NCBI GenBank assembly: GCA_001045525.1
Contig: LDWW01000023.1
Span: forward strand, 1-58,587
Length of the DNA stretch: 58,587 nt
DNA from: Chitinispirillum alkaliphilum
GTDB taxonomy: Bacteria; Fibrobacterota; Chitinivibrionia; Chitinivibrionales; Chitinispirillaceae
Reading direction: 5' to 3'
Positions within the stretch are counted from its first letter, which is position 1, and each line of letters begins with the position of its first letter. The notes beneath the pieces were generated by a model, which saw only the letters and a list, made by a program, of their open reading frames with translations, did not search any database and had not been told where the DNA came from. Shown here piece after piece: positions 1-58,587 of this stretch. A program made the position numbers and the translations under genes.

Positions 1-1612
1 GATGCTTGTCAATAAGGTCTTTATCTATTTGGTTAGTCTCTTCCATTATTGGATCTGATGAATCGGGCTGTTCATTAAAAGTGTCATCGATTCTTAAGGA
101 CTCATCATCCCCGTCTTTTTCTGTTGACTTCTCAAGCTGATCGTAGGGTAGAAGCTCGATATCATCTTCATTTTCAGGTGGTGAGTGTTGTTGGCTTGAA
201 TCGATCCACTTATCAATTTCTCCAGTGACATCATCTCCTGAGAGTTGCTCATTTGTTCCATCCTCTTCGTTTGCAATGAGTTCGGAGTTTTCTTCTGGAC
301 TTTCATTTTTCTCTCTGGTGTCCAAAAGTGAATCGATTTTTGAGGCTACATCATCTCCTGAGAGTTGCTCATTTGTTCCATCCTCTTCGTTTGCAATGAG
401 TTCGGAGTTTTCTTCTGGACTTTCATTTTTCTCTCTGGTGTCCAAAAGTGAATCGATTTTTGAGGCTACATCATCTCCTGAGAGTTGCTCATTTGTTCCA
501 TCCTCTTCGTTTGCAATGAGTTCGGAGTTTTCTTCTGGACTTTCATTTTTCTCTCTGGTGTCCAAAAGTGAATCGATTTTTGAGGCTACATCATCTCCTG
601 AGAGTTGCTCATTTGTTCCATCCTCTTCGTTTGCAATGAGTTCGGAGATTTCTTCGGTGTTTTCATTTTTCTCTCCGGTGTCCAAAAGTGAATCGATTTT
701 TGAGGCTACATCATCTCCTGAGAGTTGCTCATTTGTTCCATCCTCTTCGTTTGCAATGAGTTCGGGGTTTTCTTCTGGACTTTCGTTTTTCTCTCCGGTG
801 TCCAAAAGTGAATCGATTTTTGAGGCTACATCGTCGCCTGAGAGTTGCTCATTTGTTCCATCCTCTTCGTTTGCAATGAGTTCGGAGTTTTCTTCGGTGT
901 TTTCATTTTTCTCTTTGGTCTCTAAAAGAGAATCGATATTAGAAGCCAAATCATCGCCTGAGAGTGTACTTTCAGCTTCGGTTGAGTTTGTATCCTGGGG
1001 AGTGGCCCGAAAATCTAAATCCTCATTGTCTAAGGACTCGGCATCTGACCCCGTAGCCATCACATCCTCGATTTTTGATTCAAGGTCACCTACAGGGGAT
1101 TTCTCCTGATCTTTTTCAGACCTGAAATGGTCTGGAGAGTGTGGGGTAAGTTCTGCATTTTCAATTTCGATGTCAAGGATTTTGAAGATATCAGTTTCTC
1201 CGGAAGAGGGATATCTTGCGGAAAGGTTCTTAACAGAGTCATTTTCCGGGTCAATAGAGAGTAGAATATTATAAAGGTCCGCGGCTTTTTCTACCTGTTC
1301 CTGACGGGCATAGATATCTGCAAGCATTTTAATTGCCACGTGGTTTTTAGGGTCGATTCTGCAGACTCTGGAAAATTCTTCTGTAGCTTTGGAATAGTTT
1401 TCCTGTTCGAGAAAACATCTGCCTAAAATTATCCTTCCGGTTATATATTCAGAGTGCACTTCCAGGCCCTGGGAGCATAGTTCTATGGCATGTTCGATAT
1501 TACCATTTTTTCTGTGTATGTCCGCAACTCGTGAAAAAATTCGGGACTGGGGATTTTCTTCAAGAGTTTTTTCGAGTGATTCGACTTCTATCTCCCGTTT
1601 TTCAACAGCCAT
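1..1612 (-). CDS. TPR protein with acidic tandem-repeat tail (3' end beyond the window)
   Basis: The frame is open from an ATG at 1612 to the window edge (537 codons, no stop), so the C-terminus is missing. A good ribosome site (GGAGG, 6 nt upstream) supports the start. Residues 1-140 read as tetratricopeptide-like helices (short motifs NGNIEHAIELCSQGLE, EQENYSKATEEFSRVCRIDP and QEQVEKAADLYNILLSIDPEN), a protein-protein interaction scaffold. From about residue 215 the protein becomes very acidic and repetitive: a 40-residue unit with the motif LSGDDVASKIDSLLDT and a Glu/Asn-rich linker occurs six times plus a degenerate copy. No signal peptide or membrane segment is visible, so it is probably cytoplasmic. 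The complementary strand also carries a long open frame (225-1109), which is only a mirror of the repeat. The function is unknown. The next gene is a divergent flagellin. Confidence 0.85.
   Translation of the reverse strand, partial: MAVEKREIEVESLEKTLEENPQSRIFSRVADIHRKNGNIEHAIELCSQGLEVHSEYITGRIILGRCFLEQENYSKATEEFSRVCRIDPKNHVAIKMLADIYARQEQVEKAADLYNILLSIDPENDSVKNLSARYPSSGETDIFKILDIEIENAELTPHSPDHFRSEKDQEKSPVGDLESKIEDVMATGSDAESLDNEDLDFRATPQDTNSTEAESTLSGDDLASNIDSLLETKEKNENTEENSELIANEEDGTNEQLSGDDVASKIDSLLDTGEKNESPEENPELIANEEDGTNEQLSGDDVASKIDSLLDTGEKNENTEEISELIANEEDGTNEQLSGDDVASKIDSLLDTREKNESPEENSELIANEEDGTNEQLSGDDVASKIDSLLDTREKNESPEENSELIANEEDGTNEQLSGDDVASKIDSLLDTREKNESPEENSELIANEEDGTNEQLSGDDVTGEIDKWIDSSQQHSPPENEDDIELLPYDQLEKSTEKDGDDESLRIDDTFNEQPDSSDPIMEETNQIDKDLIDKH
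241..960. repeat. Six tandem 120-bp units inside the TPR gene
   Basis: Six head-to-tail units of exactly 120 bp. Units 241-360, 361-480 and 481-600 are identical base for base; units 601-720, 721-840 and 841-960 differ by a few substitutions, most in the last. A degenerate partial copy follows at about 961. Each unit encodes 40 residues in the minus-strand gene, so copy number can change without a frameshift. The identical units suggest recent duplication or gene conversion. Confidence 0.95.
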
Positions 1613-1921
1613 TAACCGCCTCCGCAAATATCCGGTAAGAACAGGATGGTTCTGATGGTGAATGTTACAATCAAACTGCTCATAACCAGTGAACAGTTGT
1701 GTTAAATATTACCACTCATATATTCATTATTCAATAAGACCGGTAAAAGAGTCCACGAATGTTTGTTACTATGAAGGAGCTGGCAATATCATATGGTTGA
1801 AATATACCATTCGGGCCAGGTCTCATAAAAAGTAACGGGTAAGGATTATTCTTCAGGAAATATACTTTATATATACAAATATATAGCAATGCAGAGATAA
1901 AATTAAACTTTGAAAAAAAGT

Positions 1922-1949
1922 TAAAGTTAAAAGGTGGCTGTGCCGATAT
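1922..1949 (+). promoter_or_regulatory. Sigma-28 (FliA-type) promoter for flagellin
   Basis: TAAAGTTA at 1922-1929, a 12-nt spacer, then GCCGATAT at 1942-1949. The FliA consensus is TAAAGTTT-N11-GCCGATAA, so each half has one mismatch and the spacer is one longer. It lies about 145 nt upstream of the flagellin start. The rest of 1613-2094 shows nothing else I can identify. Confidence 0.8.
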
Positions 1950-2094
1950 ACAATAAGGGGGAGTTGGACTTGTCGGTGTTGGTGAAAAAAATAAAATTTA
2001 AGTGTCCCATTAGCAGCGTCGATAATCTTAGTAGATAAAAAACAGTAGGGATTCAAGGGATTGAGTTAAAATTACTCCAACAAGGATGTTGGTT

Positions 2095-3270
2095 ATGCGT
2101 ATTAATCATAACATATCTTCAATGATAGCTCAGGGGTCGATTGCTGGAGTAAATCGATCAATGAGCACCTCGCTTCATAGGCTTTCCACAGGTCTGCGAA
2201 TAAATTCTGCAGCTGATGATGCTGCTGGATTGGGCGTGTCAGAAACTTTGCGTACTCAGGTGCGTGGCATGGGCCAGGCGATGAGAAATACCCAGGATGC
2301 AATAGCTCTGTTGAATATTGCTGACGGAGCCCTTAATGAGCAGGCTGAAATTCTGCAGAGAATGAGAGAACTTGTAATTCAGGCCAAAAATGAGACCTAT
2401 ACTCAAACTGAACGTGACTACATGGGTATAGAATTCAATGCTCTGATGCAGGAGCTTGATCGTATTGCAGAAACAACCAAATACAATAAGATGCAGATAT
2501 TTGCTACCCCGGCAAGCAGCGGTAACAATCTCAATGGTGTATATCTGGATTCTTCAGCGGAAACAGATCCACTCACTGCGAATAAAACAAGGCGGGCAAG
2601 GGATGTAAATGATGGTCCAATAGGTGACACTGACAGAGCTAGCGGGCACCATTTTAACATGATGATTGGTGCAAATTACAGTCAGGAAGATATGGATGCC
2701 TTTGCGGAAGCAACCAACCATTATGGGGCGGGGGCAGCAAATATGCTCACCATTTCCTTTGGGCAGATGGATTCCAATGCTCTTTTCCATATGGCCCCCA
2801 TAAATGCAATGGGGGAATTTGGGTTGGATGGAATGGGGTATTTCGGTGATTTTTCATGGGATCCGGAGACCAGTTTTGGTGACATGTCCATAGAATTTGC
2901 ATTGGGAGGGGAAGCTACAGTTGTAGATAAACTGAACATAATGCTTAAGGTTATTGATGGCGGAAAAGATCTCAGTGATGCAGAGAAACAACTCCTGTTT
3001 GTCGAGAGTACTGACAGTCCTACCGGCCTTGATCGTGTGAACAGAATGAGATCCTACATTGGAGCTATGACCAACCGTCTTGAACATACGCTCAATAATC
3101 TTGTGAGCCAAACAAATAACACCCAGGCTGCAGAGAGCCTTATAAGGGATGCTGATTTTGCGGCTGAAACCGCCACTTTTACAAGAAATCAGATCCTGAC
3201 CCAATCCTCCACTGCCATGTTAGCTCAGGCCAATTCAGTTCCACAGATGGTCCTGAGTCTTCTGGGTTAA
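2095..3270 (+). CDS. fliC: Flagellin
   Basis: Filament subunit of the flagellum, exported by the flagellar type III apparatus. The N-terminal D0/D1 region starts MRINHNI and contains LSTGLRINSAADDAAGLGVS (residues ~30-50); the C-terminal D1/D0 region (~300-391) contains RDADFAAETATFTRNQIL and ends VLSLLG, all flagellin hallmarks. The middle ~140 residues are Met/Gly/Asp-rich and variable, as expected for the surface-exposed part. The ATG at 2095 is preferred over the one at 2086 because AAGGA at 2082-2086 sits 8 nt upstream and the protein then begins MRINHN. It is monocistronic, between a sigma-28 promoter (1922) and an intrinsic terminator (3296). A shorter second flagellin lies at 36349. 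The symbol follows family naming. Confidence 0.95.
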   Translation: MRINHNISSMIAQGSIAGVNRSMSTSLHRLSTGLRINSAADDAAGLGVSETLRTQVRGMGQAMRNTQDAIALLNIADGALNEQAEILQRMRELVIQAKNETYTQTERDYMGIEFNALMQELDRIAETTKYNKMQIFATPASSGNNLNGVYLDSSAETDPLTANKTRRARDVNDGPIGDTDRASGHHFNMMIGANYSQEDMDAFAEATNHYGAGAANMLTISFGQMDSNALFHMAPINAMGEFGLDGMGYFGDFSWDPETSFGDMSIEFALGGEATVVDKLNIMLKVIDGGKDLSDAEKQLLFVESTDSPTGLDRVNRMRSYIGAMTNRLEHTLNNLVSQTNNTQAAESLIRDADFAAETATFTRNQILTQSSTAMLAQANSVPQMVLSLLG

Positions 3271-3295
3271 ACGCTGCGGTTCTTTTCTGACATTT

Positions 3296-3330
3296 ATGAG
3301 TTGAGAACGCCATGTTTTCAACTCATTTTT
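3296..3330 (+). terminator. Rho-independent terminator after flagellin
   Basis: A 13-bp stem (3296-3308 pairing with 3314-3326, one G-T pair) with loop GCCAT, followed by a T run. It separates flagellin from the peptide-modification cluster, which therefore needs its own promoter; I could not identify one in 3331-3411. Confidence 0.85.
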
Positions 3331-3411
3331 ATTGTTGGGGCAGTTTTTGGAAAAACCAATACAGAAACGTATTTTTGAGTGTAAGATTGGTAATTTCATC
3401 CCGGATTTCTT

Positions 3412-4266
3412 GTGAACTCAGTTTATTCAATCGATAAGTTTTCTGTATGTGTGAACGCTTCTGATTTCCTTTATAATCAGCTTAGGGAAATAGTTTCATC
3501 TTTCTGCTTATCTGTCGATTCTCCTGTCTACAATCTTCATGTAAAAAGTGTAAGTGAAATAAAAATACCCTCAGATTCACTAAGCCGAGGAGATTGTTTC
3601 TACACCCAGTCTGATGATCTGTCTTTTTGTCTGATTAGCGAGCTGATACGTTTTGAAATATGTCTGCAGGAAAAAGAGGCAGTTCTTGAGGTTTGTGATC
3701 TCTCCGGACAGGATTCGTTGTCTTTTATCCTCTATGCACTGAAATGGTATATCTCTTTTATAACCATACATGAAGGGGGAATACCTCTTCACTCCTCATC
3801 CGTATTTGCTTGTGATAGAGCTTTTCTCTTTGCAGGAGAATCCGGGGCGGGAAAATCTACGATCTGTTCCATACTCTCATCTCATCCTGGAGGGTTCAGA
3901 AGAGGAAGTGATGAGTTTAACCTTTTGTTCATAACTGATGAAGGTGTGAAAGTCTTCCCAACACCATATACCTCTTCTGCCGGAGACTGCCAGTTCTTTG
4001 GTGGCATGGATCTTAAAAAACTCTATATAATCAAAAAAGCAAGTTATAACTGTACTCATCCTCTTGCTTTCAGAAACAAGTATTACAACTGTCTCAAAAA
4101 CATTTACACAAAACCGGCCAGCTCCTATCTTGCAGAAAAGATGTTTGAAAATGTTGAAATTGCAGCCTGTGCAGTTGACTGCAATGAATTATACTTTGCA
4201 AATAATAATTCACTGAGAAAATTCTTATTATCTGAAAACGGATTAAATTATGAATTGCAGAATTAA
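3412..4266 (+). CDS. HprK-like serine kinase family ATPase (peptide-modification cluster)
   Basis: 284 residues from a GTG start. A clear Walker A motif GESGAGKST is at residues 142-150, after a ~130-residue N-terminal region; IPLHSSSVF just before it fits the HPr-kinase C-terminal fold. The SDE of RRGSDEFNLL (~170) fits the acidic strand after the P-loop in HprK-like proteins. Family knowledge: stand-alone HprK-like proteins occur beside PqqD proteins in peptide-maturation clusters and one kind phosphorylates lasso peptides. Here the next gene overlaps it by 17 nt and encodes a PqqD-like protein, so a role in modifying or handling the small peptide at 5981 is inferred. It is unlikely to be the sugar-transport HprK, since no HPr gene is nearby and the N-terminal region differs. 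Confidence 0.8.
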   Translation: MNSVYSIDKFSVCVNASDFLYNQLREIVSSFCLSVDSPVYNLHVKSVSEIKIPSDSLSRGDCFYTQSDDLSFCLISELIRFEICLQEKEAVLEVCDLSGQDSLSFILYALKWYISFITIHEGGIPLHSSSVFACDRAFLFAGESGAGKSTICSILSSHPGGFRRGSDEFNLLFITDEGVKVFPTPYTSSAGDCQFFGGMDLKKLYIIKKASYNCTHPLAFRNKYYNCLKNIYTKPASSYLAEKMFENVEIAACAVDCNELYFANNNSLRKFLLSENGLNYELQN

Positions 4267-4513
4267 CAAGCAATTATCCATTCGCAAAATTGATGATGAA
4301 GTATTTATATATAACCGGGATAAATCCCTTGTACACGCGTTCAATAAAACGGGTGTGAAGTTTTGGGAAGCTTTGAGCCAAAACATACCGTTTGAAGAGT
4401 TAAGGGATGAAGTTCTGAATGAATATGAAGTTGAACCGGAGCAGCTTAAAAAAGATTTCCAAGATTTTAAAAACCAGTTAGTAAACCTGGGGATTATTGA
4501 GTATCATGATTGA
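4250..4513 (+). CDS. PqqD-like peptide carrier (RRE domain)
   Basis: 87 residues with the PqqD pattern: a beta-hairpin start (LSIRKIDDEVFIYNRDKSLVHAFN), the TGVKFWEAL helix, then helices ending in LVNLGIIEY. PqqD-type RiPP recognition elements bind the leader of a precursor peptide and present it to the modifying enzyme. It overlaps the kinase gene upstream by 17 nt and the radical SAM gene downstream by 8 nt, indicating translational coupling. The natural client is the 55-residue peptide at 5981, whose N-terminus has a YxxPxV motif of the kind such domains recognise (inference). Confidence 0.85.
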   Translation: MNCRINKQLSIRKIDDEVFIYNRDKSLVHAFNKTGVKFWEALSQNIPFEELRDEVLNEYEVEPEQLKKDFQDFKNQLVNLGIIEYHD

Positions 4514-5555
4514 AAGCGCAATTGGTAAAAAACTGGATGCCCTGGTTCAGAGAGGATTTTTGAGATCTGCATGTATTGAACTTACACAGAAGTGCAATAT
4601 TGCATGTGACTACTGTTATTTGACACAAAAGAAACATCAGCTTGAGCTGCCGGAAGTGAAATCAATAGTGAATAGAATTGATGAACTCGGAGTTTTAACA
4701 CTGATGCTTACTGGCGGAGAGATTTTTTACAGAGATGATATTATAGAAATACTAACCCATATTTTTAAAAAAGGGTTTTTCGACATTGTAATGCTTACCA
4801 ACGGAACCGCTTTCACAAAAGAACACCTCGGTTTCCTTTCGGATAACTCTGACAGGTTTACCTCCATCAGGTTCTCATTTTTTTCCCATATTCCAGACGT
4901 GCATGATGGATTCGTAAAGAAAAAGGGGGCGTTCAGTAAAGCCTTAAAATCCGCACAGCAGCTCAGGGATGCAGGAGTAAATGTTAAGGTAATAATAAAT
5001 CTTCTGGAACAAAATGTCGACAACTTCGGAGAAACAAAATCATATTTCACTTCACAGGGCTTTCAGGTAAGTATTGGTATAGCAAAGACTTTTCCCGATA
5101 AACATATTAAAGAGAACTATGAAAGTACAACGACAACTGATTTTTACCGGAAATTTTTCGATCAAATGGATGAAAAAGTACGTAAAGGAATGATGCGTGT
5201 TTATGATAAAGAAACAAAAAACAATAGATTGAAAGAATCGTTGTGTTCCAGCATGTTCGGGATTGCAACTGTTCTGGCTGATGGAACTTTGGTTCCCTGT
5301 CTTGCATTCAGAAATGTGCCTTTCGGCAATGTGCTAACTGATCCGCGGCCGATTACCCGGATTTTTTCAGAATCACCCTTGTATCAGAAATTAAAGAAAA
5401 CGACACGCTCTGATGTGGTATCCTGTAAAGATTGCAGACATGTCAATTATTGCAGGCCATGTCCGGGCGCCATGCTCGAAGAGAATAATTCTTATCTTCA
5501 ACCATGCAGTCAAATGTGTAATTATGTTGAATCACTCCATAACGTCTGCTCCTGA
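4506..5555 (+). CDS. Radical SAM/SPASM peptide-modifying enzyme
   Basis: 349 residues from ATG 4506; a TTG at 4497 in frame would add three. The radical SAM cluster motif CxxxCxxC is at C30, C34 and C37 (CNIACDYC), followed by the SAM-binding motif LTGGE (~68-72). The C-terminal region carries the SPASM pattern for extra Fe-S clusters: SLCSS, LVPCLAF, SCKDCRHVNYCRPCPG and PCSQMC. Enzymes of this build (AnSME, PqqE, MftC, sactisynthases) perform radical chemistry on peptides or proteins. No N-terminal RRE is fused, which fits the separate PqqD protein just upstream. The expected product is a crosslink, epimerised residue or other modification of the encoded small peptide; the reaction cannot be read from sequence. 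Confidence 0.92.
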   Translation: MIESAIGKKLDALVQRGFLRSACIELTQKCNIACDYCYLTQKKHQLELPEVKSIVNRIDELGVLTLMLTGGEIFYRDDIIEILTHIFKKGFFDIVMLTNGTAFTKEHLGFLSDNSDRFTSIRFSFFSHIPDVHDGFVKKKGAFSKALKSAQQLRDAGVNVKVIINLLEQNVDNFGETKSYFTSQGFQVSIGIAKTFPDKHIKENYESTTTTDFYRKFFDQMDEKVRKGMMRVYDKETKNNRLKESLCSSMFGIATVLADGTLVPCLAFRNVPFGNVLTDPRPITRIFSESPLYQKLKKTTRSDVVSCKDCRHVNYCRPCPGAMLEENNSYLQPCSQMCNYVESLHNVCS

Positions 5556-5997
5556 TCCGTATAACAAGTATAAGGCTCTGCTTGCGGATGGCGAAGCTGT
5601 CACCTTTACTTTACAGGGCAGATCAATGGAGCCATATATGAAAGAGGGTCAGGAAATCTCGGTTGTTAAAACAGATAAGCTGCACCGAGGGGATTGTTGT
5701 CTTATTAATTACAGAAACAGACTGTTGTTACACCGACTTGTCAAAACAGGGAAATCTGGATGCATTTTTATGGGGGATAATTCCCATACTTTTGAAATTG
5801 TGGATAGTAAAGATGTGTTGGGTGTTTCGGAAAAATCTACAAATGTTTCAATGCGTAAAATTTTAATCTCCGGTGTTGATCTTTGTGTTATCAGACTGGA
5901 TCAAACTTTTCGCCTTAAAAAAAAATCCATTGTCTGGCGTATCAGAAAGAGAATTATGGCACTTTTATTCAGAGGTTTTTATGAAGAAAGAATATGA
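5524..5997 (+). CDS. S24/S26 (signal-peptidase-like) protease, putative leader peptidase
   Basis: 157 residues from ATG 5524, which overlaps the end of the radical SAM gene by 32 nt; the frame is open further upstream but that part lies inside the SPASM domain and has no family similarity. Box B is GRSMEPYMKEG with nucleophile S34; RGDCCLINY follows; LLLHRLV places His70 where the ER/archaeal-type (S26B) enzymes use His instead of Lys; FMGDNSHTFEIVDSKDVLG matches box E. There is no N-terminal membrane anchor as in housekeeping LepB; the C-terminal ~30 residues are very basic. Its place between the modifying enzyme and the peptide suggests that it removes the leader (inference). Confidence 0.82.
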   Translation: MLNHSITSAPDPYNKYKALLADGEAVTFTLQGRSMEPYMKEGQEISVVKTDKLHRGDCCLINYRNRLLLHRLVKTGKSGCIFMGDNSHTFEIVDSKDVLGVSEKSTNVSMRKILISGVDLCVIRLDQTFRLKKKSIVWRIRKRIMALLFRGFYEERI

Positions 5998-6148
5998 AAA
6001 ACCGGAAGTCTTTACAGAGGATATCAGTTTGAGATTCGTAGGAGCCTGTTGTGAGGGCAGTACTGACGGAATGATTCCCGGACATACTCATGCATTTTTG
6101 TGCGGGCCGGCCTGCACCTATGTTTATGATGATTATCATTCGGCATGA
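5981..6148 (+). CDS. Small Cys-containing precursor peptide candidate (55 aa)
   Basis: The ATG at 5981 has an AGAGG site 5 nt upstream and overlaps the protease gene end by 17 nt, so it is the fifth coupled gene of the cluster. The N-terminal ~20 residues (MKKEYEKPEVFTEDISLRF) are charged and carry Y5-x-x-P8-x-V10, the YxxPx(L/V) signature seen in leaders recognised by PqqD-like RREs. The C-terminal ~35 residues are different in character: Gly-rich, with Cys at 23, 24, 41 and 45 (GACCEG, LCGPACTY), two His flanking Thr (GHTHAF) and a Tyr/Asp-rich end (YVYDDYHSA). This leader/core division is typical of RiPP precursors. I do not recognise the family. No transporter gene is adjacent. Confidence 0.75.
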   Translation: MKKEYEKPEVFTEDISLRFVGACCEGSTDGMIPGHTHAFLCGPACTYVYDDYHSA

Positions 6149-6159
6149 TTCACCAGACT

Positions 6160-6984
6160 TCATTTTTGCCGGGATATAAGCTTTCTGAACTTGTCTTCAA
6201 AACAGCGGAAAGCTAAAGCACAAGGATTTCTCACCAGGGAGCATTCAACTAATAATTGCCGCAGGTTTCGTCGTATACCCGTATACCGTTTGTGGCTCAA
6301 CCTGTTCACAAGGAACTGAGCCCAAAAAAATGATCTTAGTTCAACTGGTAATTTGGTATTTCTCTCTCTTGCATATCTTTTTAACAATGCATTTCCGAAG
6401 GGTTCGATTCCACTTCTCTTCAACAACTGTTGAAACGTACTCCAGCAAAATCTGTTTTGATTTATAAGTGTTTCAATCTCTTCAAATGTGCTTTTCTTGA
6501 ACCGCTCTGCTATGTGTACCAAACTATGACATATAAGAATGAGCAGGGCGTCTTCATTGCCTGAAAGCATCCTGACTTCAGTTTGGAACTCCGCACGGCT
6601 GAACAGCTCTTCGGTTGGGAGGTGAAATCGTTCCGGGCGATTGAGCTGGTGATGGATCTCAAGCTTAACAGCAATGCCATTATGGTCATACGTAAATGCC
6701 TGCTCAAACCGCCACGGATCCGGTTGGTGTTTAGTGAATGAATCATGATCAGAGAAAAATTCAATACATTTTTGATAATCTGCTTCTCTGACAAGCAGAT
6801 CAATATCTGTCATTGACCTGGTGGTAAGATTTCGGGACAGACCAGAGCAGATAAGATGTGCCCCTTTGATGGGCAGATAGTGAATGTTGAGATGCGCAAA
6901 AAATTTATCAAGGTCTTCAAGTACAGAACCATATACGAGTTGAGAAATAGCCCAGTTTTTTCCGCTGCTGGGTTCTCTATTCAT
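6160..6984 (-). CDS. Nucleotidyltransferase family protein (NTP_transf_5-like)
   Basis: 274 residues from ATG 6984, which overlaps the upstream HTH gene by 8 nt; a GTG at 7035 would add 17 residues but overlap more. The pattern fits the uncharacterised nucleotidyltransferase family PF14907: LPIKGAHL, then RSMTDIDLLV with the DxD metal-binding acids, VKLEIHHQL, and the helical second half with ALLILICHSLVHIA. Such proteins recur beside PqqD, HprK-like kinase and S26 peptidase genes in peptide clusters, and this gene converges on the peptide gene with only 11 nt between the two stops. It may belong functionally to the 3412-6148 cluster although transcribed oppositely. An AbiEii-type toxin is a less good fit (see rejected items). 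Confidence 0.8.
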   Translation of the reverse strand: MNREPSSGKNWAISQLVYGSVLEDLDKFFAHLNIHYLPIKGAHLICSGLSRNLTTRSMTDIDLLVREADYQKCIEFFSDHDSFTKHQPDPWRFEQAFTYDHNGIAVKLEIHHQLNRPERFHLPTEELFSRAEFQTEVRMLSGNEDALLILICHSLVHIAERFKKSTFEEIETLINQNRFCWSTFQQLLKRSGIEPFGNALLKRYARERNTKLPVELRSFFWAQFLVNRLSHKRYTGIRRNLRQLLVECSLVRNPCALAFRCFEDKFRKLISRQK

Positions 6985-7291
6985 CACTAACTTGCAAGGT
7001 GCTGTTTTGGTTGTCTGATTTGTGATTTTCGGCACTGATTACCCTATAAGTATGGGTTTTGGAGAGTTTTAGCATTTTTGCAATTTTGGTACCCGGTATT
7101 CCTTTTCTGTAGAGCTGGATGATTTCCTGATTTCTGTCGCTGTGCTTGTTTTGAACAGGGGGAATACCATGTTTTTTTCGTATCTGGTGCACAGCCTGTC
7201 TGCTGATTCCAAACAGCGCCCCGATTTCGCTGTCACTATGATATTTCTTTTGAAGCTTTTCAAGCTGGCTTTTACTGATTTTTTGCATCAT
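6977..7291 (-). CDS. Double helix-turn-helix protein
   Basis: 104 residues from ATG 7291, preceded by a GGGGG site; longer starts up to 7408 add 39 residues with no HTH character. Two HTH units are visible: SDSEIGALFGISRQAVHQIRKKHG (residues ~16-40, split here by its turn) and GIPGTKIAKMLKLSKTHTYRVI (~62-83), both like the resolvase/sigma-region-4 type. No catalytic domain is present, so it is probably a DNA-binding regulator or the partner of the nucleotidyltransferase, with which it overlaps by 8 nt. The target is unknown. Confidence 0.65.
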   Translation of the reverse strand: MMQKISKSQLEKLQKKYHSDSEIGALFGISRQAVHQIRKKHGIPPVQNKHSDRNQEIIQLYRKGIPGTKIAKMLKLSKTHTYRVISAENHKSDNQNSTLQVSDE

Positions 7292-7347
7292 GAACCCCCA
7301 GGTATATCGGTGTATAGTTTGAATATACCTGGAGACCGAATCGTGTA

Positions 7348-7896
7348 TCAAGTATTGGAGGGGCGTTCTCTGCTGATGCGATGCAATTTCCTTTTTGCAA
7401 CATACCAACCCAGGACAGCTCCAAACAGAAATGTGTGGGCTACAAATCCCTGCCAGAACTGATTGGCCTGTTCCGGAAACCAGATCCAGCCTGCAGCAGG
7501 GGCGATGATGTAGAAATTAATAATCCACATGAGAAATCCATACGCACTGCCTGCTCCGATTATGATTGCCGGAGTTGATCTTAGAAAGGAGAATTTGGAG
7601 ATTATCGAGGCAAATATTGCTCCGGTGATTAATGAGTATGCAATATGTATGGAGGTACCGGTCCAGATGATTGTTGTCAGAGGTATTTGGAGGGTGAGTG
7701 CCTGAGGGCCCAAAACGATTGCGCCGATCATTCTTAGTGGAGAGAAGAAATCATCCACCAATATGAGTGCTACGATCATTTCAAAAAGGGCAAAGGTAAT
7801 TGCTGCAATAAAGCCTCCTATAAGGCCTGTTTTGGCCCATGATTTCAGGTCGACCTGTTGATGATTCATTGATGCGTTTTCCCGAGCCATTTCCAT
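7348..7896 (-). CDS. Four-TM membrane protein of unknown function
   Basis: 182 residues. Start ATG 7896 has a strong GGAGG site 5 nt upstream. Hydrophobic segments occur at about 25-47, 57-78, 80-101 and 108-130, with a fifth near 150-168 (FVAHTFLFGAVLGWYVAKRK), so four or five membrane spans. A short hydrophilic N-terminus precedes them. I do not recognise a family. It lies 25 nt downstream of an SDR gene in the same direction and could be cotranscribed with it. Confidence 0.7.
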   Translation of the reverse strand: MEMARENASMNHQQVDLKSWAKTGLIGGFIAAITFALFEMIVALILVDDFFSPLRMIGAIVLGPQALTLQIPLTTIIWTGTSIHIAYSLITGAIFASIISKFSFLRSTPAIIIGAGSAYGFLMWIINFYIIAPAAGWIWFPEQANQFWQGFVAHTFLFGAVLGWYVAKRKLHRISRERPSNT

Positions 7897-7921
7897 AAAG
7901 GCCTCCGGTTAAGGTTTGCAA

Positions 7922-8782
7922 TTATCCACCGGTTTCAAAACCTGGGTATAGAGTCATTCCGCCATCGATGTAGACAGTGGCTCCATTTATATAGTCAGAT
8001 TGATCGGAAGCAAGCCATACTGCACATCTTCCAACTTCTCTGGGCTCACCTATTCTTTTATATGGAATCAGTTTCATAAGTTCTTCGTAGGCTTCATGGT
8101 TTTGCCATGTCTGGATGTTAATGGGCGTTCTGATAGCTCCGGGAGAGATGATGTTCGCTCTGATTCTGTACTGAGCGACTTCCTGGGCAATGCTTTTGAT
8201 CAGCATAGCCACTCCACCCTTAGAGGCTGCATAGTTTACATGTCCCGCCCAGGGGATAATGTCGTGTACCGAAGCGATACTTAGAATTTTACCTGCGCTG
8301 CAGGAGGTGTTTTCAATTATACCTTGTTTTTTGAATATCCTAACAGCTTCACGTGAACACAAAAACTGACCCCTGAGATTTATCCCGATAACTTCATCGA
8401 ATTGTGCTACGCTCATATCCACAAGAGGTGCATCTCTTTGAATTCCTGCATTGCACACCACAATATCTATGTGGCCGAATCGTTTTTGGGCGGCATTAAA
8501 CATCGAGAGAACTTCATCCTCTTTGCTCACATCCGCTTTGAAGGTAAACGCATTGCAATCTGTTCTGAGATTTATTTCTTCGGCAACCTCTGATGCCTTG
8601 TGTTCACTTTTTGAATAGTTCACACATACATCTGCTCCCGCTTTGGCAAGCATTATGGCTACCTCTTTGCCGATACCGGAACTTGCGCCTGTAACTATGG
8701 CCTTTTGGTTTGGAAGACAGTGGTAAACGGGGCAGTGAGGTTCCTTGGGAGTGGGAAGGTTGTGTTTTGAATAATATTCCAT
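7922..8782 (-). CDS. SDR family oxidoreductase (glucose 1-dehydrogenase-like)
   Basis: Classical short-chain dehydrogenase: TGASSGIG cofactor motif, CNAGIQ (NNAG variant), SIASVH with the catalytic Ser, and NYAASKGG with the YxxxK pair; the C-terminal end GATVYIDGGMTLYP is typical of glucose 1-dehydrogenase/3-oxoacyl-ACP reductase-like members. An N-terminal extension of about 27 residues (PTPKEPHCPVYH) precedes the Rossmann fold. I use ATG 8782 (286 aa); an in-frame ATG at 8857 would add 25 residues and cannot be excluded. It is divergent from another SDR gene at 8924. The substrate is unknown. Confidence 0.85.
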   Translation of the reverse strand: MEYYSKHNLPTPKEPHCPVYHCLPNQKAIVTGASSGIGKEVAIMLAKAGADVCVNYSKSEHKASEVAEEINLRTDCNAFTFKADVSKEDEVLSMFNAAQKRFGHIDIVVCNAGIQRDAPLVDMSVAQFDEVIGINLRGQFLCSREAVRIFKKQGIIENTSCSAGKILSIASVHDIIPWAGHVNYAASKGGVAMLIKSIAQEVAQYRIRANIISPGAIRTPINIQTWQNHEAYEELMKLIPYKRIGEPREVGRCAVWLASDQSDYINGATVYIDGGMTLYPGFETGG

Positions 8783-8923
8783 ATAGTTCCATTTCAATGA
8801 AAGGGTGCAGATGAAACATCCTTGGTTAAAATCCCGCAATTGCTGTGCCCGGTACATCTATTGCTCTCTAAAAAAGTGCTCACACAATGGTAAGAAAATT
8901 TAGGCAGACAGGTCTTGGTAACC

Positions 8924-9646
8924 ATGGATATTACAAATAAAAGGGTTCTGATCACGGGCGCAAGTTCAGGGATCGGGAGAGCACTGGGGATTTCATTGGG
9001 CAGATTTGGTTGCAAAGTGGCTGCCTGTGCCAGAAACAAAAAATCATTGGAAAATACAGCTTCACAGCATCCACACATAAAACCTTACAGGGCAGATATT
9101 ACAAAGCGCGATGACCGGCTGAATCTGTATAAACAAATAAAAAGAGATATGGACGGAATAGATGTTTTGGTAAATAACGCCGGACGTATGGTTCTGTTTG
9201 ACTCTGTGGTGGAAATACCCGATACAATCGAGAATGAAATCGATCTTAACTTTTCCGCACCGGTTGAGCTTATAAGGTTGTTTTTGCCTCAGCTTCTTAA
9301 AGCACCGGAATCGGCAATTATAAATGTTACTTCCGGACTGGCACTCTGGCCAAATAAAAGCGCACCCGTTTACTGTGCCTCCAAGGCGGCACTGCACTCC
9401 TTTACAAAATCTCTGCGCTGGCAGCTTGAAAAAACCACCGTCAGGGTTATCGAGGTTCTTCCCCCTCTGGTCCAAACTCCCTCTGCAACAAAAAAAGGGG
9501 GTATCTCTCCTAATCTATTCGCAAAACGGGTAGTGGAAGAGATTAAGAAAGGTATCTCCGAAATAAAACTGGAAGAGGTAAAGCTGCTGGCAATAGGAAG
9601 GCATATATCCCCCTTTGTCACCGATGCTTTTATGAAAAACAAATAG
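8924..9646 (+). CDS. SDR family oxidoreductase
   Basis: 240 residues from ATG 8924 (a TTG at 8915 is in frame). Shows TGASSGIGRALG, DVLVNNAGRM, NVTSGLALW with the Ser, and YCASKAAL with the YxxxK pair. The C-terminal part is short and ends in a basic helix, like the DltE/YqjQ group of classical SDRs acting on unknown lipophilic or sugar substrates. It is divergent from the SDR at 7922-8782 and shares a 141-nt spacer with it. Nothing in the context fixes a substrate. Confidence 0.85.
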   Translation: MDITNKRVLITGASSGIGRALGISLGRFGCKVAACARNKKSLENTASQHPHIKPYRADITKRDDRLNLYKQIKRDMDGIDVLVNNAGRMVLFDSVVEIPDTIENEIDLNFSAPVELIRLFLPQLLKAPESAIINVTSGLALWPNKSAPVYCASKAALHSFTKSLRWQLEKTTVRVIEVLPPLVQTPSATKKGGISPNLFAKRVVEEIKKGISEIKLEEVKLLAIGRHISPFVTDAFMKNK

Positions 9647-9857
9647 CCATTCTGCCACTATAAATATCCCAGACCTGGCTAGCGGTGAAGAGGTGTCAAG
9701 CAGCAAAAAATAGTGGAAATCTTTCAACATGAGGATAGTGATCCCTGAAGGGAAAACCTCAAAAAATATTGACAGCTCTGATTGAAGGCTTTCAGGTGCA
9801 AAGAAAACTGTCACGGAATAACAGAATATATCCCAAACTTATTAACAGGAGTGTATG

Positions 9858-10841
9858 ATGGCAGATAATCTTCAAATCGGAATTGTTGGACTTGGAAGAA
9901 TTGGCGGGAACCTGGTAAGGCAGGCTGTTGAAAAGGGAATAGAAACCATTGGGTTTACATCTCCTCACAAACATGATGATCTTGTGGAGATTGGAATGAA
10001 AAAAATCTCCTCCCTCGATGAGTTCATAGAAAAGCTTCAAAGACCAAGAAAGGTGTTTTTGTATGTTCCTTCCGGCTACATCGTGGATAAGTTTATTGAT
10101 GAGCTGTCTTATATACTTAGCGAAGGTGATATAATTGTTGACGGGGGAAATTCTTACTGGGGAGATTCGGTAAGACGAAGTGAATTTCTAAAAGAGCGTA
10201 AGATTCATTTTGTCGATCTTGGTACCAGTGGCGGCACACAGGGAGCAAGAAACGGAGCGTGCTTTATGGCAGGGGGCGATGATGCTGCGGTAAACGAAAT
10301 TAAACCTCTGTTACACAAATTGGCACTCAGGGGAGGATTTGTGCATGCCGGGCCTTCCGGAGCCGGGCATTTTGTAAAATTGGTGCATAATGGAATCGAA
10401 TTCGGAATGCTTCAGGCGATTGGTGAAGGTGTTGACTTGCTCGAAAACTATAAGGATAGGTTAAATATTGCAGATGTTCTGGGGTGCTGGAGAAATGGTT
10501 CTGTGATCAGGTCATGGTTGGTTGATCTTATGGAGCAGCAATATCGGGATCATGGGGGATTGGAAAAAATTCCCGCGCATGTGGAAGATACGGGTGAGGT
10601 GAACTGGCTTGTATCAGATGCTTTGCAGATGGAGGTGGCTGTTCCTGTAATTACTGCTTCGGTCATGCAGCTTTTCATCTCCCGCGACCCTCAAAAAAAC
10701 TGGGCTAAAGCTGTAGCAATGATGCGTAATGGGTTTGGTGAACATGGTTTTGGGGTTGATGAACGAGCCATAACAGAGAGAACCGAGGGACGCACGGGTG
10801 ATTTCTACAGATGGAAGAATAATAATACAAAAAAAGATTGA
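9858..10841 (+). CDS. gnd: 6-phosphogluconate dehydrogenase, decarboxylating (short form)
   Basis: 327 residues, the length of the short GndA/YqeC type, which is often NAD-linked (classical Gnd is ~470). It oxidatively decarboxylates 6-phosphogluconate to ribulose 5-phosphate. The N-terminus carries the Rossmann motif GIVGLGRIGGNL; DGGNSYWGDS, GTSGGTQGARNG and the catalytic KLVHNGIEFGMLQAIGEG (Lys and Asn) are all intact. Two ATGs at 9855 and 9858 are possible; AGGAG at 9847-9851 gives better spacing to 9858. The gene stands alone, with a hairpin after it before the convergent argJ. Confidence 0.93.
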   Translation: MADNLQIGIVGLGRIGGNLVRQAVEKGIETIGFTSPHKHDDLVEIGMKKISSLDEFIEKLQRPRKVFLYVPSGYIVDKFIDELSYILSEGDIIVDGGNSYWGDSVRRSEFLKERKIHFVDLGTSGGTQGARNGACFMAGGDDAAVNEIKPLLHKLALRGGFVHAGPSGAGHFVKLVHNGIEFGMLQAIGEGVDLLENYKDRLNIADVLGCWRNGSVIRSWLVDLMEQQYRDHGGLEKIPAHVEDTGEVNWLVSDALQMEVAVPVITASVMQLFISRDPQKNWAKAVAMMRNGFGEHGFGVDERAITERTEGRTGDFYRWKNNNTKKD

Positions 10842-10993
10842 ATCCAAAGCTTTGATCTCCGACAAATGCGGATTCGACCCTGCTAAAACATAACTTACAG
10901 GAGCGCAAATGGTTTAAGCATTGGCTCTATAGGAGGGTTGAGGGTATTATTTGATTCGGGCGTTTTCGCAATAATTGCAGCCATCAGGCAGGG

Positions 10994-11033
10994 CAGTGAT
11001 AGTTAAGGAGGAGTAATATCCTCAACTATCCTG
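10994..11033. terminator. Hairpin between convergent gnd and argJ
   Basis: Stem 10998-11009 pairs with 11019-11030 (12 bp, one mismatch) around a 9-nt loop, and CAG/CTG can extend it. No clear T run follows on either strand, so its role as terminator for either gene is inferred from position. Confidence 0.5.
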
Positions 11034-11061
11034 TCCACTGAAACTCTTATAATACAAAAAA

Positions 11062-12282
11062 TCAGGTGTGGTATTCTGCATTGATTTTCACATAATCATA
11101 GCTGAAATCACAGGTGTGAGCTATGGCGCTTGCCTTCCCAAGACCAAGGTCAATAACTATAGGCACCACCTTTTTCTGCAGATGGATGTGGATCTTTTTG
11201 TGGTCGAATTCAACCGGCTGGAGATCCCTGAACACCTCAATGCCGCACAGGTGTATTGACATGTGTTTGTTTGAGAACTTTGCTCCAGAGTACCCTATTG
11301 CGCATGCAATCCTCCCCCAGTTGGGGTCATTGCCAAACAGTGCGCATTTGGTGAGATTTGAATTTGCAACAGCTTTTGCCGCCTTTTTTGCATCGCTTTC
11401 GCTTTTTGCGCCATTGACATAAATCTCAACACGCTTGGTTGCTCCTTCACCATCGGCAGCGATCTGTTTGCAAAGATCGTTACACACTTCAAAGAGTCCC
11501 TCTTCAAAAAGTGCCGCATTTGTGTGAGTGATTTTTGCATCGGAATGTCCGTTGGACAATACCAGAACCATATCATTTGTAGAAGTATCACCGTCAACGG
11601 TAAGATTGTTGAAAGTACGGTCAACTGTCCTTTTTACGATCTGATTGAGAAGTTTTTCCCCTATTGCTGCATCTGTGCATAAAAAAGCAAGCATGGTTGC
11701 CATGTTTGGATGAATCATTCCGCTGCCCTTGCAGCATCCTCCTATTGTGTAGTTGCCATCGGTGCTGTGCACCTTAACAGCAGATTCTTTCTCGATTGTA
11801 TCTGTTGTCATGATCGCTTTGGCAAAGGTAAATCCGCCTCTGGCGGAAAGTGATGAAATCAGGGAAGGCAGTGCTGAAGTGATGTTTTTGATCGGGAGCT
11901 GCTCTCCTATAACTCCTGTTGACGCTGATAACACTGTTTCGGGGCTTGTGCTCAGTTCAATTGCGGTCAGTTTCACCATCTCTTCATTGTTGGATACCCC
12001 CTCTTCACCAGTGCAGGCGTTGGCACATCCGCTGTTGCAGATTACAGAGTGAATCTTGTTAGATGGCAGAAGCTTGTCACATCTTTCAACTGAGGACGCT
12101 CTGATGCTGTTAAGGGTAAAGGTGCCGGCAGTATGACAGGGGAGTTCGCTGTGGATCAGACCAAGATCATAATTGCCCGACTGTTTGATTCCGGCTTTTA
12201 TTCCACCGGCTTTAAAGCCTCCAGGGGCGCACACACCCCCATTGATTTTTTCAATATTGCTGTTGTTTTCAGATAAAGTCAT
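11062..12282 (-). CDS. argJ: Bifunctional glutamate N-acetyltransferase/ornithine acetyltransferase
   Basis: Arginine biosynthesis: moves the acetyl group from N-acetylornithine to glutamate and may also use acetyl-CoA. 406 residues, normal length. The protein is a self-cleaving proenzyme; the junction HPNMATMLAF places the nucleophile Thr at the start of the beta chain (residue ~195). GGVCAPGGFKAGGIKAGIK at the N-terminus, the oxyanion-hole region STGVIGE and TVDGDTSTND are conserved. The start ATG 12282 has AGGAG 8 nt upstream. No other arg gene is adjacent. Confidence 0.96.
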   Translation of the reverse strand: MTLSENNSNIEKINGGVCAPGGFKAGGIKAGIKQSGNYDLGLIHSELPCHTAGTFTLNSIRASSVERCDKLLPSNKIHSVICNSGCANACTGEEGVSNNEEMVKLTAIELSTSPETVLSASTGVIGEQLPIKNITSALPSLISSLSARGGFTFAKAIMTTDTIEKESAVKVHSTDGNYTIGGCCKGSGMIHPNMATMLAFLCTDAAIGEKLLNQIVKRTVDRTFNNLTVDGDTSTNDMVLVLSNGHSDAKITHTNAALFEEGLFEVCNDLCKQIAADGEGATKRVEIYVNGAKSESDAKKAAKAVANSNLTKCALFGNDPNWGRIACAIGYSGAKFSNKHMSIHLCGIEVFRDLQPVEFDHKKIHIHLQKKVVPIVIDLGLGKASAIAHTCDFSYDYVKINAEYHT

Positions 12283-12356
12283 CTGATCTGCTCCTGTAGT
12301 TTGGGTCCCGCTTTATTGGGCTTAGTAATTTAATTATCAATATTTTACAGTTTCAC

Positions 12357-12386
12357 TTGAAGTCTGTGATTCCTTAAGCGTATAAT
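12357..12386 (+). promoter_or_regulatory. Sigma-70-like promoter
   Basis: TTGAAG at 12357-12362, an 18-nt spacer, and a perfect TATAAT at 12381-12386, about 95 nt upstream of the gene at 12483. It would drive the 12483-15643 genes. Confidence 0.55.
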
Positions 12387-12482
12387 TTATATTATTTGTC
12401 TTAAATATGTTTTATAAAAACTCTCAGACATACTAAAAATGATTGAGCGGGGCATTTCTCTGGAAAGGACTGATTTGACTCT

Positions 12483-13307
12483 ATGAAGGCAAAAGTGTAT
12501 ACATACCAACCTGAAAGCATAAATGCATCTTTTCGGATAATCCTTTTCATAACTACTGCAGTTATGGTTTTGGCAAGAGGGATATTTGGGGCAGACTTCT
12601 CAGCGGTAGTCAGTTCAGATGACTATCAGCCCTACAAATCCACCATCACACTCTCTTCTGAACTTCAGGCCTCAAGTGCCTATCTGCTTCAAAGAGATTA
12701 CCAACCAGCAGGTACAGTTCAGAATCCGCAAAGGGCAATATACCAGAAGTATAACACTGCAAGGATCAGGTTGTCGGGAAATCGTCAGTTCAGGCCCGGC
12801 GACACGCTTCTCATTGTAAACAGAGAACGCAATCTCTCGCATAACAGAATCCGTTATCAGCTGGTCAGGGGTGCTGGAAAAGCGGTTGTCACACAACTTG
12901 GCGACAGAAACGATTTGTTTGCAGAAATTATCACAATGTGGCACCCTGTAAGAGGCGGTGAGATGGTTATACCGTATACCGGGTTTGAACCTTTCAGGAT
13001 CAGGTCCTTTGAGAGAACTCAGGAAAATATGAACGGCCTGGTTATCACCCATCTTCAGAATGGAACAATGCCCTATATGGGTGATATGCTTATTATCGAT
13101 AAGGGCAGAAATGACGGAGTTGGTCTGGGAGATGTTTTTGCGGTCCTGGAAGAAAACTCCCGCGATGGTGTTGAGAAAGAGCTGTTATTGGCAAAGGTGA
13201 TAAAAGTTTTGCCCACATCCTCTACACTTGTGATCAAAAAGTTGCATGAAAACCGCCTCAGTGCTGGTGATAAGGCTGTTTTGAGAATGAGAGCCAGAGA
13301 GGAATAA
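12483..13307 (+). CDS. Putative envelope protein with FlgT-C-like repeat domain
   Basis: 274 residues. A hydrophobic segment at about 17-37 after a 16-residue polar start is an uncleaved anchor or long signal peptide ending near ARGIFGA. The rest is beta-rich: FRPGDTLLIVNRER (~100) and GDMLIIDKGRNDGVGLGDVFAVLE (~200, split by turns), then ARVI-like LLAKVIKVLPTSSTLVIKK and LSAGDKAVLR. The G-D-x-Φ plus V-x-x-G-D pattern resembles the C-terminal domain of FlgT and LysM-linked proteins, so a cell-envelope binding role is possible. It is followed after 2 nt by a small membrane protein. No firm family assignment. Confidence 0.6.
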   Translation: MKAKVYTYQPESINASFRIILFITTAVMVLARGIFGADFSAVVSSDDYQPYKSTITLSSELQASSAYLLQRDYQPAGTVQNPQRAIYQKYNTARIRLSGNRQFRPGDTLLIVNRERNLSHNRIRYQLVRGAGKAVVTQLGDRNDLFAEIITMWHPVRGGEMVIPYTGFEPFRIRSFERTQENMNGLVITHLQNGTMPYMGDMLIIDKGRNDGVGLGDVFAVLEENSRDGVEKELLLAKVIKVLPTSSTLVIKKLHENRLSAGDKAVLRMRAREE

Positions 13308-13309
13308 AT

Positions 13310-13516
13310 ATGGCCCGTCTGTTCTACCTCATGTCAAAACGGTTGCTGATAAGTAAAAGGCGCGGAAGGGTTCGCAGTAGCGTTTTGTATCTGTTTACCT
13401 CAATGCTGCTTCTGGCTGCAGTTATTTTTTTAGTCGAAGTTATACTGATAGTTTTGGGAACAGAAAATATTTTCGTACCTTTTACGCATAATCTGGTTGA
13501 GATGTTGCCACGGTAG
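13310..13516 (+). CDS. Small single-TM protein (68 aa)
   Basis: Starts 2 nt after the stop of the upstream gene. A very basic N-terminus (SKRLLISKRRGRVR) is followed by one hydrophobic span at about 25-48 (YLFTSMLLLAAVIFLVEVIL). The positive-inside rule puts the N-terminus in the cytoplasm. It is probably cotranscribed with the putative envelope protein at 12483; no family recognised. Confidence 0.6.
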   Translation: MARLFYLMSKRLLISKRRGRVRSSVLYLFTSMLLLAAVIFLVEVILIVLGTENIFVPFTHNLVEMLPR

Positions 13517-13607
13517 CCTTCTCGGGCTACAATGTGGCTCACCTTACTTAGTGGTTATGCCGTTTTAGGGGGCTTCCGTAAACCGGGGGTACCGGAGAGT
13601 TGCCAAA

Positions 13608-14750
13608 GTGTCCATATTAGATATTAAGCAGCAGCTTGAGACTGTGTTTGATTCCATCGGGGAATCAATCTGTATTATAGACAGTGATTTTAAGATACTT
13701 CGGGTAAATAAAAGCTACGCCCAGAACGCTAACTGCAGCATAAAATCAGTGTTGTCAAAATCTTGCTGGTCTGTTTTCTGGTGCAGAGATACAGAGTGTA
13801 GCAATTGCCCTGCCAAAACGGTTTTTAAAACCGGTAATGCTGTGGAAAAAGTTCATTTCACACGTAAGCTTGAAGGTGAAGTGAAATATTTCATGGTCAG
13901 CGTTTACCCCGTAAAAGATTCCGACAATGTGGTCACCAACGTTATAGAGTGTATCCGAGACATCACTGAAGAGAAGCGGATTGTTGAGCAGCTGATCCGC
14001 TCCGAAAAGCTTGCCAGTATTGGGATCATGACAGCCGGAGTTGCCCATGAGATGAATAACCCTCTCTCCGGTATATCGGGTATGGCAACCAACATGATCA
14101 AAATGCCTTCAAAATATGGGTTGAATGAAAAGGGTGTAAGCCGGGTGCAGATGATCCTTGAGAGTTCAAGCAAAGCAACACAGATTATGAAAGGATTGCT
14201 TCATCTATCCCGAAAACAGGATAGTGTGCGGGTAATTGTGGATATAAACGCACTTGTGAGAAGAAGTATTGACGATATTCATTTCCCAGGAATATCTGAG
14301 ATCAGGAAAAGTTTTTACCCTGATCAGAATGCACCACCGGTCAAGTGCGATCCCAATCAGATCGAGCAGGTCATAATCAACATCATGACCAATGCTATAC
14401 AGTCTATTCTGGAAAAAAGCACGCTATATACTGTAAATGACAGGTTTTATGAAGGCTATATAAAGGTCTCTATCAGAAATCAGGGCTCTGGTTTACTTGT
14501 ATCCTTCACCGATAACGGTATGGGGATACCGGAGGAGATTCAATCAAAAATTTTTGACCCCTTTTTCACAACGCGTCCTGCGGGACAGGGTACAGGGCTT
14601 GGGTTAAGTATTTGTAACCGGATAATTGAGGAGCATGGGGGGAAACTGTTTTTTGAAAATCTCGATGGGCAGTCTGTTTTCTGCTTTACTTTACCGCTCG
14701 ATGATGAAATCCCCGAAAGAAGTATTGGCGGGGGGCAGGATAAGTGGTGA
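13608..14750 (+). CDS. PAS sensor histidine kinase with Cys-rich PAS domain
   Basis: 380 residues from GTG 13608 (GGAG about 10 nt upstream). A PAS domain occupies residues ~8-120 and holds five Cys (43, 53, 59, 64, 67; the last part is CRDTECSNC), suggesting a metal, Fe-S or redox-sensing site. The HisKA H-box is GVAHEMNNPLSG with H147. The HATPase domain shows NQIEQVIINIMTNA (N box), DNGMGIP (G1), FDPFFTTRP (F box) and GTGLGLSI (G2). No membrane segment, so it is cytoplasmic. Its stop overlaps the next gene, a response regulator, by 7 nt: a cognate pair. The signal is unknown. Confidence 0.92.
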   Translation: MSILDIKQQLETVFDSIGESICIIDSDFKILRVNKSYAQNANCSIKSVLSKSCWSVFWCRDTECSNCPAKTVFKTGNAVEKVHFTRKLEGEVKYFMVSVYPVKDSDNVVTNVIECIRDITEEKRIVEQLIRSEKLASIGIMTAGVAHEMNNPLSGISGMATNMIKMPSKYGLNEKGVSRVQMILESSSKATQIMKGLLHLSRKQDSVRVIVDINALVRRSIDDIHFPGISEIRKSFYPDQNAPPVKCDPNQIEQVIINIMTNAIQSILEKSTLYTVNDRFYEGYIKVSIRNQGSGLLVSFTDNGMGIPEEIQSKIFDPFFTTRPAGQGTGLGLSICNRIIEEHGGKLFFENLDGQSVFCFTLPLDDEIPERSIGGGQDKW

Positions 14751-15643
14751 AAAAGATCCTTATAGTCGATGATGAACAGTCGATCCGTATAATGCTGGTA
14801 GACCATCTGGAAAATAACTACCATGTGAGAGATGCTCAGAGCGCCAGAGAGGCCCTTGAGATCTTGAAAAACGAACACTATGACCTTGTGATTTCGGATA
14901 TAAATATGCCGGGCATGAGCGGACCGCTTCTTTTAAAAGAGGTCAAACAACAGTATCCCAATACTAAAACTGCCCTTATCACCGCTTATGATATCGACAA
15001 TTATGTGAAGATCGCCTGGGAGTGCTCTGTGAGTAATATCATTCCCAAGACCGTACCGTTCAATTTCTATGAGCTTGATAGTATGGTAGATGCTCTTTTA
15101 ACCGGAGAGATTTTCGGGATCGCGCGGTATTTGCAACCCGATGGGATTACAATGAGAGAGTTTTGTATCACATCCTCCGTGGAGGGCAGGGAGGTCAGGG
15201 AGCAGATCACCACACTTTTTGAAAGGGAGTTCGGCTCATCTGGTGATATGCTTTTGCTTCTGGATGAGATTATCACCAATGCGGTGTATCATGCTTCAAG
15301 ATATGATGACGGGCAGGAGAAATACTCCAATCTTGAGGATGTTAATCTCGAGCCGCATGAGTATGTGTATGTGTGCTGTGGCTATGACAGCGAGAAATAT
15401 GGAGTTTCGGTTGTCGATAACCAGGGTAAGTTATCAAAAGAGAGAGTGCTTCAGAAGGTCGAAAGGCAGATCAGCGGTGAAGGGGTTTTGGATTATTCCG
15501 GACGGGGAATTCATATGAGTCGTCTGTTTTCTGACCGAATGATCATAAATATCGATCCCGACACAAAAACAGAAGTAATACTTCTCAATTATTTTTCAAA
15601 TAAATACCGCGGTTACAAACCCCTTTATATCAACGAACTTTAA
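14744..15643 (+). CDS. Response regulator with anti-sigma-kinase-like (HATPase) output domain
   Basis: 299 residues from GTG 14744 (GTG 14747 is equally possible). The receiver domain (1-120) has the acidic pair VDDE, phospho-acceptor D52 in [12 protein letters not shown] in LITAYD and K in PKTVPF. The output is not a DNA-binding domain: residues ~165-290 carry a GHKL-type ATPase pattern of the RsbW/SpoIIAB kind ([15 protein letters not shown] as N box, [10 protein letters not shown] as G1, [14 protein letters not shown] as G2). Such regulators usually act on anti-sigma antagonists or partner switches. The cognate kinase is the overlapping upstream gene. The downstream target is unknown. Confidence 0.85.
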
Positions 15644-15765
15644 ACAGAACACCCAAATCAGTACCACTGAGAAAAGTTTATTCATTTTTTACTAATATTT
15701 ATACTTATGCCGGTGATTATGTTTTAATTTTAGAGTCATTATTTTTTCAGAAAGGGGGTGAAACT

Positions 15766-16557
15766 GTGATAAACAGATGCAGGGGGAGAAAGATAAAACT
15801 ACATGGGTTTAACAATTTAACAAAATCCCTTAGTTTTAATATTTATGATATCTGTTTTGCCCGTTCAAAATCAAGTCAGATTGATTACCTTGAATACATT
15901 GATGAGGAATACAATTCACAGAAACTTCGCAGTATACTGGAGGAAGTAACAAACATTATCCAGGCGAAGATAGTTAACATCTCGACCCAGGATTATGACC
16001 CAAGAGGGGCAAGCGTCACAGTGTTAATCAATGAGGGGCACCACCCAAGTGGCGAAGAGAGCAAGGATGTTGTAGCCCATCTTGACAAAAGCCACATAGC
16101 CGCCCATACCTATCCTGAAAACAACACTGCAAACGGGATCTCTACATTCAGAGTGGATATAGATGTATCGACATGCGGGATGATTTCACCTCTGCGGGCC
16201 CTGGATTTCCTTATCGACAGTTTTGACTCCGATATTGTGTTGATGGATTACAGAGTGCGCGGATTCACCAGGGATATCAACGGACGTAAAATTTATATAG
16301 ATCATGATATTACTTCCATTCAGGAATATATTCCCGATGAGATTTTACGGAAATATACCGCATACGATATCAACATTGTTTCAGATAACATTTTCCATAC
16401 CAAGATGATGTTAAAAGATCTGAAAATGGAAAACTATCTCTTCGGCACTGAAGGTGAACGGTTTACGAAAACTGAAAAAGGCCGTGTTAAGACGTTGTTG
16501 AAAAAAGAGATGCAGGAGATTTTTGAGTGTAGAAACATCTTTGGCCAGGAGGACTGA
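15766..16557 (+). CDS. speD: S-adenosylmethionine decarboxylase proenzyme (E. coli type)
   Basis: Makes decarboxylated SAM, the aminopropyl donor for spermidine. 263 residues, the length of the class 1A bacterial enzyme. [19 protein letters not shown] at the N-terminus and [17 protein letters not shown] are diagnostic; autocleavage at K108-S109 yields the pyruvoyl Ser109. [21 protein letters not shown] and ENIFHTKM also match the family (NIFHTKM here). GTG start with a strong AAGGGGG site. Its TGA overlaps the ATG of speE (TGATG), so the two are coupled. First gene of a four-gene polyamine operon. Confidence 0.97.
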
Positions 16558-17483
16558 TGTCTGAGAAAGAAGTTGAAAAAAGGGTATTCAAGGAAGCGCT
16601 GAATCCAAATTTCGGTTATTATTACACTGTAAACAAGACGCTTCAGAAAGCCAAAACCCAATTTCAGGAAATTGAGCTTATTGAAACCGAAGAAATGGGA
16701 AATGTTCTTCTGCTGGATAATATCACACAGGTTGCAGATAAAAACGACTACATGTATCACGAACCTATGGTTCATCCTGCAATGTGTTCTCATCCAAAAC
16801 CGGAAAACATACTCGTTATAGGCGGCGGGGACGGAGGTATTCTCAAAGAGGTACTCAAGTATCCCACGGTCAAAAGAGTTGAGCATGCGGAGCTGGATGA
16901 AGGGGTTATACAGTTTTCAAGAAAATATCTGGATAAAGTGCATGGTGGCTCTTTTGAGGACCCCAGAGTGAATGTGAACATAGTGGATGGCCGCAAGTAC
17001 ACAATGGAGCACAAAGGGGAGTTTGATGTAGTAATCATGGATATGACAGATCCGTTTGGTCCATCAAAAATGCTTTATACAAAAGAGTTTTACGAAGCTG
17101 TCAACAGCGCATTCAGAGACAGAGCGGGTATTTTTGTGATGCACTCTGAGTCCCCGGTATCCCGTCCACTGGCCTTCTCCTGCATAAACCAAACCCTTAA
17201 TTCGGTTTTTGGAAAGGTTAATCATGTCTATACCTACATCCAGATGTATGCGGTGTTGTGGTCTGTGGCGATTTCCTCTCAGGATATCGATTCTTCCGGC
17301 ATTACGCCTGCTGTGGTTGAAGAGAAACTGAAAGAGTATGGCATTGAAGGGTTGAAGATGTATAATGGTGCGACTCATCTGTCCATGCACACACCTTTTC
17401 CCTATATTTCCGAAATATTATCCTCTCAAGGTCGTATAATTACAGACAATGAGCCGGATTTCCCCGATGACTTTATTTCCTGA
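16557..17483 (+). CDS. speE: Spermidine synthase
   Basis: Aminopropyltransferase joining decarboxylated SAM to putrescine. 308 residues. GGGDGGILKEVLKY binds the SAM moiety; DGRKY and MDMTDPFGPSKMLYTKEFY carry the acidic residues that bind the amine; YMYHEPMVHPAM is the substrate-loop motif. A ~15-residue N-terminal extension precedes the usual start of the fold. Coupled to speD by a TGATG overlap, and 24 nt before the decarboxylase gene. Confidence 0.95.
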   Translation: MSEKEVEKRVFKEALNPNFGYYYTVNKTLQKAKTQFQEIELIETEEMGNVLLLDNITQVADKNDYMYHEPMVHPAMCSHPKPENILVIGGGDGGILKEVLKYPTVKRVEHAELDEGVIQFSRKYLDKVHGGSFEDPRVNVNIVDGRKYTMEHKGEFDVVIMDMTDPFGPSKMLYTKEFYEAVNSAFRDRAGIFVMHSESPVSRPLAFSCINQTLNSVFGKVNHVYTYIQMYAVLWSVAISSQDIDSSGITPAVVEEKLKEYGIEGLKMYNGATHLSMHTPFPYISEILSSQGRIITDNEPDFPDDFIS

Positions 17484-17507
17484 TTAAGGAGTCGCAGCAA
17501 AAAAACT

Positions 17508-18608
17508 ATGGATTTTACCCGGGTTAGTGAGTTGGTGATGGAGCATGGTACTCCATCACTCTTTTTATCGGAAAGTCGCCTTAAAAACGGCTACAGATTG
17601 TTGGAGAAATCTCTCCCCGGTGTAGATCTGTACTATGCAGTCAAATCCAATGCCTGCACCGAGATAATCGACATTCTTAATTCTGAGGGAAGTTTTTTTG
17701 ATGTGTGCTCCAATGGTGAGATCGATATTGTAAGAGGGGCTGGGATTGCAGCAGAGCGCTGTATCCATACTCATCCTATAAAAAGGGACAGTGATATTCG
17801 ATATGCCCTTGATTTCGGAATGAAGATTTTCGTGGCCGATAATGAAGATGAGCTCCGGAAGTTCATTCCATACAAGGAAAAATGTGAACTTCTTATAAGA
17901 ATGAGTATACAGAACCCCGGGTGCCTGGTGAACCTGTCACACAAGTTTGGCATGGTACCTGAGCTGACCTTCGATCTGCTGAAGAAGGCCCATGAGCTTG
18001 GACTTAATGTCAAGGGCATAAGCTTTCACACGGGAAGTCAGAATGAAAACTCACTGAAGTATATCGAAGCCCTTGAATACTGCAGGGATATTTACAGAAT
18101 GGCTGCACTAAGTGGAATCTCTCTGGAGATGATTGATATCGGGGGAGGGTTCCCCATATCCTATCTGTCACAGGTTTTGCCACTTGCCAATTTTTGCCAG
18201 CCTGTTAATGAATATCTCTCAAGATATTTTTCAAACTACCGTATCATCGCAGAGCCGGGAAGGGTTCTTAGCGGACCCTCGATGTCTCTTGCCACAAAGG
18301 TAATCGGCCGTTCAAAGCGAAACGGGGTTTGGTGGTATTACTTGGATGAAGGGATGTATGGCTCGTTTTCGGGTAAAATGTACGATCATGCAGATTATCC
18401 CATGTTTGTATCAAGAACGGGGGAGAGGTTTAATTCTGTTCTGGCAGGCCCGACCTGTGATTCAATCGATGTGCTGTACGAAAACATTAGTCTTCCTCTG
18501 ATGGAGATCGGGGATGTGCTGATTTTTGAGAGCATGGGGGCATATACAAATGCCAGTGCTTCAGATTTCAATGGGTTCCCGAAGGCAAAAATCGTGGTGG
18601 TCGAGTGA
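17508..18608 (+). CDS. Ornithine decarboxylase-type PLP enzyme (group IV)
   Basis: 366 residues, alanine-racemase-fold decarboxylase. PLP Lys46 is in YYAVKSN; HTHPIKRD, ISFHTGSQ, IDIGGGFP, AEPGR (phosphate binding) and AGPTCDSIDV with catalytic Cys317 match eukaryotic-type ornithine (or lysine/ornithine) decarboxylases rather than DapC/LysA or carboxynorspermidine decarboxylase. It would supply putrescine for the speE product within the operon. Specificity between ornithine and lysine cannot be told from the sequence alone. Confidence 0.88.
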   Translation: MDFTRVSELVMEHGTPSLFLSESRLKNGYRLLEKSLPGVDLYYAVKSNACTEIIDILNSEGSFFDVCSNGEIDIVRGAGIAAERCIHTHPIKRDSDIRYALDFGMKIFVADNEDELRKFIPYKEKCELLIRMSIQNPGCLVNLSHKFGMVPELTFDLLKKAHELGLNVKGISFHTGSQNENSLKYIEALEYCRDIYRMAALSGISLEMIDIGGGFPISYLSQVLPLANFCQPVNEYLSRYFSNYRIIAEPGRVLSGPSMSLATKVIGRSKRNGVWWYYLDEGMYGSFSGKMYDHADYPMFVSRTGERFNSVLAGPTCDSIDVLYENISLPLMEIGDVLIFESMGAYTNASASDFNGFPKAKIVVVE

Positions 18609-18659
18609 TTAAATTATATTTCATTACAGTCTCAGAAGTGCAGAAGGAGTCAATTATCA

Positions 18660-19535
18660 GTGAACAGTAAAATACAGCATCCTGTCGTAAATGAAACTTC
18701 TCTTTGGATAGAGAACCTTATAAATGGTCTTTCCGGTATGACCATAAAGGCAAGGCATTCGCTGTATTGCGGTTCCAGTCCTTTTCAGAAAATTGAGGTT
18801 TATGACACCTATAGTTTTGGACTTGTGCTTTGTTTGGGTGGAACGGTTGTGCTGACTGAAAGGGACAGTGAGCCTTATCATGAGATGATGGTTCATCCGG
18901 CCATGCTTATGCACAAAGATCCTAAACGAATCTGCATCATCGGTGGTGGTGATGGAGGGTGCCTTAATGAGGTGCTCAGACATCCCGGTGTTGAGAATGT
19001 TGTGGTAGTGGAGATTGATGAGATGGTAAGGGAAACTGTCCAGAATTTCTTCCCCCAGTTTGGTAAGGGATTTGCAGATCCCAGGGCAGAAATGATCGTA
19101 GATGACGGCTACCATTTTCTCAGCGCTACAGACTTGGGGTTTGATCTGATTGTGGTCGACTCCTACGATCCGGGAGGGCCTGTGCACTCTCTTGAAACAA
19201 ACGATTTTTACAGCGTCGTTGCAAAAAGACTCAGGCCTGATGGGATTGCGGTTTTCCAGACTGGTCCGCCCCTGGTGAATGAGGAGTTTTTGAGGGATAT
19301 GACTCTTTCGGTTTCAGCCCTTTACGCTCAGTATAAACCCTTTATCTGCTCAATGCGCTCGTTCCCTGAAGGTATGTGCAGTTTTATAGCTGCCTCTCTT
19401 TCTGAAAACGGACTTGAGGCGTTCAGTGAATCGGGCTACAAGAGGATAAAGGATGAGTGCAGGTACTACAATGATGAAGTTCATAAGGGGGCTTTCATGC
19501 TGCCTCAGAACATTAAGAGTATTTTCAGGTCCTGA
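18660..19535 (+). CDS. Second spermidine/spermine synthase-family aminopropyltransferase
   Basis: 291 residues from GTG 18660, AAGGAG about 12 nt upstream. Same fold as the enzyme at 16557: GGGDGGCLNEVLRH, VVVEIDEMV, DDGYHFL, VVDSYDPGGPVHSLETNDFY. It is clearly diverged from the first copy, with a longer N-terminus and a different amine-site region. As the fourth gene of a polyamine operon it may add a further aminopropyl group (spermine or thermospermine) or use another diamine. The substrate is inference; the family assignment is firm. Confidence 0.88.
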   Translation: MNSKIQHPVVNETSLWIENLINGLSGMTIKARHSLYCGSSPFQKIEVYDTYSFGLVLCLGGTVVLTERDSEPYHEMMVHPAMLMHKDPKRICIIGGGDGGCLNEVLRHPGVENVVVVEIDEMVRETVQNFFPQFGKGFADPRAEMIVDDGYHFLSATDLGFDLIVVDSYDPGGPVHSLETNDFYSVVAKRLRPDGIAVFQTGPPLVNEEFLRDMTLSVSALYAQYKPFICSMRSFPEGMCSFIAASLSENGLEAFSESGYKRIKDECRYYNDEVHKGAFMLPQNIKSIFRS

Positions 19536-19641
19536 AAGGGAAGTTGATGAAGTTTAAAGAAATTCAAACAATTCTTGCCAAAAAGCATGGCAGGAGATAT
19601 CTTGATAATCGATACCTTTACCTGCCCTTTAGTGTATCCTC

Positions 19642-19809
19642 ATGGAACTGATAAAGATACTCTGGATTTTAATTTTTTTGCTTTTTTCTTTAAATCTCAT
19701 TTTCATTTGGGGCAAGTTATACGTAATACACAAGAAGATAGGCAAGATAAGAGAAATCCTTGCTCAGAATGAAGACCTAAACCGTCAGTACCAGTTACTG
19801 GATGAGTAG
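19642..19809 (+). CDS. Small membrane-anchored helical protein (55 aa)
   Basis: A 55-codon frame with one hydrophobic span (residues ~4-24, LIKILWILIFLLFSLNLIFI) followed by a charged helix (HKKIGKIREILAQNEDLNRQYQ). The hydrophobic-then-coiled layout is characteristic of real small membrane proteins, but no ribosome site is evident, which lowers confidence. It lies in the 581-nt gap after the polyamine operon. Confidence 0.45.
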   Translation: MELIKILWILIFLLFSLNLIFIWGKLYVIHKKIGKIREILAQNEDLNRQYQLLDE

Positions 19810-19984
19810 AAAAAAGTGTAGTTCTTTGAAAATGAAGGCTCTGTCGCAAAAGGACATTCTGCAGAAGATATTTCTGCACGGGTTTTACCCCGAAAAAATA
19901 GGAAAGGAGGTCAGAGGCAAAGTTTGGTTTTACCTGTTCATGTCACAGATAGCTGCAACTATGATAAATACACCGGATGCATGA
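19802..19984 (+). CDS. Short basic ORF, uncertain
   Basis: 60 codons whose ATG overlaps the end of the previous small frame (ATGAGTAG). The product is Lys-rich and has no recognisable motif (SQKDILQKIFLHGFYPEKIG). Coupling to the upstream frame is the only argument for it. The rest of 19985-20116 shows nothing I can identify. Confidence 0.25.
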   Translation: MSRKKCSSLKMKALSQKDILQKIFLHGFYPEKIGKEVRGKVWFYLFMSQIAATMINTPDA

Positions 19985-20116
19985 CAAAAAAAAGAATTTA
20001 ATTACAATTACAGACGCGTATTGTAGCTAAAAAAATAAGATAAGTCCCGAAACAGGGACATAAAAAACGCGTCAGCAAACTAAATTAGATGTATAACTAA
20101 AGATTATGGAGATGTT

Positions 20117-20884
20117 ATGGAATTAGCAGCATTAGTACTTACAGCGGCAATCGTTGTTGTACTGCAATTGATTACTATTGCGCTCGTTCTCAGTTTAAAA
20201 AAGAAGCCTGCTAGAGTTGTATCAAACAACTCAAAGGGAGATCACACCCGTAAAAATCAGCGGCACGATAAGAGAGCAAACAACTCTCGGCGAAACAACA
20301 ATAGATCAAAGGACAATCGTTCAAGAAATCAGCAGTCACAGAAATCTTCACCTGCTGTTGATCCGATGGAAAAGTCGCTTCGCGATATCAATCTTAAACT
20401 GAAAAACGCAGAACGGGACCAGGAAAGTGCCCGGCAAAAAATGCAGGGAAAAAATCCAAAGGATAGTAACAGGCCCGCTAACGGTAATAAAAGAAATTTC
20501 AAGGACAGAAAAGACCAAAACCGTCGAAGAGATGGGAACTGGTCTCAGAAAAATAACGATACAGAAAATCAGAAATCTGGTAACGGCAAACCAAATGGAG
20601 CATCCTCTTCTAATGGTGCTGCCAATGAGCCAAAAAGGGCTGAGAATACTAAGCCTGTGAAAGCTCCCGAACCTGTTGTATCAGATGTCGGTATGGAGGA
20701 GGAGAAACTCCAGCATGGCCGTAAGGTTTCAGTGAAAAGACGTCAGCTTCGTGAAGAAGAAGAGAAATCAACCACAGGTGCAAGTTCTCTTTCAGCTGAT
20801 GCAGGACAGAGTGCTTCCGAAAGCTCACCGGTTGAGCAGGAAACGCAAGACCGTGAAATGGAGATCCGTTTCGGCAGAAGATAA
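20117..20884 (+). CDS. Membrane-anchored disordered Asn/Lys/Arg-rich protein
   Basis: 255 residues. A strong N-terminal hydrophobic span (residues 3-26, LAALVLTAAIVVVLQLITIA) is followed by KKK and then ~225 residues of low complexity rich in Asn, Arg, Lys, Gln and Ser (RNNNRSKDNRSRNQQSQK, NGKPNGASSSNGAANEP), ending in an acidic stretch and EIRFGRR. Positive charge after the span predicts the tail in the cytoplasm. The composition suits RNA or acidic-surface binding, as in RNase E-like tails or polar scaffolds, but no domain is recognised. GGAG lies upstream of the ATG and a strong terminator follows at 20912. Confidence 0.75.
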   Translation: MELAALVLTAAIVVVLQLITIALVLSLKKKPARVVSNNSKGDHTRKNQRHDKRANNSRRNNNRSKDNRSRNQQSQKSSPAVDPMEKSLRDINLKLKNAERDQESARQKMQGKNPKDSNRPANGNKRNFKDRKDQNRRRDGNWSQKNNDTENQKSGNGKPNGASSSNGAANEPKRAENTKPVKAPEPVVSDVGMEEEKLQHGRKVSVKRRQLREEEEKSTTGASSLSADAGQSASESSPVEQETQDREMEIRFGRR

Positions 20885-20911
20885 GCAGTTTGGGTAATGG
20901 TAGAAGAATAA

Positions 20912-20945
20912 GGGATCGGACCAATTGGGTTCGGTCCCTTTTTTT
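20912..20945 (+). terminator. Rho-independent terminator
   Basis: An 11-bp stem (20912-20922 with 20928-20938, two G-T pairs), loop AATTG, then seven T. It ends the transcript of the disordered membrane protein. Confidence 0.93.
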
Positions 20946-21048
20946 ATGACTGGTATCTTATTTGCGGCACGTTATATGCTCTCATTTATTTTAAAGTGTG
21001 TGTGTGGCACTACCATATTGTAACATTTTTTGCAGAAGGGAGATCGGT

Positions 21049-21795
21049 GTGAAAAAGCTTGTTTTGCTCAGGCATGGAGAAAGTACCTGGAATAAGGAGA
21101 ATCGTTTCACCGGTTGGACCGATGTTGATTTGTCAGAAAAAGGTGTTGAGGAAGCCCGTATGGCGGGTCAGATATTGAAAAAGGAGGGGTTTGTCTTCTC
21201 CGAAGCCCACACTTCTGTGTTAAAAAGAGCAATTCGCACACTCTGGATCGTCATGGAAGAAATGGATCTGATGTGGATTCCGGTTTATCGCTCATGGAGA
21301 CTTAACGAGAGGCACTATGGAGCTCTACAGGGACTCAACAAAGCAGAAACTGCACAAAAATATGGAGATGAACAGGTCCATACATGGAGAAGAAGCTACG
21401 ATATAAGACCTCCAGAGCTTGATCCTGATGACCGGAGAAATCCCGCTTATGATCCCCGATACAGAGATATAATAGATGAACAATTGCCTCTCACAGAGTG
21501 TCTGAAAGATACTGTAAACCGTTTTATGCCCTATTGGGATAAGGTGTTGGTGCCTGAGTTAAAGAAAGATAAAGAGCTTATTATCGCTGCCCATGGAAAC
21601 AGTCTCAGAGCGCTTGTGAAACATCTCGATTCAATCTCCGATACCGATATCGTATCCTTAAATATCCCTACCGGTATACCACTAATATATGAGTTGGATT
21701 CAGATCTCAAACCTATAAAAAACTACTATCTCGGTGACCCTGAAATGGTCCGCAAAGCGACAGAAAAAGTAAAAAGCCAGGGTAAAGCAAAATAG
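21049..21795 (+). CDS. gpmA: 2,3-bisphosphoglycerate-dependent phosphoglycerate mutase
   Basis: Glycolysis/gluconeogenesis: interconverts 3- and 2-phosphoglycerate. 248 residues from GTG 21049, chosen because AGAAGGGAG lies 6 nt upstream and the protein then begins [12 protein letters not shown]; an upstream in-frame start at 20998 has no support. The phospho-His is H9 in [27 protein letters not shown] and [15 protein letters not shown] (second His) are all present, as is the ~C-terminal tail of the dPGM type. Confidence 0.96.
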
Positions 21796-21950
21796 AGGTA
21801 AATTCTGCGGTTTACGAGAATTCCAAAAATATGAGGCTTTCGCACTGTTAGCCTTACAACCTGATTGTAATTATTTATTTTAACTACTCTGCAGGAGAGA
21901 TAAAACACTCTATCTCCCGTGACTCAACATAATTGCAATCAGGGGTAAAA

Positions 21951-22643
21951 ATGGCCGGATCCGAAATAAAAAAGTTTAAGCGAAATCCCGGGGTAGTTTT
22001 AATACTGGACAAACTTATCACTCCCGACAAACTGCTCCTGTTTAGGGATCAGGGTGTTGATCTGCTGGAGTTAAGAGTTGACTTGATCGATGCGCCCTTT
22101 TCTGATATCCTCTCTTTCCTCAAATCAGTTCCATCAGAAGTTAGGCTTCCGGTAATAGGAACTATAAGAGAAACAAAGTCAAATAGTCACGACCGTGTGA
22201 ATATGTTTAAACAGATCATGCCCTATTTAGATTATGTGGACATAGAGCTTGGCAGCCCTATTTCTGAACAGGTGGTTAGAGCAGCAGAGGATACGATCGT
22301 GATGGTGTCTGAGCACGATTTCGTAAAAACCCCTGACCTCAAAGGATTAGCAGAAATCGTGAACAGATCTGTGGAACAGGGTGCTCAGGTTGTAAAAATT
22401 GCAGTCATGGCTAATTGCTCAGAAGATGTGGCCAGATTACTTACCTTTACCAATAAATGCGACATTCCGCTTGTCTCCATTGCAATGGGGGAGCATGGGA
22501 AAGTGAGCAGAGTTATTGCTCCTCTGTTTGACTCACTTTTCACCTATGGATTTGAGGGTGTTGCAGTCGCTCCCGGACAGATCTCTGTTGATAAACTGAT
22601 TGAGGAGCTTGATTTTTATTTCCCGGCCCGGAAGGGGAACTGA
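21951..22643 (+). CDS. aroD: Type I 3-dehydroquinate dehydratase
   Basis: Shikimate pathway: dehydrates 3-dehydroquinate through a Schiff base. 230 residues from ATG 21951. ELRVDLID (N-terminal acid), SEHDF (catalytic His), GAQVVKIAVMA (Schiff-base Lys) and SIAMGEHGKVSRV (phosphate-free loop with MG..G..SR) fit the family. Its end overlaps the end of the convergent surface-protein gene by 28 nt. No other aro gene is adjacent. Confidence 0.92.
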   Translation: MAGSEIKKFKRNPGVVLILDKLITPDKLLLFRDQGVDLLELRVDLIDAPFSDILSFLKSVPSEVRLPVIGTIRETKSNSHDRVNMFKQIMPYLDYVDIELGSPISEQVVRAAEDTIVMVSEHDFVKTPDLKGLAEIVNRSVEQGAQVVKIAVMANCSEDVARLLTFTNKCDIPLVSIAMGEHGKVSRVIAPLFDSLFTYGFEGVAVAPGQISVDKLIEELDFYFPARKGN

Positions 22644-25600
22644 CTACGTGTGTGTTTTCCAGGAGAGTAATAATCCGGGTAAAAAACATTACTCCACTGA
22701 TCAAAATTAAAGCCCAGTGAGAATGTAAAACGGTGACCTCCGACAGGTGTTGGTCTGTCAGCTCCATAATCCCACCTGAATTTAACAGCGAACGGGTAAG
22801 TGTTGAAGGATTGAGCTTCAAGTCTAAGTTCTGCACCGTATGCAAGCAACCAATCGGAGCGTCTGAAATCCAGAGCATCTGCCGGGTTCTCCCATCCCCC
22901 CCCAACAGAGAGGTTAAATGCCCAATAGAGCCTCTCCAGATGAAGAAAACTGAATTTACGGTTTATCATCCCGGGCCACAACGGGAAACGGTATGAGAGC
23001 TCACCTGAGAGTACTGCGTTTCCTGAAACCAGCACAGTGTCACGGATCGATTCCCTTGTAGTGCCATCTGTTGTGGTTTCTGTTGTATCCCTGTAGAAAT
23101 AAGTGTAACCGGGGATCCAGGCGACCGGTTGATGAAAAGAGGGCGTTTGCTGCTCAGCGATAGGTCTCAAATATGAACCTGAAGCACTCAAATGAAGATC
23201 GTGCCTGGGGTGCCAGGGGGTGGTGATACCAAAAAATCCCGAACCATTAATCTGATGATACTGGTATGTATCGTAATTTTCTCTCAAAACAGCACCATCG
23301 ATCTCAAAGCTGTTTTCTTCCTGAAGTGAATACCTGTTCCAGTAGTCATACTGGAGTTTCAGAGCCAGACCTCTTGGGGATATGTACATGCGTGAATCGA
23401 CAGTTGCAGAAAGAAAATTGACCATGGTTCCCGCTCTGTACCCTTTTTCGAGATTGTAGTTAAATACCCCTTGGCCGTATGCGTCATTCAGATCGAGTGC
23501 TACATCATAGCGGTTGAAACCGGTAAAAAGATGAAACCCAAAACCCTGTGCCCTTCTTGTGATTCCACCGCTCCCGGGTATATGAGAGAACTGAAGCAGC
23601 ATGTCCTGAAGGCGTATGCTGTATGGCAGACTCAGGTATTCACCTTCTGAGAGATCGAAAAACAGGTCTTCTCCAGAAACACCCCGTAGCAGATAATCAA
23701 CGGTGATATCAATGGGGAGGACGCTGCTGGTACCAAATCCTCCAATATCGAAATTAACCCGTGGATCAATTATACCCTTATCAAGATTTATGGTGCTAAA
23801 CAGTTTGGAAGGTTCAAAGAGAAGGAATGCACCCAGTTCTGTTCCTAATCCAGCCCAGGCAAAAGGGTCAAGCAGATTGACAACAGCCCCCATTTTGAGT
23901 GTGGAAACTCCCTGGGTATGGTCCTCTTCGGAAGTTACTATCTGCTCTGAAATGAGTGTTGGTACCAGGAGGAATTGCCGGGGAATGCGGGAGTACTCCC
24001 GTGGCCGGCTGACAGAAACAGAGTGAGTCGCGATTTGGGGAGGTGAGCGCAGGATCACTCCTTCACTTACAATTTCAGAACTCAGCGGTGCAATAGAATC
24101 AATCAGGAATATACCATATCCGTTGTTGTCATATCCTGCATAGGCGAGCTTTCTGTTTGAGGAGCAGACTGTGGGGGAGAATGCGCCACCCGAAACATTG
24201 GTAAGCTGCTCAAGTTTTCCGGATTCAAAGATAAACCGGTATATGTTGAAAATTCCTGTACGGTCAGATGAGAAATACAATGCTGAACCATCGCTGGAAA
24301 AAGCAGGCTCTCTCTGATCGTGTTCTGTGTTCAGTACAACAGAAAATGTATTTGTAAGGGTATCGTAGATTCCGATTTTTCGATTATCAGTGTCGAAGTA
24401 ATCAACTGCAATGCTTCTGCCGTCGGGCGACCAGCTGAGATTGAAAATGTTGGCAAAAAAGCTGGTGTCCGATGTGCTTTGGGGATACAGTTTTGAAAAT
24501 GTCTCACCCGATGTATCGACTATAGCAAGATAGTACCGGTCAAATTTTCTTTTTGCCACTGCCAGCATATCTCCATCAGGGGAGAATGATGAGGCGAAGA
24601 TGCTTTTTTGCTCGGTTATCTGGCGATGTGTGGACCTTCTGAACAGAGACGGTTTTCTGTTGGAAAGAGTGTCGATATAGAGATCCTGTGTTTGCTGACC
24701 ACCTTGTGAAGAGGGGCGTGCAGATGTTCTGGAGCGCGAGCTTTTGTAGGAAATGAAATTGCCCGTGGGGTGCAGATCGTAATTTCCTCTGATGCCCATC
24801 TCCACCTGTACCCTCTTATCATCATCAAGCGTATCACACAGTGCATATGAGACAAGTGTGTTAAAGGAATAATCATGCTGGCCATTGGAGAGGAAAAATA
24901 TTTTACTGTCATCTCGTGAAAATCTTGGGCGGTAATTACTGAAACCGTATTTACTTATTTTTTCTCCGTATACCTGTTCGCCGATTTCGGAAATTTGTTT
25001 TCTGTATTTGTTTTCAAGATGTCGTATCCAGTTTGCGTATAGCTCATTGCCCGATATTCCAAGGACAGCCTGTATCGACCTGTCAAAAGAGAGTCTGTTG
25101 ACTTTTGCACTTTCTCTGAGCAGTGATACTACTTTTTCGTAGCCGTAGGTTTGGGAGATATATTTCACAAGCGAAAACCCGTGGTTATATACCTTCTCAT
25201 AATCATCACCTCTTCCGGTAAATACCTGCATATGGTCCCAGGAGAGGGGATTGCCTGACAGCACCACAGTTCTAAGTATCATGTCACGGTGACTATCCCA
25301 TCTGTCGCTTCCATGGAGAGAGGATTCGTACTGTGCTATACCTTCGGTGAACCATGGGGGGAGGATTTCCGTAGGGAACAGGTGAAGTGCTTCGGAGCGT
25401 GTTCTTTGGTTTGGGTGAGAAAAGACACCCCCCTGAATATGGGGCATCCATGAGGGGAATTTAAACCCGGTCCATATTGAGACTATGTGGGCAAATTCAT
25501 GGGTAACCACATCATCGAACCAATCGTGTGTTCCTCTGAGGCTAAAGTCGAAATTGTGTGTACCGATGAATATGGTATTTAGTGGAGGATATGCAAAGCC

Positions 25601-25867
25601 ATCAGGCATATCCCCGTCAAACAGAATCACATCGGTTTGGGATGGCAGAGTAATGTGGTAGGTATTGGAGAAAATGTCATGAAGCATCTCCAGTCTTGCT
25701 GCCACTCTTTCTACCAGATGTCCAAGACCATCATGGTAGTGAATCTGAAAATGTTCAGTTTCTGCGGTGTATAATTTCATGCCAAAAGCATTCCAGCGTT
25801 GTGCTTCTGACGATGTGAACATGACAAAGAAGATAAGAGCCGCTAATGCGGCTTTTTGTAATTTCAT
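22616..25867 (-). CDS. Secreted metallopeptidase-like protein with beta-propeller and outer-membrane barrel
   Basis: 1083 residues with a signal peptide (~1-22, ending SSEAQ). Domains in order: a gluzincin-type peptidase of the MA superfamily with HEFAH (H123, E124, H127) and PPWFTEGIAQYE (third ligand E near 175); a TolB/PD40-type propeller (~310-600) with repeats such as SFSPDGDMLAVAK, SWSPDGRSIAVDY and AFSSDGSALYFSS; and a C-terminal region (~650-1083) of alternating amphipathic strands ending in SLGFNFDQWS, read as an outer-membrane barrel. The build is that of surface proteases or Tol-like proteins in FCB bacteria. Last gene of the 32592-22616 operon, 18 nt after the pseudo-protease. Confidence 0.82.
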   Translation of the reverse strand: MKLQKAALAALIFFVMFTSSEAQRWNAFGMKLYTAETEHFQIHYHDGLGHLVERVAARLEMLHDIFSNTYHITLPSQTDVILFDGDMPDGFAYPPLNTIFIGTHNFDFSLRGTHDWFDDVVTHEFAHIVSIWTGFKFPSWMPHIQGGVFSHPNQRTRSEALHLFPTEILPPWFTEGIAQYESSLHGSDRWDSHRDMILRTVVLSGNPLSWDHMQVFTGRGDDYEKVYNHGFSLVKYISQTYGYEKVVSLLRESAKVNRLSFDRSIQAVLGISGNELYANWIRHLENKYRKQISEIGEQVYGEKISKYGFSNYRPRFSRDDSKIFFLSNGQHDYSFNTLVSYALCDTLDDDKRVQVEMGIRGNYDLHPTGNFISYKSSRSRTSARPSSQGGQQTQDLYIDTLSNRKPSLFRRSTHRQITEQKSIFASSFSPDGDMLAVAKRKFDRYYLAIVDTSGETFSKLYPQSTSDTSFFANIFNLSWSPDGRSIAVDYFDTDNRKIGIYDTLTNTFSVVLNTEHDQREPAFSSDGSALYFSSDRTGIFNIYRFIFESGKLEQLTNVSGGAFSPTVCSSNRKLAYAGYDNNGYGIFLIDSIAPLSSEIVSEGVILRSPPQIATHSVSVSRPREYSRIPRQFLLVPTLISEQIVTSEEDHTQGVSTLKMGAVVNLLDPFAWAGLGTELGAFLLFEPSKLFSTINLDKGIIDPRVNFDIGGFGTSSVLPIDITVDYLLRGVSGEDLFFDLSEGEYLSLPYSIRLQDMLLQFSHIPGSGGITRRAQGFGFHLFTGFNRYDVALDLNDAYGQGVFNYNLEKGYRAGTMVNFLSATVDSRMYISPRGLALKLQYDYWNRYSLQEENSFEIDGAVLRENYDTYQYHQINGSGFFGITTPWHPRHDLHLSASGSYLRPIAEQQTPSFHQPVAWIPGYTYFYRDTTETTTDGTTRESIRDTVLVSGNAVLSGELSYRFPLWPGMINRKFSFLHLERLYWAFNLSVGGGWENPADALDFRRSDWLLAYGAELRLEAQSFNTYPFAVKFRWDYGADRPTPVGGHRFTFSLGFNFDQWSNVFYPDYYSPGKHTRSQFPFRAGK

Positions 25868-25885
25868 GAATAAAGTCCGTTTGCG

Positions 25886-28800
25886 TTATTGAGTAACTGC
25901 CATTTTCCAGTATTTAACATGTGTTCTTCCATTTATAACCGCCTCCAGACGGCAACGGTACACGCCTGGTCCGTAATCTCTGAGCTGCACCCGAAACTCG
26001 TTCCAATCCGGATAGCTTCCCGAAAGGTTGCGGAAAGAATCTTTTCTGTAACCGGTAATTGAGAAAATATCCAGTCTGACATTTCTTGCTTCACCGGCGA
26101 ACTGATACCTGAACACTGCTTCCCGTGCCCCGTGCGTGGGGTTGGGGTAGCTGAAGAGTTCAACGGGAACAGATTGTGTTGTGATGATTTCAGGGCTGCC
26201 CCCAAGGTATGCAAATGATCTGGAATTGTCGTATCCGGTTTGAGGCCACAGAAGTGAATCGGGCATGATTTTATTTGGCAAACTCCACCGGTAAACCAAT
26301 CCGTTTGCAGAAACGGCAATAAGATCAGGAGTGCTGTTGTGTCTCATTCTGATTGCAAGTGGTGAAGTTGTCACCGGAGAGCCGGTGGTAATGGGCCAGG
26401 TAGACTGGGGTACCGGGCCTGCTCCGGGAAGAGTTGCAGGGTCGTTCATCGGGCGTCTGGCACTGGAGTTAAGTGCGTCGACAAAACCACCCGGGAGAAC
26501 GTAAGGTGCAATAAGTGAATCATTCATGAGAATCGTATCAATTTCAGATTTTGAAAGCCCCCAGATACTGTCGAGTGTACCATCAGTTTTGTAGAAAGTG
26601 ACAATCCCGCTGTCACGATCTGCGGTGTTGATTTTTGTAGGGGTGAATGTTGGGTTTTCACCTGTAGGTGATGAAAAAAGCACAAGTGGCTCACTGTTGT
26701 TATCCATTAAAACTACAGGAGAGGAGGAAATGCTTCCTCTCTGATACCAGAATCTGTTGTCGAGGTACGCTGGCCACTGGATCAGCAGAACCCCTTTGTA
26801 GTTAAGTGCATAGACACCGTTTGTGCCGCCTTTAACGATGTCTAGGTACCCGTTACCGCTGATATCTGCTAAAACCGGGGAAGAAACATTGTAGTGAAAT
26901 TTGGATCTGTCCGGATCGTGATTTGATGCTTCACGGTGGTATACATTCGCCCAGTCATTTGGTTTTTCATTCCATCCTTCTGAGAGCTGAAGACCTGAGG
27001 TGTACACCCATATTCCCTGTCTGCTGTCAGAAACCACTATTTCACTTTGTCCGTTTCTGTTAAGATCTCCGGTCACAAGTGAATAAGGGGGTATGCCGTG
27101 GCCTACACTGACTGAATTGATGACATCGGTTCCGTTAACAACTGAAAGTGTGCCGTTATTTTGTATTACAGCTACCTGGCCTGAGTTTTCTTTCATTACA
27201 GCTATAGCATTGACTGCGCTCCCGGAGGGCAACGCAGCAGAATCCTGCACTACCTGCCCTGATCCGAAAAAGAGCTTGCCTCCCGACATTCCTATAACCC
27301 AGGATGAATCTTCAAGTCCGGTTATATAGGATGAGGGATTGCGTGAAAGATCAATGTTTGAAGTGATTGCGGTATCGGAAGTGAGCGAATGAAGTATATG
27401 GATGTATCCTTCGGTGGAAGGGGTGAAAACAGATCCGTTAATTTCGGTTGAAAAAGTGAAAGCTCCTGGTATGCTGTCCAGAAAGACAATTGAATCAGTG
27501 TCGCTGCGCAGAGTGTCGCCCTTAAAATTGACCATATATACTGGGGCGGTTCGTCTTCCGTAGGAGTGTTGTAAAGTGTCTGAGCCAAATACGTACATGC
27601 GGCCCGAGGAACCAAGCAGAACCACCTCTTTTTCATCATTGCTTGTGTTCAGGTTAACAGCAATAGGATCGAAAAAGTAATCGGGAGCAGCCTTTTTGGG
27701 CCACGATTGGGACATATAATCTTTTGTTACAGATACCTCAAAGAGCGAATCAACAAAGTTGAACACATAATAATCGCCCCCTCCGCTTCGAAGCATTTTT
27801 TCGGTTTTGGGAGATTCACTGTAGGGGTTTATGCTGATGTTGAGAAATGAATGTCCGCCGTCATTACTCCTTGTGGATGGTCTGGTGAAGGGGCCAAAAC
27901 TGTTAACCACTGAATCGACAGTGCTTCTTTGATGCGGGAAAACATCTTCTGCACCACCATAATCATAGACTGACTGATAGAACATATCTCTGAAAGTGAC
28001 CCCAAGATCATTGATCCCGTCAGCTTCAACCAGCCTTACACCTCTGTAGCTTGAATCGGCATTGATCCAGTTATAGGAGAGGCGCTCTCTTATAACCCTC
28101 TCATCCACATGCCACACAAGAATACCGGATGCAGGAAGACTCACATCGTTGTTTTTCACCCTCATGATCACATTTGACTGCGGAGAGAGAGAGTCCACAT
28201 TCGAATCCAGATTAACATTAAAAGGGTAGGAGTTTATTGGGTTTGTACTCCTTGAAGTGTCATAATTGAAAATGTCATCATCCCCGGATAGATTTCTTTG
28301 TCTGTTTTCGAGAAGAAAATACTCCTGATCATTGATCGGAATGAGCAATATGGTGGTGTCATTGGCTGAAGGGTTGTTAAGAGCCATGGAAAGTGCCCTG
28401 ATTCTGTTTGCATCATCTCCGAATCTGGCCACATGGGGGGTGTCCCAGCCCATGAAAGCACGAACCCAGGCAGAAGGGTAAGGAGGAATAAAACCCTGAC
28501 CTGCAGAGTACCCGGCAAAGTCCATTACACAGAACGCACCAACAGCGCTAACGCCGCCCCAGGTGGAAAATAGGTCGGGTATCCCAAGCTGTCTGGCAAT
28601 CTGATTTACCAGTATTCCCTGAATTCCCCAGTTAAGCCCATCCTGATTGGAGGTTTTTGAGCTCATCATTACCTCTCGTATTATCAGATCAGAGCCCTGG
28701 ATTGTAATCCCCGGGGCATCGAGTTTCAGGGTGTCCTTGAATTGCCTGAAAACATTTTCGTTAATGAAAGCATCGATCATATCGCTGGGCGAGTTCTGGG

Positions 28801-29530
28801 CCATTATCCCGTCAGTCAGATATGACACTCCTGCATGAAGAATGAGAAAAACTGCTTTGCGGTTCTGGGCGGTGTCACGAATCACCCCGTCTTCATCCTT
28901 ATAAAGGCTGCCAAATGGCGAATCGGGACTTGCTGAAGCAGCCTGAATGGCGTCTCTGATAAATTTAACCAGGCCATAGGCTTTTCTTTCATCATACTCA
29001 TACAAGGATTCTGTTTGGCGCTTATAACCAGGTGAGTAATGGGTGATAGTGTGTGGCACTGTGTAGCCGATTTCTCCTGCGCCGCCTGGGTAAATTCTGT
29101 AATCGAGAGTGAGTCTTCCCCTTGAGACTTTTTGGTAATAATGACGTACGGCGTCGAGCTGATTGGCAAAATAAAGAGAGCAATGGGGCGATTGGTCATA
29201 AGTGTATTTACCCTCATTGATAAATTTCTGTTCCCGGGGGTCTCCTCGCATTCCAAACTTGCCGTTGCCGGTGGAAAGTGTAGTTGTATCCTCCTGGAAT
29301 TCAACCCTGAGTCCTATCACAAGCAGCGTATCATTATCAACTTGGGGGAAATTGATTGACCAGTTATGGTCACGGGCAGTTTTCAGGAGCGCTTGATTAC
29401 TAACCGATTCGAAAACAGAGGAGATCTGTCCATTGGAACCGGAGGATGAGTTGGAGTAAGAAATTGTCTGTAAACACAAAACAGCAGCTCCGGCCATAAG
29501 CAAGCCGGAGATAAACGGAACTCTTAACAT
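25886..29530 (-). CDS. M6-like pseudo-protease with FG-GAP-like region and T9SS-type C-terminal domain
   Basis: 1214 residues, signal peptide ~1-26. The first ~450 residues follow the immune-inhibitor-A (M6) fold: HYYQKVSRGRLTLDYRIYP, then LVNQIARQLGIPDLFS, CVMDFAGYS, and YPSAWVRAFMGW. In active M6 enzymes the third stretch is HELGHxLGLPDLY; here the HExxH is N309-Q-I-A-R313, so both zinc His and the catalytic Glu are missing. A middle region (~630-1070) has VVSDSRQGIWVYTSG and LADISGNGYLDIVKGG, typical of FG-GAP/VCBS-type propeller repeats. The last ~85 residues (FSYPNPTHG..., VRLDIFSITG, GPGVYRCRLEA, KYWKMAV) match a type A T9SS/Por sorting domain. Probably cell-surface binding rather than proteolytic. 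Confidence 0.85.
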   Translation of the reverse strand: MLRVPFISGLLMAGAAVLCLQTISYSNSSSGSNGQISSVFESVSNQALLKTARDHNWSINFPQVDNDTLLVIGLRVEFQEDTTTLSTGNGKFGMRGDPREQKFINEGKYTYDQSPHCSLYFANQLDAVRHYYQKVSRGRLTLDYRIYPGGAGEIGYTVPHTITHYSPGYKRQTESLYEYDERKAYGLVKFIRDAIQAASASPDSPFGSLYKDEDGVIRDTAQNRKAVFLILHAGVSYLTDGIMAQNSPSDMIDAFINENVFRQFKDTLKLDAPGITIQGSDLIIREVMMSSKTSNQDGLNWGIQGILVNQIARQLGIPDLFSTWGGVSAVGAFCVMDFAGYSAGQGFIPPYPSAWVRAFMGWDTPHVARFGDDANRIRALSMALNNPSANDTTILLIPINDQEYFLLENRQRNLSGDDDIFNYDTSRSTNPINSYPFNVNLDSNVDSLSPQSNVIMRVKNNDVSLPASGILVWHVDERVIRERLSYNWINADSSYRGVRLVEADGINDLGVTFRDMFYQSVYDYGGAEDVFPHQRSTVDSVVNSFGPFTRPSTRSNDGGHSFLNISINPYSESPKTEKMLRSGGGDYYVFNFVDSLFEVSVTKDYMSQSWPKKAAPDYFFDPIAVNLNTSNDEKEVVLLGSSGRMYVFGSDTLQHSYGRRTAPVYMVNFKGDTLRSDTDSIVFLDSIPGAFTFSTEINGSVFTPSTEGYIHILHSLTSDTAITSNIDLSRNPSSYITGLEDSSWVIGMSGGKLFFGSGQVVQDSAALPSGSAVNAIAVMKENSGQVAVIQNNGTLSVVNGTDVINSVSVGHGIPPYSLVTGDLNRNGQSEIVVSDSRQGIWVYTSGLQLSEGWNEKPNDWANVYHREASNHDPDRSKFHYNVSSPVLADISGNGYLDIVKGGTNGVYALNYKGVLLIQWPAYLDNRFWYQRGSISSSPVVLMDNNSEPLVLFSSPTGENPTFTPTKINTADRDSGIVTFYKTDGTLDSIWGLSKSEIDTILMNDSLIAPYVLPGGFVDALNSSARRPMNDPATLPGAGPVPQSTWPITTGSPVTTSPLAIRMRHNSTPDLIAVSANGLVYRWSLPNKIMPDSLLWPQTGYDNSRSFAYLGGSPEIITTQSVPVELFSYPNPTHGAREAVFRYQFAGEARNVRLDIFSITGYRKDSFRNLSGSYPDWNEFRVQLRDYGPGVYRCRLEAVINGRTHVKYWKMAVTQ

Positions 29531-29594
29531 GATTCGACTTTCTGATACGGGAGACCTTTTTAAGGGTACACATTTCAGTTTCTAAACCGTGGGC

Positions 29595-31979
29595 TTAGAA
29601 ACTGAACAGGAAAGATGCGCGCCATTGTCCGTCACGGGGACCATGGGCACCTCTTTTCTCGCTGTTAATCCTTTTCATAAGTCCGCCCATAAAACCTTCG
29701 GGTGAATGTATATAAGACCAGTCAAAATTCAGATTGCCATATTTGATTCCCAATCCAAAAGTTAATTCAAATCTCTCTCCGACATAATCACTGAGGAAAC
29801 CAGTTCTCAAGGCTAAAAAGTCAGAATACCAGTATTCAGCTCCAATACCGAAGATCAAATGCTGAAGCTCTTCGATCCATGTTTCGTCTTCGTCTGCAAT
29901 AAGACCGGTCCAGAGAGCTTTCCAGAATGGGTCGGGATCTTTGTCTGGATACGTTTTAACCACTTCCCTGTAGGCGTCGAAAACCAGTGTAAGGTCATGA
30001 ACAGGCGTTTGAACAGCTCTGTATGCGGTTCCAAGCCTCAGGGTAAAAGGAATGGGGTCAGCCTGGTCCTCATCGATATAGAATATCTTTGGGCCCATGT
30101 TCTGAAACATAAATCCCACATCGAAATTGTCGATAAGAAAATTTCTCTTCAGGACAGAGGCGTCTATGGCAAATGTTCTTCCAATACCCTCATCATCTGC
30201 CCCGATACCAGGTGCCAGTGCACTGTGAACATATTTAATATTAAGACCGAGTGCAAGATCCTCCTGAAGGGCAAATCCATAGGAGAGTCCGAAAACTCCT
30301 TCCCAGGATCTTATCTGGCCAAGATATCTCTCCATTTCATCGGTGAACTCATTGGAGCCCATATTTATGTAATTAACATGAAAACCGAAAGTCCCCCATT
30401 CTTCTGTGGGAATCACCAGTGCTGAATAGAGATGAAACAGATCAGGGAGACGGAAAACCGGTAAGAGCTGTTCGTAGAAAAACAGAAACTGTCTTTCTGA
30501 ATAATCGTATTGATGGATCGCTTTATCGGTTGCAAGCCATACATCATTACCTAAAACCGTAATACTGCGAACATCATCGCCTCTAAGAGCATTTCTGGAG
30601 TGATAGGTATTCCACTCTGGCTGGGCTTCTCTGCCCGTGCCTGCTCTGCCTTCCCTGTAGGTTACGGCTCCCTTATTGGTGCCGATCCAGATAGTTTGGT
30701 TGTTGTGTTCGGCAAAGCAGTGCACGATACTTTCAGGAAAACGGAATCTGCGCCATCTGTTTCCGTACTTCATGGTCACACCATCTTCTCCACCTATCCA
30801 CAGTCTCTCCTGTGAATCGTAGAGCAGTGCAGTTATGTTGTTGCTTAAAATCCCTGAACTGGTATCTAAAATTGTGATCTCGTCGTCTGTTTTTTGTAGC
30901 AATCCATTGGGGGTGCCGACGAAAATTGAATTAGAGAAATCAAAAGCTATAGCATTTACCAGAGAGTGGGGAAGTCCGTTTTCACTGTTTATAACTTTCC
31001 ACTCACCGGCTCTCAGAATTGCAGCTCCCCTGTCTGTACCCACTGCAATCTGTCCGTTTGGACCTGTGACCACAGTCGTGATGTTATTTGATGGCAATCC
31101 GTTTTCTGTATTGTATAAACGCCAGTTTCTCTCATCTCTTCTCCATAACCCCGATGGTGTTGCAACCCAGAGGTTTTCAGAGTTGTCGATCGCCAATGAA
31201 GTAACTGAATCGGTGACAGCAACTGAAAAAGGGATTTTAAGTTCCAGCAGGTCATCCATTTCACGGTCTGTGGCAGATAGCAGGGCGGTTATTGAATCGG
31301 TTAATATTTTTTCCTTAGAGGATTCGATGTAGGGATGAATGACACCGTGCACATTGGAATATGTACGCCTGTTTGCCGGAAGAAGCGATATCCTCCGGGC
31401 TATCATTTCAACACTTTTGTGCTCTTTGGAGAGTTTTTCCTGATCGAGATGATCACTGAGGAGCTGAAAAATTCTGGGATGCCTGTTCATTCCCAGATTG
31501 TTTTTTTTCATTATTTCCCAGGCAGCATTTAGCACTATGTCATCTTGGTTTGTGTTGACGAACTGGCGCGCAACAGCTAAAAGGTCGCTTTCCTGGTCAA
31601 GAAGATGAGTTTCATAATCAACCCAAACTCTTCCGTTAAATCTGATAATCCCGTTTGGAGATCCTGCCCAGACCCTGTCTCTGAAGCCAAATTCTGTTCT
31701 GCTCATACTTGCAACAGAGGTAAATGGTTCATCAGGCAGAAACGTTTTCCATGTACTTGCCAGAGGTGATAACCCCAGTCCTGCAGGGTTGTAGAATGTG
31801 GCATTGGCATCATCGGCAAGCGCAGTGAACGCTTCACCTAATGCAGTGGGACGCCCTCCGGTAGGAAATGTAAGGGTGATAACAGCCGATTGTCCTACAG
31901 CAAAGACATTTTTGCCTGTTAGAAGCGAAAGAGCCAGTAGGAGATAACAACATTTTCTTGGATTAAATAAGATTTTCAT
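29595..31979 (-). CDS. PorV/PorQ-like outer-membrane protein with inserted beta-propeller
   Basis: 794 residues, signal peptide ~1-27 (ending KNVFA). Just after it comes GGRPTALGEAFTALADDANATFYNPAGLGL, split here by its natural turn at residue ~60: the hallmark of the PorV/PorQ (UPF0164) barrel family, the T9SS shuttle proteins. Residues ~85-500 are an insertion with two-component-regulator-type propeller repeats (LWVATPSGLWRRDERNWRLY, NGLPSNNITTVV, IFVGTPNGLLQK, LWIGGEDGVTMKYGNRWRRF, IWIGTNKGAVTY). The barrel resumes at ~510 (WGTFGFHVNYINMG) and ends RASFLFSF with a terminal Phe. It sits directly upstream of a predicted T9SS cargo, fitting a secretion or anchoring role. Overlaps the 31963 gene by 17 nt. 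Confidence 0.82.
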   Translation of the reverse strand: MKILFNPRKCCYLLLALSLLTGKNVFAVGQSAVITLTFPTGGRPTALGEAFTALADDANATFYNPAGLGLSPLASTWKTFLPDEPFTSVASMSRTEFGFRDRVWAGSPNGIIRFNGRVWVDYETHLLDQESDLLAVARQFVNTNQDDIVLNAAWEIMKKNNLGMNRHPRIFQLLSDHLDQEKLSKEHKSVEMIARRISLLPANRRTYSNVHGVIHPYIESSKEKILTDSITALLSATDREMDDLLELKIPFSVAVTDSVTSLAIDNSENLWVATPSGLWRRDERNWRLYNTENGLPSNNITTVVTGPNGQIAVGTDRGAAILRAGEWKVINSENGLPHSLVNAIAFDFSNSIFVGTPNGLLQKTDDEITILDTSSGILSNNITALLYDSQERLWIGGEDGVTMKYGNRWRRFRFPESIVHCFAEHNNQTIWIGTNKGAVTYREGRAGTGREAQPEWNTYHSRNALRGDDVRSITVLGNDVWLATDKAIHQYDYSERQFLFFYEQLLPVFRLPDLFHLYSALVIPTEEWGTFGFHVNYINMGSNEFTDEMERYLGQIRSWEGVFGLSYGFALQEDLALGLNIKYVHSALAPGIGADDEGIGRTFAIDASVLKRNFLIDNFDVGFMFQNMGPKIFYIDEDQADPIPFTLRLGTAYRAVQTPVHDLTLVFDAYREVVKTYPDKDPDPFWKALWTGLIADEDETWIEELQHLIFGIGAEYWYSDFLALRTGFLSDYVGERFELTFGLGIKYGNLNFDWSYIHSPEGFMGGLMKRINSEKRGAHGPRDGQWRASFLFSF

Positions 31980-32592
31980 CTACGTTCGCCTTTTGTGTAT
32001 CTGGTACTTTAACGGTACTTGTCCACTCCGGAAGAGCAGGCACATTATAGTCATCGAAAAAGGGACGGAATCCTGTTTCCGTTGTTTCCCTAAGGTTTTC
32101 ACTGCCACTATGTGGTTTAATCTGACAATTACACCCAAGATGAAACGGAGGAATAATGACAGGGTGTCGGTAGATTTCTTCCCGGCTGACATATTGTCCT
32201 TTTGAGACAAACCCCTCACAGCCGGGACAAGTTTGCGGAAAGTCGTAGAAATAGAACTCTACACCATCCTGATCACCCTGTTCAATAGCCTCCACATTGG
32301 AATTAATGGATCGTTTCCAAATGTCCACGATTTCATCTTTTTCAGAATCACTGACCGGCAACTCACAAATATCTACGTTTATCCCTTGGAGATATTTACG
32401 GATTTCTTCCTCAGAAGGTCTGACCTTCAGAAGATTTTCCCGGGGAGTTTTTCTGATCACAGAGTAGATACCGCTTCGAGCATAAAGATTGTCTATAGTC
32501 GGCTCTGCACACTCCTCTTTATTCATTCCAACCTTTACGGCAATGATAATCAGAAAAAGGGCCAGTAATATTGCGATGAGTATGGGTATCAT
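31963..32592 (-). CDS. Membrane-anchored protein with MuF-like Cys/His motif
   Basis: 209 residues. A hydrophobic anchor at ~2-21 is followed by ~85 residues of charged helix. The region ~118-156 reads CPGCEGFVSKGQYVSRE, then IIPPFHLGCNCQIKP: a C-x2-C ... P-x-H-x2-C-x-C arrangement strongly like the zinc-binding core of Mu gpF/MuF phage head-morphogenesis domains (normally ...PxHPNCRC). No phage gene is nearby, so this is a chromosomal use of the motif. First gene of the surface operon; start ATG 32592 has GGAG upstream. Function unknown. Confidence 0.65.
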   Translation of the reverse strand: MIPILIAILLALFLIIIAVKVGMNKEECAEPTIDNLYARSGIYSVIRKTPRENLLKVRPSEEEIRKYLQGINVDICELPVSDSEKDEIVDIWKRSINSNVEAIEQGDQDGVEFYFYDFPQTCPGCEGFVSKGQYVSREEIYRHPVIIPPFHLGCNCQIKPHSGSENLRETTETGFRPFFDDYNVPALPEWTSTVKVPDTQKANVDENLI

Positions 32593-32610
32593 TTGGTTTC
32601 TCCACTTTTA

Positions 32611-32642
32611 CTCGTGAATTTCTAAATAGAATATATCACGAG
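32611..32642. terminator. Hairpin between icd and the surface operon
   Basis: CTCGTGA (32611-32617) pairs with TCACGAG (32636-32642), with an inner TTCTA/TAGAA helix. There is no clear U run on the minus strand, so it may be an attenuator or processing site rather than a full terminator for icd. Confidence 0.4.
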
Positions 32643-32656
32643 GAATAGGTAAAATC

Positions 32657-33859
32657 CTACATGTTGTTAACAATTTCTCTGCCAAACTGTGAACAGGACA
32701 CGGTCTGAGCTCCTTCTGTAAGTCTGGCAAAATCATAGGTGACCGTCCCTTTGGCAATAGCGGCTTCTATTCCTTTAACAATCAGGTCCGCAGCTTCGTG
32801 CCATTTCAGGTAGCGAAGCATCAGTTCGCCTGAAAGGATAACAGAAGAGGGGTTGACCTTATCCTGATTTGCGTATTTTGGAGCGGTTCCGTGGGTCGCT
32901 TCAAAAATTGCATGACCTGTGATGTAATTAATGTTCGCTCCCGGGGCGATCCCTATCCCACCTACCTGTGCAGCAAGTGCATCACTGATATAATCACCAT
33001 TAAGGTTCATGGTAGCAACCACATCAAATTCATCTGCACGGGTTAACGCCTGCTGGAAAAAGATATCTGCAATGGCGTCTTTAATGAGGATTTTTTCACC
33101 GGGATTTCCTCCGCACTCTTCCCAACTTACAACCTTTTCAGCGTATTCGCTTTTTGCCAGCTCATAGCCCCATTTCATAAAGGCACCTTCAGTGAATTTT
33201 TGAATGTTGCCCTTATGCACGAGAGTGACGCTTTTTCGATTGTTTTCTATGGCGTACTCTATTGCGGCACGAATCAGTCTCTGTGAGCCGGTTTTTGATA
33301 TGGGTTTGATTCCTATACCCGAGTCTTCCCTTATATCCCAATTAAACTTTTCTTTCATAAAACCGATAAGCTCAGCCGCTTCACTTGTTGCGCTTTCAAC
33401 TTCTTTGCCAGAATAGACATCTTCGGTGTTTTCTCTGAACACCGCCATATCCACTTTTTCCGGATTTCTGACCGGTGAAGGCACACCTTTGAAATAGCGA
33501 ACTGGACGAAGACACACATAGAGATCAAGTATCTGACGAAGAGCGACGTTAAGAGATCTTATTCCGCCCCCAACAGGTGTGGTCAGTGGCCCCTTTATTC
33601 CAATCAGGTATTCTTTAAATATCTCTATTGTTTCATCCGGAAGCCAGCTTCCGGTAGCATTAAACGCTTTCTCCCCGGCGAGAACTTCTTTCCATACAAT
33701 TGAACGTTTGCCATCATAAGCCTTCTCAACTGCTTTTTCAAGAACATAGCTTGCGGATTTCCATATATCAGGCCCTGTACCGTCACCTTCTATATAAGGA
33801 ATAACCGGATTTTGGGGTACATGCAGAACGCCGTTTTCCATAGTGATTTTTTCAGCCAT
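32657..33859 (-). CDS. icd: NADP-dependent isocitrate dehydrogenase
   Basis: TCA cycle: oxidative decarboxylation of isocitrate to 2-oxoglutarate. 400 residues. Isocitrate binding [13 protein letters not shown] contains the Ser that in E. coli is phosphorylated; [43 protein letters not shown] and [21 protein letters not shown] are intact. [15 protein letters not shown] carries the Lys-Tyr pair (KY) that selects NADP in the bacterial dimeric enzyme. Start ATG 33859 has AGGAG upstream (rc of ctcct). Probably expressed alone. Confidence 0.97.
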
Positions 33860-34028
33860 ATTCTTCTCCTAATTGCAGTGAAATATTTGAGATTGATTAG
33901 TTGAAATCGGGGTTAAAATAGTTGATCTGCAAAATGGCAAAGGCAGATCAGGGATCATTGCGCTAAAAATCAGCATAGCGCTTTCAATAAAATACGTTCT
34001 ACAATTATTATGTACAAGGGAAAGGGTA

Positions 34029-34058
34029 TTGACAGCTTGGCTGCGTAGGATGTATCTT
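34029..34058 (+). promoter_or_regulatory. Promoter of the tRNA-Gly gene
   Basis: A perfect -35 TTGACA at 34029-34034, an 18-nt spacer and TATCTT at 34053-34058, 13 nt before the tRNA 5' end. The rest of 33860-34028 shows nothing I can identify. Confidence 0.6.
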
Positions 34059-34070
34059 AAGTTGACATTC

Positions 34071-34142
34071 GCGGGAGTAACTCAATGGTAGAGTGCAACC
34101 TTCCCAAGGTTGAAGTTGCGGGTTCGATCCCCGTCTCCCGCT
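34071..34142 (+). tRNA. tRNA-Gly (anticodon CCC)
   Basis: A complete cloverleaf: acceptor GCGGGAG/CTCCCGC, D stem ACTC/GAGT with loop AATGGTA, anticodon stem CAACC/GGTTG with loop TTCCCAA, a 5-nt variable loop, and T stem GCGGG/CCCGT with loop TTCGATC. The discriminator is T, as usual for bacterial tRNA-Gly. CCA is not encoded. A short T run follows. Reads GGG codons. Confidence 0.95.
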
Positions 34143-34270
34143 TTTTAAAAAAGTTTTACCTGCCAAGATTAGCCTGTCTGTCTTTTTATCTCTGTTTGAA
34201 TACAGTTGCAAAAAACAAAAAGCGCCACGGTATCCGAGACGCTTTTAGAGAAAAATCAATCTGTTACAGA

Positions 34271-34657
34271 TTATTCTATTTCGTATTTTTCAACCAGGTT
34301 GCCAATATCATCCTTGCTGACTGAAATGGTGTATTGAATGATCGCTGTATCCATTTTCCTTCTGATGTTTGTGGGCACAAACGACTGCATCACTTCATCC
34401 TCATCTGTCTTCTCACCAATTCTGACCGGAATAAACTCTACAATACCGGCTGTGGGGTTTGGGTTGTACGCTACTCTCAGTACTGTTCCTTTCGGAATTA
34501 CGATACTGAAACTCTCACTGCTGTTTACGACTTCAGCCCTTAGTCTGAACTCCTGAAGTGCAATGAAAGTATCTCCTCTTGAGATTGTATCCTTTGAACC
34601 GCAACCGACCAAAACAACTGCTAAAACAGCCGTAAGAAAAAATTTAATGCAGGACAT
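34271..34657 (-). CDS. Lipoprotein of unknown function
   Basis: 128 residues from ATG 34657, chosen because AAAGGAGG lies 6 nt upstream; the frame is open 14 codons further. The signal sequence has a clear lipobox (VVLVGCGS, Cys ~20). The mature part is mostly beta-strand with a stretch VNSSESFSIVIPKGTVLRVAYNPNP. No family recognised. It stands alone; anmK-like gene lies 112 nt upstream in the same direction. Confidence 0.75.
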   Translation of the reverse strand: MSCIKFFLTAVLAVVLVGCGSKDTISRGDTFIALQEFRLRAEVVNSSESFSIVIPKGTVLRVAYNPNPTAGIVEFIPVRIGEKTDEDEVMQSFVPTNIRRKMDTAIIQYTISVSKDDIGNLVEKYEIE

Positions 34658-34769
34658 TTTGCCTCCTTTATAGAATCTGTTGTCTAATAGATTATACAAT
34701 TTTGTATTCTAAATATACACTAAAAATGTTTGCAATAATCAAATAAAACTTCTTCCCTTGGAAAAAAAA

Positions 34770-35930
34770 TCATGGAGTAATCCAGCGGGCAAGAGGTTTA
34801 ATTACCGGATTGTTTCCGGTTTCCCAAGGAACAGAATTCCCTGAAATGAAAGTGTCGACACTCAAACCCAGTGCAAGCGGAATTTTTACATCTGCAGGTA
34901 CGCCGAGCTCCTCAATTGTTCTGATAGGTATTGGATCAAAATAGGCGCTTAGATAATTGATAATAGCTAAGTTGTTGCTTCCTCCTCCCGAGATCCAAAC
35001 TGCCCCGGGATTGGTTTTCAGGGGGTATTCTCTTGTATAAAAATCAAATATTGTTTTGGCGGTCAGGGCTGTGATTGTTGCGACTCTGTCGATTGGGTCC
35101 AGTGATTTGATTTCCTCTTTTTCCAGCAGGTGTAAAAACGAATCGATTGATGAGTGCTTTGGTGCCGGTTTTTTAAACCATGGCTCTGAAGAGAGTGTTT
35201 CCAGACTCTCAGTGTTTACCACTCCTTTTTGAGAAAGATTGCCATCCCGGTCGAACCCATCGGGTGAATCAGCAGCCTGAGCACATTTATCTACCAGTAT
35301 GGTCCCGGGTCCGGAATCAGATTCTGTTATCAGTGTGGAGTTGTCATTGTCGATTATAGTTATTCGTGAGAGAAGGCCGATGTTTACAAAAACAGCCGGT
35401 CCGCTAACCTGTTTTGAAATTTTCAGAATCCCAGGAAACAGCGGAAGCACTCCCGGACCACCTGCAAGAATGTTATGTCTGATAAAATCGGTGAAAACCG
35501 GCAGGTTCAGGGAGCTTGCAACAAACTGAGCATCCCCTACGGTGAGATTCCAATTGCTTTGCTGAAGGTTTTCTCCCGTTTTGCCCTTCCAGAGTGTTAG
35601 TTTATTCAAGACTACGAAATGGGGTTTGCCGATTGCCTTTGGGGCCTGGGCAAGTGCTGCGGTTGCGCTTTCAAGAAAAAGCATGGTGGTTTTGTATTCC
35701 AGCCAGGCCAGCTCTGAAGGAGTTATCGGATCCTGTGTTTCGATTAGTTTCCCTATCAGTGTACCAACTTTTTTGGGGTAGGGAATGAATGCCTTGGAAT
35801 GAATATTCCAGGAGCCGTTCTCTGTTCCTATATATAGCGCCTGAATTCCAGATTGTATCCCGCCTGCAGAAATAATCAGAATCCGGCGATTCTTTTTCCT
35901 TTTCAGTTTTCCCTGAATGTCTGCGCTCAT
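34770..35930 (-). CDS. AnmK-family protein with degenerate catalytic motifs
   Basis: 386 residues, the length of anhydro-N-acetylmuramic acid kinase (peptidoglycan recycling, ATP-dependent). GDAQFVA, DFIRHNILAGGPG, ESDSGPGTILVDK, EPWFKKPAPKHSS and VWISGGGSNN align with AnmK. But the N-terminal P-loop-like signature MSGTSxDGxD appears as ISAGGIQSGIQ (no Asp), HGQT is LNKLT, and the DFRxxD region ends in Asn (DFIRHN). The recognisable fold with lost key residues suggests an altered or lost kinase activity. Flanked by a lipoprotein gene and a divergent flagellin region. Confidence 0.78.
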   Translation of the reverse strand: MSADIQGKLKRKKNRRILIISAGGIQSGIQALYIGTENGSWNIHSKAFIPYPKKVGTLIGKLIETQDPITPSELAWLEYKTTMLFLESATAALAQAPKAIGKPHFVVLNKLTLWKGKTGENLQQSNWNLTVGDAQFVASSLNLPVFTDFIRHNILAGGPGVLPLFPGILKISKQVSGPAVFVNIGLLSRITIIDNDNSTLITESDSGPGTILVDKCAQAADSPDGFDRDGNLSQKGVVNTESLETLSSEPWFKKPAPKHSSIDSFLHLLEKEEIKSLDPIDRVATITALTAKTIFDFYTREYPLKTNPGAVWISGGGSNNLAIINYLSAYFDPIPIRTIEELGVPADVKIPLALGLSVDTFISGNSVPWETGNNPVIKPLARWITP

Positions 35931-36225
35931 TATCTGTCCCCATAGGTTTGTTTCCGATTTTTAAATATAATATGGTGATAAACCTTTCTGCTGATTGTTT
36001 GAAAATGTATAGTTACTTTTTGCTCACGTATAAAGCCAAAACAACCCTGCCACACTTTGGCCTCCCCCCCCCAATCCGAATCAAGGATATTTTATTCTTG
36101 TGTTCAATCAGGAAGTTATGTGTACCAAATAAGGAACCGATTCGCATTACCCAGAAAAAAATGCTGAATTCCACACTCGGAAGGGAATGTTTACTGGGTT
36201 TCTGTTGTCAAGGCAAAAAAAGGGT

Positions 36226-36252
36226 TAAAGTTTTTCGGGCACCTGCCGATAA
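36226..36252 (+). promoter_or_regulatory. Sigma-28 (FliA-type) promoter, perfect consensus
   Basis: TAAAGTTT (36226-36233), an 11-nt spacer and GCCGATAA (36245-36252): identical to the enterobacterial FliA consensus TAAAGTTT-N11-GCCGATAA. The flagellin-like gene starts 96 nt downstream. The remainder of 35931-36225 shows only a C-rich tract near 36061. Confidence 0.9.
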
Positions 36253-36348
36253 AATAAATGGGGAAGTAATATAACCGGCACGTTTGGCAGGAAGGGGAAG
36301 CCAGCCATAACGGACAGGATGTCGGAAAACACACAAGGGAGGTGTATT

Positions 36349-37161
36349 ATGTTTGTAGACTCACTCAGTCTGGCTGTGTCCCGCATAGGTAGTCATTACA
36401 ACACATCGCGAAAAGGTTTATCGGTTTCTCTTGAGAGACTTTCTACCGGGAGGCGTTTTGAGCAGCCCCGGGATGGTATTGGCGATTTTATCCGTATACA
36501 GCGGATCAGGCAGGATCGCAGGGATTATGACGAGATTTCAAAAAATCTCTCCAGAGCTACTGCAATACTGAACGTTGCTGAAAGTGCAGGAATGGAAGTT
36601 GTAAATAATTTTCAGAGGCTCAAAGAGATAACAGAGCTTTACCATATGCGTTCAACTACCGATGAAAACAGGTCTCTTTATGAGCTTGAGTTTGACACTT
36701 TGCTGGTCAACATGAATACCATAAAGAACACTATAAGCTTTGATGGCAAGCAGCTGATTCAGCATACAGACACTGTCGCAAGGATTAACCTCGACCCTCA
36801 TAATCCCGACTCAGTTCTTGAAATCCGGTTTGATGAGAGTCAGATGTTTGACACTTCCGGGCTGTCAATAAATTCGGGGGGATCGAAAGAAACTGCCATG
36901 CAGGCTATTGAGGAGCAGATGGGAAAGGCGATGCTTTATCTTGGGCAGACAAGCGGCTTTATGAGATCGGTAAATACACAAACAGAGCTTATAGGGTCTG
37001 TGGTGGAGAACGGACATGCGTATGAGTCAACTTTGGGAAGTATAAATGAAGTGGAAGAACTAAGTAAAATGGTAACCCATGATATGCGGCAGCAAGCTTC
37101 TATCTCAATGCTCATGCACGCCAATGTGGCCCGGCAGGCTATTCTGAAACTGCTCGGTTGA
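36349..37161 (+). CDS. Flagellin-like protein (short, no variable domain)
   Basis: 270 residues from ATG 36349, with GGGAGG 7 nt upstream; a start at 36319 would add 10 residues and separate it from its ribosome site. The N-terminal coil (ISRIGSH-like VSRIGSHYNTSRKGLSVSLE, RLSTGRRFEQPRDGIGDFIR) and the C-terminal helix (ASISMLMHANVARQAILKLLG) are flagellin D0/D1. The D2/D3 domains are missing and the usual MxINxN start is MFVDSL. It may be a minor filament subunit, a cap-proximal flagellin or a flagellin-type hook-junction protein. Expressed from a perfect sigma-28 promoter. Confidence 0.85.
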   Translation: MFVDSLSLAVSRIGSHYNTSRKGLSVSLERLSTGRRFEQPRDGIGDFIRIQRIRQDRRDYDEISKNLSRATAILNVAESAGMEVVNNFQRLKEITELYHMRSTTDENRSLYELEFDTLLVNMNTIKNTISFDGKQLIQHTDTVARINLDPHNPDSVLEIRFDESQMFDTSGLSINSGGSKETAMQAIEEQMGKAMLYLGQTSGFMRSVNTQTELIGSVVENGHAYESTLGSINEVEELSKMVTHDMRQQASISMLMHANVARQAILKLLG

Positions 37162-37196
37162 AACCTGTGATTCAAACCTATCTTTCATATACTGGA

Positions 37197-37227
37197 AATC
37201 TCCGGTGTCACAAAGATACCGGAGATT
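37197..37227. terminator. Hairpin terminator between convergent flagellin-like and GH57 genes
   Basis: ATCTCCGGT (37198-37206) pairs with ACCGGAGAT (37218-37226), extended by one A-T pair, with an 11-nt loop. T-rich sequence follows on the plus side. Can serve both genes. Confidence 0.65.
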
Positions 37228-37232
37228 ATCTG

Positions 37233-38816
37233 TTATTTGGAGTACATCCTGAAATCTGCATTCGGGAAAATTGAGTCGAGGTGTTCCAGTGTCTCAACCA
37301 TATTGCTGTTTGACTGATTACTTTCAATATAATCAGCCAGAAAGTGAAATCTGCTGATATGGTCTCTTACCCTTCTGGATGCATACTGCTCTGAGGTTGA
37401 ATTGGTAATCATGAAAGGCCAGTCTGAGCTTTGTGCAAGGAGAAGCTCTCTGACACACTGGTTGAGAGCTTTGGTGATTTTGGATTCCTGAGGAACAGTG
37501 CTGTATTTTTCCGCGAGGCATTTCATTCTTCTGATACACTCATTTAAATGAGTCAGAATCCAATCTGTTTTACCATTGCACCATACCTCAAAATATCCTC
37601 TGTGTCCCCAGCTTGACATGCAGGGCATACCGTGCTGGTGAACGGGGTGTCTGTTAAGATAGCTCTGAGGCGAGAGCATAGCCATGGTTGATTGATCGAA
37701 AGCGGTTTTTCTTATAAGATAATCGAGCCACTGAGGACCTTCATACCACCAGTGACCAAAGAGCTCAGCATCAAAAGTGGCAACGATTACAGGCTCTTTG
37801 CTCATAACGGAGGAGAGCTGGTTTATCTGTGCGATTCTCTTATTCATATAGATGGCGGCATGATCTGCAGCCCGCTCTCTTGCCCTGTAAGGGTTGTAGT
37901 AGCCCTTGTGTGATCCCGGACCGGTGATTTTCCAGTATTTTATTCCCGTATCCACTCTAACGTTGTCTTCTATATAGGGAGCGATATAATCCATGTCGAG
38001 TTCATGGCCGATATCACGGTAAAACTCTCTGTATAGCGGGTCTCCGGGAAATCCTTTCTGTGCTGACCATACCTCTTCGGTGCTGTCCTGATCTCTTGCA
38101 AAGGCGGCTACGCCCGAAGGGGTGAACAGGGGTGCATATATCCCATACAGTGGTACTACATCTGCATGGTCAATTCCATGGGACTCAAGAAAAAAGTACC
38201 TGATACCTTCCTGTCTGAGTATATCCTCGATCCCGGGAATATAGGCGCACTCAGGAAGCCAGAATCCCTGTGGTCTGAAACCCAGCACCGATTCGAATGT
38301 TGATATACCTGTGCTTATCTGTACTTTTACCGCTCCGGGCTCAGACATATACAGCGGAAGAACAGCATGAGTGGCAGAAGTGGTTATAAGCTTTACTTGT
38401 GCGCTTTGATGGAGTTCAAGGAAGGCTTTTGAGAGTTTGCCGTCATAGGAATTAAAAATCTGGAGTGTTTCTGTAAAAGAATCCTTGTAAAAAGATGCAA
38501 GCCAGCTGAGATGGCCATCGTGGTGGTTTCTGTTTTGCTCTTTTTCCGCCAGCACTATGAGCTTTTCGAGGTGATGGGCATATCTTTCCTGAAGAGTGGT
38601 GTCCTCCAGCATACTGAGCAGAGTGGGTGATATTGACAAAGTAATTTCAAACGGAACCTGTTCAGATATAAGCTGCCTGAGAACTTTTATGAGGGGTATG
38701 TATGTTCCGGTGAGCGCTTCAAAAAACCACCGTTCTTCCAGAAATGAGTCGTACTCAGGGTGCCTTACATATGGCAGATGAGCATGAAGAACCAGTGAGA
38801 GATATCCTTTAACCAT
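37233..38816 (-). CDS. GH57 1,4-alpha-glucan branching enzyme-like protein
   Basis: 527 residues, the length of GH57 branching enzymes (Thermus/Thermococcus type). The N-terminal LVLHAHLPYVRHPE is the GH57 start; LPECAYIPGIEDILRQEGI carries the nucleophile region; TFDAELFGHWWYEGPQWL carries the acid/base Asp region; the C-terminal helical domain (DUF1957) follows. It creates alpha-1,6 branches in glycogen-like polymer. It overlaps the 5' DUF4912 glycosyltransferase gene by 8 nt, so the two are coupled. Confidence 0.9.
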   Translation of the reverse strand: MVKGYLSLVLHAHLPYVRHPEYDSFLEERWFFEALTGTYIPLIKVLRQLISEQVPFEITLSISPTLLSMLEDTTLQERYAHHLEKLIVLAEKEQNRNHHDGHLSWLASFYKDSFTETLQIFNSYDGKLSKAFLELHQSAQVKLITTSATHAVLPLYMSEPGAVKVQISTGISTFESVLGFRPQGFWLPECAYIPGIEDILRQEGIRYFFLESHGIDHADVVPLYGIYAPLFTPSGVAAFARDQDSTEEVWSAQKGFPGDPLYREFYRDIGHELDMDYIAPYIEDNVRVDTGIKYWKITGPGSHKGYYNPYRARERAADHAAIYMNKRIAQINQLSSVMSKEPVIVATFDAELFGHWWYEGPQWLDYLIRKTAFDQSTMAMLSPQSYLNRHPVHQHGMPCMSSWGHRGYFEVWCNGKTDWILTHLNECIRRMKCLAEKYSTVPQESKITKALNQCVRELLLAQSSDWPFMITNSTSEQYASRRVRDHISRFHFLADYIESNQSNSNMVETLEHLDSIFPNADFRMYSK

Positions 38817-40614
38817 TTTGCTTCTCCCTTTGTTTTATGGCAGCAAGAGCCCATTTGTTGATATACATCCCAGCTATACTCTCTGTTGTCCTCATCAAAC
38901 TCGAGTCATTTACTAATGATGACTGGAGAACCCTGAGCGGATTAGAAAGCATCTCCTTTATACCCCAGGTGATTGAACCATGGTTATCATAGACTAACAA
39001 GCCGTTAATCCCGTGTTTAATGTCAAAAAGTCCCGATTGATGAGTTGCAATGACCGGTTTGCCTGCGCTTAGGGCTGCGTGTGCAACACCCGGATCCTGA
39101 CAGCTCCTTGCTGGTATAATCACCAGATCTGTCACATTAAGCAGCTGGTCGAAAAGTTCAGAAGAAATATCTCCTGTAAATCGACATAGCTCACTTACCC
39201 CCGTGTGCCAGGCTCTGTGCTGGAGCTCTCCCATAATCGGTCCATCGCCGGCAAATACAAATTGTCCATGCGAAAATTCCCTGCAAACATTTGGAATAGC
39301 CTCCATCAGAAGATCTGCTCCCGATGAACAGGACATCTCTCCGGCAAAGAGAATTATGGGGTTCTGGTTTGACAAACCATACCTGCATCGTATGTAATCC
39401 CCGTGTTTGCCATTATCGGCAGAAACATTTAATGTGTCGGGGACGACAAAGACATGTTCCGGATCCTTTTTGTAATGTTGCAAAACCAAATCTTTTATAA
39501 GTTCATCGGCACATAGAATCGTATCTGCTTCTGATACAAGATTACTCTCAATTGTTTCTATGTGTTCTGACAACGCGCTTCTCTCTCCGTTTATCTGACC
39601 AGATCTCTGCAGCTCAGTTGAATGAAGAACAGCAATAAGCGGCAGTGAGGTATTTGCGGCCGCTGCCATGGCTGCAGGGGCGCTGTACCAGTCGTGGCAC
39701 TGAATGCACTCAAAAGGAGTCCGTTTGTGTTTGCGTTCAAACTCAAGAAGCAGTTTTGATGAAGTAAGGCGGACTCTCTCTGTGAGGGGCAGTGAATTAT
39801 CTCCCGAGAGATGAGATTTTTTACCTGAAAAAACCACCGGAGAAGTCCCCATGGATCTGCACTTTGAAACAACTCCCTTGATGAATTTCTCCAAAGGCTG
39901 TTCTTCATAGGTGCTATCGGACAGAGCCAATTCGTTAAGAAAAATTGCTGTGGAAATAGGGGCATCCCCGGTTTTTTTCAGCAGCAGGTTCATCTCATCG
40001 AAAACTGCTGAACATGCCACATTTTCGACGGGAAATATTCTTGTAAAAGCTTGACTTACGTATAGTCCTGAGGTTTTCATACGGGAAGACTTACGCGGGC
40101 GGTCAAAATACATCGTATTTGAACGACAGCAGTAGACGAACCTACCATCAGAAAACAGAAATCCCAGTTCAGCCATTAGATTTGATTCAAAATGGTCGAT
40201 GTTGAGATAGTAAGACCCTGAAGTGGAATTGATCTCGATATCGAATTGTCTGTTTGCATTAAAGCCATTAAATTGAACATTCGTTACATCGTACACCCTT
40301 ATTATAAGTTTTGTCTGTTCGCTGAAGGAGTCTTTGTGGGTAGTTTTTATGTTCTGAACAGTTGAATCGTTAATATGCCATTGTAAAAATCCCAGATGCG
40401 GATAGACTGCAAGTAACGCCATGCCCTCCTGATTTAGTTCTGCAGGAAACCGTTTGCCCACTTTCCAGCAAATCTGCCTTAATGACTCCTGATCGGGAAG
40501 ATGGTGCGACTCTTTTTTTCTGGGTGGTTTTTTTGTAGTACACTCTACGCTGCAGATGCCGGGACTGAGTATAGACTGTGATTTGCCGGAAACAAGAGAA
40601 GTTGACATGTCCAA
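38809..40614 (-). CDS. DUF4912 plus glycosyltransferase-B protein
   Basis: 601 residues. Residues ~75-185 form a DUF4912 domain (LLAVYPHLGFLQWHIND, KLIIRVYDVTNVQFNGFNAN, LGFLFSDGRFVYCCRSN), usually found beside GH57/glycogen genes. A GT-B/GT4-like region follows (CIQCHDWYSAPAAMA; ILFAGEMSCSSGADLLMEA; FVFAGDGPIMGEL). In active GT4 enzymes EPFGxxxLEAxAxGKP holds the EX7E pair; here it is QDPGVAHAALSAGKP, with both Glu missing. Coupled to the GH57 gene and 122 nt from a second, intact glycosyltransferase. Probably glycogen synthesis or a regulator of it. Confidence 0.8.
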   Translation of the reverse strand: MDMSTSLVSGKSQSILSPGICSVECTTKKPPRKKESHHLPDQESLRQICWKVGKRFPAELNQEGMALLAVYPHLGFLQWHINDSTVQNIKTTHKDSFSEQTKLIIRVYDVTNVQFNGFNANRQFDIEINSTSGSYYLNIDHFESNLMAELGFLFSDGRFVYCCRSNTMYFDRPRKSSRMKTSGLYVSQAFTRIFPVENVACSAVFDEMNLLLKKTGDAPISTAIFLNELALSDSTYEEQPLEKFIKGVVSKCRSMGTSPVVFSGKKSHLSGDNSLPLTERVRLTSSKLLLEFERKHKRTPFECIQCHDWYSAPAAMAAAANTSLPLIAVLHSTELQRSGQINGERSALSEHIETIESNLVSEADTILCADELIKDLVLQHYKKDPEHVFVVPDTLNVSADNGKHGDYIRCRYGLSNQNPIILFAGEMSCSSGADLLMEAIPNVCREFSHGQFVFAGDGPIMGELQHRAWHTGVSELCRFTGDISSELFDQLLNVTDLVIIPARSCQDPGVAHAALSAGKPVIATHQSGLFDIKHGINGLLVYDNHGSITWGIKEMLSNPLRVLQSSLVNDSSLMRTTESIAGMYINKWALAAIKQREKQNG

Positions 40615-40736
40615 TTCTCCTTACGTTGTTTTGTGGATGTCTGTACCCGGAGCAGTAAGATCTTCTTTTTGAGAGTAAACTGTACTCTGCACCCCTGAGC
40701 GGGATGCAGAAAGTGAGATTGTATGTGTAATACACA

Positions 40737-41894
40737 TTACTTGTTGTAAACATCAAGTGTCTGATCAGCTATAAGATCCCATGAGAAAGCATTTTCAACT
40801 GCTTCTCTTCCCTTCTGACCCATCCAGCGTGCGTGCTCGAAATTGGCGAAAAGAGAACCGATTCCCCATGAGATAGACTCAGGATCCGGATACACTTTAA
40901 ACCCATTGACATCGTGCCAGACAAACTCAGTCCCATTGTGTGTGGCAATAACCGGTTTCCCGGCAGCCCATGCCTCAAGTACCACCAGTCCAAAAGGTTC
41001 ATTTCTGCTTGGCACGGACACACAATCACAGGCTCTGTAAAGGTCAATCAGTTCCCCTCTCGGGAAAGCACCGTAAAAGCGGCATGCATGCGAAACTCCA
41101 AGAGTGTTGGCCAGATTTTCAACTTCCCCCCGCATATCACCATTTCCAGAGAGTATAAATTTTGCATTGGGGTAGTAGTGCAGGATACTGGGAATCGATC
41201 TTATCAGCAGGTCTGGTCCCTTTTGGGTTGTCATTCTGCCAACAAAAAGAACGGTAGGATCCAGAGGGCCTATGCCGTATCTGGCTTTGATCTCACCCTG
41301 GTCAATCCAGCCATTGAATTCGTGGAATGAAATTCCGTTGGCCACTACATGTGTTTTACAGTCAGGGAGATTGTAAATCCATTGCACTTCATTTTTTAGC
41401 AGCTGTGAAACTGTGATAACCTGATCTGCCACATAGCTTCCATGGCGTTCGTGATCCATAATGATTGAAGAGGGACCGTCGTAGAAGTTGTTTCCGCATC
41501 GTCCGTATTCTGTTGAGTGGATGGTAAGCACTCCCTTTCTTCCCCTCCCCTGTTTAATCCAAACCATGGCATTGGAGGCCATCCAGTCATGGGCGTGTAC
41601 TATATCGAAATGAGCTCCCATGTAATCTTCAGTTGCAAACAGAGCATCAACAAAGGATCTGCACATATTGTTTATATCACAGATGAAGTCAGCGGAGCCG
41701 TTGTAGGGAGTTCTGTGATAGTGTACGCCATGAATATTGCTGTAGTGCCAGTCATCATGCCAGCGCATTCTTGTAAACACGTGAACTTCATGCCCCTTAC
41801 GTTCCAAAGCTGCTGCCAGTTCTGTAACATGAACAGCAACTCCTCCTACTGATACCGAGTGAAGTGTTTCCCAGGAGAGTAATGCGATACGCAT
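40737..41894 (-). CDS. GT4 glycosyltransferase (glycogen-synthase-like)
   Basis: 385 residues, GT-B fold. WETLHSVSVGGVAVHVTELAAAL near the N-terminus, VHAHDWMAS, VVANGISFHEF, VLFVGRMTTQKGPDLLI and the intact EX7E motif EPFGLVVLEAWAAGKP. Related proteins include archaeal/bacterial glycogen synthases and MshA-type enzymes using a nucleotide sugar. With the GH57 enzyme it suggests glycogen or alpha-glucan synthesis. First gene of the minus-strand cluster 41894-37233. Confidence 0.88.
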   Translation of the reverse strand: MRIALLSWETLHSVSVGGVAVHVTELAAALERKGHEVHVFTRMRWHDDWHYSNIHGVHYHRTPYNGSADFICDINNMCRSFVDALFATEDYMGAHFDIVHAHDWMASNAMVWIKQGRGRKGVLTIHSTEYGRCGNNFYDGPSSIIMDHERHGSYVADQVITVSQLLKNEVQWIYNLPDCKTHVVANGISFHEFNGWIDQGEIKARYGIGPLDPTVLFVGRMTTQKGPDLLIRSIPSILHYYPNAKFILSGNGDMRGEVENLANTLGVSHACRFYGAFPRGELIDLYRACDCVSVPSRNEPFGLVVLEAWAAGKPVIATHNGTEFVWHDVNGFKVYPDPESISWGIGSLFANFEHARWMGQKGREAVENAFSWDLIADQTLDVYNK

Positions 41895-41994
41895 AGGTCA
41901 AATTCCTCCGTAAAGTTTGAGTGTAAAACCCCTGTGAGGGGGATAGGTGTTATAGATATTTGTGTTTGATGATGTCTTTTTCTGAGAGCTGCTA

Positions 41995-42032
41995 TTCCCA
42001 ATATGACAATGCTCTTGTCGCACTTTTGGGAA
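41995..42032. other. Two-helix hairpin in the 345-nt gap 41895-42239
   Basis: TTCCCAA (41995-42001) pairs with TTGGGAA (42026-42032), and inside it GACAA pairs with TTGTC. It lies 101 nt upstream of the GT4 start on the minus strand and about 210 nt before the thioesterase on the plus strand. Could be part of either leader. Nothing else is recognisable in this gap. Confidence 0.4.
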
Positions 42033-42239
42033 AAACAGCAATGTGTTCTGTTCTGAGAAATACCGCAGTAGCTAAAAAACATGTTGCAGAAGGGGTCAAG
42101 TGGGCTATAGCTTAGGATTTGCGATATGAAACGAAGTGGAAGATTTGCAAAAAGCATGCCAGAGCCGCAATGGTTGAAGAACTCAGGGCTTCCTTGTATT
42201 TTTATCCTTTTAACCATTACACCTAGCGGGAAAATCATT

Positions 42240-42674
42240 ATGAGTCGCCAGCAGCATCATGAAAAACTTCAGCGCATGTATCTAAACGCAGCGGTGAATC
42301 GCCAGTATGAGCCAAAGATCTCTGTTTCCAGAGGTGAGGCTGAAGTGATCATTGAAGTCAAAGAGGATTTCTTCCACTCAGCCCACTCTGTTCATGGTTC
42401 TGTATATTTTAAGGTCCTCGATGACTCCTCGTACTTTGCTGCCAGCTCTCTTGTGACTGATTGCCATCTGGTGACAGTCAGTTATAATCTCTATTTTCTG
42501 CGGCCTGTGAAGGAGGGCTTTTTACGGGGAGTGGGCAAAGTTGTAAACAGCTCCAGAAGAGTCATTGTCGCTGAATCAGAGGTGTTTGACAGCAGAGGCA
42601 AACTTGCGGCACGGGGAAGCGGGACTTTTATGAAAAGCTCTCTGCCGCTCGATGAAAATGTAGGTTATCTGTAA
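42240..42674 (+). CDS. Hotdog-fold PaaI-like thioesterase
   Basis: 144 residues from ATG 42240; the frame is open 38 codons upstream, but that part has no hotdog similarity. The core HSVHGSVYFKVLDDSSYFAAS matches the PaaI-type central helix with G-x-Y-x-x-x-x-D, followed by VTVSYNLYFLRPVKEG and VVNSSRRVIVAESEVFDSRGKLAARGSGTFM strands. Hydrolyses acyl-CoA thioesters, probably of aromatic or medium acyl groups. It is convergent with the ACT/paaK genes, consistent with phenylacetyl-CoA metabolism (inference). Confidence 0.82.
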   Translation: MSRQQHHEKLQRMYLNAAVNRQYEPKISVSRGEAEVIIEVKEDFFHSAHSVHGSVYFKVLDDSSYFAASSLVTDCHLVTVSYNLYFLRPVKEGFLRGVGKVVNSSRRVIVAESEVFDSRGKLAARGSGTFMKSSLPLDENVGYL

Positions 42675-42756
42675 TGTTTTGGCCGTAAAAACGGAAACCC
42701 GGTGCGTTAATGCTGCCCGGGCTTCTGTTGTAAAAAAGCTGCTTCGGCATGAAATA

Positions 42757-43173
42757 TTACAGATCAGATTCCTCAAGCAGTTCCATTTTATGTTCAGAAA
42801 AAAGGCTGATCGCCTTATCCGAATCATCGCATCTGATAATTGCCTGAGCTCTGTCACCTTTTGCAAAAGCATACATGTACTCAACACTTACATTCGCATT
42901 GGACAGAACCTTGATTGCACTCATGAGTGAACCCGGCTGATTGGGAATACAGAGACAGATTACATCTGTCAGATTTACACTAAAGAGATTCTCCTTGAGA
43001 GCCTTCACTGCAACCTCTGGGTCTGAAACAATGAGTCTCAGTATTCCATATTCGGATGTTTCAGCGATGCTGAGGGCAGAAATGTTGATATTTGCACTGC
43101 TGAGGATTTCTGTCACTTCTGTCAGACGACCGGATTTATTCTCAAGGAACACTGTGAGCTGTTTGATAATCAT
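42757..43173 (-). CDS. Tandem ACT-domain protein
   Basis: 138 residues forming two ACT domains: KQLTVFLENKSGRLTEVTEILSSANINI (~4-31, split at its turn) and VICLCIPNQPGSLMSAIKVLSNANVSVEYMYAF (~71-103). The N-x-x-G-R/S-L signature binds small ligands, mostly amino acids. It lies 31 nt after the phenylacetate-CoA ligase gene in the same direction, an arrangement frequent in anaerobes, where it is thought to regulate that enzyme. Confidence 0.9.
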   Translation of the reverse strand: MIIKQLTVFLENKSGRLTEVTEILSSANINISALSIAETSEYGILRLIVSDPEVAVKALKENLFSVNLTDVICLCIPNQPGSLMSAIKVLSNANVSVEYMYAFAKGDRAQAIIRCDDSDKAISLFSEHKMELLEESDL

Positions 43174-43204
43174 AAGGTAAAACTCCTTTTGTATTTTTCA
43201 GTTC

Positions 43205-44503
43205 TCAGATTGATCTTTTATCGATAACTCGCTTTGCCTTACCTTCGCTTCTCTCTATGGTTTTGGGTTCAACCAGTTTAACTGAGACGGAAATACCAAG
43301 AGCACTTTCAGCACTGTGTCTGATTTTGTTTCTCAGATTTTCAAGTTCCTTTATTTCATCTGAGAAGAACTGTTCCTCAACTTCAACCATAAGAGTGAGC
43401 TTGTCAAGATTGTTTTCCCGCTCAACAATGAGCATGTAATGGGGAAGGGTCTCACTCATCTCAAGGAGAACTGTTTCGACCTGTGAGGGAAAGATGTTCA
43501 CCCCTCTGATAATCAGCATGTCATCACTGCGGCCAAGGCACTTCTCCATCCTCACCAGGGTTCTTCCACACGCACATTTATCATAGATCAGACGAGTCAG
43601 ATCACGGGTGCGATACCTGATAAGCGGCAGACCCTCCTTGGTTACGGTGGTGAATACAAGCTCACCCTTCTCTCCCTTTTCAACAGGTTCCAGTGTTTCC
43701 GGATTAATTATCTCGGGAATGAAGTGGTCCTCATTTATGTGGAGACCGCACTTGTGTACACACTCACTTGCCACACCCGGACCTATGATTTCGCTCAGAC
43801 CATAGATGTCAATGGCCAGTATGCCAAGGTTGTTCTCTATTGTGTTACGCATGCTTTCGGACCATGGCTCTGCACCAAATATGCCAACCCTCAGTTTAAG
43901 ATCCTCTTTTTTCAAACCATGCTCTTCGATTGCCTCTGCAAGGTAGAGCGCATAGGAGGGCGTACATGCAATTACGGTACTTCCGAAATCCTGAAGAAGC
44001 TGGAGTTGTCTTTTAGTGTTACCCCCTGAAACCGGGATCACAACTGCACCAAGCTTTTCACTTCCGTAATGAACTCCAAGTCCCCCTGTAAAAAGGCCAT
44101 AGCCATACGCTATCTGAATAAAATCATCACGGGTAATTTCAGCACATGAAAGTGTGCGGGCCACAACCTCAGACCAGGTCGCAAGGTCTTTTCTTGTATA
44201 CCCCACAACTGTAGGTTTGCCGGTTGTTCCTGAGGAAGCGTGAATTCGGACAATTTCGCTCAATGGTACAGAGAATAGTCCATAGGGGTAGGTATCACGG
44301 AGATCGTTTTTGGTTGTAAAGGGCAGTTTGTGAAGATCGTTAACAGAGGTGATATCCTCGGGGCCGATATGCATCTGCTGCATTTTTTGACGGTAGAAGG
44401 GAACGTTGTGATACACCCTGGTTACCATGTCCCTTAATTTCTCAGACTGAAAGCGCTCCATGGTCTTACGGTCTGCGCATTCCATAGTTTCATTCCAGAT
44501 CAT
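43205..44503 (-). CDS. paaK: Phenylacetate--CoA ligase
   Basis: 432 residues. Activates phenylacetate (or a related aryl acid) to its CoA ester through an acyl-AMP. The AMP-binding loop is [39 protein letters not shown] and [20 protein letters not shown] match PaaK. An adjacent ACT-domain gene and a divergent TetR regulator (44823) go with this family. Indolepyruvate- or aryl-acid-linked versions exist, so the exact acid is open. Confidence 0.93.
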
Positions 44504-44779
44504 CAGTAATACCTTTCTTTAATACTATAGTGAACAGCCTTCTTTGAATGCTGAAAATTGTCTGTAATATGCAGGATGTTTATCGCTTAAGTCCTGTTTT
44601 TAAAAAATAGAAAAAGCTCACCTATTATAATAGTATATAGTCTGAATGGAAGAAAAATATATCGGGGAACCAGGGGGCGTCTGCCTGTTAAGCCAATTTA
44701 CTCCGATTTTTTTTTAAAAATAGCAATGAAAATTCCGCCTTCTAAAGTTCAGAAATTATATTGGAAATTTGTTGTCCTC

Positions 44780-44797
44780 ACCGACCGAGGAGTCGGT
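44780..44797. promoter_or_regulatory. Inverted repeat, TetR-operator candidate
   Basis: ACCGAC-N6-GTCGGT: a perfect 6-bp inverted repeat 26 nt before the GTG start of the TetR gene and 277 nt from the paaK start. Its position and shape suit TetR self-regulation. If so, the TTG at 44769 cannot be the translation start. Confidence 0.5.
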
Positions 44798-44822
44798 TTT
44801 CCAAGTGAATAAAGAGTTTTCG

Positions 44823-45452
44823 GTGAAACAAACGTTCAACAATCTTCCAGAGCAGAAAAGACAGCGGGTCATCCAAAGCAGTATCGCAGAGTTTGGTGAA
44901 CATGGTTATGAGCATGGATCCACTGACAGAATTGTAAAGAGAGCCGGTATATCAAAAGGGGGACTTTATGAATATATCGAGAGCAAAAAGGATCTCTTTC
45001 TCTTCTCGGTTGACTATACCTATACCCGTCTGTATGAATTTATAGGTGATCATATCTCCTCAAAACAGATAGTGCTTCCATCAGATATACTTGAAAGGTT
45101 CAGGCTGATCGCCTCGATTGCCATAGAGTTTTATATCCAACATCCGGAAATGATATCCTTTATTGTAAAGTGCAATCACCTTAAAGACACGGTGCTGATG
45201 TCAGAGGTTCAGAAGATATTTCTGGACAAATTTGATGAGCTTTTTTCCGGTGCAGAGAGCGCCCCCCTTGCATTTCCACTTAAAGAGGTTATTGAGCTTC
45301 TCAGGTGGCTGCTTGTGAAAACCAGAAACGACTTTGTAGCCAGATTGGCAGTTAACTCTGATACCGAAGGGGTCAGAAGGGAATACATGAATGAGTGGAA
45401 CCTGTATCTTTCCATGCTCAGCAGAGGGATATACAAAGAGAAAAAACTATAA
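44823..45452 (+). CDS. TetR family regulator
   Basis: 209 residues from GTG 44823, with AAAGAG 6 nt upstream; GTG 44805 or TTG 44769 would add residues but overlap the inverted repeat. The N-terminal HTH is typical: RVIQSSIAEFGEHGYEHGST, then RIVKRAGISKGGLYEYIESKKDLF. The C-terminal ~140 residues are the ligand-binding helical domain. The probable target is the divergent paaK operon and/or the downstream symporter genes. Confidence 0.88.
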   Translation: MKQTFNNLPEQKRQRVIQSSIAEFGEHGYEHGSTDRIVKRAGISKGGLYEYIESKKDLFLFSVDYTYTRLYEFIGDHISSKQIVLPSDILERFRLIASIAIEFYIQHPEMISFIVKCNHLKDTVLMSEVQKIFLDKFDELFSGAESAPLAFPLKEVIELLRWLLVKTRNDFVARLAVNSDTEGVRREYMNEWNLYLSMLSRGIYKEKKL

Positions 45453-45466
45453 GGGAGAGATTCACT

Positions 45467-45664
45467 ATGTTTCTTGGACTTGAAGGAGCCGGGGTGATGG
45501 CAGCTTATCTGTTATCCATTTGTGCGGCATTGGCTTGTGTTATATATGGAATTCTCAACTGGAATCAGCCTAAGGATGAAAATGAAACCAGGGAGATTGA
45601 AGAAGAGATTGAATGGGAACAGCATGATCCGGAAGTTATGGAGGAATGGGGGAGCAGGAGATGA
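45467..45664 (+). CDS. Small membrane protein, symporter accessory subunit candidate
   Basis: 65 residues from ATG 45467 (AAGGGAG upstream). One hydrophobic span (~10-32, MAAYLLSICAALACVIYGIL) followed by an acidic tail (ENETREIEEEIEWEQHDPEVMEE). The stop overlaps the symporter start (ATGA). Small one-TM partners with this arrangement precede sodium:solute symporters in other genomes. Confidence 0.7.
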   Translation: MFLGLEGAGVMAAYLLSICAALACVIYGILNWNQPKDENETREIEEEIEWEQHDPEVMEEWGSRR

Positions 45665-47265
45665 ATTTAATACTTTTGGGATTTATTGTTTTTATTTTTC
45701 TGCTGATCAATGGATTTTTAGCATTTCTTGGGTTTCGTGGTACCCGTAATGCCTCAGATTACCTCCTTGCAGGCCGTAAAGCACATCCGGTCATAATGGC
45801 AATCTCCTATGGGGCTACTTTTATCAGCACCGCAGCAATTGTGGGGTTTGGAGGGGCTGCCGCAGTATATGGAATGGGTGTGCTGTGGTTGACATTTCTA
45901 ACCATATTCGTGGGTGTTTTCATCGCCTTTGCCTTGTTTGGGAAAAGAACAAGGAAAATCAGCCACAATCTTGACGCGCATACATTTCCTGAGTTTATAG
46001 GGAAACGGTTTAACTCCCGGTTTCTGCAAACTGCTTCAGGGCTTTTGGTTTTTGTCGCGATGCCGCTTTATGCCGGTTCGGTCATCATCGGGGGCACTCA
46101 GTTTATCGCACAGACTCTTGAGATAAATTATGAAATAGCACTTCTGTTTTTCGTATCGGTTGTTTCTGTTTACGTTGTGATGGGCGGGCTTAAAGGGGTA
46201 ATGTATGCGGATGCCTTTCAGGGAACACTGATGTTTGCAGGGATGGTTTTTCTCTTAATTTACACATACACAATGCTGGGTGGTGTGGTTGATGCGCACT
46301 CTTCGCTTACGGCTCTTAAGGGTGAAGCTGTAGAGTTATTTGGCCATCTGGGACACAGGGGATGGACCGCTATGCCTGAAGCTGGTTCCGTTTTTTGGTG
46401 GCAGCTGGTCAGCACAATTGTTCTGGGTGTGGGAATAGGGGTTTTGGCTCAACCGCAGCTTGTGGTCAGGTTTATGACAGTTAAAAGCAACAGAGAACTT
46501 AACAGAGCGGTGCTTATAGGGGGAGTTTTCATCATAATGATGACAGGGGTGGCTTTCATTGTGGGAGCTCTGAGTAATGTTTATTTCTCAAGGGAAATGG
46601 GGTTGAGTTCATTTTTAGCAGTTGAGAAGAACACCGACAACATTATTCCTCTTTTTATCAATATGGCAATGCCTTCCTGGTTTACGGCAATATTTTTTGT
46701 CACATTGCTTGGAGCCGCTATCAGCACTCTTTCATCTCAGTTTCACACCATGGGAAGTGCCTTTGGGAGAGATTTTCTTGAACAGGGGCTTGGGGTAAAA
46801 ACAAGAAGCTCCATTCTAACCACAAAACTTTCCATGTGCTTTACAATACTTGTGAGTGCTTCTCTTGCCTATGTTCTTCCACATTTTTTTGAACAGGGAT
46901 CAGCGATAATTGCTATAGGGACGGCCATTTTTTTTGGACTTTGTGCTGCGACTTTTCTTCCGCTCTATTTTGGATCACTCTACACCAGACGCATAACCAA
47001 GGCAGGTGCAATAGCCTGTTTTGTAAGCGGGTTATCTGTAAGTTCTTTCTGGCTGATATTTGTTCAGACAAGAGCTTCGGAGCCACTTGGGATCTGCAGG
47101 GCCATATTCGGGGTGGACAGTTTGGCATCGAGTCCATGGCTTCAGAATGTTGATCCGGTGGTTGCAGCTCTGCCGGTATCGATACTGTGTACAATAGTAT
47201 TTAGCCTTTTCTCAAAGCCTCCCGAAGAGATTTATCTTGATGAAGTGTTCAGGGGTGTGAGATAG
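45661..47265 (+). CDS. Sodium:solute symporter (SSS family)
   Basis: 534 residues from ATG 45661, overlapping the small membrane gene by 4 nt, GGGGGAG upstream. About 13 membrane spans; FRGTRNASDYLLAGRKAHP and SYGATFISTAAIVGFGGAAAVYGMG (first spans) and GLKGVMYADAFQGTLMFAGM match the SSS family, close to acetate/pantothenate-type permeases. With paaK, the ACT protein and TetR it probably imports an organic or aromatic acid for CoA activation. A strong terminator follows at 47283. Confidence 0.9.
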   Translation: MNLILLGFIVFIFLLINGFLAFLGFRGTRNASDYLLAGRKAHPVIMAISYGATFISTAAIVGFGGAAAVYGMGVLWLTFLTIFVGVFIAFALFGKRTRKISHNLDAHTFPEFIGKRFNSRFLQTASGLLVFVAMPLYAGSVIIGGTQFIAQTLEINYEIALLFFVSVVSVYVVMGGLKGVMYADAFQGTLMFAGMVFLLIYTYTMLGGVVDAHSSLTALKGEAVELFGHLGHRGWTAMPEAGSVFWWQLVSTIVLGVGIGVLAQPQLVVRFMTVKSNRELNRAVLIGGVFIIMMTGVAFIVGALSNVYFSREMGLSSFLAVEKNTDNIIPLFINMAMPSWFTAIFFVTLLGAAISTLSSQFHTMGSAFGRDFLEQGLGVKTRSSILTTKLSMCFTILVSASLAYVLPHFFEQGSAIIAIGTAIFFGLCAATFLPLYFGSLYTRRITKAGAIACFVSGLSVSSFWLIFVQTRASEPLGICRAIFGVDSLASSPWLQNVDPVVAALPVSILCTIVFSLFSKPPEEIYLDEVFRGVR

Positions 47266-47282
47266 CAGGATTTGGTTTAAAT

Positions 47283-47320
47283 AGAAGTGAAAGAGAGGGG
47301 CTCCCCACTCTTTCGCTTCT
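47283..47320. terminator. Long-stem bidirectional terminator
   Basis: AGAAGTGAAAGAG (47283-47295) pairs with CTCTTTCGCTTCT (47308-47320), 13 bp with one G-T, and an inner GGGG/CCCC. It separates the convergent symporter and lipoprotein genes. Confidence 0.75.
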
Positions 47321-47352
47321 TAGACTTTTGAGTGCCGCTGATTAATTCAATG

Positions 47353-47892
47353 TCAATTTGAGTTTCCATCAAAGCGAAAACTTTCGATTACAGGGTTTAG
47401 TTCTATATCGTAGAATGTAACCGTTCCGCCTTCGTAGGGTAAGCTGAAATCTTCCCCGGTCCAGTTATAGAGCAGAAACTGTATGTTGCTTGTCAGTTGA
47501 TTTGTGTAGTTCTGTATTGCTTGCCGGTAATGTTCATCTTCTGCATCAAGTTCTGCCCAGATTCCGTTTGAGTAGTGCCATGCCTTTTGAAGCTCACCGT
47601 TATAAATAAAGATCTCATCGACATTTTGATCCTCGAGGTACTCGACCCTGAGCTTAAGCTGTTCAAGGTTTATGTCTCCGTATGTGTCTGTGTAGATATC
47701 GTTGGCTTCAACTGAACGTGTGAAATTTTCCTGAACAGGGTGATCGAGATTGAGGAGAAATCTTACACTGGTGACTTCTGTGTAGGTGTCCTGATTTCTT
47801 AGTCCGCCGGTAATACTATCTGAGCAGCCTGTTAGAAAAATAAAAAGAAAGGCAGTGGTACTGATCAGTTGCATTTTGGTTTTTGTTTTCAT
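47353..47892 (-). CDS. Lipoprotein of unknown function
   Basis: 179 residues, signal peptide with lipobox FLTGCSD (Cys ~23). The mature part has charged and aromatic content (YNGELQKAWHYSNGIWAELDAEDEHY) and no recognised domain. Alone on the minus strand. Confidence 0.7.
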   Translation of the reverse strand: MKTKTKMQLISTTAFLFIFLTGCSDSITGGLRNQDTYTEVTSVRFLLNLDHPVQENFTRSVEANDIYTDTYGDINLEQLKLRVEYLEDQNVDEIFIYNGELQKAWHYSNGIWAELDAEDEHYRQAIQNYTNQLTSNIQFLLYNWTGEDFSLPYEGGTVTFYDIELNPVIESFRFDGNSN

Positions 47893-48415
47893 GGCTTGTT
47901 TGTCCTTTTGTAAATGTTGAGAAATAAAAAATGAGACCTGTAAATTTTTGGCGACAATACATTTCTATACCGTTACAAAACGCAAAATCTGAACCAAGAG
48001 AGTATAAGTGTGAGCGGGGGGCTTCCTTTTTTATCACTTGTATTTTTTCTTTGGAGAAATCCTGAGCGTTACAGTTCTTCATAGGAGGTTGTTAACAATA
48101 CTGTATAAGCTTACATTGGGACTGATGTTTTTTCCGGAATTGCGAAAGGCAAGGGGAGAACAGTCGTTGAAGGGCTGTGTTCCTAATATTGGAAAGTTAA
48201 GGAGAGTTGGAGGTTGACTTGTATGCAATCTAATGATCAGGCAGAACTAAAAAACAGTTTGTAAATTGAGTCTGCAGTTTAAAAGAGAGTGTGAGTGGGA
48301 GAGTATTTCCCGGACGGCATGGTTTCTGCTTTTTGTTAAATGGCAGGAGAGAGTTTATGGGTTAGGGGAATTTAACGGTATAAGGCAGGGGTTATTATCC
48401 CGGGGGAGGTTTAAA

Positions 48416-48976
48416 ATGGCTTGTCTGAAGAAAAAAGGTTTTTTCTTGATGGCGTCATTGTTCTCTGTTGTTTTGATGGGGTGTGGGGGCAGATACCGCA
48501 TGCAGGATTACAGAAGTCACATACCAAACGAGATGCAAAGTCGCATAGAAACCATGTGGGAAGATGCGATCTGGTCAGTTGGTACTGCTACAGGTCCCGA
48601 TGAACATATCACCATCTCCAGAGCAACTGCAAATGCAAGGGCAGAGCTTGCCCGGCAGTTCAGAATCAATGTCGATGTACTGGAGAAAGCCTATGATGAA
48701 TCGGTAAATGAGGACCATGTAGGTGAGTATATTGAGGTAAAGGCGATTTTTGCCACCCTTGAGGTGTCCGGATCAAAACGGGATATGACACTTATAAGAG
48801 AAACAGATGGGGGATATTCCGCAAAGGTACTTCTTGTGCTTTCAGCCGAACAGTTTAAAAGTGTATTGGATAACAAGCTAAATGCATATACCTCTTTCAG
48901 ATCCCAGAGCGCCTACAGAGAACTTGAAGAGCGTGCGGAGAGAGAGAGAAGACGTCTTGAAGAACTTAACAGATAA
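48416..48976 (+). CDS. LPP20-like lipoprotein
   Basis: 186 residues from ATG 48416, with GGGGGAGG 6 nt upstream; an upstream frame (48266) adds 50 residues without a signal. Lipobox VVLMGCGG (Cys ~23). The mature protein resembles the LPP20 family (RIETMWEDAIWSVGTATGPDEHITISRATANARAELARQ, in pieces: AIWSVGTA, SRATANARAELARQ), and ends in a Glu/Arg-rich coiled coil. The region 47893-48415 upstream (523 nt) holds nothing I can identify except a 13-residue frame at 48223. Confidence 0.75.
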   Translation: MACLKKKGFFLMASLFSVVLMGCGGRYRMQDYRSHIPNEMQSRIETMWEDAIWSVGTATGPDEHITISRATANARAELARQFRINVDVLEKAYDESVNEDHVGEYIEVKAIFATLEVSGSKRDMTLIRETDGGYSAKVLLVLSAEQFKSVLDNKLNAYTSFRSQSAYRELEERAERERRRLEELNR

Positions 48977-49023
48977 ATGTCTTCATCCACTGATCTTAGG
49001 TTTTAAGGAAGAATGGTTACAGT

Positions 49024-49377
49024 ATGAAACACGATCTGGATCTGATCCATGCAATACTTGAGCATGCACAAAACCAAACCCGCCCCTCAAGTACTCAAAA
49101 TATAGGGGTGCTCAGGGAAAAGGACAGCAGAACTGCCGATGATCATATATCTCTGCTTCTGGAGAAAAAACTGATCAATGCCTCCAAAGAGATAGACTGC
49201 ACCGGAACTCGGGTAATTCATGGTATAACCGAAGAGGGATCTGAATTTCTTAGAGCCATAAAAAGCGACTCCGTGAGGAAAAAAGTGAAAGATGCGGAAA
49301 AAGAGATGGGTGAGAAGATGACCTTTGAGGTGGTGTACGGAATTGCAAAAGACTTTTTATCCGGATTATTACTATAA
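49024..49377 (+). CDS. DUF2513 protein
   Basis: 117 residues. MKHDLDLIHAILEHAQ is the typical DUF2513 start, followed by a winged-helix-like region (DDHISLLLEKKLINASKEI, TGTRVIHGITEEGSEFLRAI). Such proteins are often phage-linked or DNA-associated, but no phage gene is nearby. Function unknown. It lies 47 nt after the lipoprotein gene. Confidence 0.8.
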   Translation: MKHDLDLIHAILEHAQNQTRPSSTQNIGVLREKDSRTADDHISLLLEKKLINASKEIDCTGTRVIHGITEEGSEFLRAIKSDSVRKKVKDAEKEMGEKMTFEVVYGIAKDFLSGLLL

Positions 49378-49558
49378 GATTTACCCGTTCATTTCCTCCC
49401 TGCTGTATCGGGTTTGTCTCCAAAGACTTACATAAAGAGCTGCACTCAGAAACTCTTCACAAATGTGGTGTTTAGCACTTGTTATACCCAATCATTTTTG
49501 TGTTTCAGTTCATAATTCATTATTTTTCAGTAATCTTTAGCCTGGAGTATTTATAACG

Positions 49559-50734
49559 ATGTCCATTTATTTAAAAGTGCTGCATATCGAGGATGATGAA
49601 TCGGATGCGCTGTTACTGACAAGATTTCTGGAAAAGAATGGTTTTGATATTGAGTATACCCGTATCGACACAAAAGTACAGGTTGAAAAGGTCCTTGCCC
49701 AAAAGGAGTGGGATCTCATTATTTCCGATTTCATGCTGCCGGGAATGAATGGGCTCGATGTTTTCAAAATTGTAAAAGAGAGCGGGGTAGATATCCCGTT
49801 TATAATTGTTTCCGGGCAAATAGGGGAAGAAACTGCGGTTGAGGCGATGCGGGCAGGTGTGAAGGATTTTATCAATAAAGATAATATGGCCAGGCTGATA
49901 CCTGCAATTAAGCGTGAAATGAAGGAGTATGAGAATCGCAAACGGCATAAAAAGATCGAATCTCTTCTGAAGAAAACCAAGGATGAGTTTGAGCGGCACC
50001 GTCGTCAGGAACAGGAGATGAAACTTCTTGGACAGTTGGTTTCAGGTGTTGCTCATGAGGTGAGAAATCCTTTGAATGCTATCACCGCTCTGCTTGAGGC
50101 TCTGTTCCAGGATGATATTGCAGATCCTGAGAACATAAGTATGTATAAGAAATATATCAATGCGCAGGTAGACAGGCTCAATCACCTGATGAAGGATCTT
50201 CTGGAACTTGGAAATCCCAATAACTCATCGGAATTCATTGAACTTGACCTTGTTGCACTTTGTGGATCGACTGTTGAATTCTGGAACAACTCTCTTACCG
50301 CTGACAGTAAGGCTGTGTCATTTAAAAATGAGACCGGAAAAGAGGACCTCAAGATCCTCGGTGATTATACACGGTTACAGCAGGTTTTGGTTAATTTATT
50401 TCAAAACGCCAGTCATCACTCTCCGCAAAACAGTCTGATACAACTTGTCTTATCCGTGTGGGAAGGCAAGATAAATATCAGGGTCGTTGATAAGGGAAGT
50501 GGTATATCTGAAGAGATGGTTGACAGGGTGTTCGAACCTTTTTTTACCACAAGAAAATCCGGAACAGGGCTTGGTCTTGGGATAGCACGCAGCATTCTGG
50601 CTGCTCACAGTGGAACGATAAAACTGGAAAACAACAAAGCGGGCGAGGGGGGCTGCACGGCCACAATCACTATTCCTGATCCAGAGCAAAAAAACCTCTC
50701 GGAAGTGGCTTCTGGCTGCATATGTAATGGCTAA
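49559..50734 (+). CDS. Response-regulator/histidine-kinase hybrid
   Basis: 391 residues. An N-terminal receiver domain (IEDDES, D57 in ISDFMLPGMNGLD, IIVSGQIGEETAVEAMRAGVKDF) is joined to a kinase: H166 in GVAHEVRNPLNA, N box LQQVLVNLFQNASHHS, G1 VVDKGSGIS, F box FEPFFTTRK, G2 GTGLGLGIARS. The receiver-first order means that it is probably the second step of a phosphorelay rather than a sensor. No membrane span. Convergent with the REC-PAS kinase. Confidence 0.9.
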   Translation: MSIYLKVLHIEDDESDALLLTRFLEKNGFDIEYTRIDTKVQVEKVLAQKEWDLIISDFMLPGMNGLDVFKIVKESGVDIPFIIVSGQIGEETAVEAMRAGVKDFINKDNMARLIPAIKREMKEYENRKRHKKIESLLKKTKDEFERHRRQEQEMKLLGQLVSGVAHEVRNPLNAITALLEALFQDDIADPENISMYKKYINAQVDRLNHLMKDLLELGNPNNSSEFIELDLVALCGSTVEFWNNSLTADSKAVSFKNETGKEDLKILGDYTRLQQVLVNLFQNASHHSPQNSLIQLVLSVWEGKINIRVVDKGSGISEEMVDRVFEPFFTTRKSGTGLGLGIARSILAAHSGTIKLENNKAGEGGCTATITIPDPEQKNLSEVASGCICNG

Positions 50735-50752
50735 ATTGTGAACATGCTTCAG

Positions 50753-52396
50753 CTACAAATTTACTGTAAAATAGAAGGTGGCTCCTTTACCCTGTTCTCC
50801 TGTAGCCCAGATTTTTCCGTTATGTCTTCGTATTGCCCTTTTGACAATTGCCAGGCCTACGCCTGTTCCCGGAAAATCGCTTCCTGAATGCAACCTTTGA
50901 AACGGAGCGAATAAGTGCTCGTAGTCAGACATACTAAACCCAGCCCCGTTATCAGAGATAAAATAGACCGTTTTTCGGTTTTCCCTCTTTTTACCAAATT
51001 CAATAACAGGATTTTCACTGTTACCGGTATACTTCCATGCATTGCTCAGCAGATTTGAAATCGCAAGTCGAAGAAGTGAAAGATCTCCCTTTGTCTTCAA
51101 ATTTTCTTCAATCCTCACACTGACTTTTCTCTCTGGCTGACTTTGCTGCAGTTCATATATTATTGAATGAGCCATATCGGTAAGGTCAATTTCCTGAAAT
51201 TCCAGCTCCTGACGGCTGATTCTGGAGAGACTTAGCATATCGTTAATGATATTATTCATCTTGTTTGTAGAATCGACAATCCGATCGAGGTAGTCTTTGC
51301 CTGGTTGGTCAAGATTGTCTGCATAGTCTTCAAGAAGGATTTCACTGAATCCTGCAATAACTCTTAACGGTGATCTCAAGTCGTGGCTAACTGAATAACT
51401 GAAGGATTTAAGTTCGTCATTGGCAACGGAGAGTTCTTCTGCGTGTTTTTTGAGTCGTGTTTCCATTTCTTTGCGCTCTGTAATGTTAAGTCCTATGATG
51501 GCATGTCTTCCATCAGGAATTTCCACATTGGCCCAACTGGTTTCAATCTGTGTGCCATCTTTACGCGTGAGCTTAATATCCTTGAACTGATCAGTAGGGG
51601 TGTTGACAATTTCTTCTGCCAAAATTTTGTGCTCGGGATCAGGGTATAGACAACTCAGCAGATCGACCCCTTTAATTTCCTCATTTTTCCATCCGGTAAT
51701 ATGTTCAAAATATCGATTGACATCAAAGCTCGATTTGTCTTTGCTATAAATAAGGAGCATGATCGGAATCGAGTCAAATATCGTTTTGAGCAGTGCGCTC
51801 TGGCGGGTGAGCTTGTTGTTGAGCTCCTGCAGTTCCCATTTTGTTTTGGTCAACTCCCTGTTTGTTCTGTCCAGCTCCTGATTTTTTTGCATCGCATTTT
51901 CAAATGTTGACAGGAGAAGGTTAATTGTCTGCATTCTCCCCGCAGCAATAGAGTAGGTTTTCCCGCCATAGGTGATTTCAATTTCGGGAGTTTCCTCTTC
52001 CTGATCAATTGTCTCCCCTTTGAGGACGTTTTCTACTTTGGAGAGAAGATATGAATCGCTGTAGGGTTTGGTGATAAAGAAATCCGCTCCGCAGGTAAGA
52101 CCATTTATAACATCCTGCGGTTCAGTAAGCGCAGTGAGAAGAATAACTGGGATGGTTTTCAGGCCTGGTTCGGCCTTAATTCTCTGGCATAGTTCATATC
52201 CATTCATTTCGGGCATCATTATATCACTTAGGATAATATCGGGTGGATTGTTTTTTGCAATATTTAAGGCTCTTTTCCCGTTTTCTGCAGCCAAAACGTT
52301 ATATCCACTGCTTTGAAGAACCGCTTTGAGCCGTTCTCTTTGAGTTGCGCTGTCTTCTGCTATGAGAATAAACATTTCCTTTTCATATGAGTTCAT
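50753..52396 (-). CDS. REC-PAS-histidine kinase
   Basis: 547 residues. Receiver domain 1-130 (D58 in IILSDIMMPEMNG, VILLTALTEPQDVINGLTCGADFFITKPY), a linker coil, a PAS domain (~220-320: IFDSIPIMLLIYSKDK, RKDGTQIETSWANVEIPDGRHAIIGLNITERKE), then a phytochrome-type kinase (SYSVSHDLRSPLRVIAGFSEIL; RLAISNLLSNAWKYT; FSMSDYEHLFAPFQRLH; GTGVGLAIVKRAI). The start ATG 52396 overlaps cheB by 14 nt, so it is the last gene of the chemotaxis operon. Confidence 0.92.
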   Translation of the reverse strand: MNSYEKEMFILIAEDSATQRERLKAVLQSSGYNVLAAENGKRALNIAKNNPPDIILSDIMMPEMNGYELCQRIKAEPGLKTIPVILLTALTEPQDVINGLTCGADFFITKPYSDSYLLSKVENVLKGETIDQEEETPEIEITYGGKTYSIAAGRMQTINLLLSTFENAMQKNQELDRTNRELTKTKWELQELNNKLTRQSALLKTIFDSIPIMLLIYSKDKSSFDVNRYFEHITGWKNEEIKGVDLLSCLYPDPEHKILAEEIVNTPTDQFKDIKLTRKDGTQIETSWANVEIPDGRHAIIGLNITERKEMETRLKKHAEELSVANDELKSFSYSVSHDLRSPLRVIAGFSEILLEDYADNLDQPGKDYLDRIVDSTNKMNNIINDMLSLSRISRQELEFQEIDLTDMAHSIIYELQQSQPERKVSVRIEENLKTKGDLSLLRLAISNLLSNAWKYTGNSENPVIEFGKKRENRKTVYFISDNGAGFSMSDYEHLFAPFQRLHSGSDFPGTGVGLAIVKRAIRRHNGKIWATGEQGKGATFYFTVNL

Positions 52397-53453
52397 CTTT
52401 ATTCCCTTTTTCGATTCTTTTTAAGATCTGATGGGTGAATGCGGGCAGTTTTTGTGCAATCTGGGCAGGGTCGAATATGTATCTGACAGCATTGTATTCG
52501 ATTGCGGCTCCGGGCATTCCGTACACAATGGAAGAATCTCTGTCCTGAGCGATTGTTATACCTCCATACTCTCTGATTTGCTTCATCTCTTTTGCTCCGT
52601 CTTTTCCCATTCCCGTTAAAAGGACTGCAATGAGAGCGCTTTTGTATACTCTGCATGAGGAGCGGAACAGATATGAAACGGAGGGTCTTATGTTGTTTTC
52701 CGGCGGATCATCTCTAAGTACTATCCGCTCTTCAAAATCTACACCCATCTGGCAGTTATCAGGAGCAATATACACCCGCCCCGGTATTATCTTTTCGCCG
52801 TGAGATGCTAAGAGTACTTTTTTGTTGGTGGTCCTTTCAAGCCACACTTGTAAACCGTTGACAAAGCCCTCTGTTATATGCTGAACTACCAGTATAGCAG
52901 AGGGGAAATTGGCAGGGAGATTCGACAAAATGGCTTGAAGCACAGGAGGTCCCCCGGTAGATGCCCCTATTACCACAAGGGGAGATTTTGGTTGAATTTC
53001 CGACTCAATCTCAAAGTCTCTTTGTGATTTCTTCCTCCTTCTTGTCACCACTTTCACTTCAGACATGAGTCTAACAGTTTCTTTCAGTTTACTTTCTTCA
53101 ATGGTCCTTTTTTCAGGGTCTGAATCTTCCGGTTTTGAAATTAGAGCTACTGCTCCGGCCTGCAGAGCATTAAAGGTGTTTACTGTTTGTGAGTTGGTTT
53201 CCTTGTAACTCATGATAACTATCGGCAGCGGAGAAGTTTCCATGATTACTCTGATAACCTCGAAACCATCCTCACTGTGAGGTAAGGCCAAATCCATCAG
53301 CAGAAGGTCGGGTTTAAGGGAGCGGGCCAGTTCAATTGTATCAGAACTGTTATTGACGATATTCAGAACCGAAAATTTCTCATCTTCACTTAACAGATCG
53401 CGGATGTAGCGAGCTGTTTGAGGAGATTTATCGGCGATGAGAACTTTTATCAT
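52383..53453 (-). CDS. cheB: Protein-glutamate methylesterase CheB
   Basis: Removes methyl groups from (or deamidates) chemoreceptors. 356 residues: receiver domain with D54 (LLLMDLALPH), linker, and catalytic domain with S165 (GASTGG), H192 (VVQHITEGF) and D285 (GMGKDGAKEM), all intact. Downstream of cheA by 14 nt and overlapping the REC-PAS kinase gene. Confidence 0.96.
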   Translation of the reverse strand: MIKVLIADKSPQTARYIRDLLSEDEKFSVLNIVNNSSDTIELARSLKPDLLLMDLALPHSEDGFEVIRVIMETSPLPIVIMSYKETNSQTVNTFNALQAGAVALISKPEDSDPEKRTIEESKLKETVRLMSEVKVVTRRRKKSQRDFEIESEIQPKSPLVVIGASTGGPPVLQAILSNLPANFPSAILVVQHITEGFVNGLQVWLERTTNKKVLLASHGEKIIPGRVYIAPDNCQMGVDFEERIVLRDDPPENNIRPSVSYLFRSSCRVYKSALIAVLLTGMGKDGAKEMKQIREYGGITIAQDRDSSIVYGMPGAAIEYNAVRYIFDPAQIAQKLPAFTHQILKRIEKGNKDELI

Positions 53454-53467
53454 AAAGCACCTTTATT

Positions 53468-55678
53468 TCAAATGAGTCTTTTAACTGTCTCAATTAAATT
53501 GGTATTATCAAATCTGCTCTTTACTATATATGCATTTGCCCCCGCTTCGATCCCCCGTTGAATATCCTCTTTTGATTCCAGTGCGGAAATAAGCACAATT
53601 GGCAGCTGAGCCAGTTTCTTATCCTCCCGTATTTTACGGGTCAGTTCAAAACCGTTCATTCTGGGCATGTCTATATCGGATAAAACTATATCAAACTTTT
53701 CTGTCCTGATCATGGTATAAGCCTCTGCACCGTCAACGGCTGTTTTTACTCTGAATCCCGAAGACTGAAGGATTGTTTTTAGCAGGGAACGGGAGGTTAT
53801 AGAGTCCTCCACAACCAGAATAGTTTTTTCCCCTCTGGGAGACTTTTCTCTTAAGGTTTTTGTTTCATGTTTGGGTAATCTGGTTTTCTCTTCAATGCTT
53901 TCTGTCACCAAAAGGTCGCTTATGTTAAGAACGGGCACCACTTGCCCGGAGCCAGAAATAGTAGCCCCTGCTATCATTTTGACATTTTTCAACTGTGGAC
54001 CAAGTCCTCTCACCACCACCTCTTTTTCGTCAATTACATGGTCAACTTCGATTGCAATTCTTTTTTCAGCAAAATTTACAATGAGTGAATTACGGCGACT
54101 CTTTTGAGTGTTTTCCATTCTTTGCGGCAGATTCAGTACATCCTTCAGATGAACAAGGGTAACTGCTTCATCTTCAACCATAATGGTAGTTACGTTTTCT
54201 ACTGTTTTGATATCCTCATCACGGAAATTCTTAACGCTTTGAACAAATGGGGTAGGAATGATGAAACTGAAATCTCCAACCGACACAAGTACGCCCCTGA
54301 GTGTGGAGATGGTTGAGGGCAGAATTATTCTGAATGTAGTCCCTTTGTTCCTCGTGCTTTCCATCCATACCTGTCCGGAAATCTTTTCTATGAATTCCCT
54401 TACAATCGCAAGACCCAGCCCCCGGCCCGATAGGTCAGATACTTCCTGTCTGGTTGAAATGCCGGAGCGAAACAGCAGATCATTGATTTCAAAAGGTGTC
54501 AGCTCTTCTGCCTGATCGGAATTTATCAGTCCTCTTTTGACAAGCTCGTTCTTTAGCTTTGTTGTATCGACTCCCCGCCCGTCATCGCTGATTGTTATTT
54601 CGAAACCACTGTTTGCTGCACGGGTAAGTACGATTGTTATCTTTCCTGTGCTGTTTTTACCCGAGGAGATACGCTCCTGAGGGGTTTCTATTCCATGGTC
54701 AACAGCATTTCTTATAAGGTGAAGAAAGGGGGTTTGCAGTTCCTGAAGCATCCTTCTGTCAAATTCAGTCTGGGCTCCGATAATCTCAAGATTTACCTCT
54801 TTGCCCTGTTGACGGGACAGGTCGCGGGAAATCCTGTGGAGTGGTTCTGAGATTTCAGAAAATGGCTCCATACCAGCACTCTTGACATTTTGAAGGTGCT
54901 GGTGTACTGCATTTTCCAGAGTATGACAGTTCTCTCTGAACTGTTCGGTCAGCAGGCTCAGATCCCGGCTTATTTCGTTAAGGTGCAGAGGGTCAGTACC
55001 CGAAGGAAAAATTTCTTTTCCACCTTTTATCATCCCTGAGAAGATTGATTGCACTTTCGCGGAGATTTCATTTAGTTGATTTAAGGTGCTGTTGAGCGAA
55101 TTTTTCACCGGAATCATCTCTTCAGCCTCCTGAAGAAACTGTTCGAGTTTTTCAGCCGGAAGTTTTACAACACCGGAGAGAAAATTTTTCCCGTAGGCGC
55201 TTTGAAGATCCGGTTTGGGCAAAGGAGTAACATCATAGGACTGTGAAGATTCAGGAATTCCTTTCGGTAGATCTTTACTTTTTTTCCAGGCGGATTCAAA
55301 AGATTCAAATCTGGAATTGAGACTGCTAACTTCCTGATCCTTTTGTTCTCCTGTAAGCAGCACACGGATAAGATCAAGCGCTCGGTGGAGCATATCAAAA
55401 AGTTCTTCCGGAGGGGTAATCCTCTTCTTTTTCAGCACAAGGAGCACACTTTCCAATGACCTGCACAGAGATTCTATTGAACTGTTCTCTATAGTTCTGG
55501 CAGCTCCTTTGAATGTGTGTGCGCGGCGGGAGAGTGTCTCAAGCAGTGGCTGTCTTTTGTTCTCCTCAGCCTTTTCCAAATCCAAAAATCCTGCACTGAG
55601 CACAGAAAGATGTTCCTGTGCTTCTGCTTCGAATATTTTCAGAAGCTTTCTGGTTAGTTCATTATCATTTGAAAGCAT
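53468..55678 (-). CDS. cheA: CheA histidine kinase with C-terminal receiver domain
   Basis: 736 residues. Hpt domain with H54 (RRAHTFKGAARTIE); no clear P2 CheY-binding domain; dimerisation and HATPase regions (HLIRNAVDHGIETPQERISSGK; EITISDDGRGVDT; SGRGLGLAIVREF); CheW-like region (TLRGVLVSVGDFSFIIPTPFVQSV); and a C-terminal receiver domain with phospho-acceptor Asp in DIVLSDIDMPRMNGFELT. The fused receiver is typical of alternative chemosensory systems (Frz/Wsp-like) rather than of the classical Che pathway. Confidence 0.92.
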   Translation of the reverse strand: MLSNDNELTRKLLKIFEAEAQEHLSVLSAGFLDLEKAEENKRQPLLETLSRRAHTFKGAARTIENSSIESLCRSLESVLLVLKKKRITPPEELFDMLHRALDLIRVLLTGEQKDQEVSSLNSRFESFESAWKKSKDLPKGIPESSQSYDVTPLPKPDLQSAYGKNFLSGVVKLPAEKLEQFLQEAEEMIPVKNSLNSTLNQLNEISAKVQSIFSGMIKGGKEIFPSGTDPLHLNEISRDLSLLTEQFRENCHTLENAVHQHLQNVKSAGMEPFSEISEPLHRISRDLSRQQGKEVNLEIIGAQTEFDRRMLQELQTPFLHLIRNAVDHGIETPQERISSGKNSTGKITIVLTRAANSGFEITISDDGRGVDTTKLKNELVKRGLINSDQAEELTPFEINDLLFRSGISTRQEVSDLSGRGLGLAIVREFIEKISGQVWMESTRNKGTTFRIILPSTISTLRGVLVSVGDFSFIIPTPFVQSVKNFRDEDIKTVENVTTIMVEDEAVTLVHLKDVLNLPQRMENTQKSRRNSLIVNFAEKRIAIEVDHVIDEKEVVVRGLGPQLKNVKMIAGATISGSGQVVPVLNISDLLVTESIEEKTRLPKHETKTLREKSPRGEKTILVVEDSITSRSLLKTILQSSGFRVKTAVDGAEAYTMIRTEKFDIVLSDIDMPRMNGFELTRKIREDKKLAQLPIVLISALESKEDIQRGIEAGANAYIVKSRFDNTNLIETVKRLI

Positions 55679-55837
55679 ATTCGCCCTAAAACAAAATGGT
55701 TTCCGTTAAATTTATGCATACTGGGTGTAAATAAGCGAATCTGTTTGCGGTATTTACATCCCCTCGATTTCTGCAGGGGACTGCATACGCCGCAAGTTTT
55801 TTCTCCCAGCAGGCATTACTCTCCCTGTAGCTGATTG

Positions 55838-56947
55838 TTACAATATATTCACCACGCTGTTGAGTCTTTCTCCCAGTTCGCTAAGATTTCGCATCGCACT
55901 CTCAAGCTCCTTTAGACTCGATACATTTTGTTGTGTGGCCTGATTAATGGAGCTCATCCCCTCTGCCATCTGATCCATTCCGGCAAGCTGCTGGGAACTT
56001 GATGCGGCAATCTGTGTTGCGGCCTGGGCCGCTTCTGTGATGTTGTTGGATAAAACTTCAATAGCTTCCTTGGCCTGGAAAGACTGCTGTACACCGGAGT
56101 CGACTTTTTTTCCAGCCTGTTCGGTTATAAGAACAGAGGTGCTGGTTGCCTTTTGTATATCAGAGAGGATTTGTCTGATATTGGTGGTCGCCTGCTTTGA
56201 ACGAATTGCAAGACTGCGGATCTCCTGCGCTACAACGGAAAACCCTTTCCCCTGTTCGCCTGCTTTGGCTGCTTCGATCGATGCATTGACTGAGAGAATG
56301 TTGGTGGCATCTGCAAGATCGTTTACAGAATCTGTGATCTGCCCTACCATCTGACTCTGTTCGTTGAGATTCATGATACTCTGGGCTACTTGTTTCATTA
56401 CATCCTGTATGTCGTTCATTGAACCGATAGTCTCTTCAATTACTTTTCGGCCTCTCGTAGATACATGATATACGTTCTGTGTGTTTTCAATTTGTCCGGC
56501 CAAAGAGATTATCTCAGAATATGTCTGTTCGATAAACTCAGGCTGTTGCTGCTGAATAGCAGAAATTAGCTGCGCTCTGAGGACAACGATAGTCTCAATG
56601 TCTTCGTTTATACTCTCAAGAATCGATCTGCCGGTTTGGGTGAGTTGCAGGTCGAGGGTTTCAGTTATAAGGCCCTGAATTTCAACGCGAAATTCTGTTG
56701 CTCCTCTTTCATGCTCAGGTAAATCTTGCGGCGTTTCTACCATCCGGTCAAATTGTCTGATCCACTGTACAAATTCACTTTTTACATTCGCCATTTTCTG
56801 ATAGGGAAGGAAGTCGGACTCGAAGACATGAATAAGGGTGTCCCGTGTATTTATCATCGTGTAATAGGATATTGCCGAAATTACTGCGCTTCCAGCGATT
56901 ATTACAATGAATGCAATGAGCAGCTGGGATCGTAACGAAAGCTTCAT
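55838..56947 (-). CDS. Methyl-accepting chemotaxis protein with one membrane span
   Basis: 369 residues. One N-terminal span (~8-30, LLIAFIVIIAGSAVISAISYY) and then a helical region with four-helix-bundle character; the signalling hairpin NASIEAAKAGEQGKGFSVVAQEIRSLAIRSK is the canonical tip. I see no second span and no HAMP domain between the sensor and the signalling region, so the 4HB-like part may be on the same side as the kinase-control module. It lies in the operon between cheW and cheA. Signal unknown. Confidence 0.88.
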   Translation of the reverse strand: MKLSLRSQLLIAFIVIIAGSAVISAISYYTMINTRDTLIHVFESDFLPYQKMANVKSEFVQWIRQFDRMVETPQDLPEHERGATEFRVEIQGLITETLDLQLTQTGRSILESINEDIETIVVLRAQLISAIQQQQPEFIEQTYSEIISLAGQIENTQNVYHVSTRGRKVIEETIGSMNDIQDVMKQVAQSIMNLNEQSQMVGQITDSVNDLADATNILSVNASIEAAKAGEQGKGFSVVAQEIRSLAIRSKQATTNIRQILSDIQKATSTSVLITEQAGKKVDSGVQQSFQAKEAIEVLSNNITEAAQAATQIAASSSQQLAGMDQMAEGMSSINQATQQNVSSLKELESAMRNLSELGERLNSVVNIL

Positions 56948-57026
56948 ACAGAGCTCCTTCTCAGTTTTTATGGAATGATTTTTTGTTTTAATTCAGCTCA
57001 GAGTATCGATTATCTTACTTAGCTGA

Positions 57027-57590
57027 TCATGTATCGACAACGAGTCTTTTATCGCTTAAAATCTTTTCGGCATCGAGAACTATGAGCCGCTCCTTTGTAA
57101 CACCTGATATATAGGTCTCAAGTCGTTGGTTTATCATGTGGGGAGCCTTCCTGATCTCATTGACCCGAACAGATTGATATCCTGCTACAAGATCGACCAA
57201 AATTCCAAAACACATATTTTCTGAGTGTAAAATGATAACTCTGTTCATGTCACTTATTGCCTGCTTTGAAAGTCCCAGAAGTTCTCTCATATCCACAATG
57301 GACACAATATTCCCCCGTACATTTATAATTCCTGCAATGAATGGGGGGGTGAAAGGCAAAACGGTGAAATTTTTCAGTGTGAGGGTCTCCTGAGCAAAGT
57401 GGGAACTTACCCCATATCTTTCTCCGGAAAGTGTAAAGAGCACTAAGTCGGTAAACTCCTCTTTCTTCTCCTGAACAAGTGGTCTGGCAAGCTCTCTTGC
57501 CCGGGATTTCAAGATCATTTCATCGAGATCGGATCCCGAAGTTTTTTCTTTCTGCTGTTCAAAATCACCCAACCTAAACCTCTCTTTCAA
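57027..57590 (-). CDS. cheW: CheW-type coupling protein
   Basis: 187 residues. Links receptors to CheA. A ~45-residue charged N-terminal extension precedes the CheW domain (TDLVLFTLSGERYGVSSHFAQETL, FTPPFIAGIINVRGNIVSIVDMREL, CFGILVDLVAGYQSV). The proposed TTG start at 57590 overlaps the TPR gene by 17 nt; an in-frame ATG at 57518 is possible. Confidence 0.88.
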   Translation of the reverse strand: MKERFRLGDFEQQKEKTSGSDLDEMILKSRARELARPLVQEKKEEFTDLVLFTLSGERYGVSSHFAQETLTLKNFTVLPFTPPFIAGIINVRGNIVSIVDMRELLGLSKQAISDMNRVIILHSENMCFGILVDLVAGYQSVRVNEIRKAPHMINQRLETYISGVTKERLIVLDAEKILSDKRLVVDT

Positions 57591-58383
57591 TTATTTCAAT
57601 CAACTCCAGAAGTCTTCCAGCTGGCAGTCCGTCTGATTCCGGAAGAATAGAGTCGTAGGGCAGTTTTTTTAATTGTTCCTTTGCATTCCTATAGTAAACA
57701 GAAGCCTCAGGGGGGGTGGTTTCGCGAAGCATGTTTGCCAGATTGAAATGTGCAAGAATGAAATAGGGATCGATAAAAATTGTCTTGCGCAGTGCTTCCT
57801 GTGCTTCCTGAAGGTTTTGCATCTCCTGCAGTATGGTTGCTTTGAGATAGTAGTTCTGAGCCCCGAGGCGGTCGTTTTCAATCAGTTTGTTGCACCAGAG
57901 AAGCGCTGTTGAGAATTCTCCGCTGTCCGCATAGGCTTTGGTCAAAAGGTAGATAACACTGATGCTTTGATCACAGTGCAACAGCTCATTTATTGCACTC
58001 TGAAGCTCTCCTTTATTGTATAACATTTCAGCCCGAAAAAAACTTCCCCTCACCCTGAACTCTTTTTTTGCTTCTTCTGCAGGGGAGCTACGTTTCTGAT
58101 CAGGAAAAGAAGGGGGAGGGTGCATTGGAGTAAATTCAGAAAGTTGTTCTGCTGTTTGGGTTTGAAATGAAAGTGGGAGTTCCTTTGGGGCTGTTTTTTT
58201 CTCCTGTCCCTCTTTGATATAAAAGGTAACCCCCTGGAGATTGGCACTTCTAAACTGTGTGAATCTTCTGGTTGACACTTCTGTGGGACTGACTATCAGA
58301 TATCCCCCCTCCACAAGAGACTGATGCAGTCTGTTACCTAAATCATACGATTGTTTGACAAAATTGTTAAAATAATTTCGCAA
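57574..58383 (-). CDS. CheR C-terminal fragment with TPR repeats (headless CheR)
   Basis: 269 residues from a TTG at 58383, preceded in frame by TAA two codons upstream. The first ~60 residues match the very end of the CheR methyltransferase domain: RNYFNNF, LHQSLVEGGYLIVSPTEVS, FYIKEG (CheR: CRNxxIYF, LxxxLxPGGYLxxSxxE). The SAM-binding part that should precede it is absent in the 204 nt to the window edge, where all frames contain stops. TPR repeats follow (AEMLYNKGELQSAINELLHC, LTKAYADSGEFSTALLWCNKL, YLKATILQEMQNLQEAQEALRK). Either a decayed gene or a TPR adaptor that kept the CheR tail. First gene of the operon. Confidence 0.7.
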   Translation of the reverse strand: MRNYFNNFVKQSYDLGNRLHQSLVEGGYLIVSPTEVSTRRFTQFRSANLQGVTFYIKEGQEKKTAPKELPLSFQTQTAEQLSEFTPMHPPPSFPDQKRSSPAEEAKKEFRVRGSFFRAEMLYNKGELQSAINELLHCDQSISVIYLLTKAYADSGEFSTALLWCNKLIENDRLGAQNYYLKATILQEMQNLQEAQEALRKTIFIDPYFILAHFNLANMLRETTPPEASVYYRNAKEQLKKLPYDSILPESDGLPAGRLLELIEIIEREV

Positions 58384-58587
58384 CAGACTTTACGTGCAAA
58401 ATCGTGCAATGAAATTGATCAACATTCAATGAAAACAAAAGTAAACATGAAAGATAAGACTGCTTATGGTGAAAAACCAAAGCTGCCAACAGTCTAAAGT
58501 TGACATAAGGTACACAGTATATACACTTCACCCCATACACCTTCAAATTAACACAGCTTACAAATTCAGGTTATCGCCAGTTGATTG

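Follow-up and report, generated by a model that had tools for sequence, protein, structure and literature searches.

What does a compact run of peptide-maturation genes make, and why does it stand directly behind a gene for flagellin? The question is raised by a locus of Chitinispirillum alkaliphilum (Fibrobacterota), which we analyzed within a contig of 58,587 nucleotides, referred to here as the window. A sequence-only reading had described five plus-strand genes, each overlapping the next by 17, 8, 32 and 17 nt and ending in a 55-residue peptide with a YxxPxV motif. The ORF coordinates confirm this layout to the base, and the leader of the peptide bears YEKPEV (Table 1). Neither the linkage to flagellin, which is the unusual part, nor the nucleotidyltransferase had figured in that reading. 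The upstream flagellin gene and a convergent PF14907 nucleotidyltransferase gene are members of the same conserved block as the five-gene set. We suggest, with a probability of roughly 0.6, that this block is a RiPP cassette like that of the linear polyphosphorylated peptides (LPP), to which a radical SAM enzyme is added, that it is attached to a dedicated flagellin gene and that its product acts with the flagellin.

Table 1. Features of the block and its borders in the window
Feature	Position	Strand	Basis
TPR protein gene, runs off contig	1..1645	-	left-hand block boundary, outside block
Candidate sigma28 (FliA)-type promoter	1922..1949	+	TAAA-N16-GCCGATAT, 173 nt 5′ of flagellin start
CCAACAAGGATGTTGG hairpin, putative CsrA-type site	2077..2092	+	at flagellin start; ACAAGGATG in loop
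Long-class flagellin, first gene of block	2095..3270	+	Flagellin_N 149 bits
Terminator-like hairpin	3296..3326	+	14 pairs + T run, between flagellin and HprK
HprK-like kinase (LppK/ScmC-like)	3412..4266	+	HprK_rel_A, ScmC matches below cut-off; motifs
PqqD-type RRE (RiPP recognition element)	4250..4513	+	PF05402 E 7e-11, above cut-off
Radical SAM/SPASM enzyme	4506..5555	+	Radical_SAM E 2e-18, SPASM E 1e-7, above cut-off
Predicted S26/SipW-like leader peptidase	5524..5997	+	Peptidase_S24 E 3e-6, above cut-off; Ser/His/Asp
Precursor peptide, 55 aa	5981..6148	+	leader MKKEYEKPEVFTEDISLRFVGA, core CCEGSTDGMIPGHTHAFLCGPACTYVYDDYHSA, boundary predicted
PF14907 nucleotidyltransferase (LppN/pseudomycoidin-N type), convergent	6160..7035	-	E 4e-21
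Small helix-turn-helix (HTH) gene	6980..7285	-	right-hand block boundary, outside block

The kinase stays below every cut-off of the Pfam domain search, and its best NCBIfam matches (HprK_rel_A, 1.5e-7; ScmC, 2.6e-7) both lie far under the cut-off. Its P-loop and the HprK-type motifs PLHSS, GxSGxGKST and DE are kept across the homologues. The radical SAM enzyme carries the CxxxCxxC motif and seven invariant cysteines in the SPASM region (C247, C265, C307, C310, C316, C319 and C338). The nearest solved structures are the sactisynthase SkfB (E 6e-26) and then PqqE, SuiB and CteB, and the score of the enzyme is far below the family cut-offs of SkfB and AlbA. An anaerobic sulfatase maturase, an identity which the sequence-only reading had weighed against its own proposal, was rejected because anSME is matched with E 1e-12 only, as against 6e-26 for SkfB. 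In the S26 peptidase a serine (GxSMxP), a histidine (LxHRL) and an aspartate ([GA]D) are conserved in 11 loci; matched by eye to S29/H68/D93 of LppS (PMC13381572), they predict a SipW-like Ser/His/Asp catalytic type. Hydropathy analysis found no N-terminal membrane helix in this protein. The catalytic signatures of the radical SAM enzyme, the kinase and the peptidase are still present at 28-40% identity. No second PqqD protein is encoded in the genome to which the window belongs.

Close relatives of the radical SAM enzyme (E<1e-30) are present in 12 of 168 Fibrobacterota genomes, all from one order but spread over six of its families, with identities down to about 29%. A possible fragment in G017 (C255) was rejected as a generic radical SAM protein. 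Wherever the contig is long enough, the genes follow in the order HprK, PqqD, radical SAM, S26 and small ORF, and nearly always the convergent transferase comes next. Of the 9 homologous loci that cover this stretch, 8 have the PF14907 gene at the same position (G021, G020, G037, G001, G036, G035, G030 and G039); in G033 it lies five genes away, and in G022 it does not adjoin the peptide gene. As the sequence-only reading had anticipated, a small ORF with YxxPx[VIL] is present in every locus with room for it, usually with an alanine at the boundary of leader and core, and with cysteine. Since the gene order and the small YxxP ORF recur in 12 genomes, the cassette is not a chance assembly.

In the window the peptide gene has AGAGG five bases 5′ of its ATG, and the domain search gave no family match for its product. 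An alignment of 11 precursors bears out the conserved leader, variable core and recurring cysteines that had been expected for this peptide: Tyr5 and Pro8 are invariant, Ala22, Cys41 and Cys45 nearly so, and the core varies in length and sequence. All 12 precursors have cysteine in the predicted core, and in 2 of the 12 the cysteine content is odd. The sequences around the boundary (slash) are FVGA/CC, FAGA/CC, LQA/EC, LSA/QC and MHA/GC, and only the precursor of G032 is without the boundary alanine. This alanine would be compatible with a cut of the signal-peptidase kind, the exact site being a prediction. Searched against the 168 genomes, the precursor alignment gave E<1e-4 in exactly the 12 genomes with the radical SAM enzyme; an exception is G054, with two stop-interrupted fragments at contig ends and E about 1e-4. 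As an out-of-sample success, a precursor model built without G039 recovered the peptide of this genome, MKNYVKPEVYTEQIKLDALCAECCTVINDEDPDYLGTNPPCLCDCTQLQPS, on a separate contig between the end of the radical SAM gene with the S26 gene and the convergent transferase gene. Among the aligned precursors the core has no invariant Ser or Thr, so that they show no fixed site of phosphorylation.

The locus therefore has what is asked of a RiPP system, namely a short precursor with a conserved leader and a variable core, and genes for an RRE and a modifying enzyme adjoining the precursor gene. Judging from the genes, we consider it very probable that the five-gene set is a RiPP maturation system. The parts which the sequence-only reading had proposed for recognition, radical modification, possible phosphorylation and cleavage are found as the separate PqqD/RRE, SPASM, HprK-like and S26 proteins. 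PqqD and SPASM proteins are also common to the PQQ and mycofactocin pathways, and the peptide might be the source of a small redox cofactor instead of a peptide product. We regard this as very improbable because the core has neither a conserved Glu-Tyr nor a C-terminal Val-Tyr, varies in length and sequence, and is accompanied by no other cofactor genes.

The sequence-only reading had claimed that no described family has this full set. This claim is not supported. The core of the LPP pathway (LppA/K/B/S/D/N; Popov et al. 2026, May 2026, PMC13381572) consists of an HprK-like kinase, a discrete RRE, a SipW-like Ser/His/Asp leader peptidase, an NTP-transferase and a short precursor whose YxxPxV leader is followed by a variable core, also without a lasso cyclase. 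For LppK, LppB and LppS biochemistry is published: the RRE binds YxxP, the kinase places several phosphates on a core serine, and the peptidase (S29/H68/D93) cuts only with the RRE (PMC13381572). The window differs from LPP by its radical SAM/SPASM enzyme and cysteine-bearing cores, by its host phylum Fibrobacterota and by the flagellin that heads the operon. Moreover, the MsbA-like transporter of LPP is found neither among the ORFs around the cassette in the window nor in the homologous loci; G033 alone has ABC genes, which we read as being of the polysaccharide-export type. From the full LPP leader YxxPxVLxHQxIxFETxxS only the part YxxPx[VIL] is present in the precursor alignment while HQxIxFETxxS is missing, and the boundary residue is alanine here and threonine in LPP. 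Given the precedents for its parts, the system of the window can be described as LPP-like, with radical SAM chemistry as an addition. As the transporter and the full leader motif are missing, we say that it works like LPP but do not file it as LPP.

A second described relative is the SynChlorMet cassette of NCBIfam (ScmC, ScmD, ScmE, ScmF), which likewise combines an HprK-like, a PqqD-like and SPASM radical SAM proteins, but has two radical SAM enzymes and no flagellin. The window proteins stay below the NCBIfam cut-offs, with 30 of 125, 20.6 of 100 and 100 of 400 bits against ScmC, ScmD and ScmE, and are thus not members. A true SynChlorMet cassette (L068) passes the cut-offs of all four families and has S26 and PF14907 genes as neighbors, and the similar locus L071 has S26 genes and cysteine-rich YxxP small ORFs. 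The phosphorylated and phosphoglycosylated lasso peptides (paeninodin, pseudomycoidin; PMC8498205) share with the window the HprK homologue, the nucleotidyltransferase and the discrete RRE, and the biochemistry of the kinase and the nucleotidyltransferase has been published (PMC8498205). In place of the lasso cyclase and the B2 protease the window has a radical SAM enzyme. A lasso peptide was rejected because the cluster has no asparagine-synthetase-like macrolactam cyclase, an absence that had already been noticed from the sequence. The maturases of sactipeptides and ranthipeptides (SkfB, AlbA, SuiB, CteB) are SPASM enzymes acting on cysteine-containing peptides as well, but in the window the RRE is a separate protein and a kinase, a transferase and an S26 peptidase are present.

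We now turn to the flagellin. In 10 of the 12 genomes a flagellin of the same kind (about 380-410 residues) is encoded immediately 5′ of the kinase gene, and at two of these loci the genes are 17 and 31 nt apart. G001 and G032 have it elsewhere in the genome, unlinked from the cassette. A search with its middle region found 13 of the 168 genomes, among them all 12 with the radical SAM enzyme (raw counts within one order, phylogeny ignored). The thirteenth is G017, where the copy is cut by the contig end. In full-length comparison, matches that run through without a break (E<1e-90) were confined to the cassette genomes and G017. All other flagellins, which mostly have 285-325 residues and are numerous in each genome, align only through their end regions, with E>1e-50. 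Judged by its sequence, the flagellin of the block represents a long class of its own, in which an extra middle region is conserved. A flagellin fragment of G019 (C115) was rejected as a member since its leader reads like that of an ordinary flagellin. The structure model, whose confidence is moderate (pLDDT 71), matches solved flagellins only (E 3e-12), and we therefore make no claim on the middle region. Flagellin and cassette genes correlate positively in Mantel tests (0.46-0.63 for flagellin), a result that does not tell function from shared descent.

Flagellins are commonly glycosylated. It could be argued that the kinase and the PF14907 protein act on the flagellin itself, giving a phospho-glycosylated filament, and that peptide, RRE and radical SAM enzyme provide a cofactor or regulator. 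The conserved middle region of the long class and the glycosyltransferase genes that come after the transferase in L017, L020 and L021 would suit such a role. We nevertheless consider it improbable, as HprK and PF14907 proteins elsewhere accompany RREs and YxxP peptides without flagellin, and as the kinase of LPP acts on the peptide (PMC13381572).

The surroundings of the block bear on its inheritance. In most loci the left neighbors are rfaE2-like and TPR genes and the right neighbor is a small HTH gene. G033, G035, G036 and G037 have the complete block, flagellin through transferase, between rfaE2 and HTH, and in the window the TPR gene lies to the left, with 48% identity to the one beside the block in G020, and the HTH gene to the right. 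The same home site, TPR - rfaE2 - (PEBP) - HTH, is found without flagellin or cassette in G004, G016 and G039, and in G030 and G039 the block including the flagellin is on other contigs, away from the home site. Because the HTH gene is one of a family of paralogues, we take it to mark the boundary only in combination with rfaE2/TPR. The rfaE2-like neighbor was rejected as a part of the system because it is present, with TPR, in relatives without the block. Being empty, filled or moved as a unit, the block shows that flagellin and peptide genes share gain, loss and relocation. Since the cassette stands directly behind the flagellin and comes and goes with it, the RiPP may be dedicated to the flagellum, and we consider a functional tie between the two reasonably probable.

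The cassette might instead make an ordinary secreted or intracellular RiPP and stand behind the flagellin by co-regulation or by descent from a common ancestral locus, with no role at the filament. One ancestral site is indeed common to most linked loci, the two genes are apart in G001 and G032, and the same enzyme set occurs in other phyla without flagellin. A single-sequence scan of genome contigs gave no matches, but a profile scan, which also drew in many generic radical SAM proteins, reached clusters of PqqD, radical SAM and HprK-like genes in Elusimicrobia, Nitrospirae, Acidobacteria, Omnitrophota, Bacillota and archaea. These clusters often have S26 and PF14907 genes and cysteine-rich YxxP small ORFs; in L099, a Bacilli MAG, radical SAM, HprK, PqqD, S26 and PF14907 genes are all together. 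Among the 80 loci looked at, only those of Chitinivibrionales have a flagellin nearby; the relatives in other phyla have none within about 8 kb, and hence the chemistry does not need flagellin. Yet the home site has lost the block and its flagellin jointly, both have relocated as one in G030 and G039, and apart from the copy at the contig end of G017 this class of flagellin is seen in cassette genomes only. An ordinary RiPP thus seems to us rather unlikely.

For the LPP-like cassette acting with its flagellin we propose the following steps. The PqqD protein would bind the YxxPx[VI] leader, and the SPASM enzyme would carry out radical chemistry on the cysteine-bearing core. The most likely products are thioethers, as in sacti- or ranthipeptides, or other cross-links; a thioether as such is an even bet. 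The HprK-like kinase could phosphorylate the peptide on a Ser or Thr, and to this phosphate the PF14907 transferase could attach a sugar. The Ser/His/Asp peptidase, with the substrate presented by the RRE, would then cut after the conserved alanine and release a core of about 33 residues. Finally, the product might work together with the flagellin of the long class, either on the filament or by way of it. As there is no transporter in the block, export is unexplained. More tentatively, we imagine a radical-SAM-matured phosphorylated peptide that is made along with a filament of the special flagellin and either leaves the cell through it or becomes attached to it.

For LPP and paeninodin-type peptides no biological role is known, and the LPP paper names neither radical SAM enzymes nor flagella (PMC13381572). 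A relative of LPP that has its locus and promoter in common with a flagellin, and its evolutionary fate too, directs the search for a role to the filament, the export channel or motility, and joins radical SAM chemistry to the RiPP architecture of kinase and SipW-like peptidase. If the more tentative picture is true, a natural-product pathway forms part of a motility or surface apparatus. The literature searched held nothing relevant on flagellin paired with a RiPP or SPASM enzyme, and as far as searched the coupling is new.

Expression of the block would start with sigma28, transcribing the flagellin gene late in flagellar assembly. Across the loci a sigma28-type site lies about 170-215 nt 5′ of the long-class flagellin. 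In five homologous loci it is exact (TAAA-N15-GCCGATAA, 12 of 12 positions), and in the window 11 of 12 positions agree, a score which shuffled sequences reach in 1 of 200 cases; the assignment to sigma28 is by consensus. Between flagellin and kinase gene no such site was found, the best candidates agreeing in 7-9 of 12 positions. The terminator-like hairpin 5′ of the kinase gene suggests that transcription may reach the downstream genes by read-through, which would give them a lower level, and the hairpin is a possible attenuator. Lying 3′ of the flagellin gene, it could also insulate the operon. A further hairpin, CCAACAAGGATGTTGG, precedes every linked flagellin with a readable leader; its consensus would fit a role of CsrA. 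The other flagellins have ACAAGGAGG but not the hairpin arms.

Small open reading frames with the YxxP leader motif adjoin PqqD, radical SAM and HprK genes at five loci outside the window (L058, L078, L082, L101 and L105), and their cores carry CxxG-type repeats. The hosts belong to several phyla and include one archaeon; these frames form a large precursor family that is apparently undescribed.

In an acidobacterial cluster (L092), a long open reading frame lies immediately 3′ to the HprK gene. Its product contains a gingipain-type Peptidase_C25 domain, and the weak S26 match at this locus falls into the same frame.

The long-class flagellins linked to the cassette differ in their leader from the ordinary flagellins. 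The former have the hairpin CCAACAAGGATGTTGG, whereas ACAAGGAGG precedes the start of the ordinary flagellins in cassette-bearing genomes, for example at the loci L024, L160 and L163. Both leader types are found in a single genome. The genome of the window has ten flagellin-domain matches, among them a divergent flagellin-like protein which is distant from the remaining flagellins.

Two further gene clusters of the window were assigned from the translations read, and the TPR-protein gene at the contig edge carries a tandem repeat.

Coordinates of the features (window positions except for L092)
Feature	Position	Strand	Details
ORF, acidobacterial cluster	L092:2737-6609		1291 aa
Flagellin-like protein	36319-37161		Flagellin_N, 58.6 bits
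Chemotaxis/signalling gene run	50753-58383	-	CheA-, CheB-, MCP-, CheW-like
Polyamine cluster	15766-19535		AdoMet decarboxylase-like; two spermidine-synthase-like; decarboxylase
Tandem repeat in TPR-protein gene	228-965	- (gene)	120-bp unit, 6 copies, 94% matches
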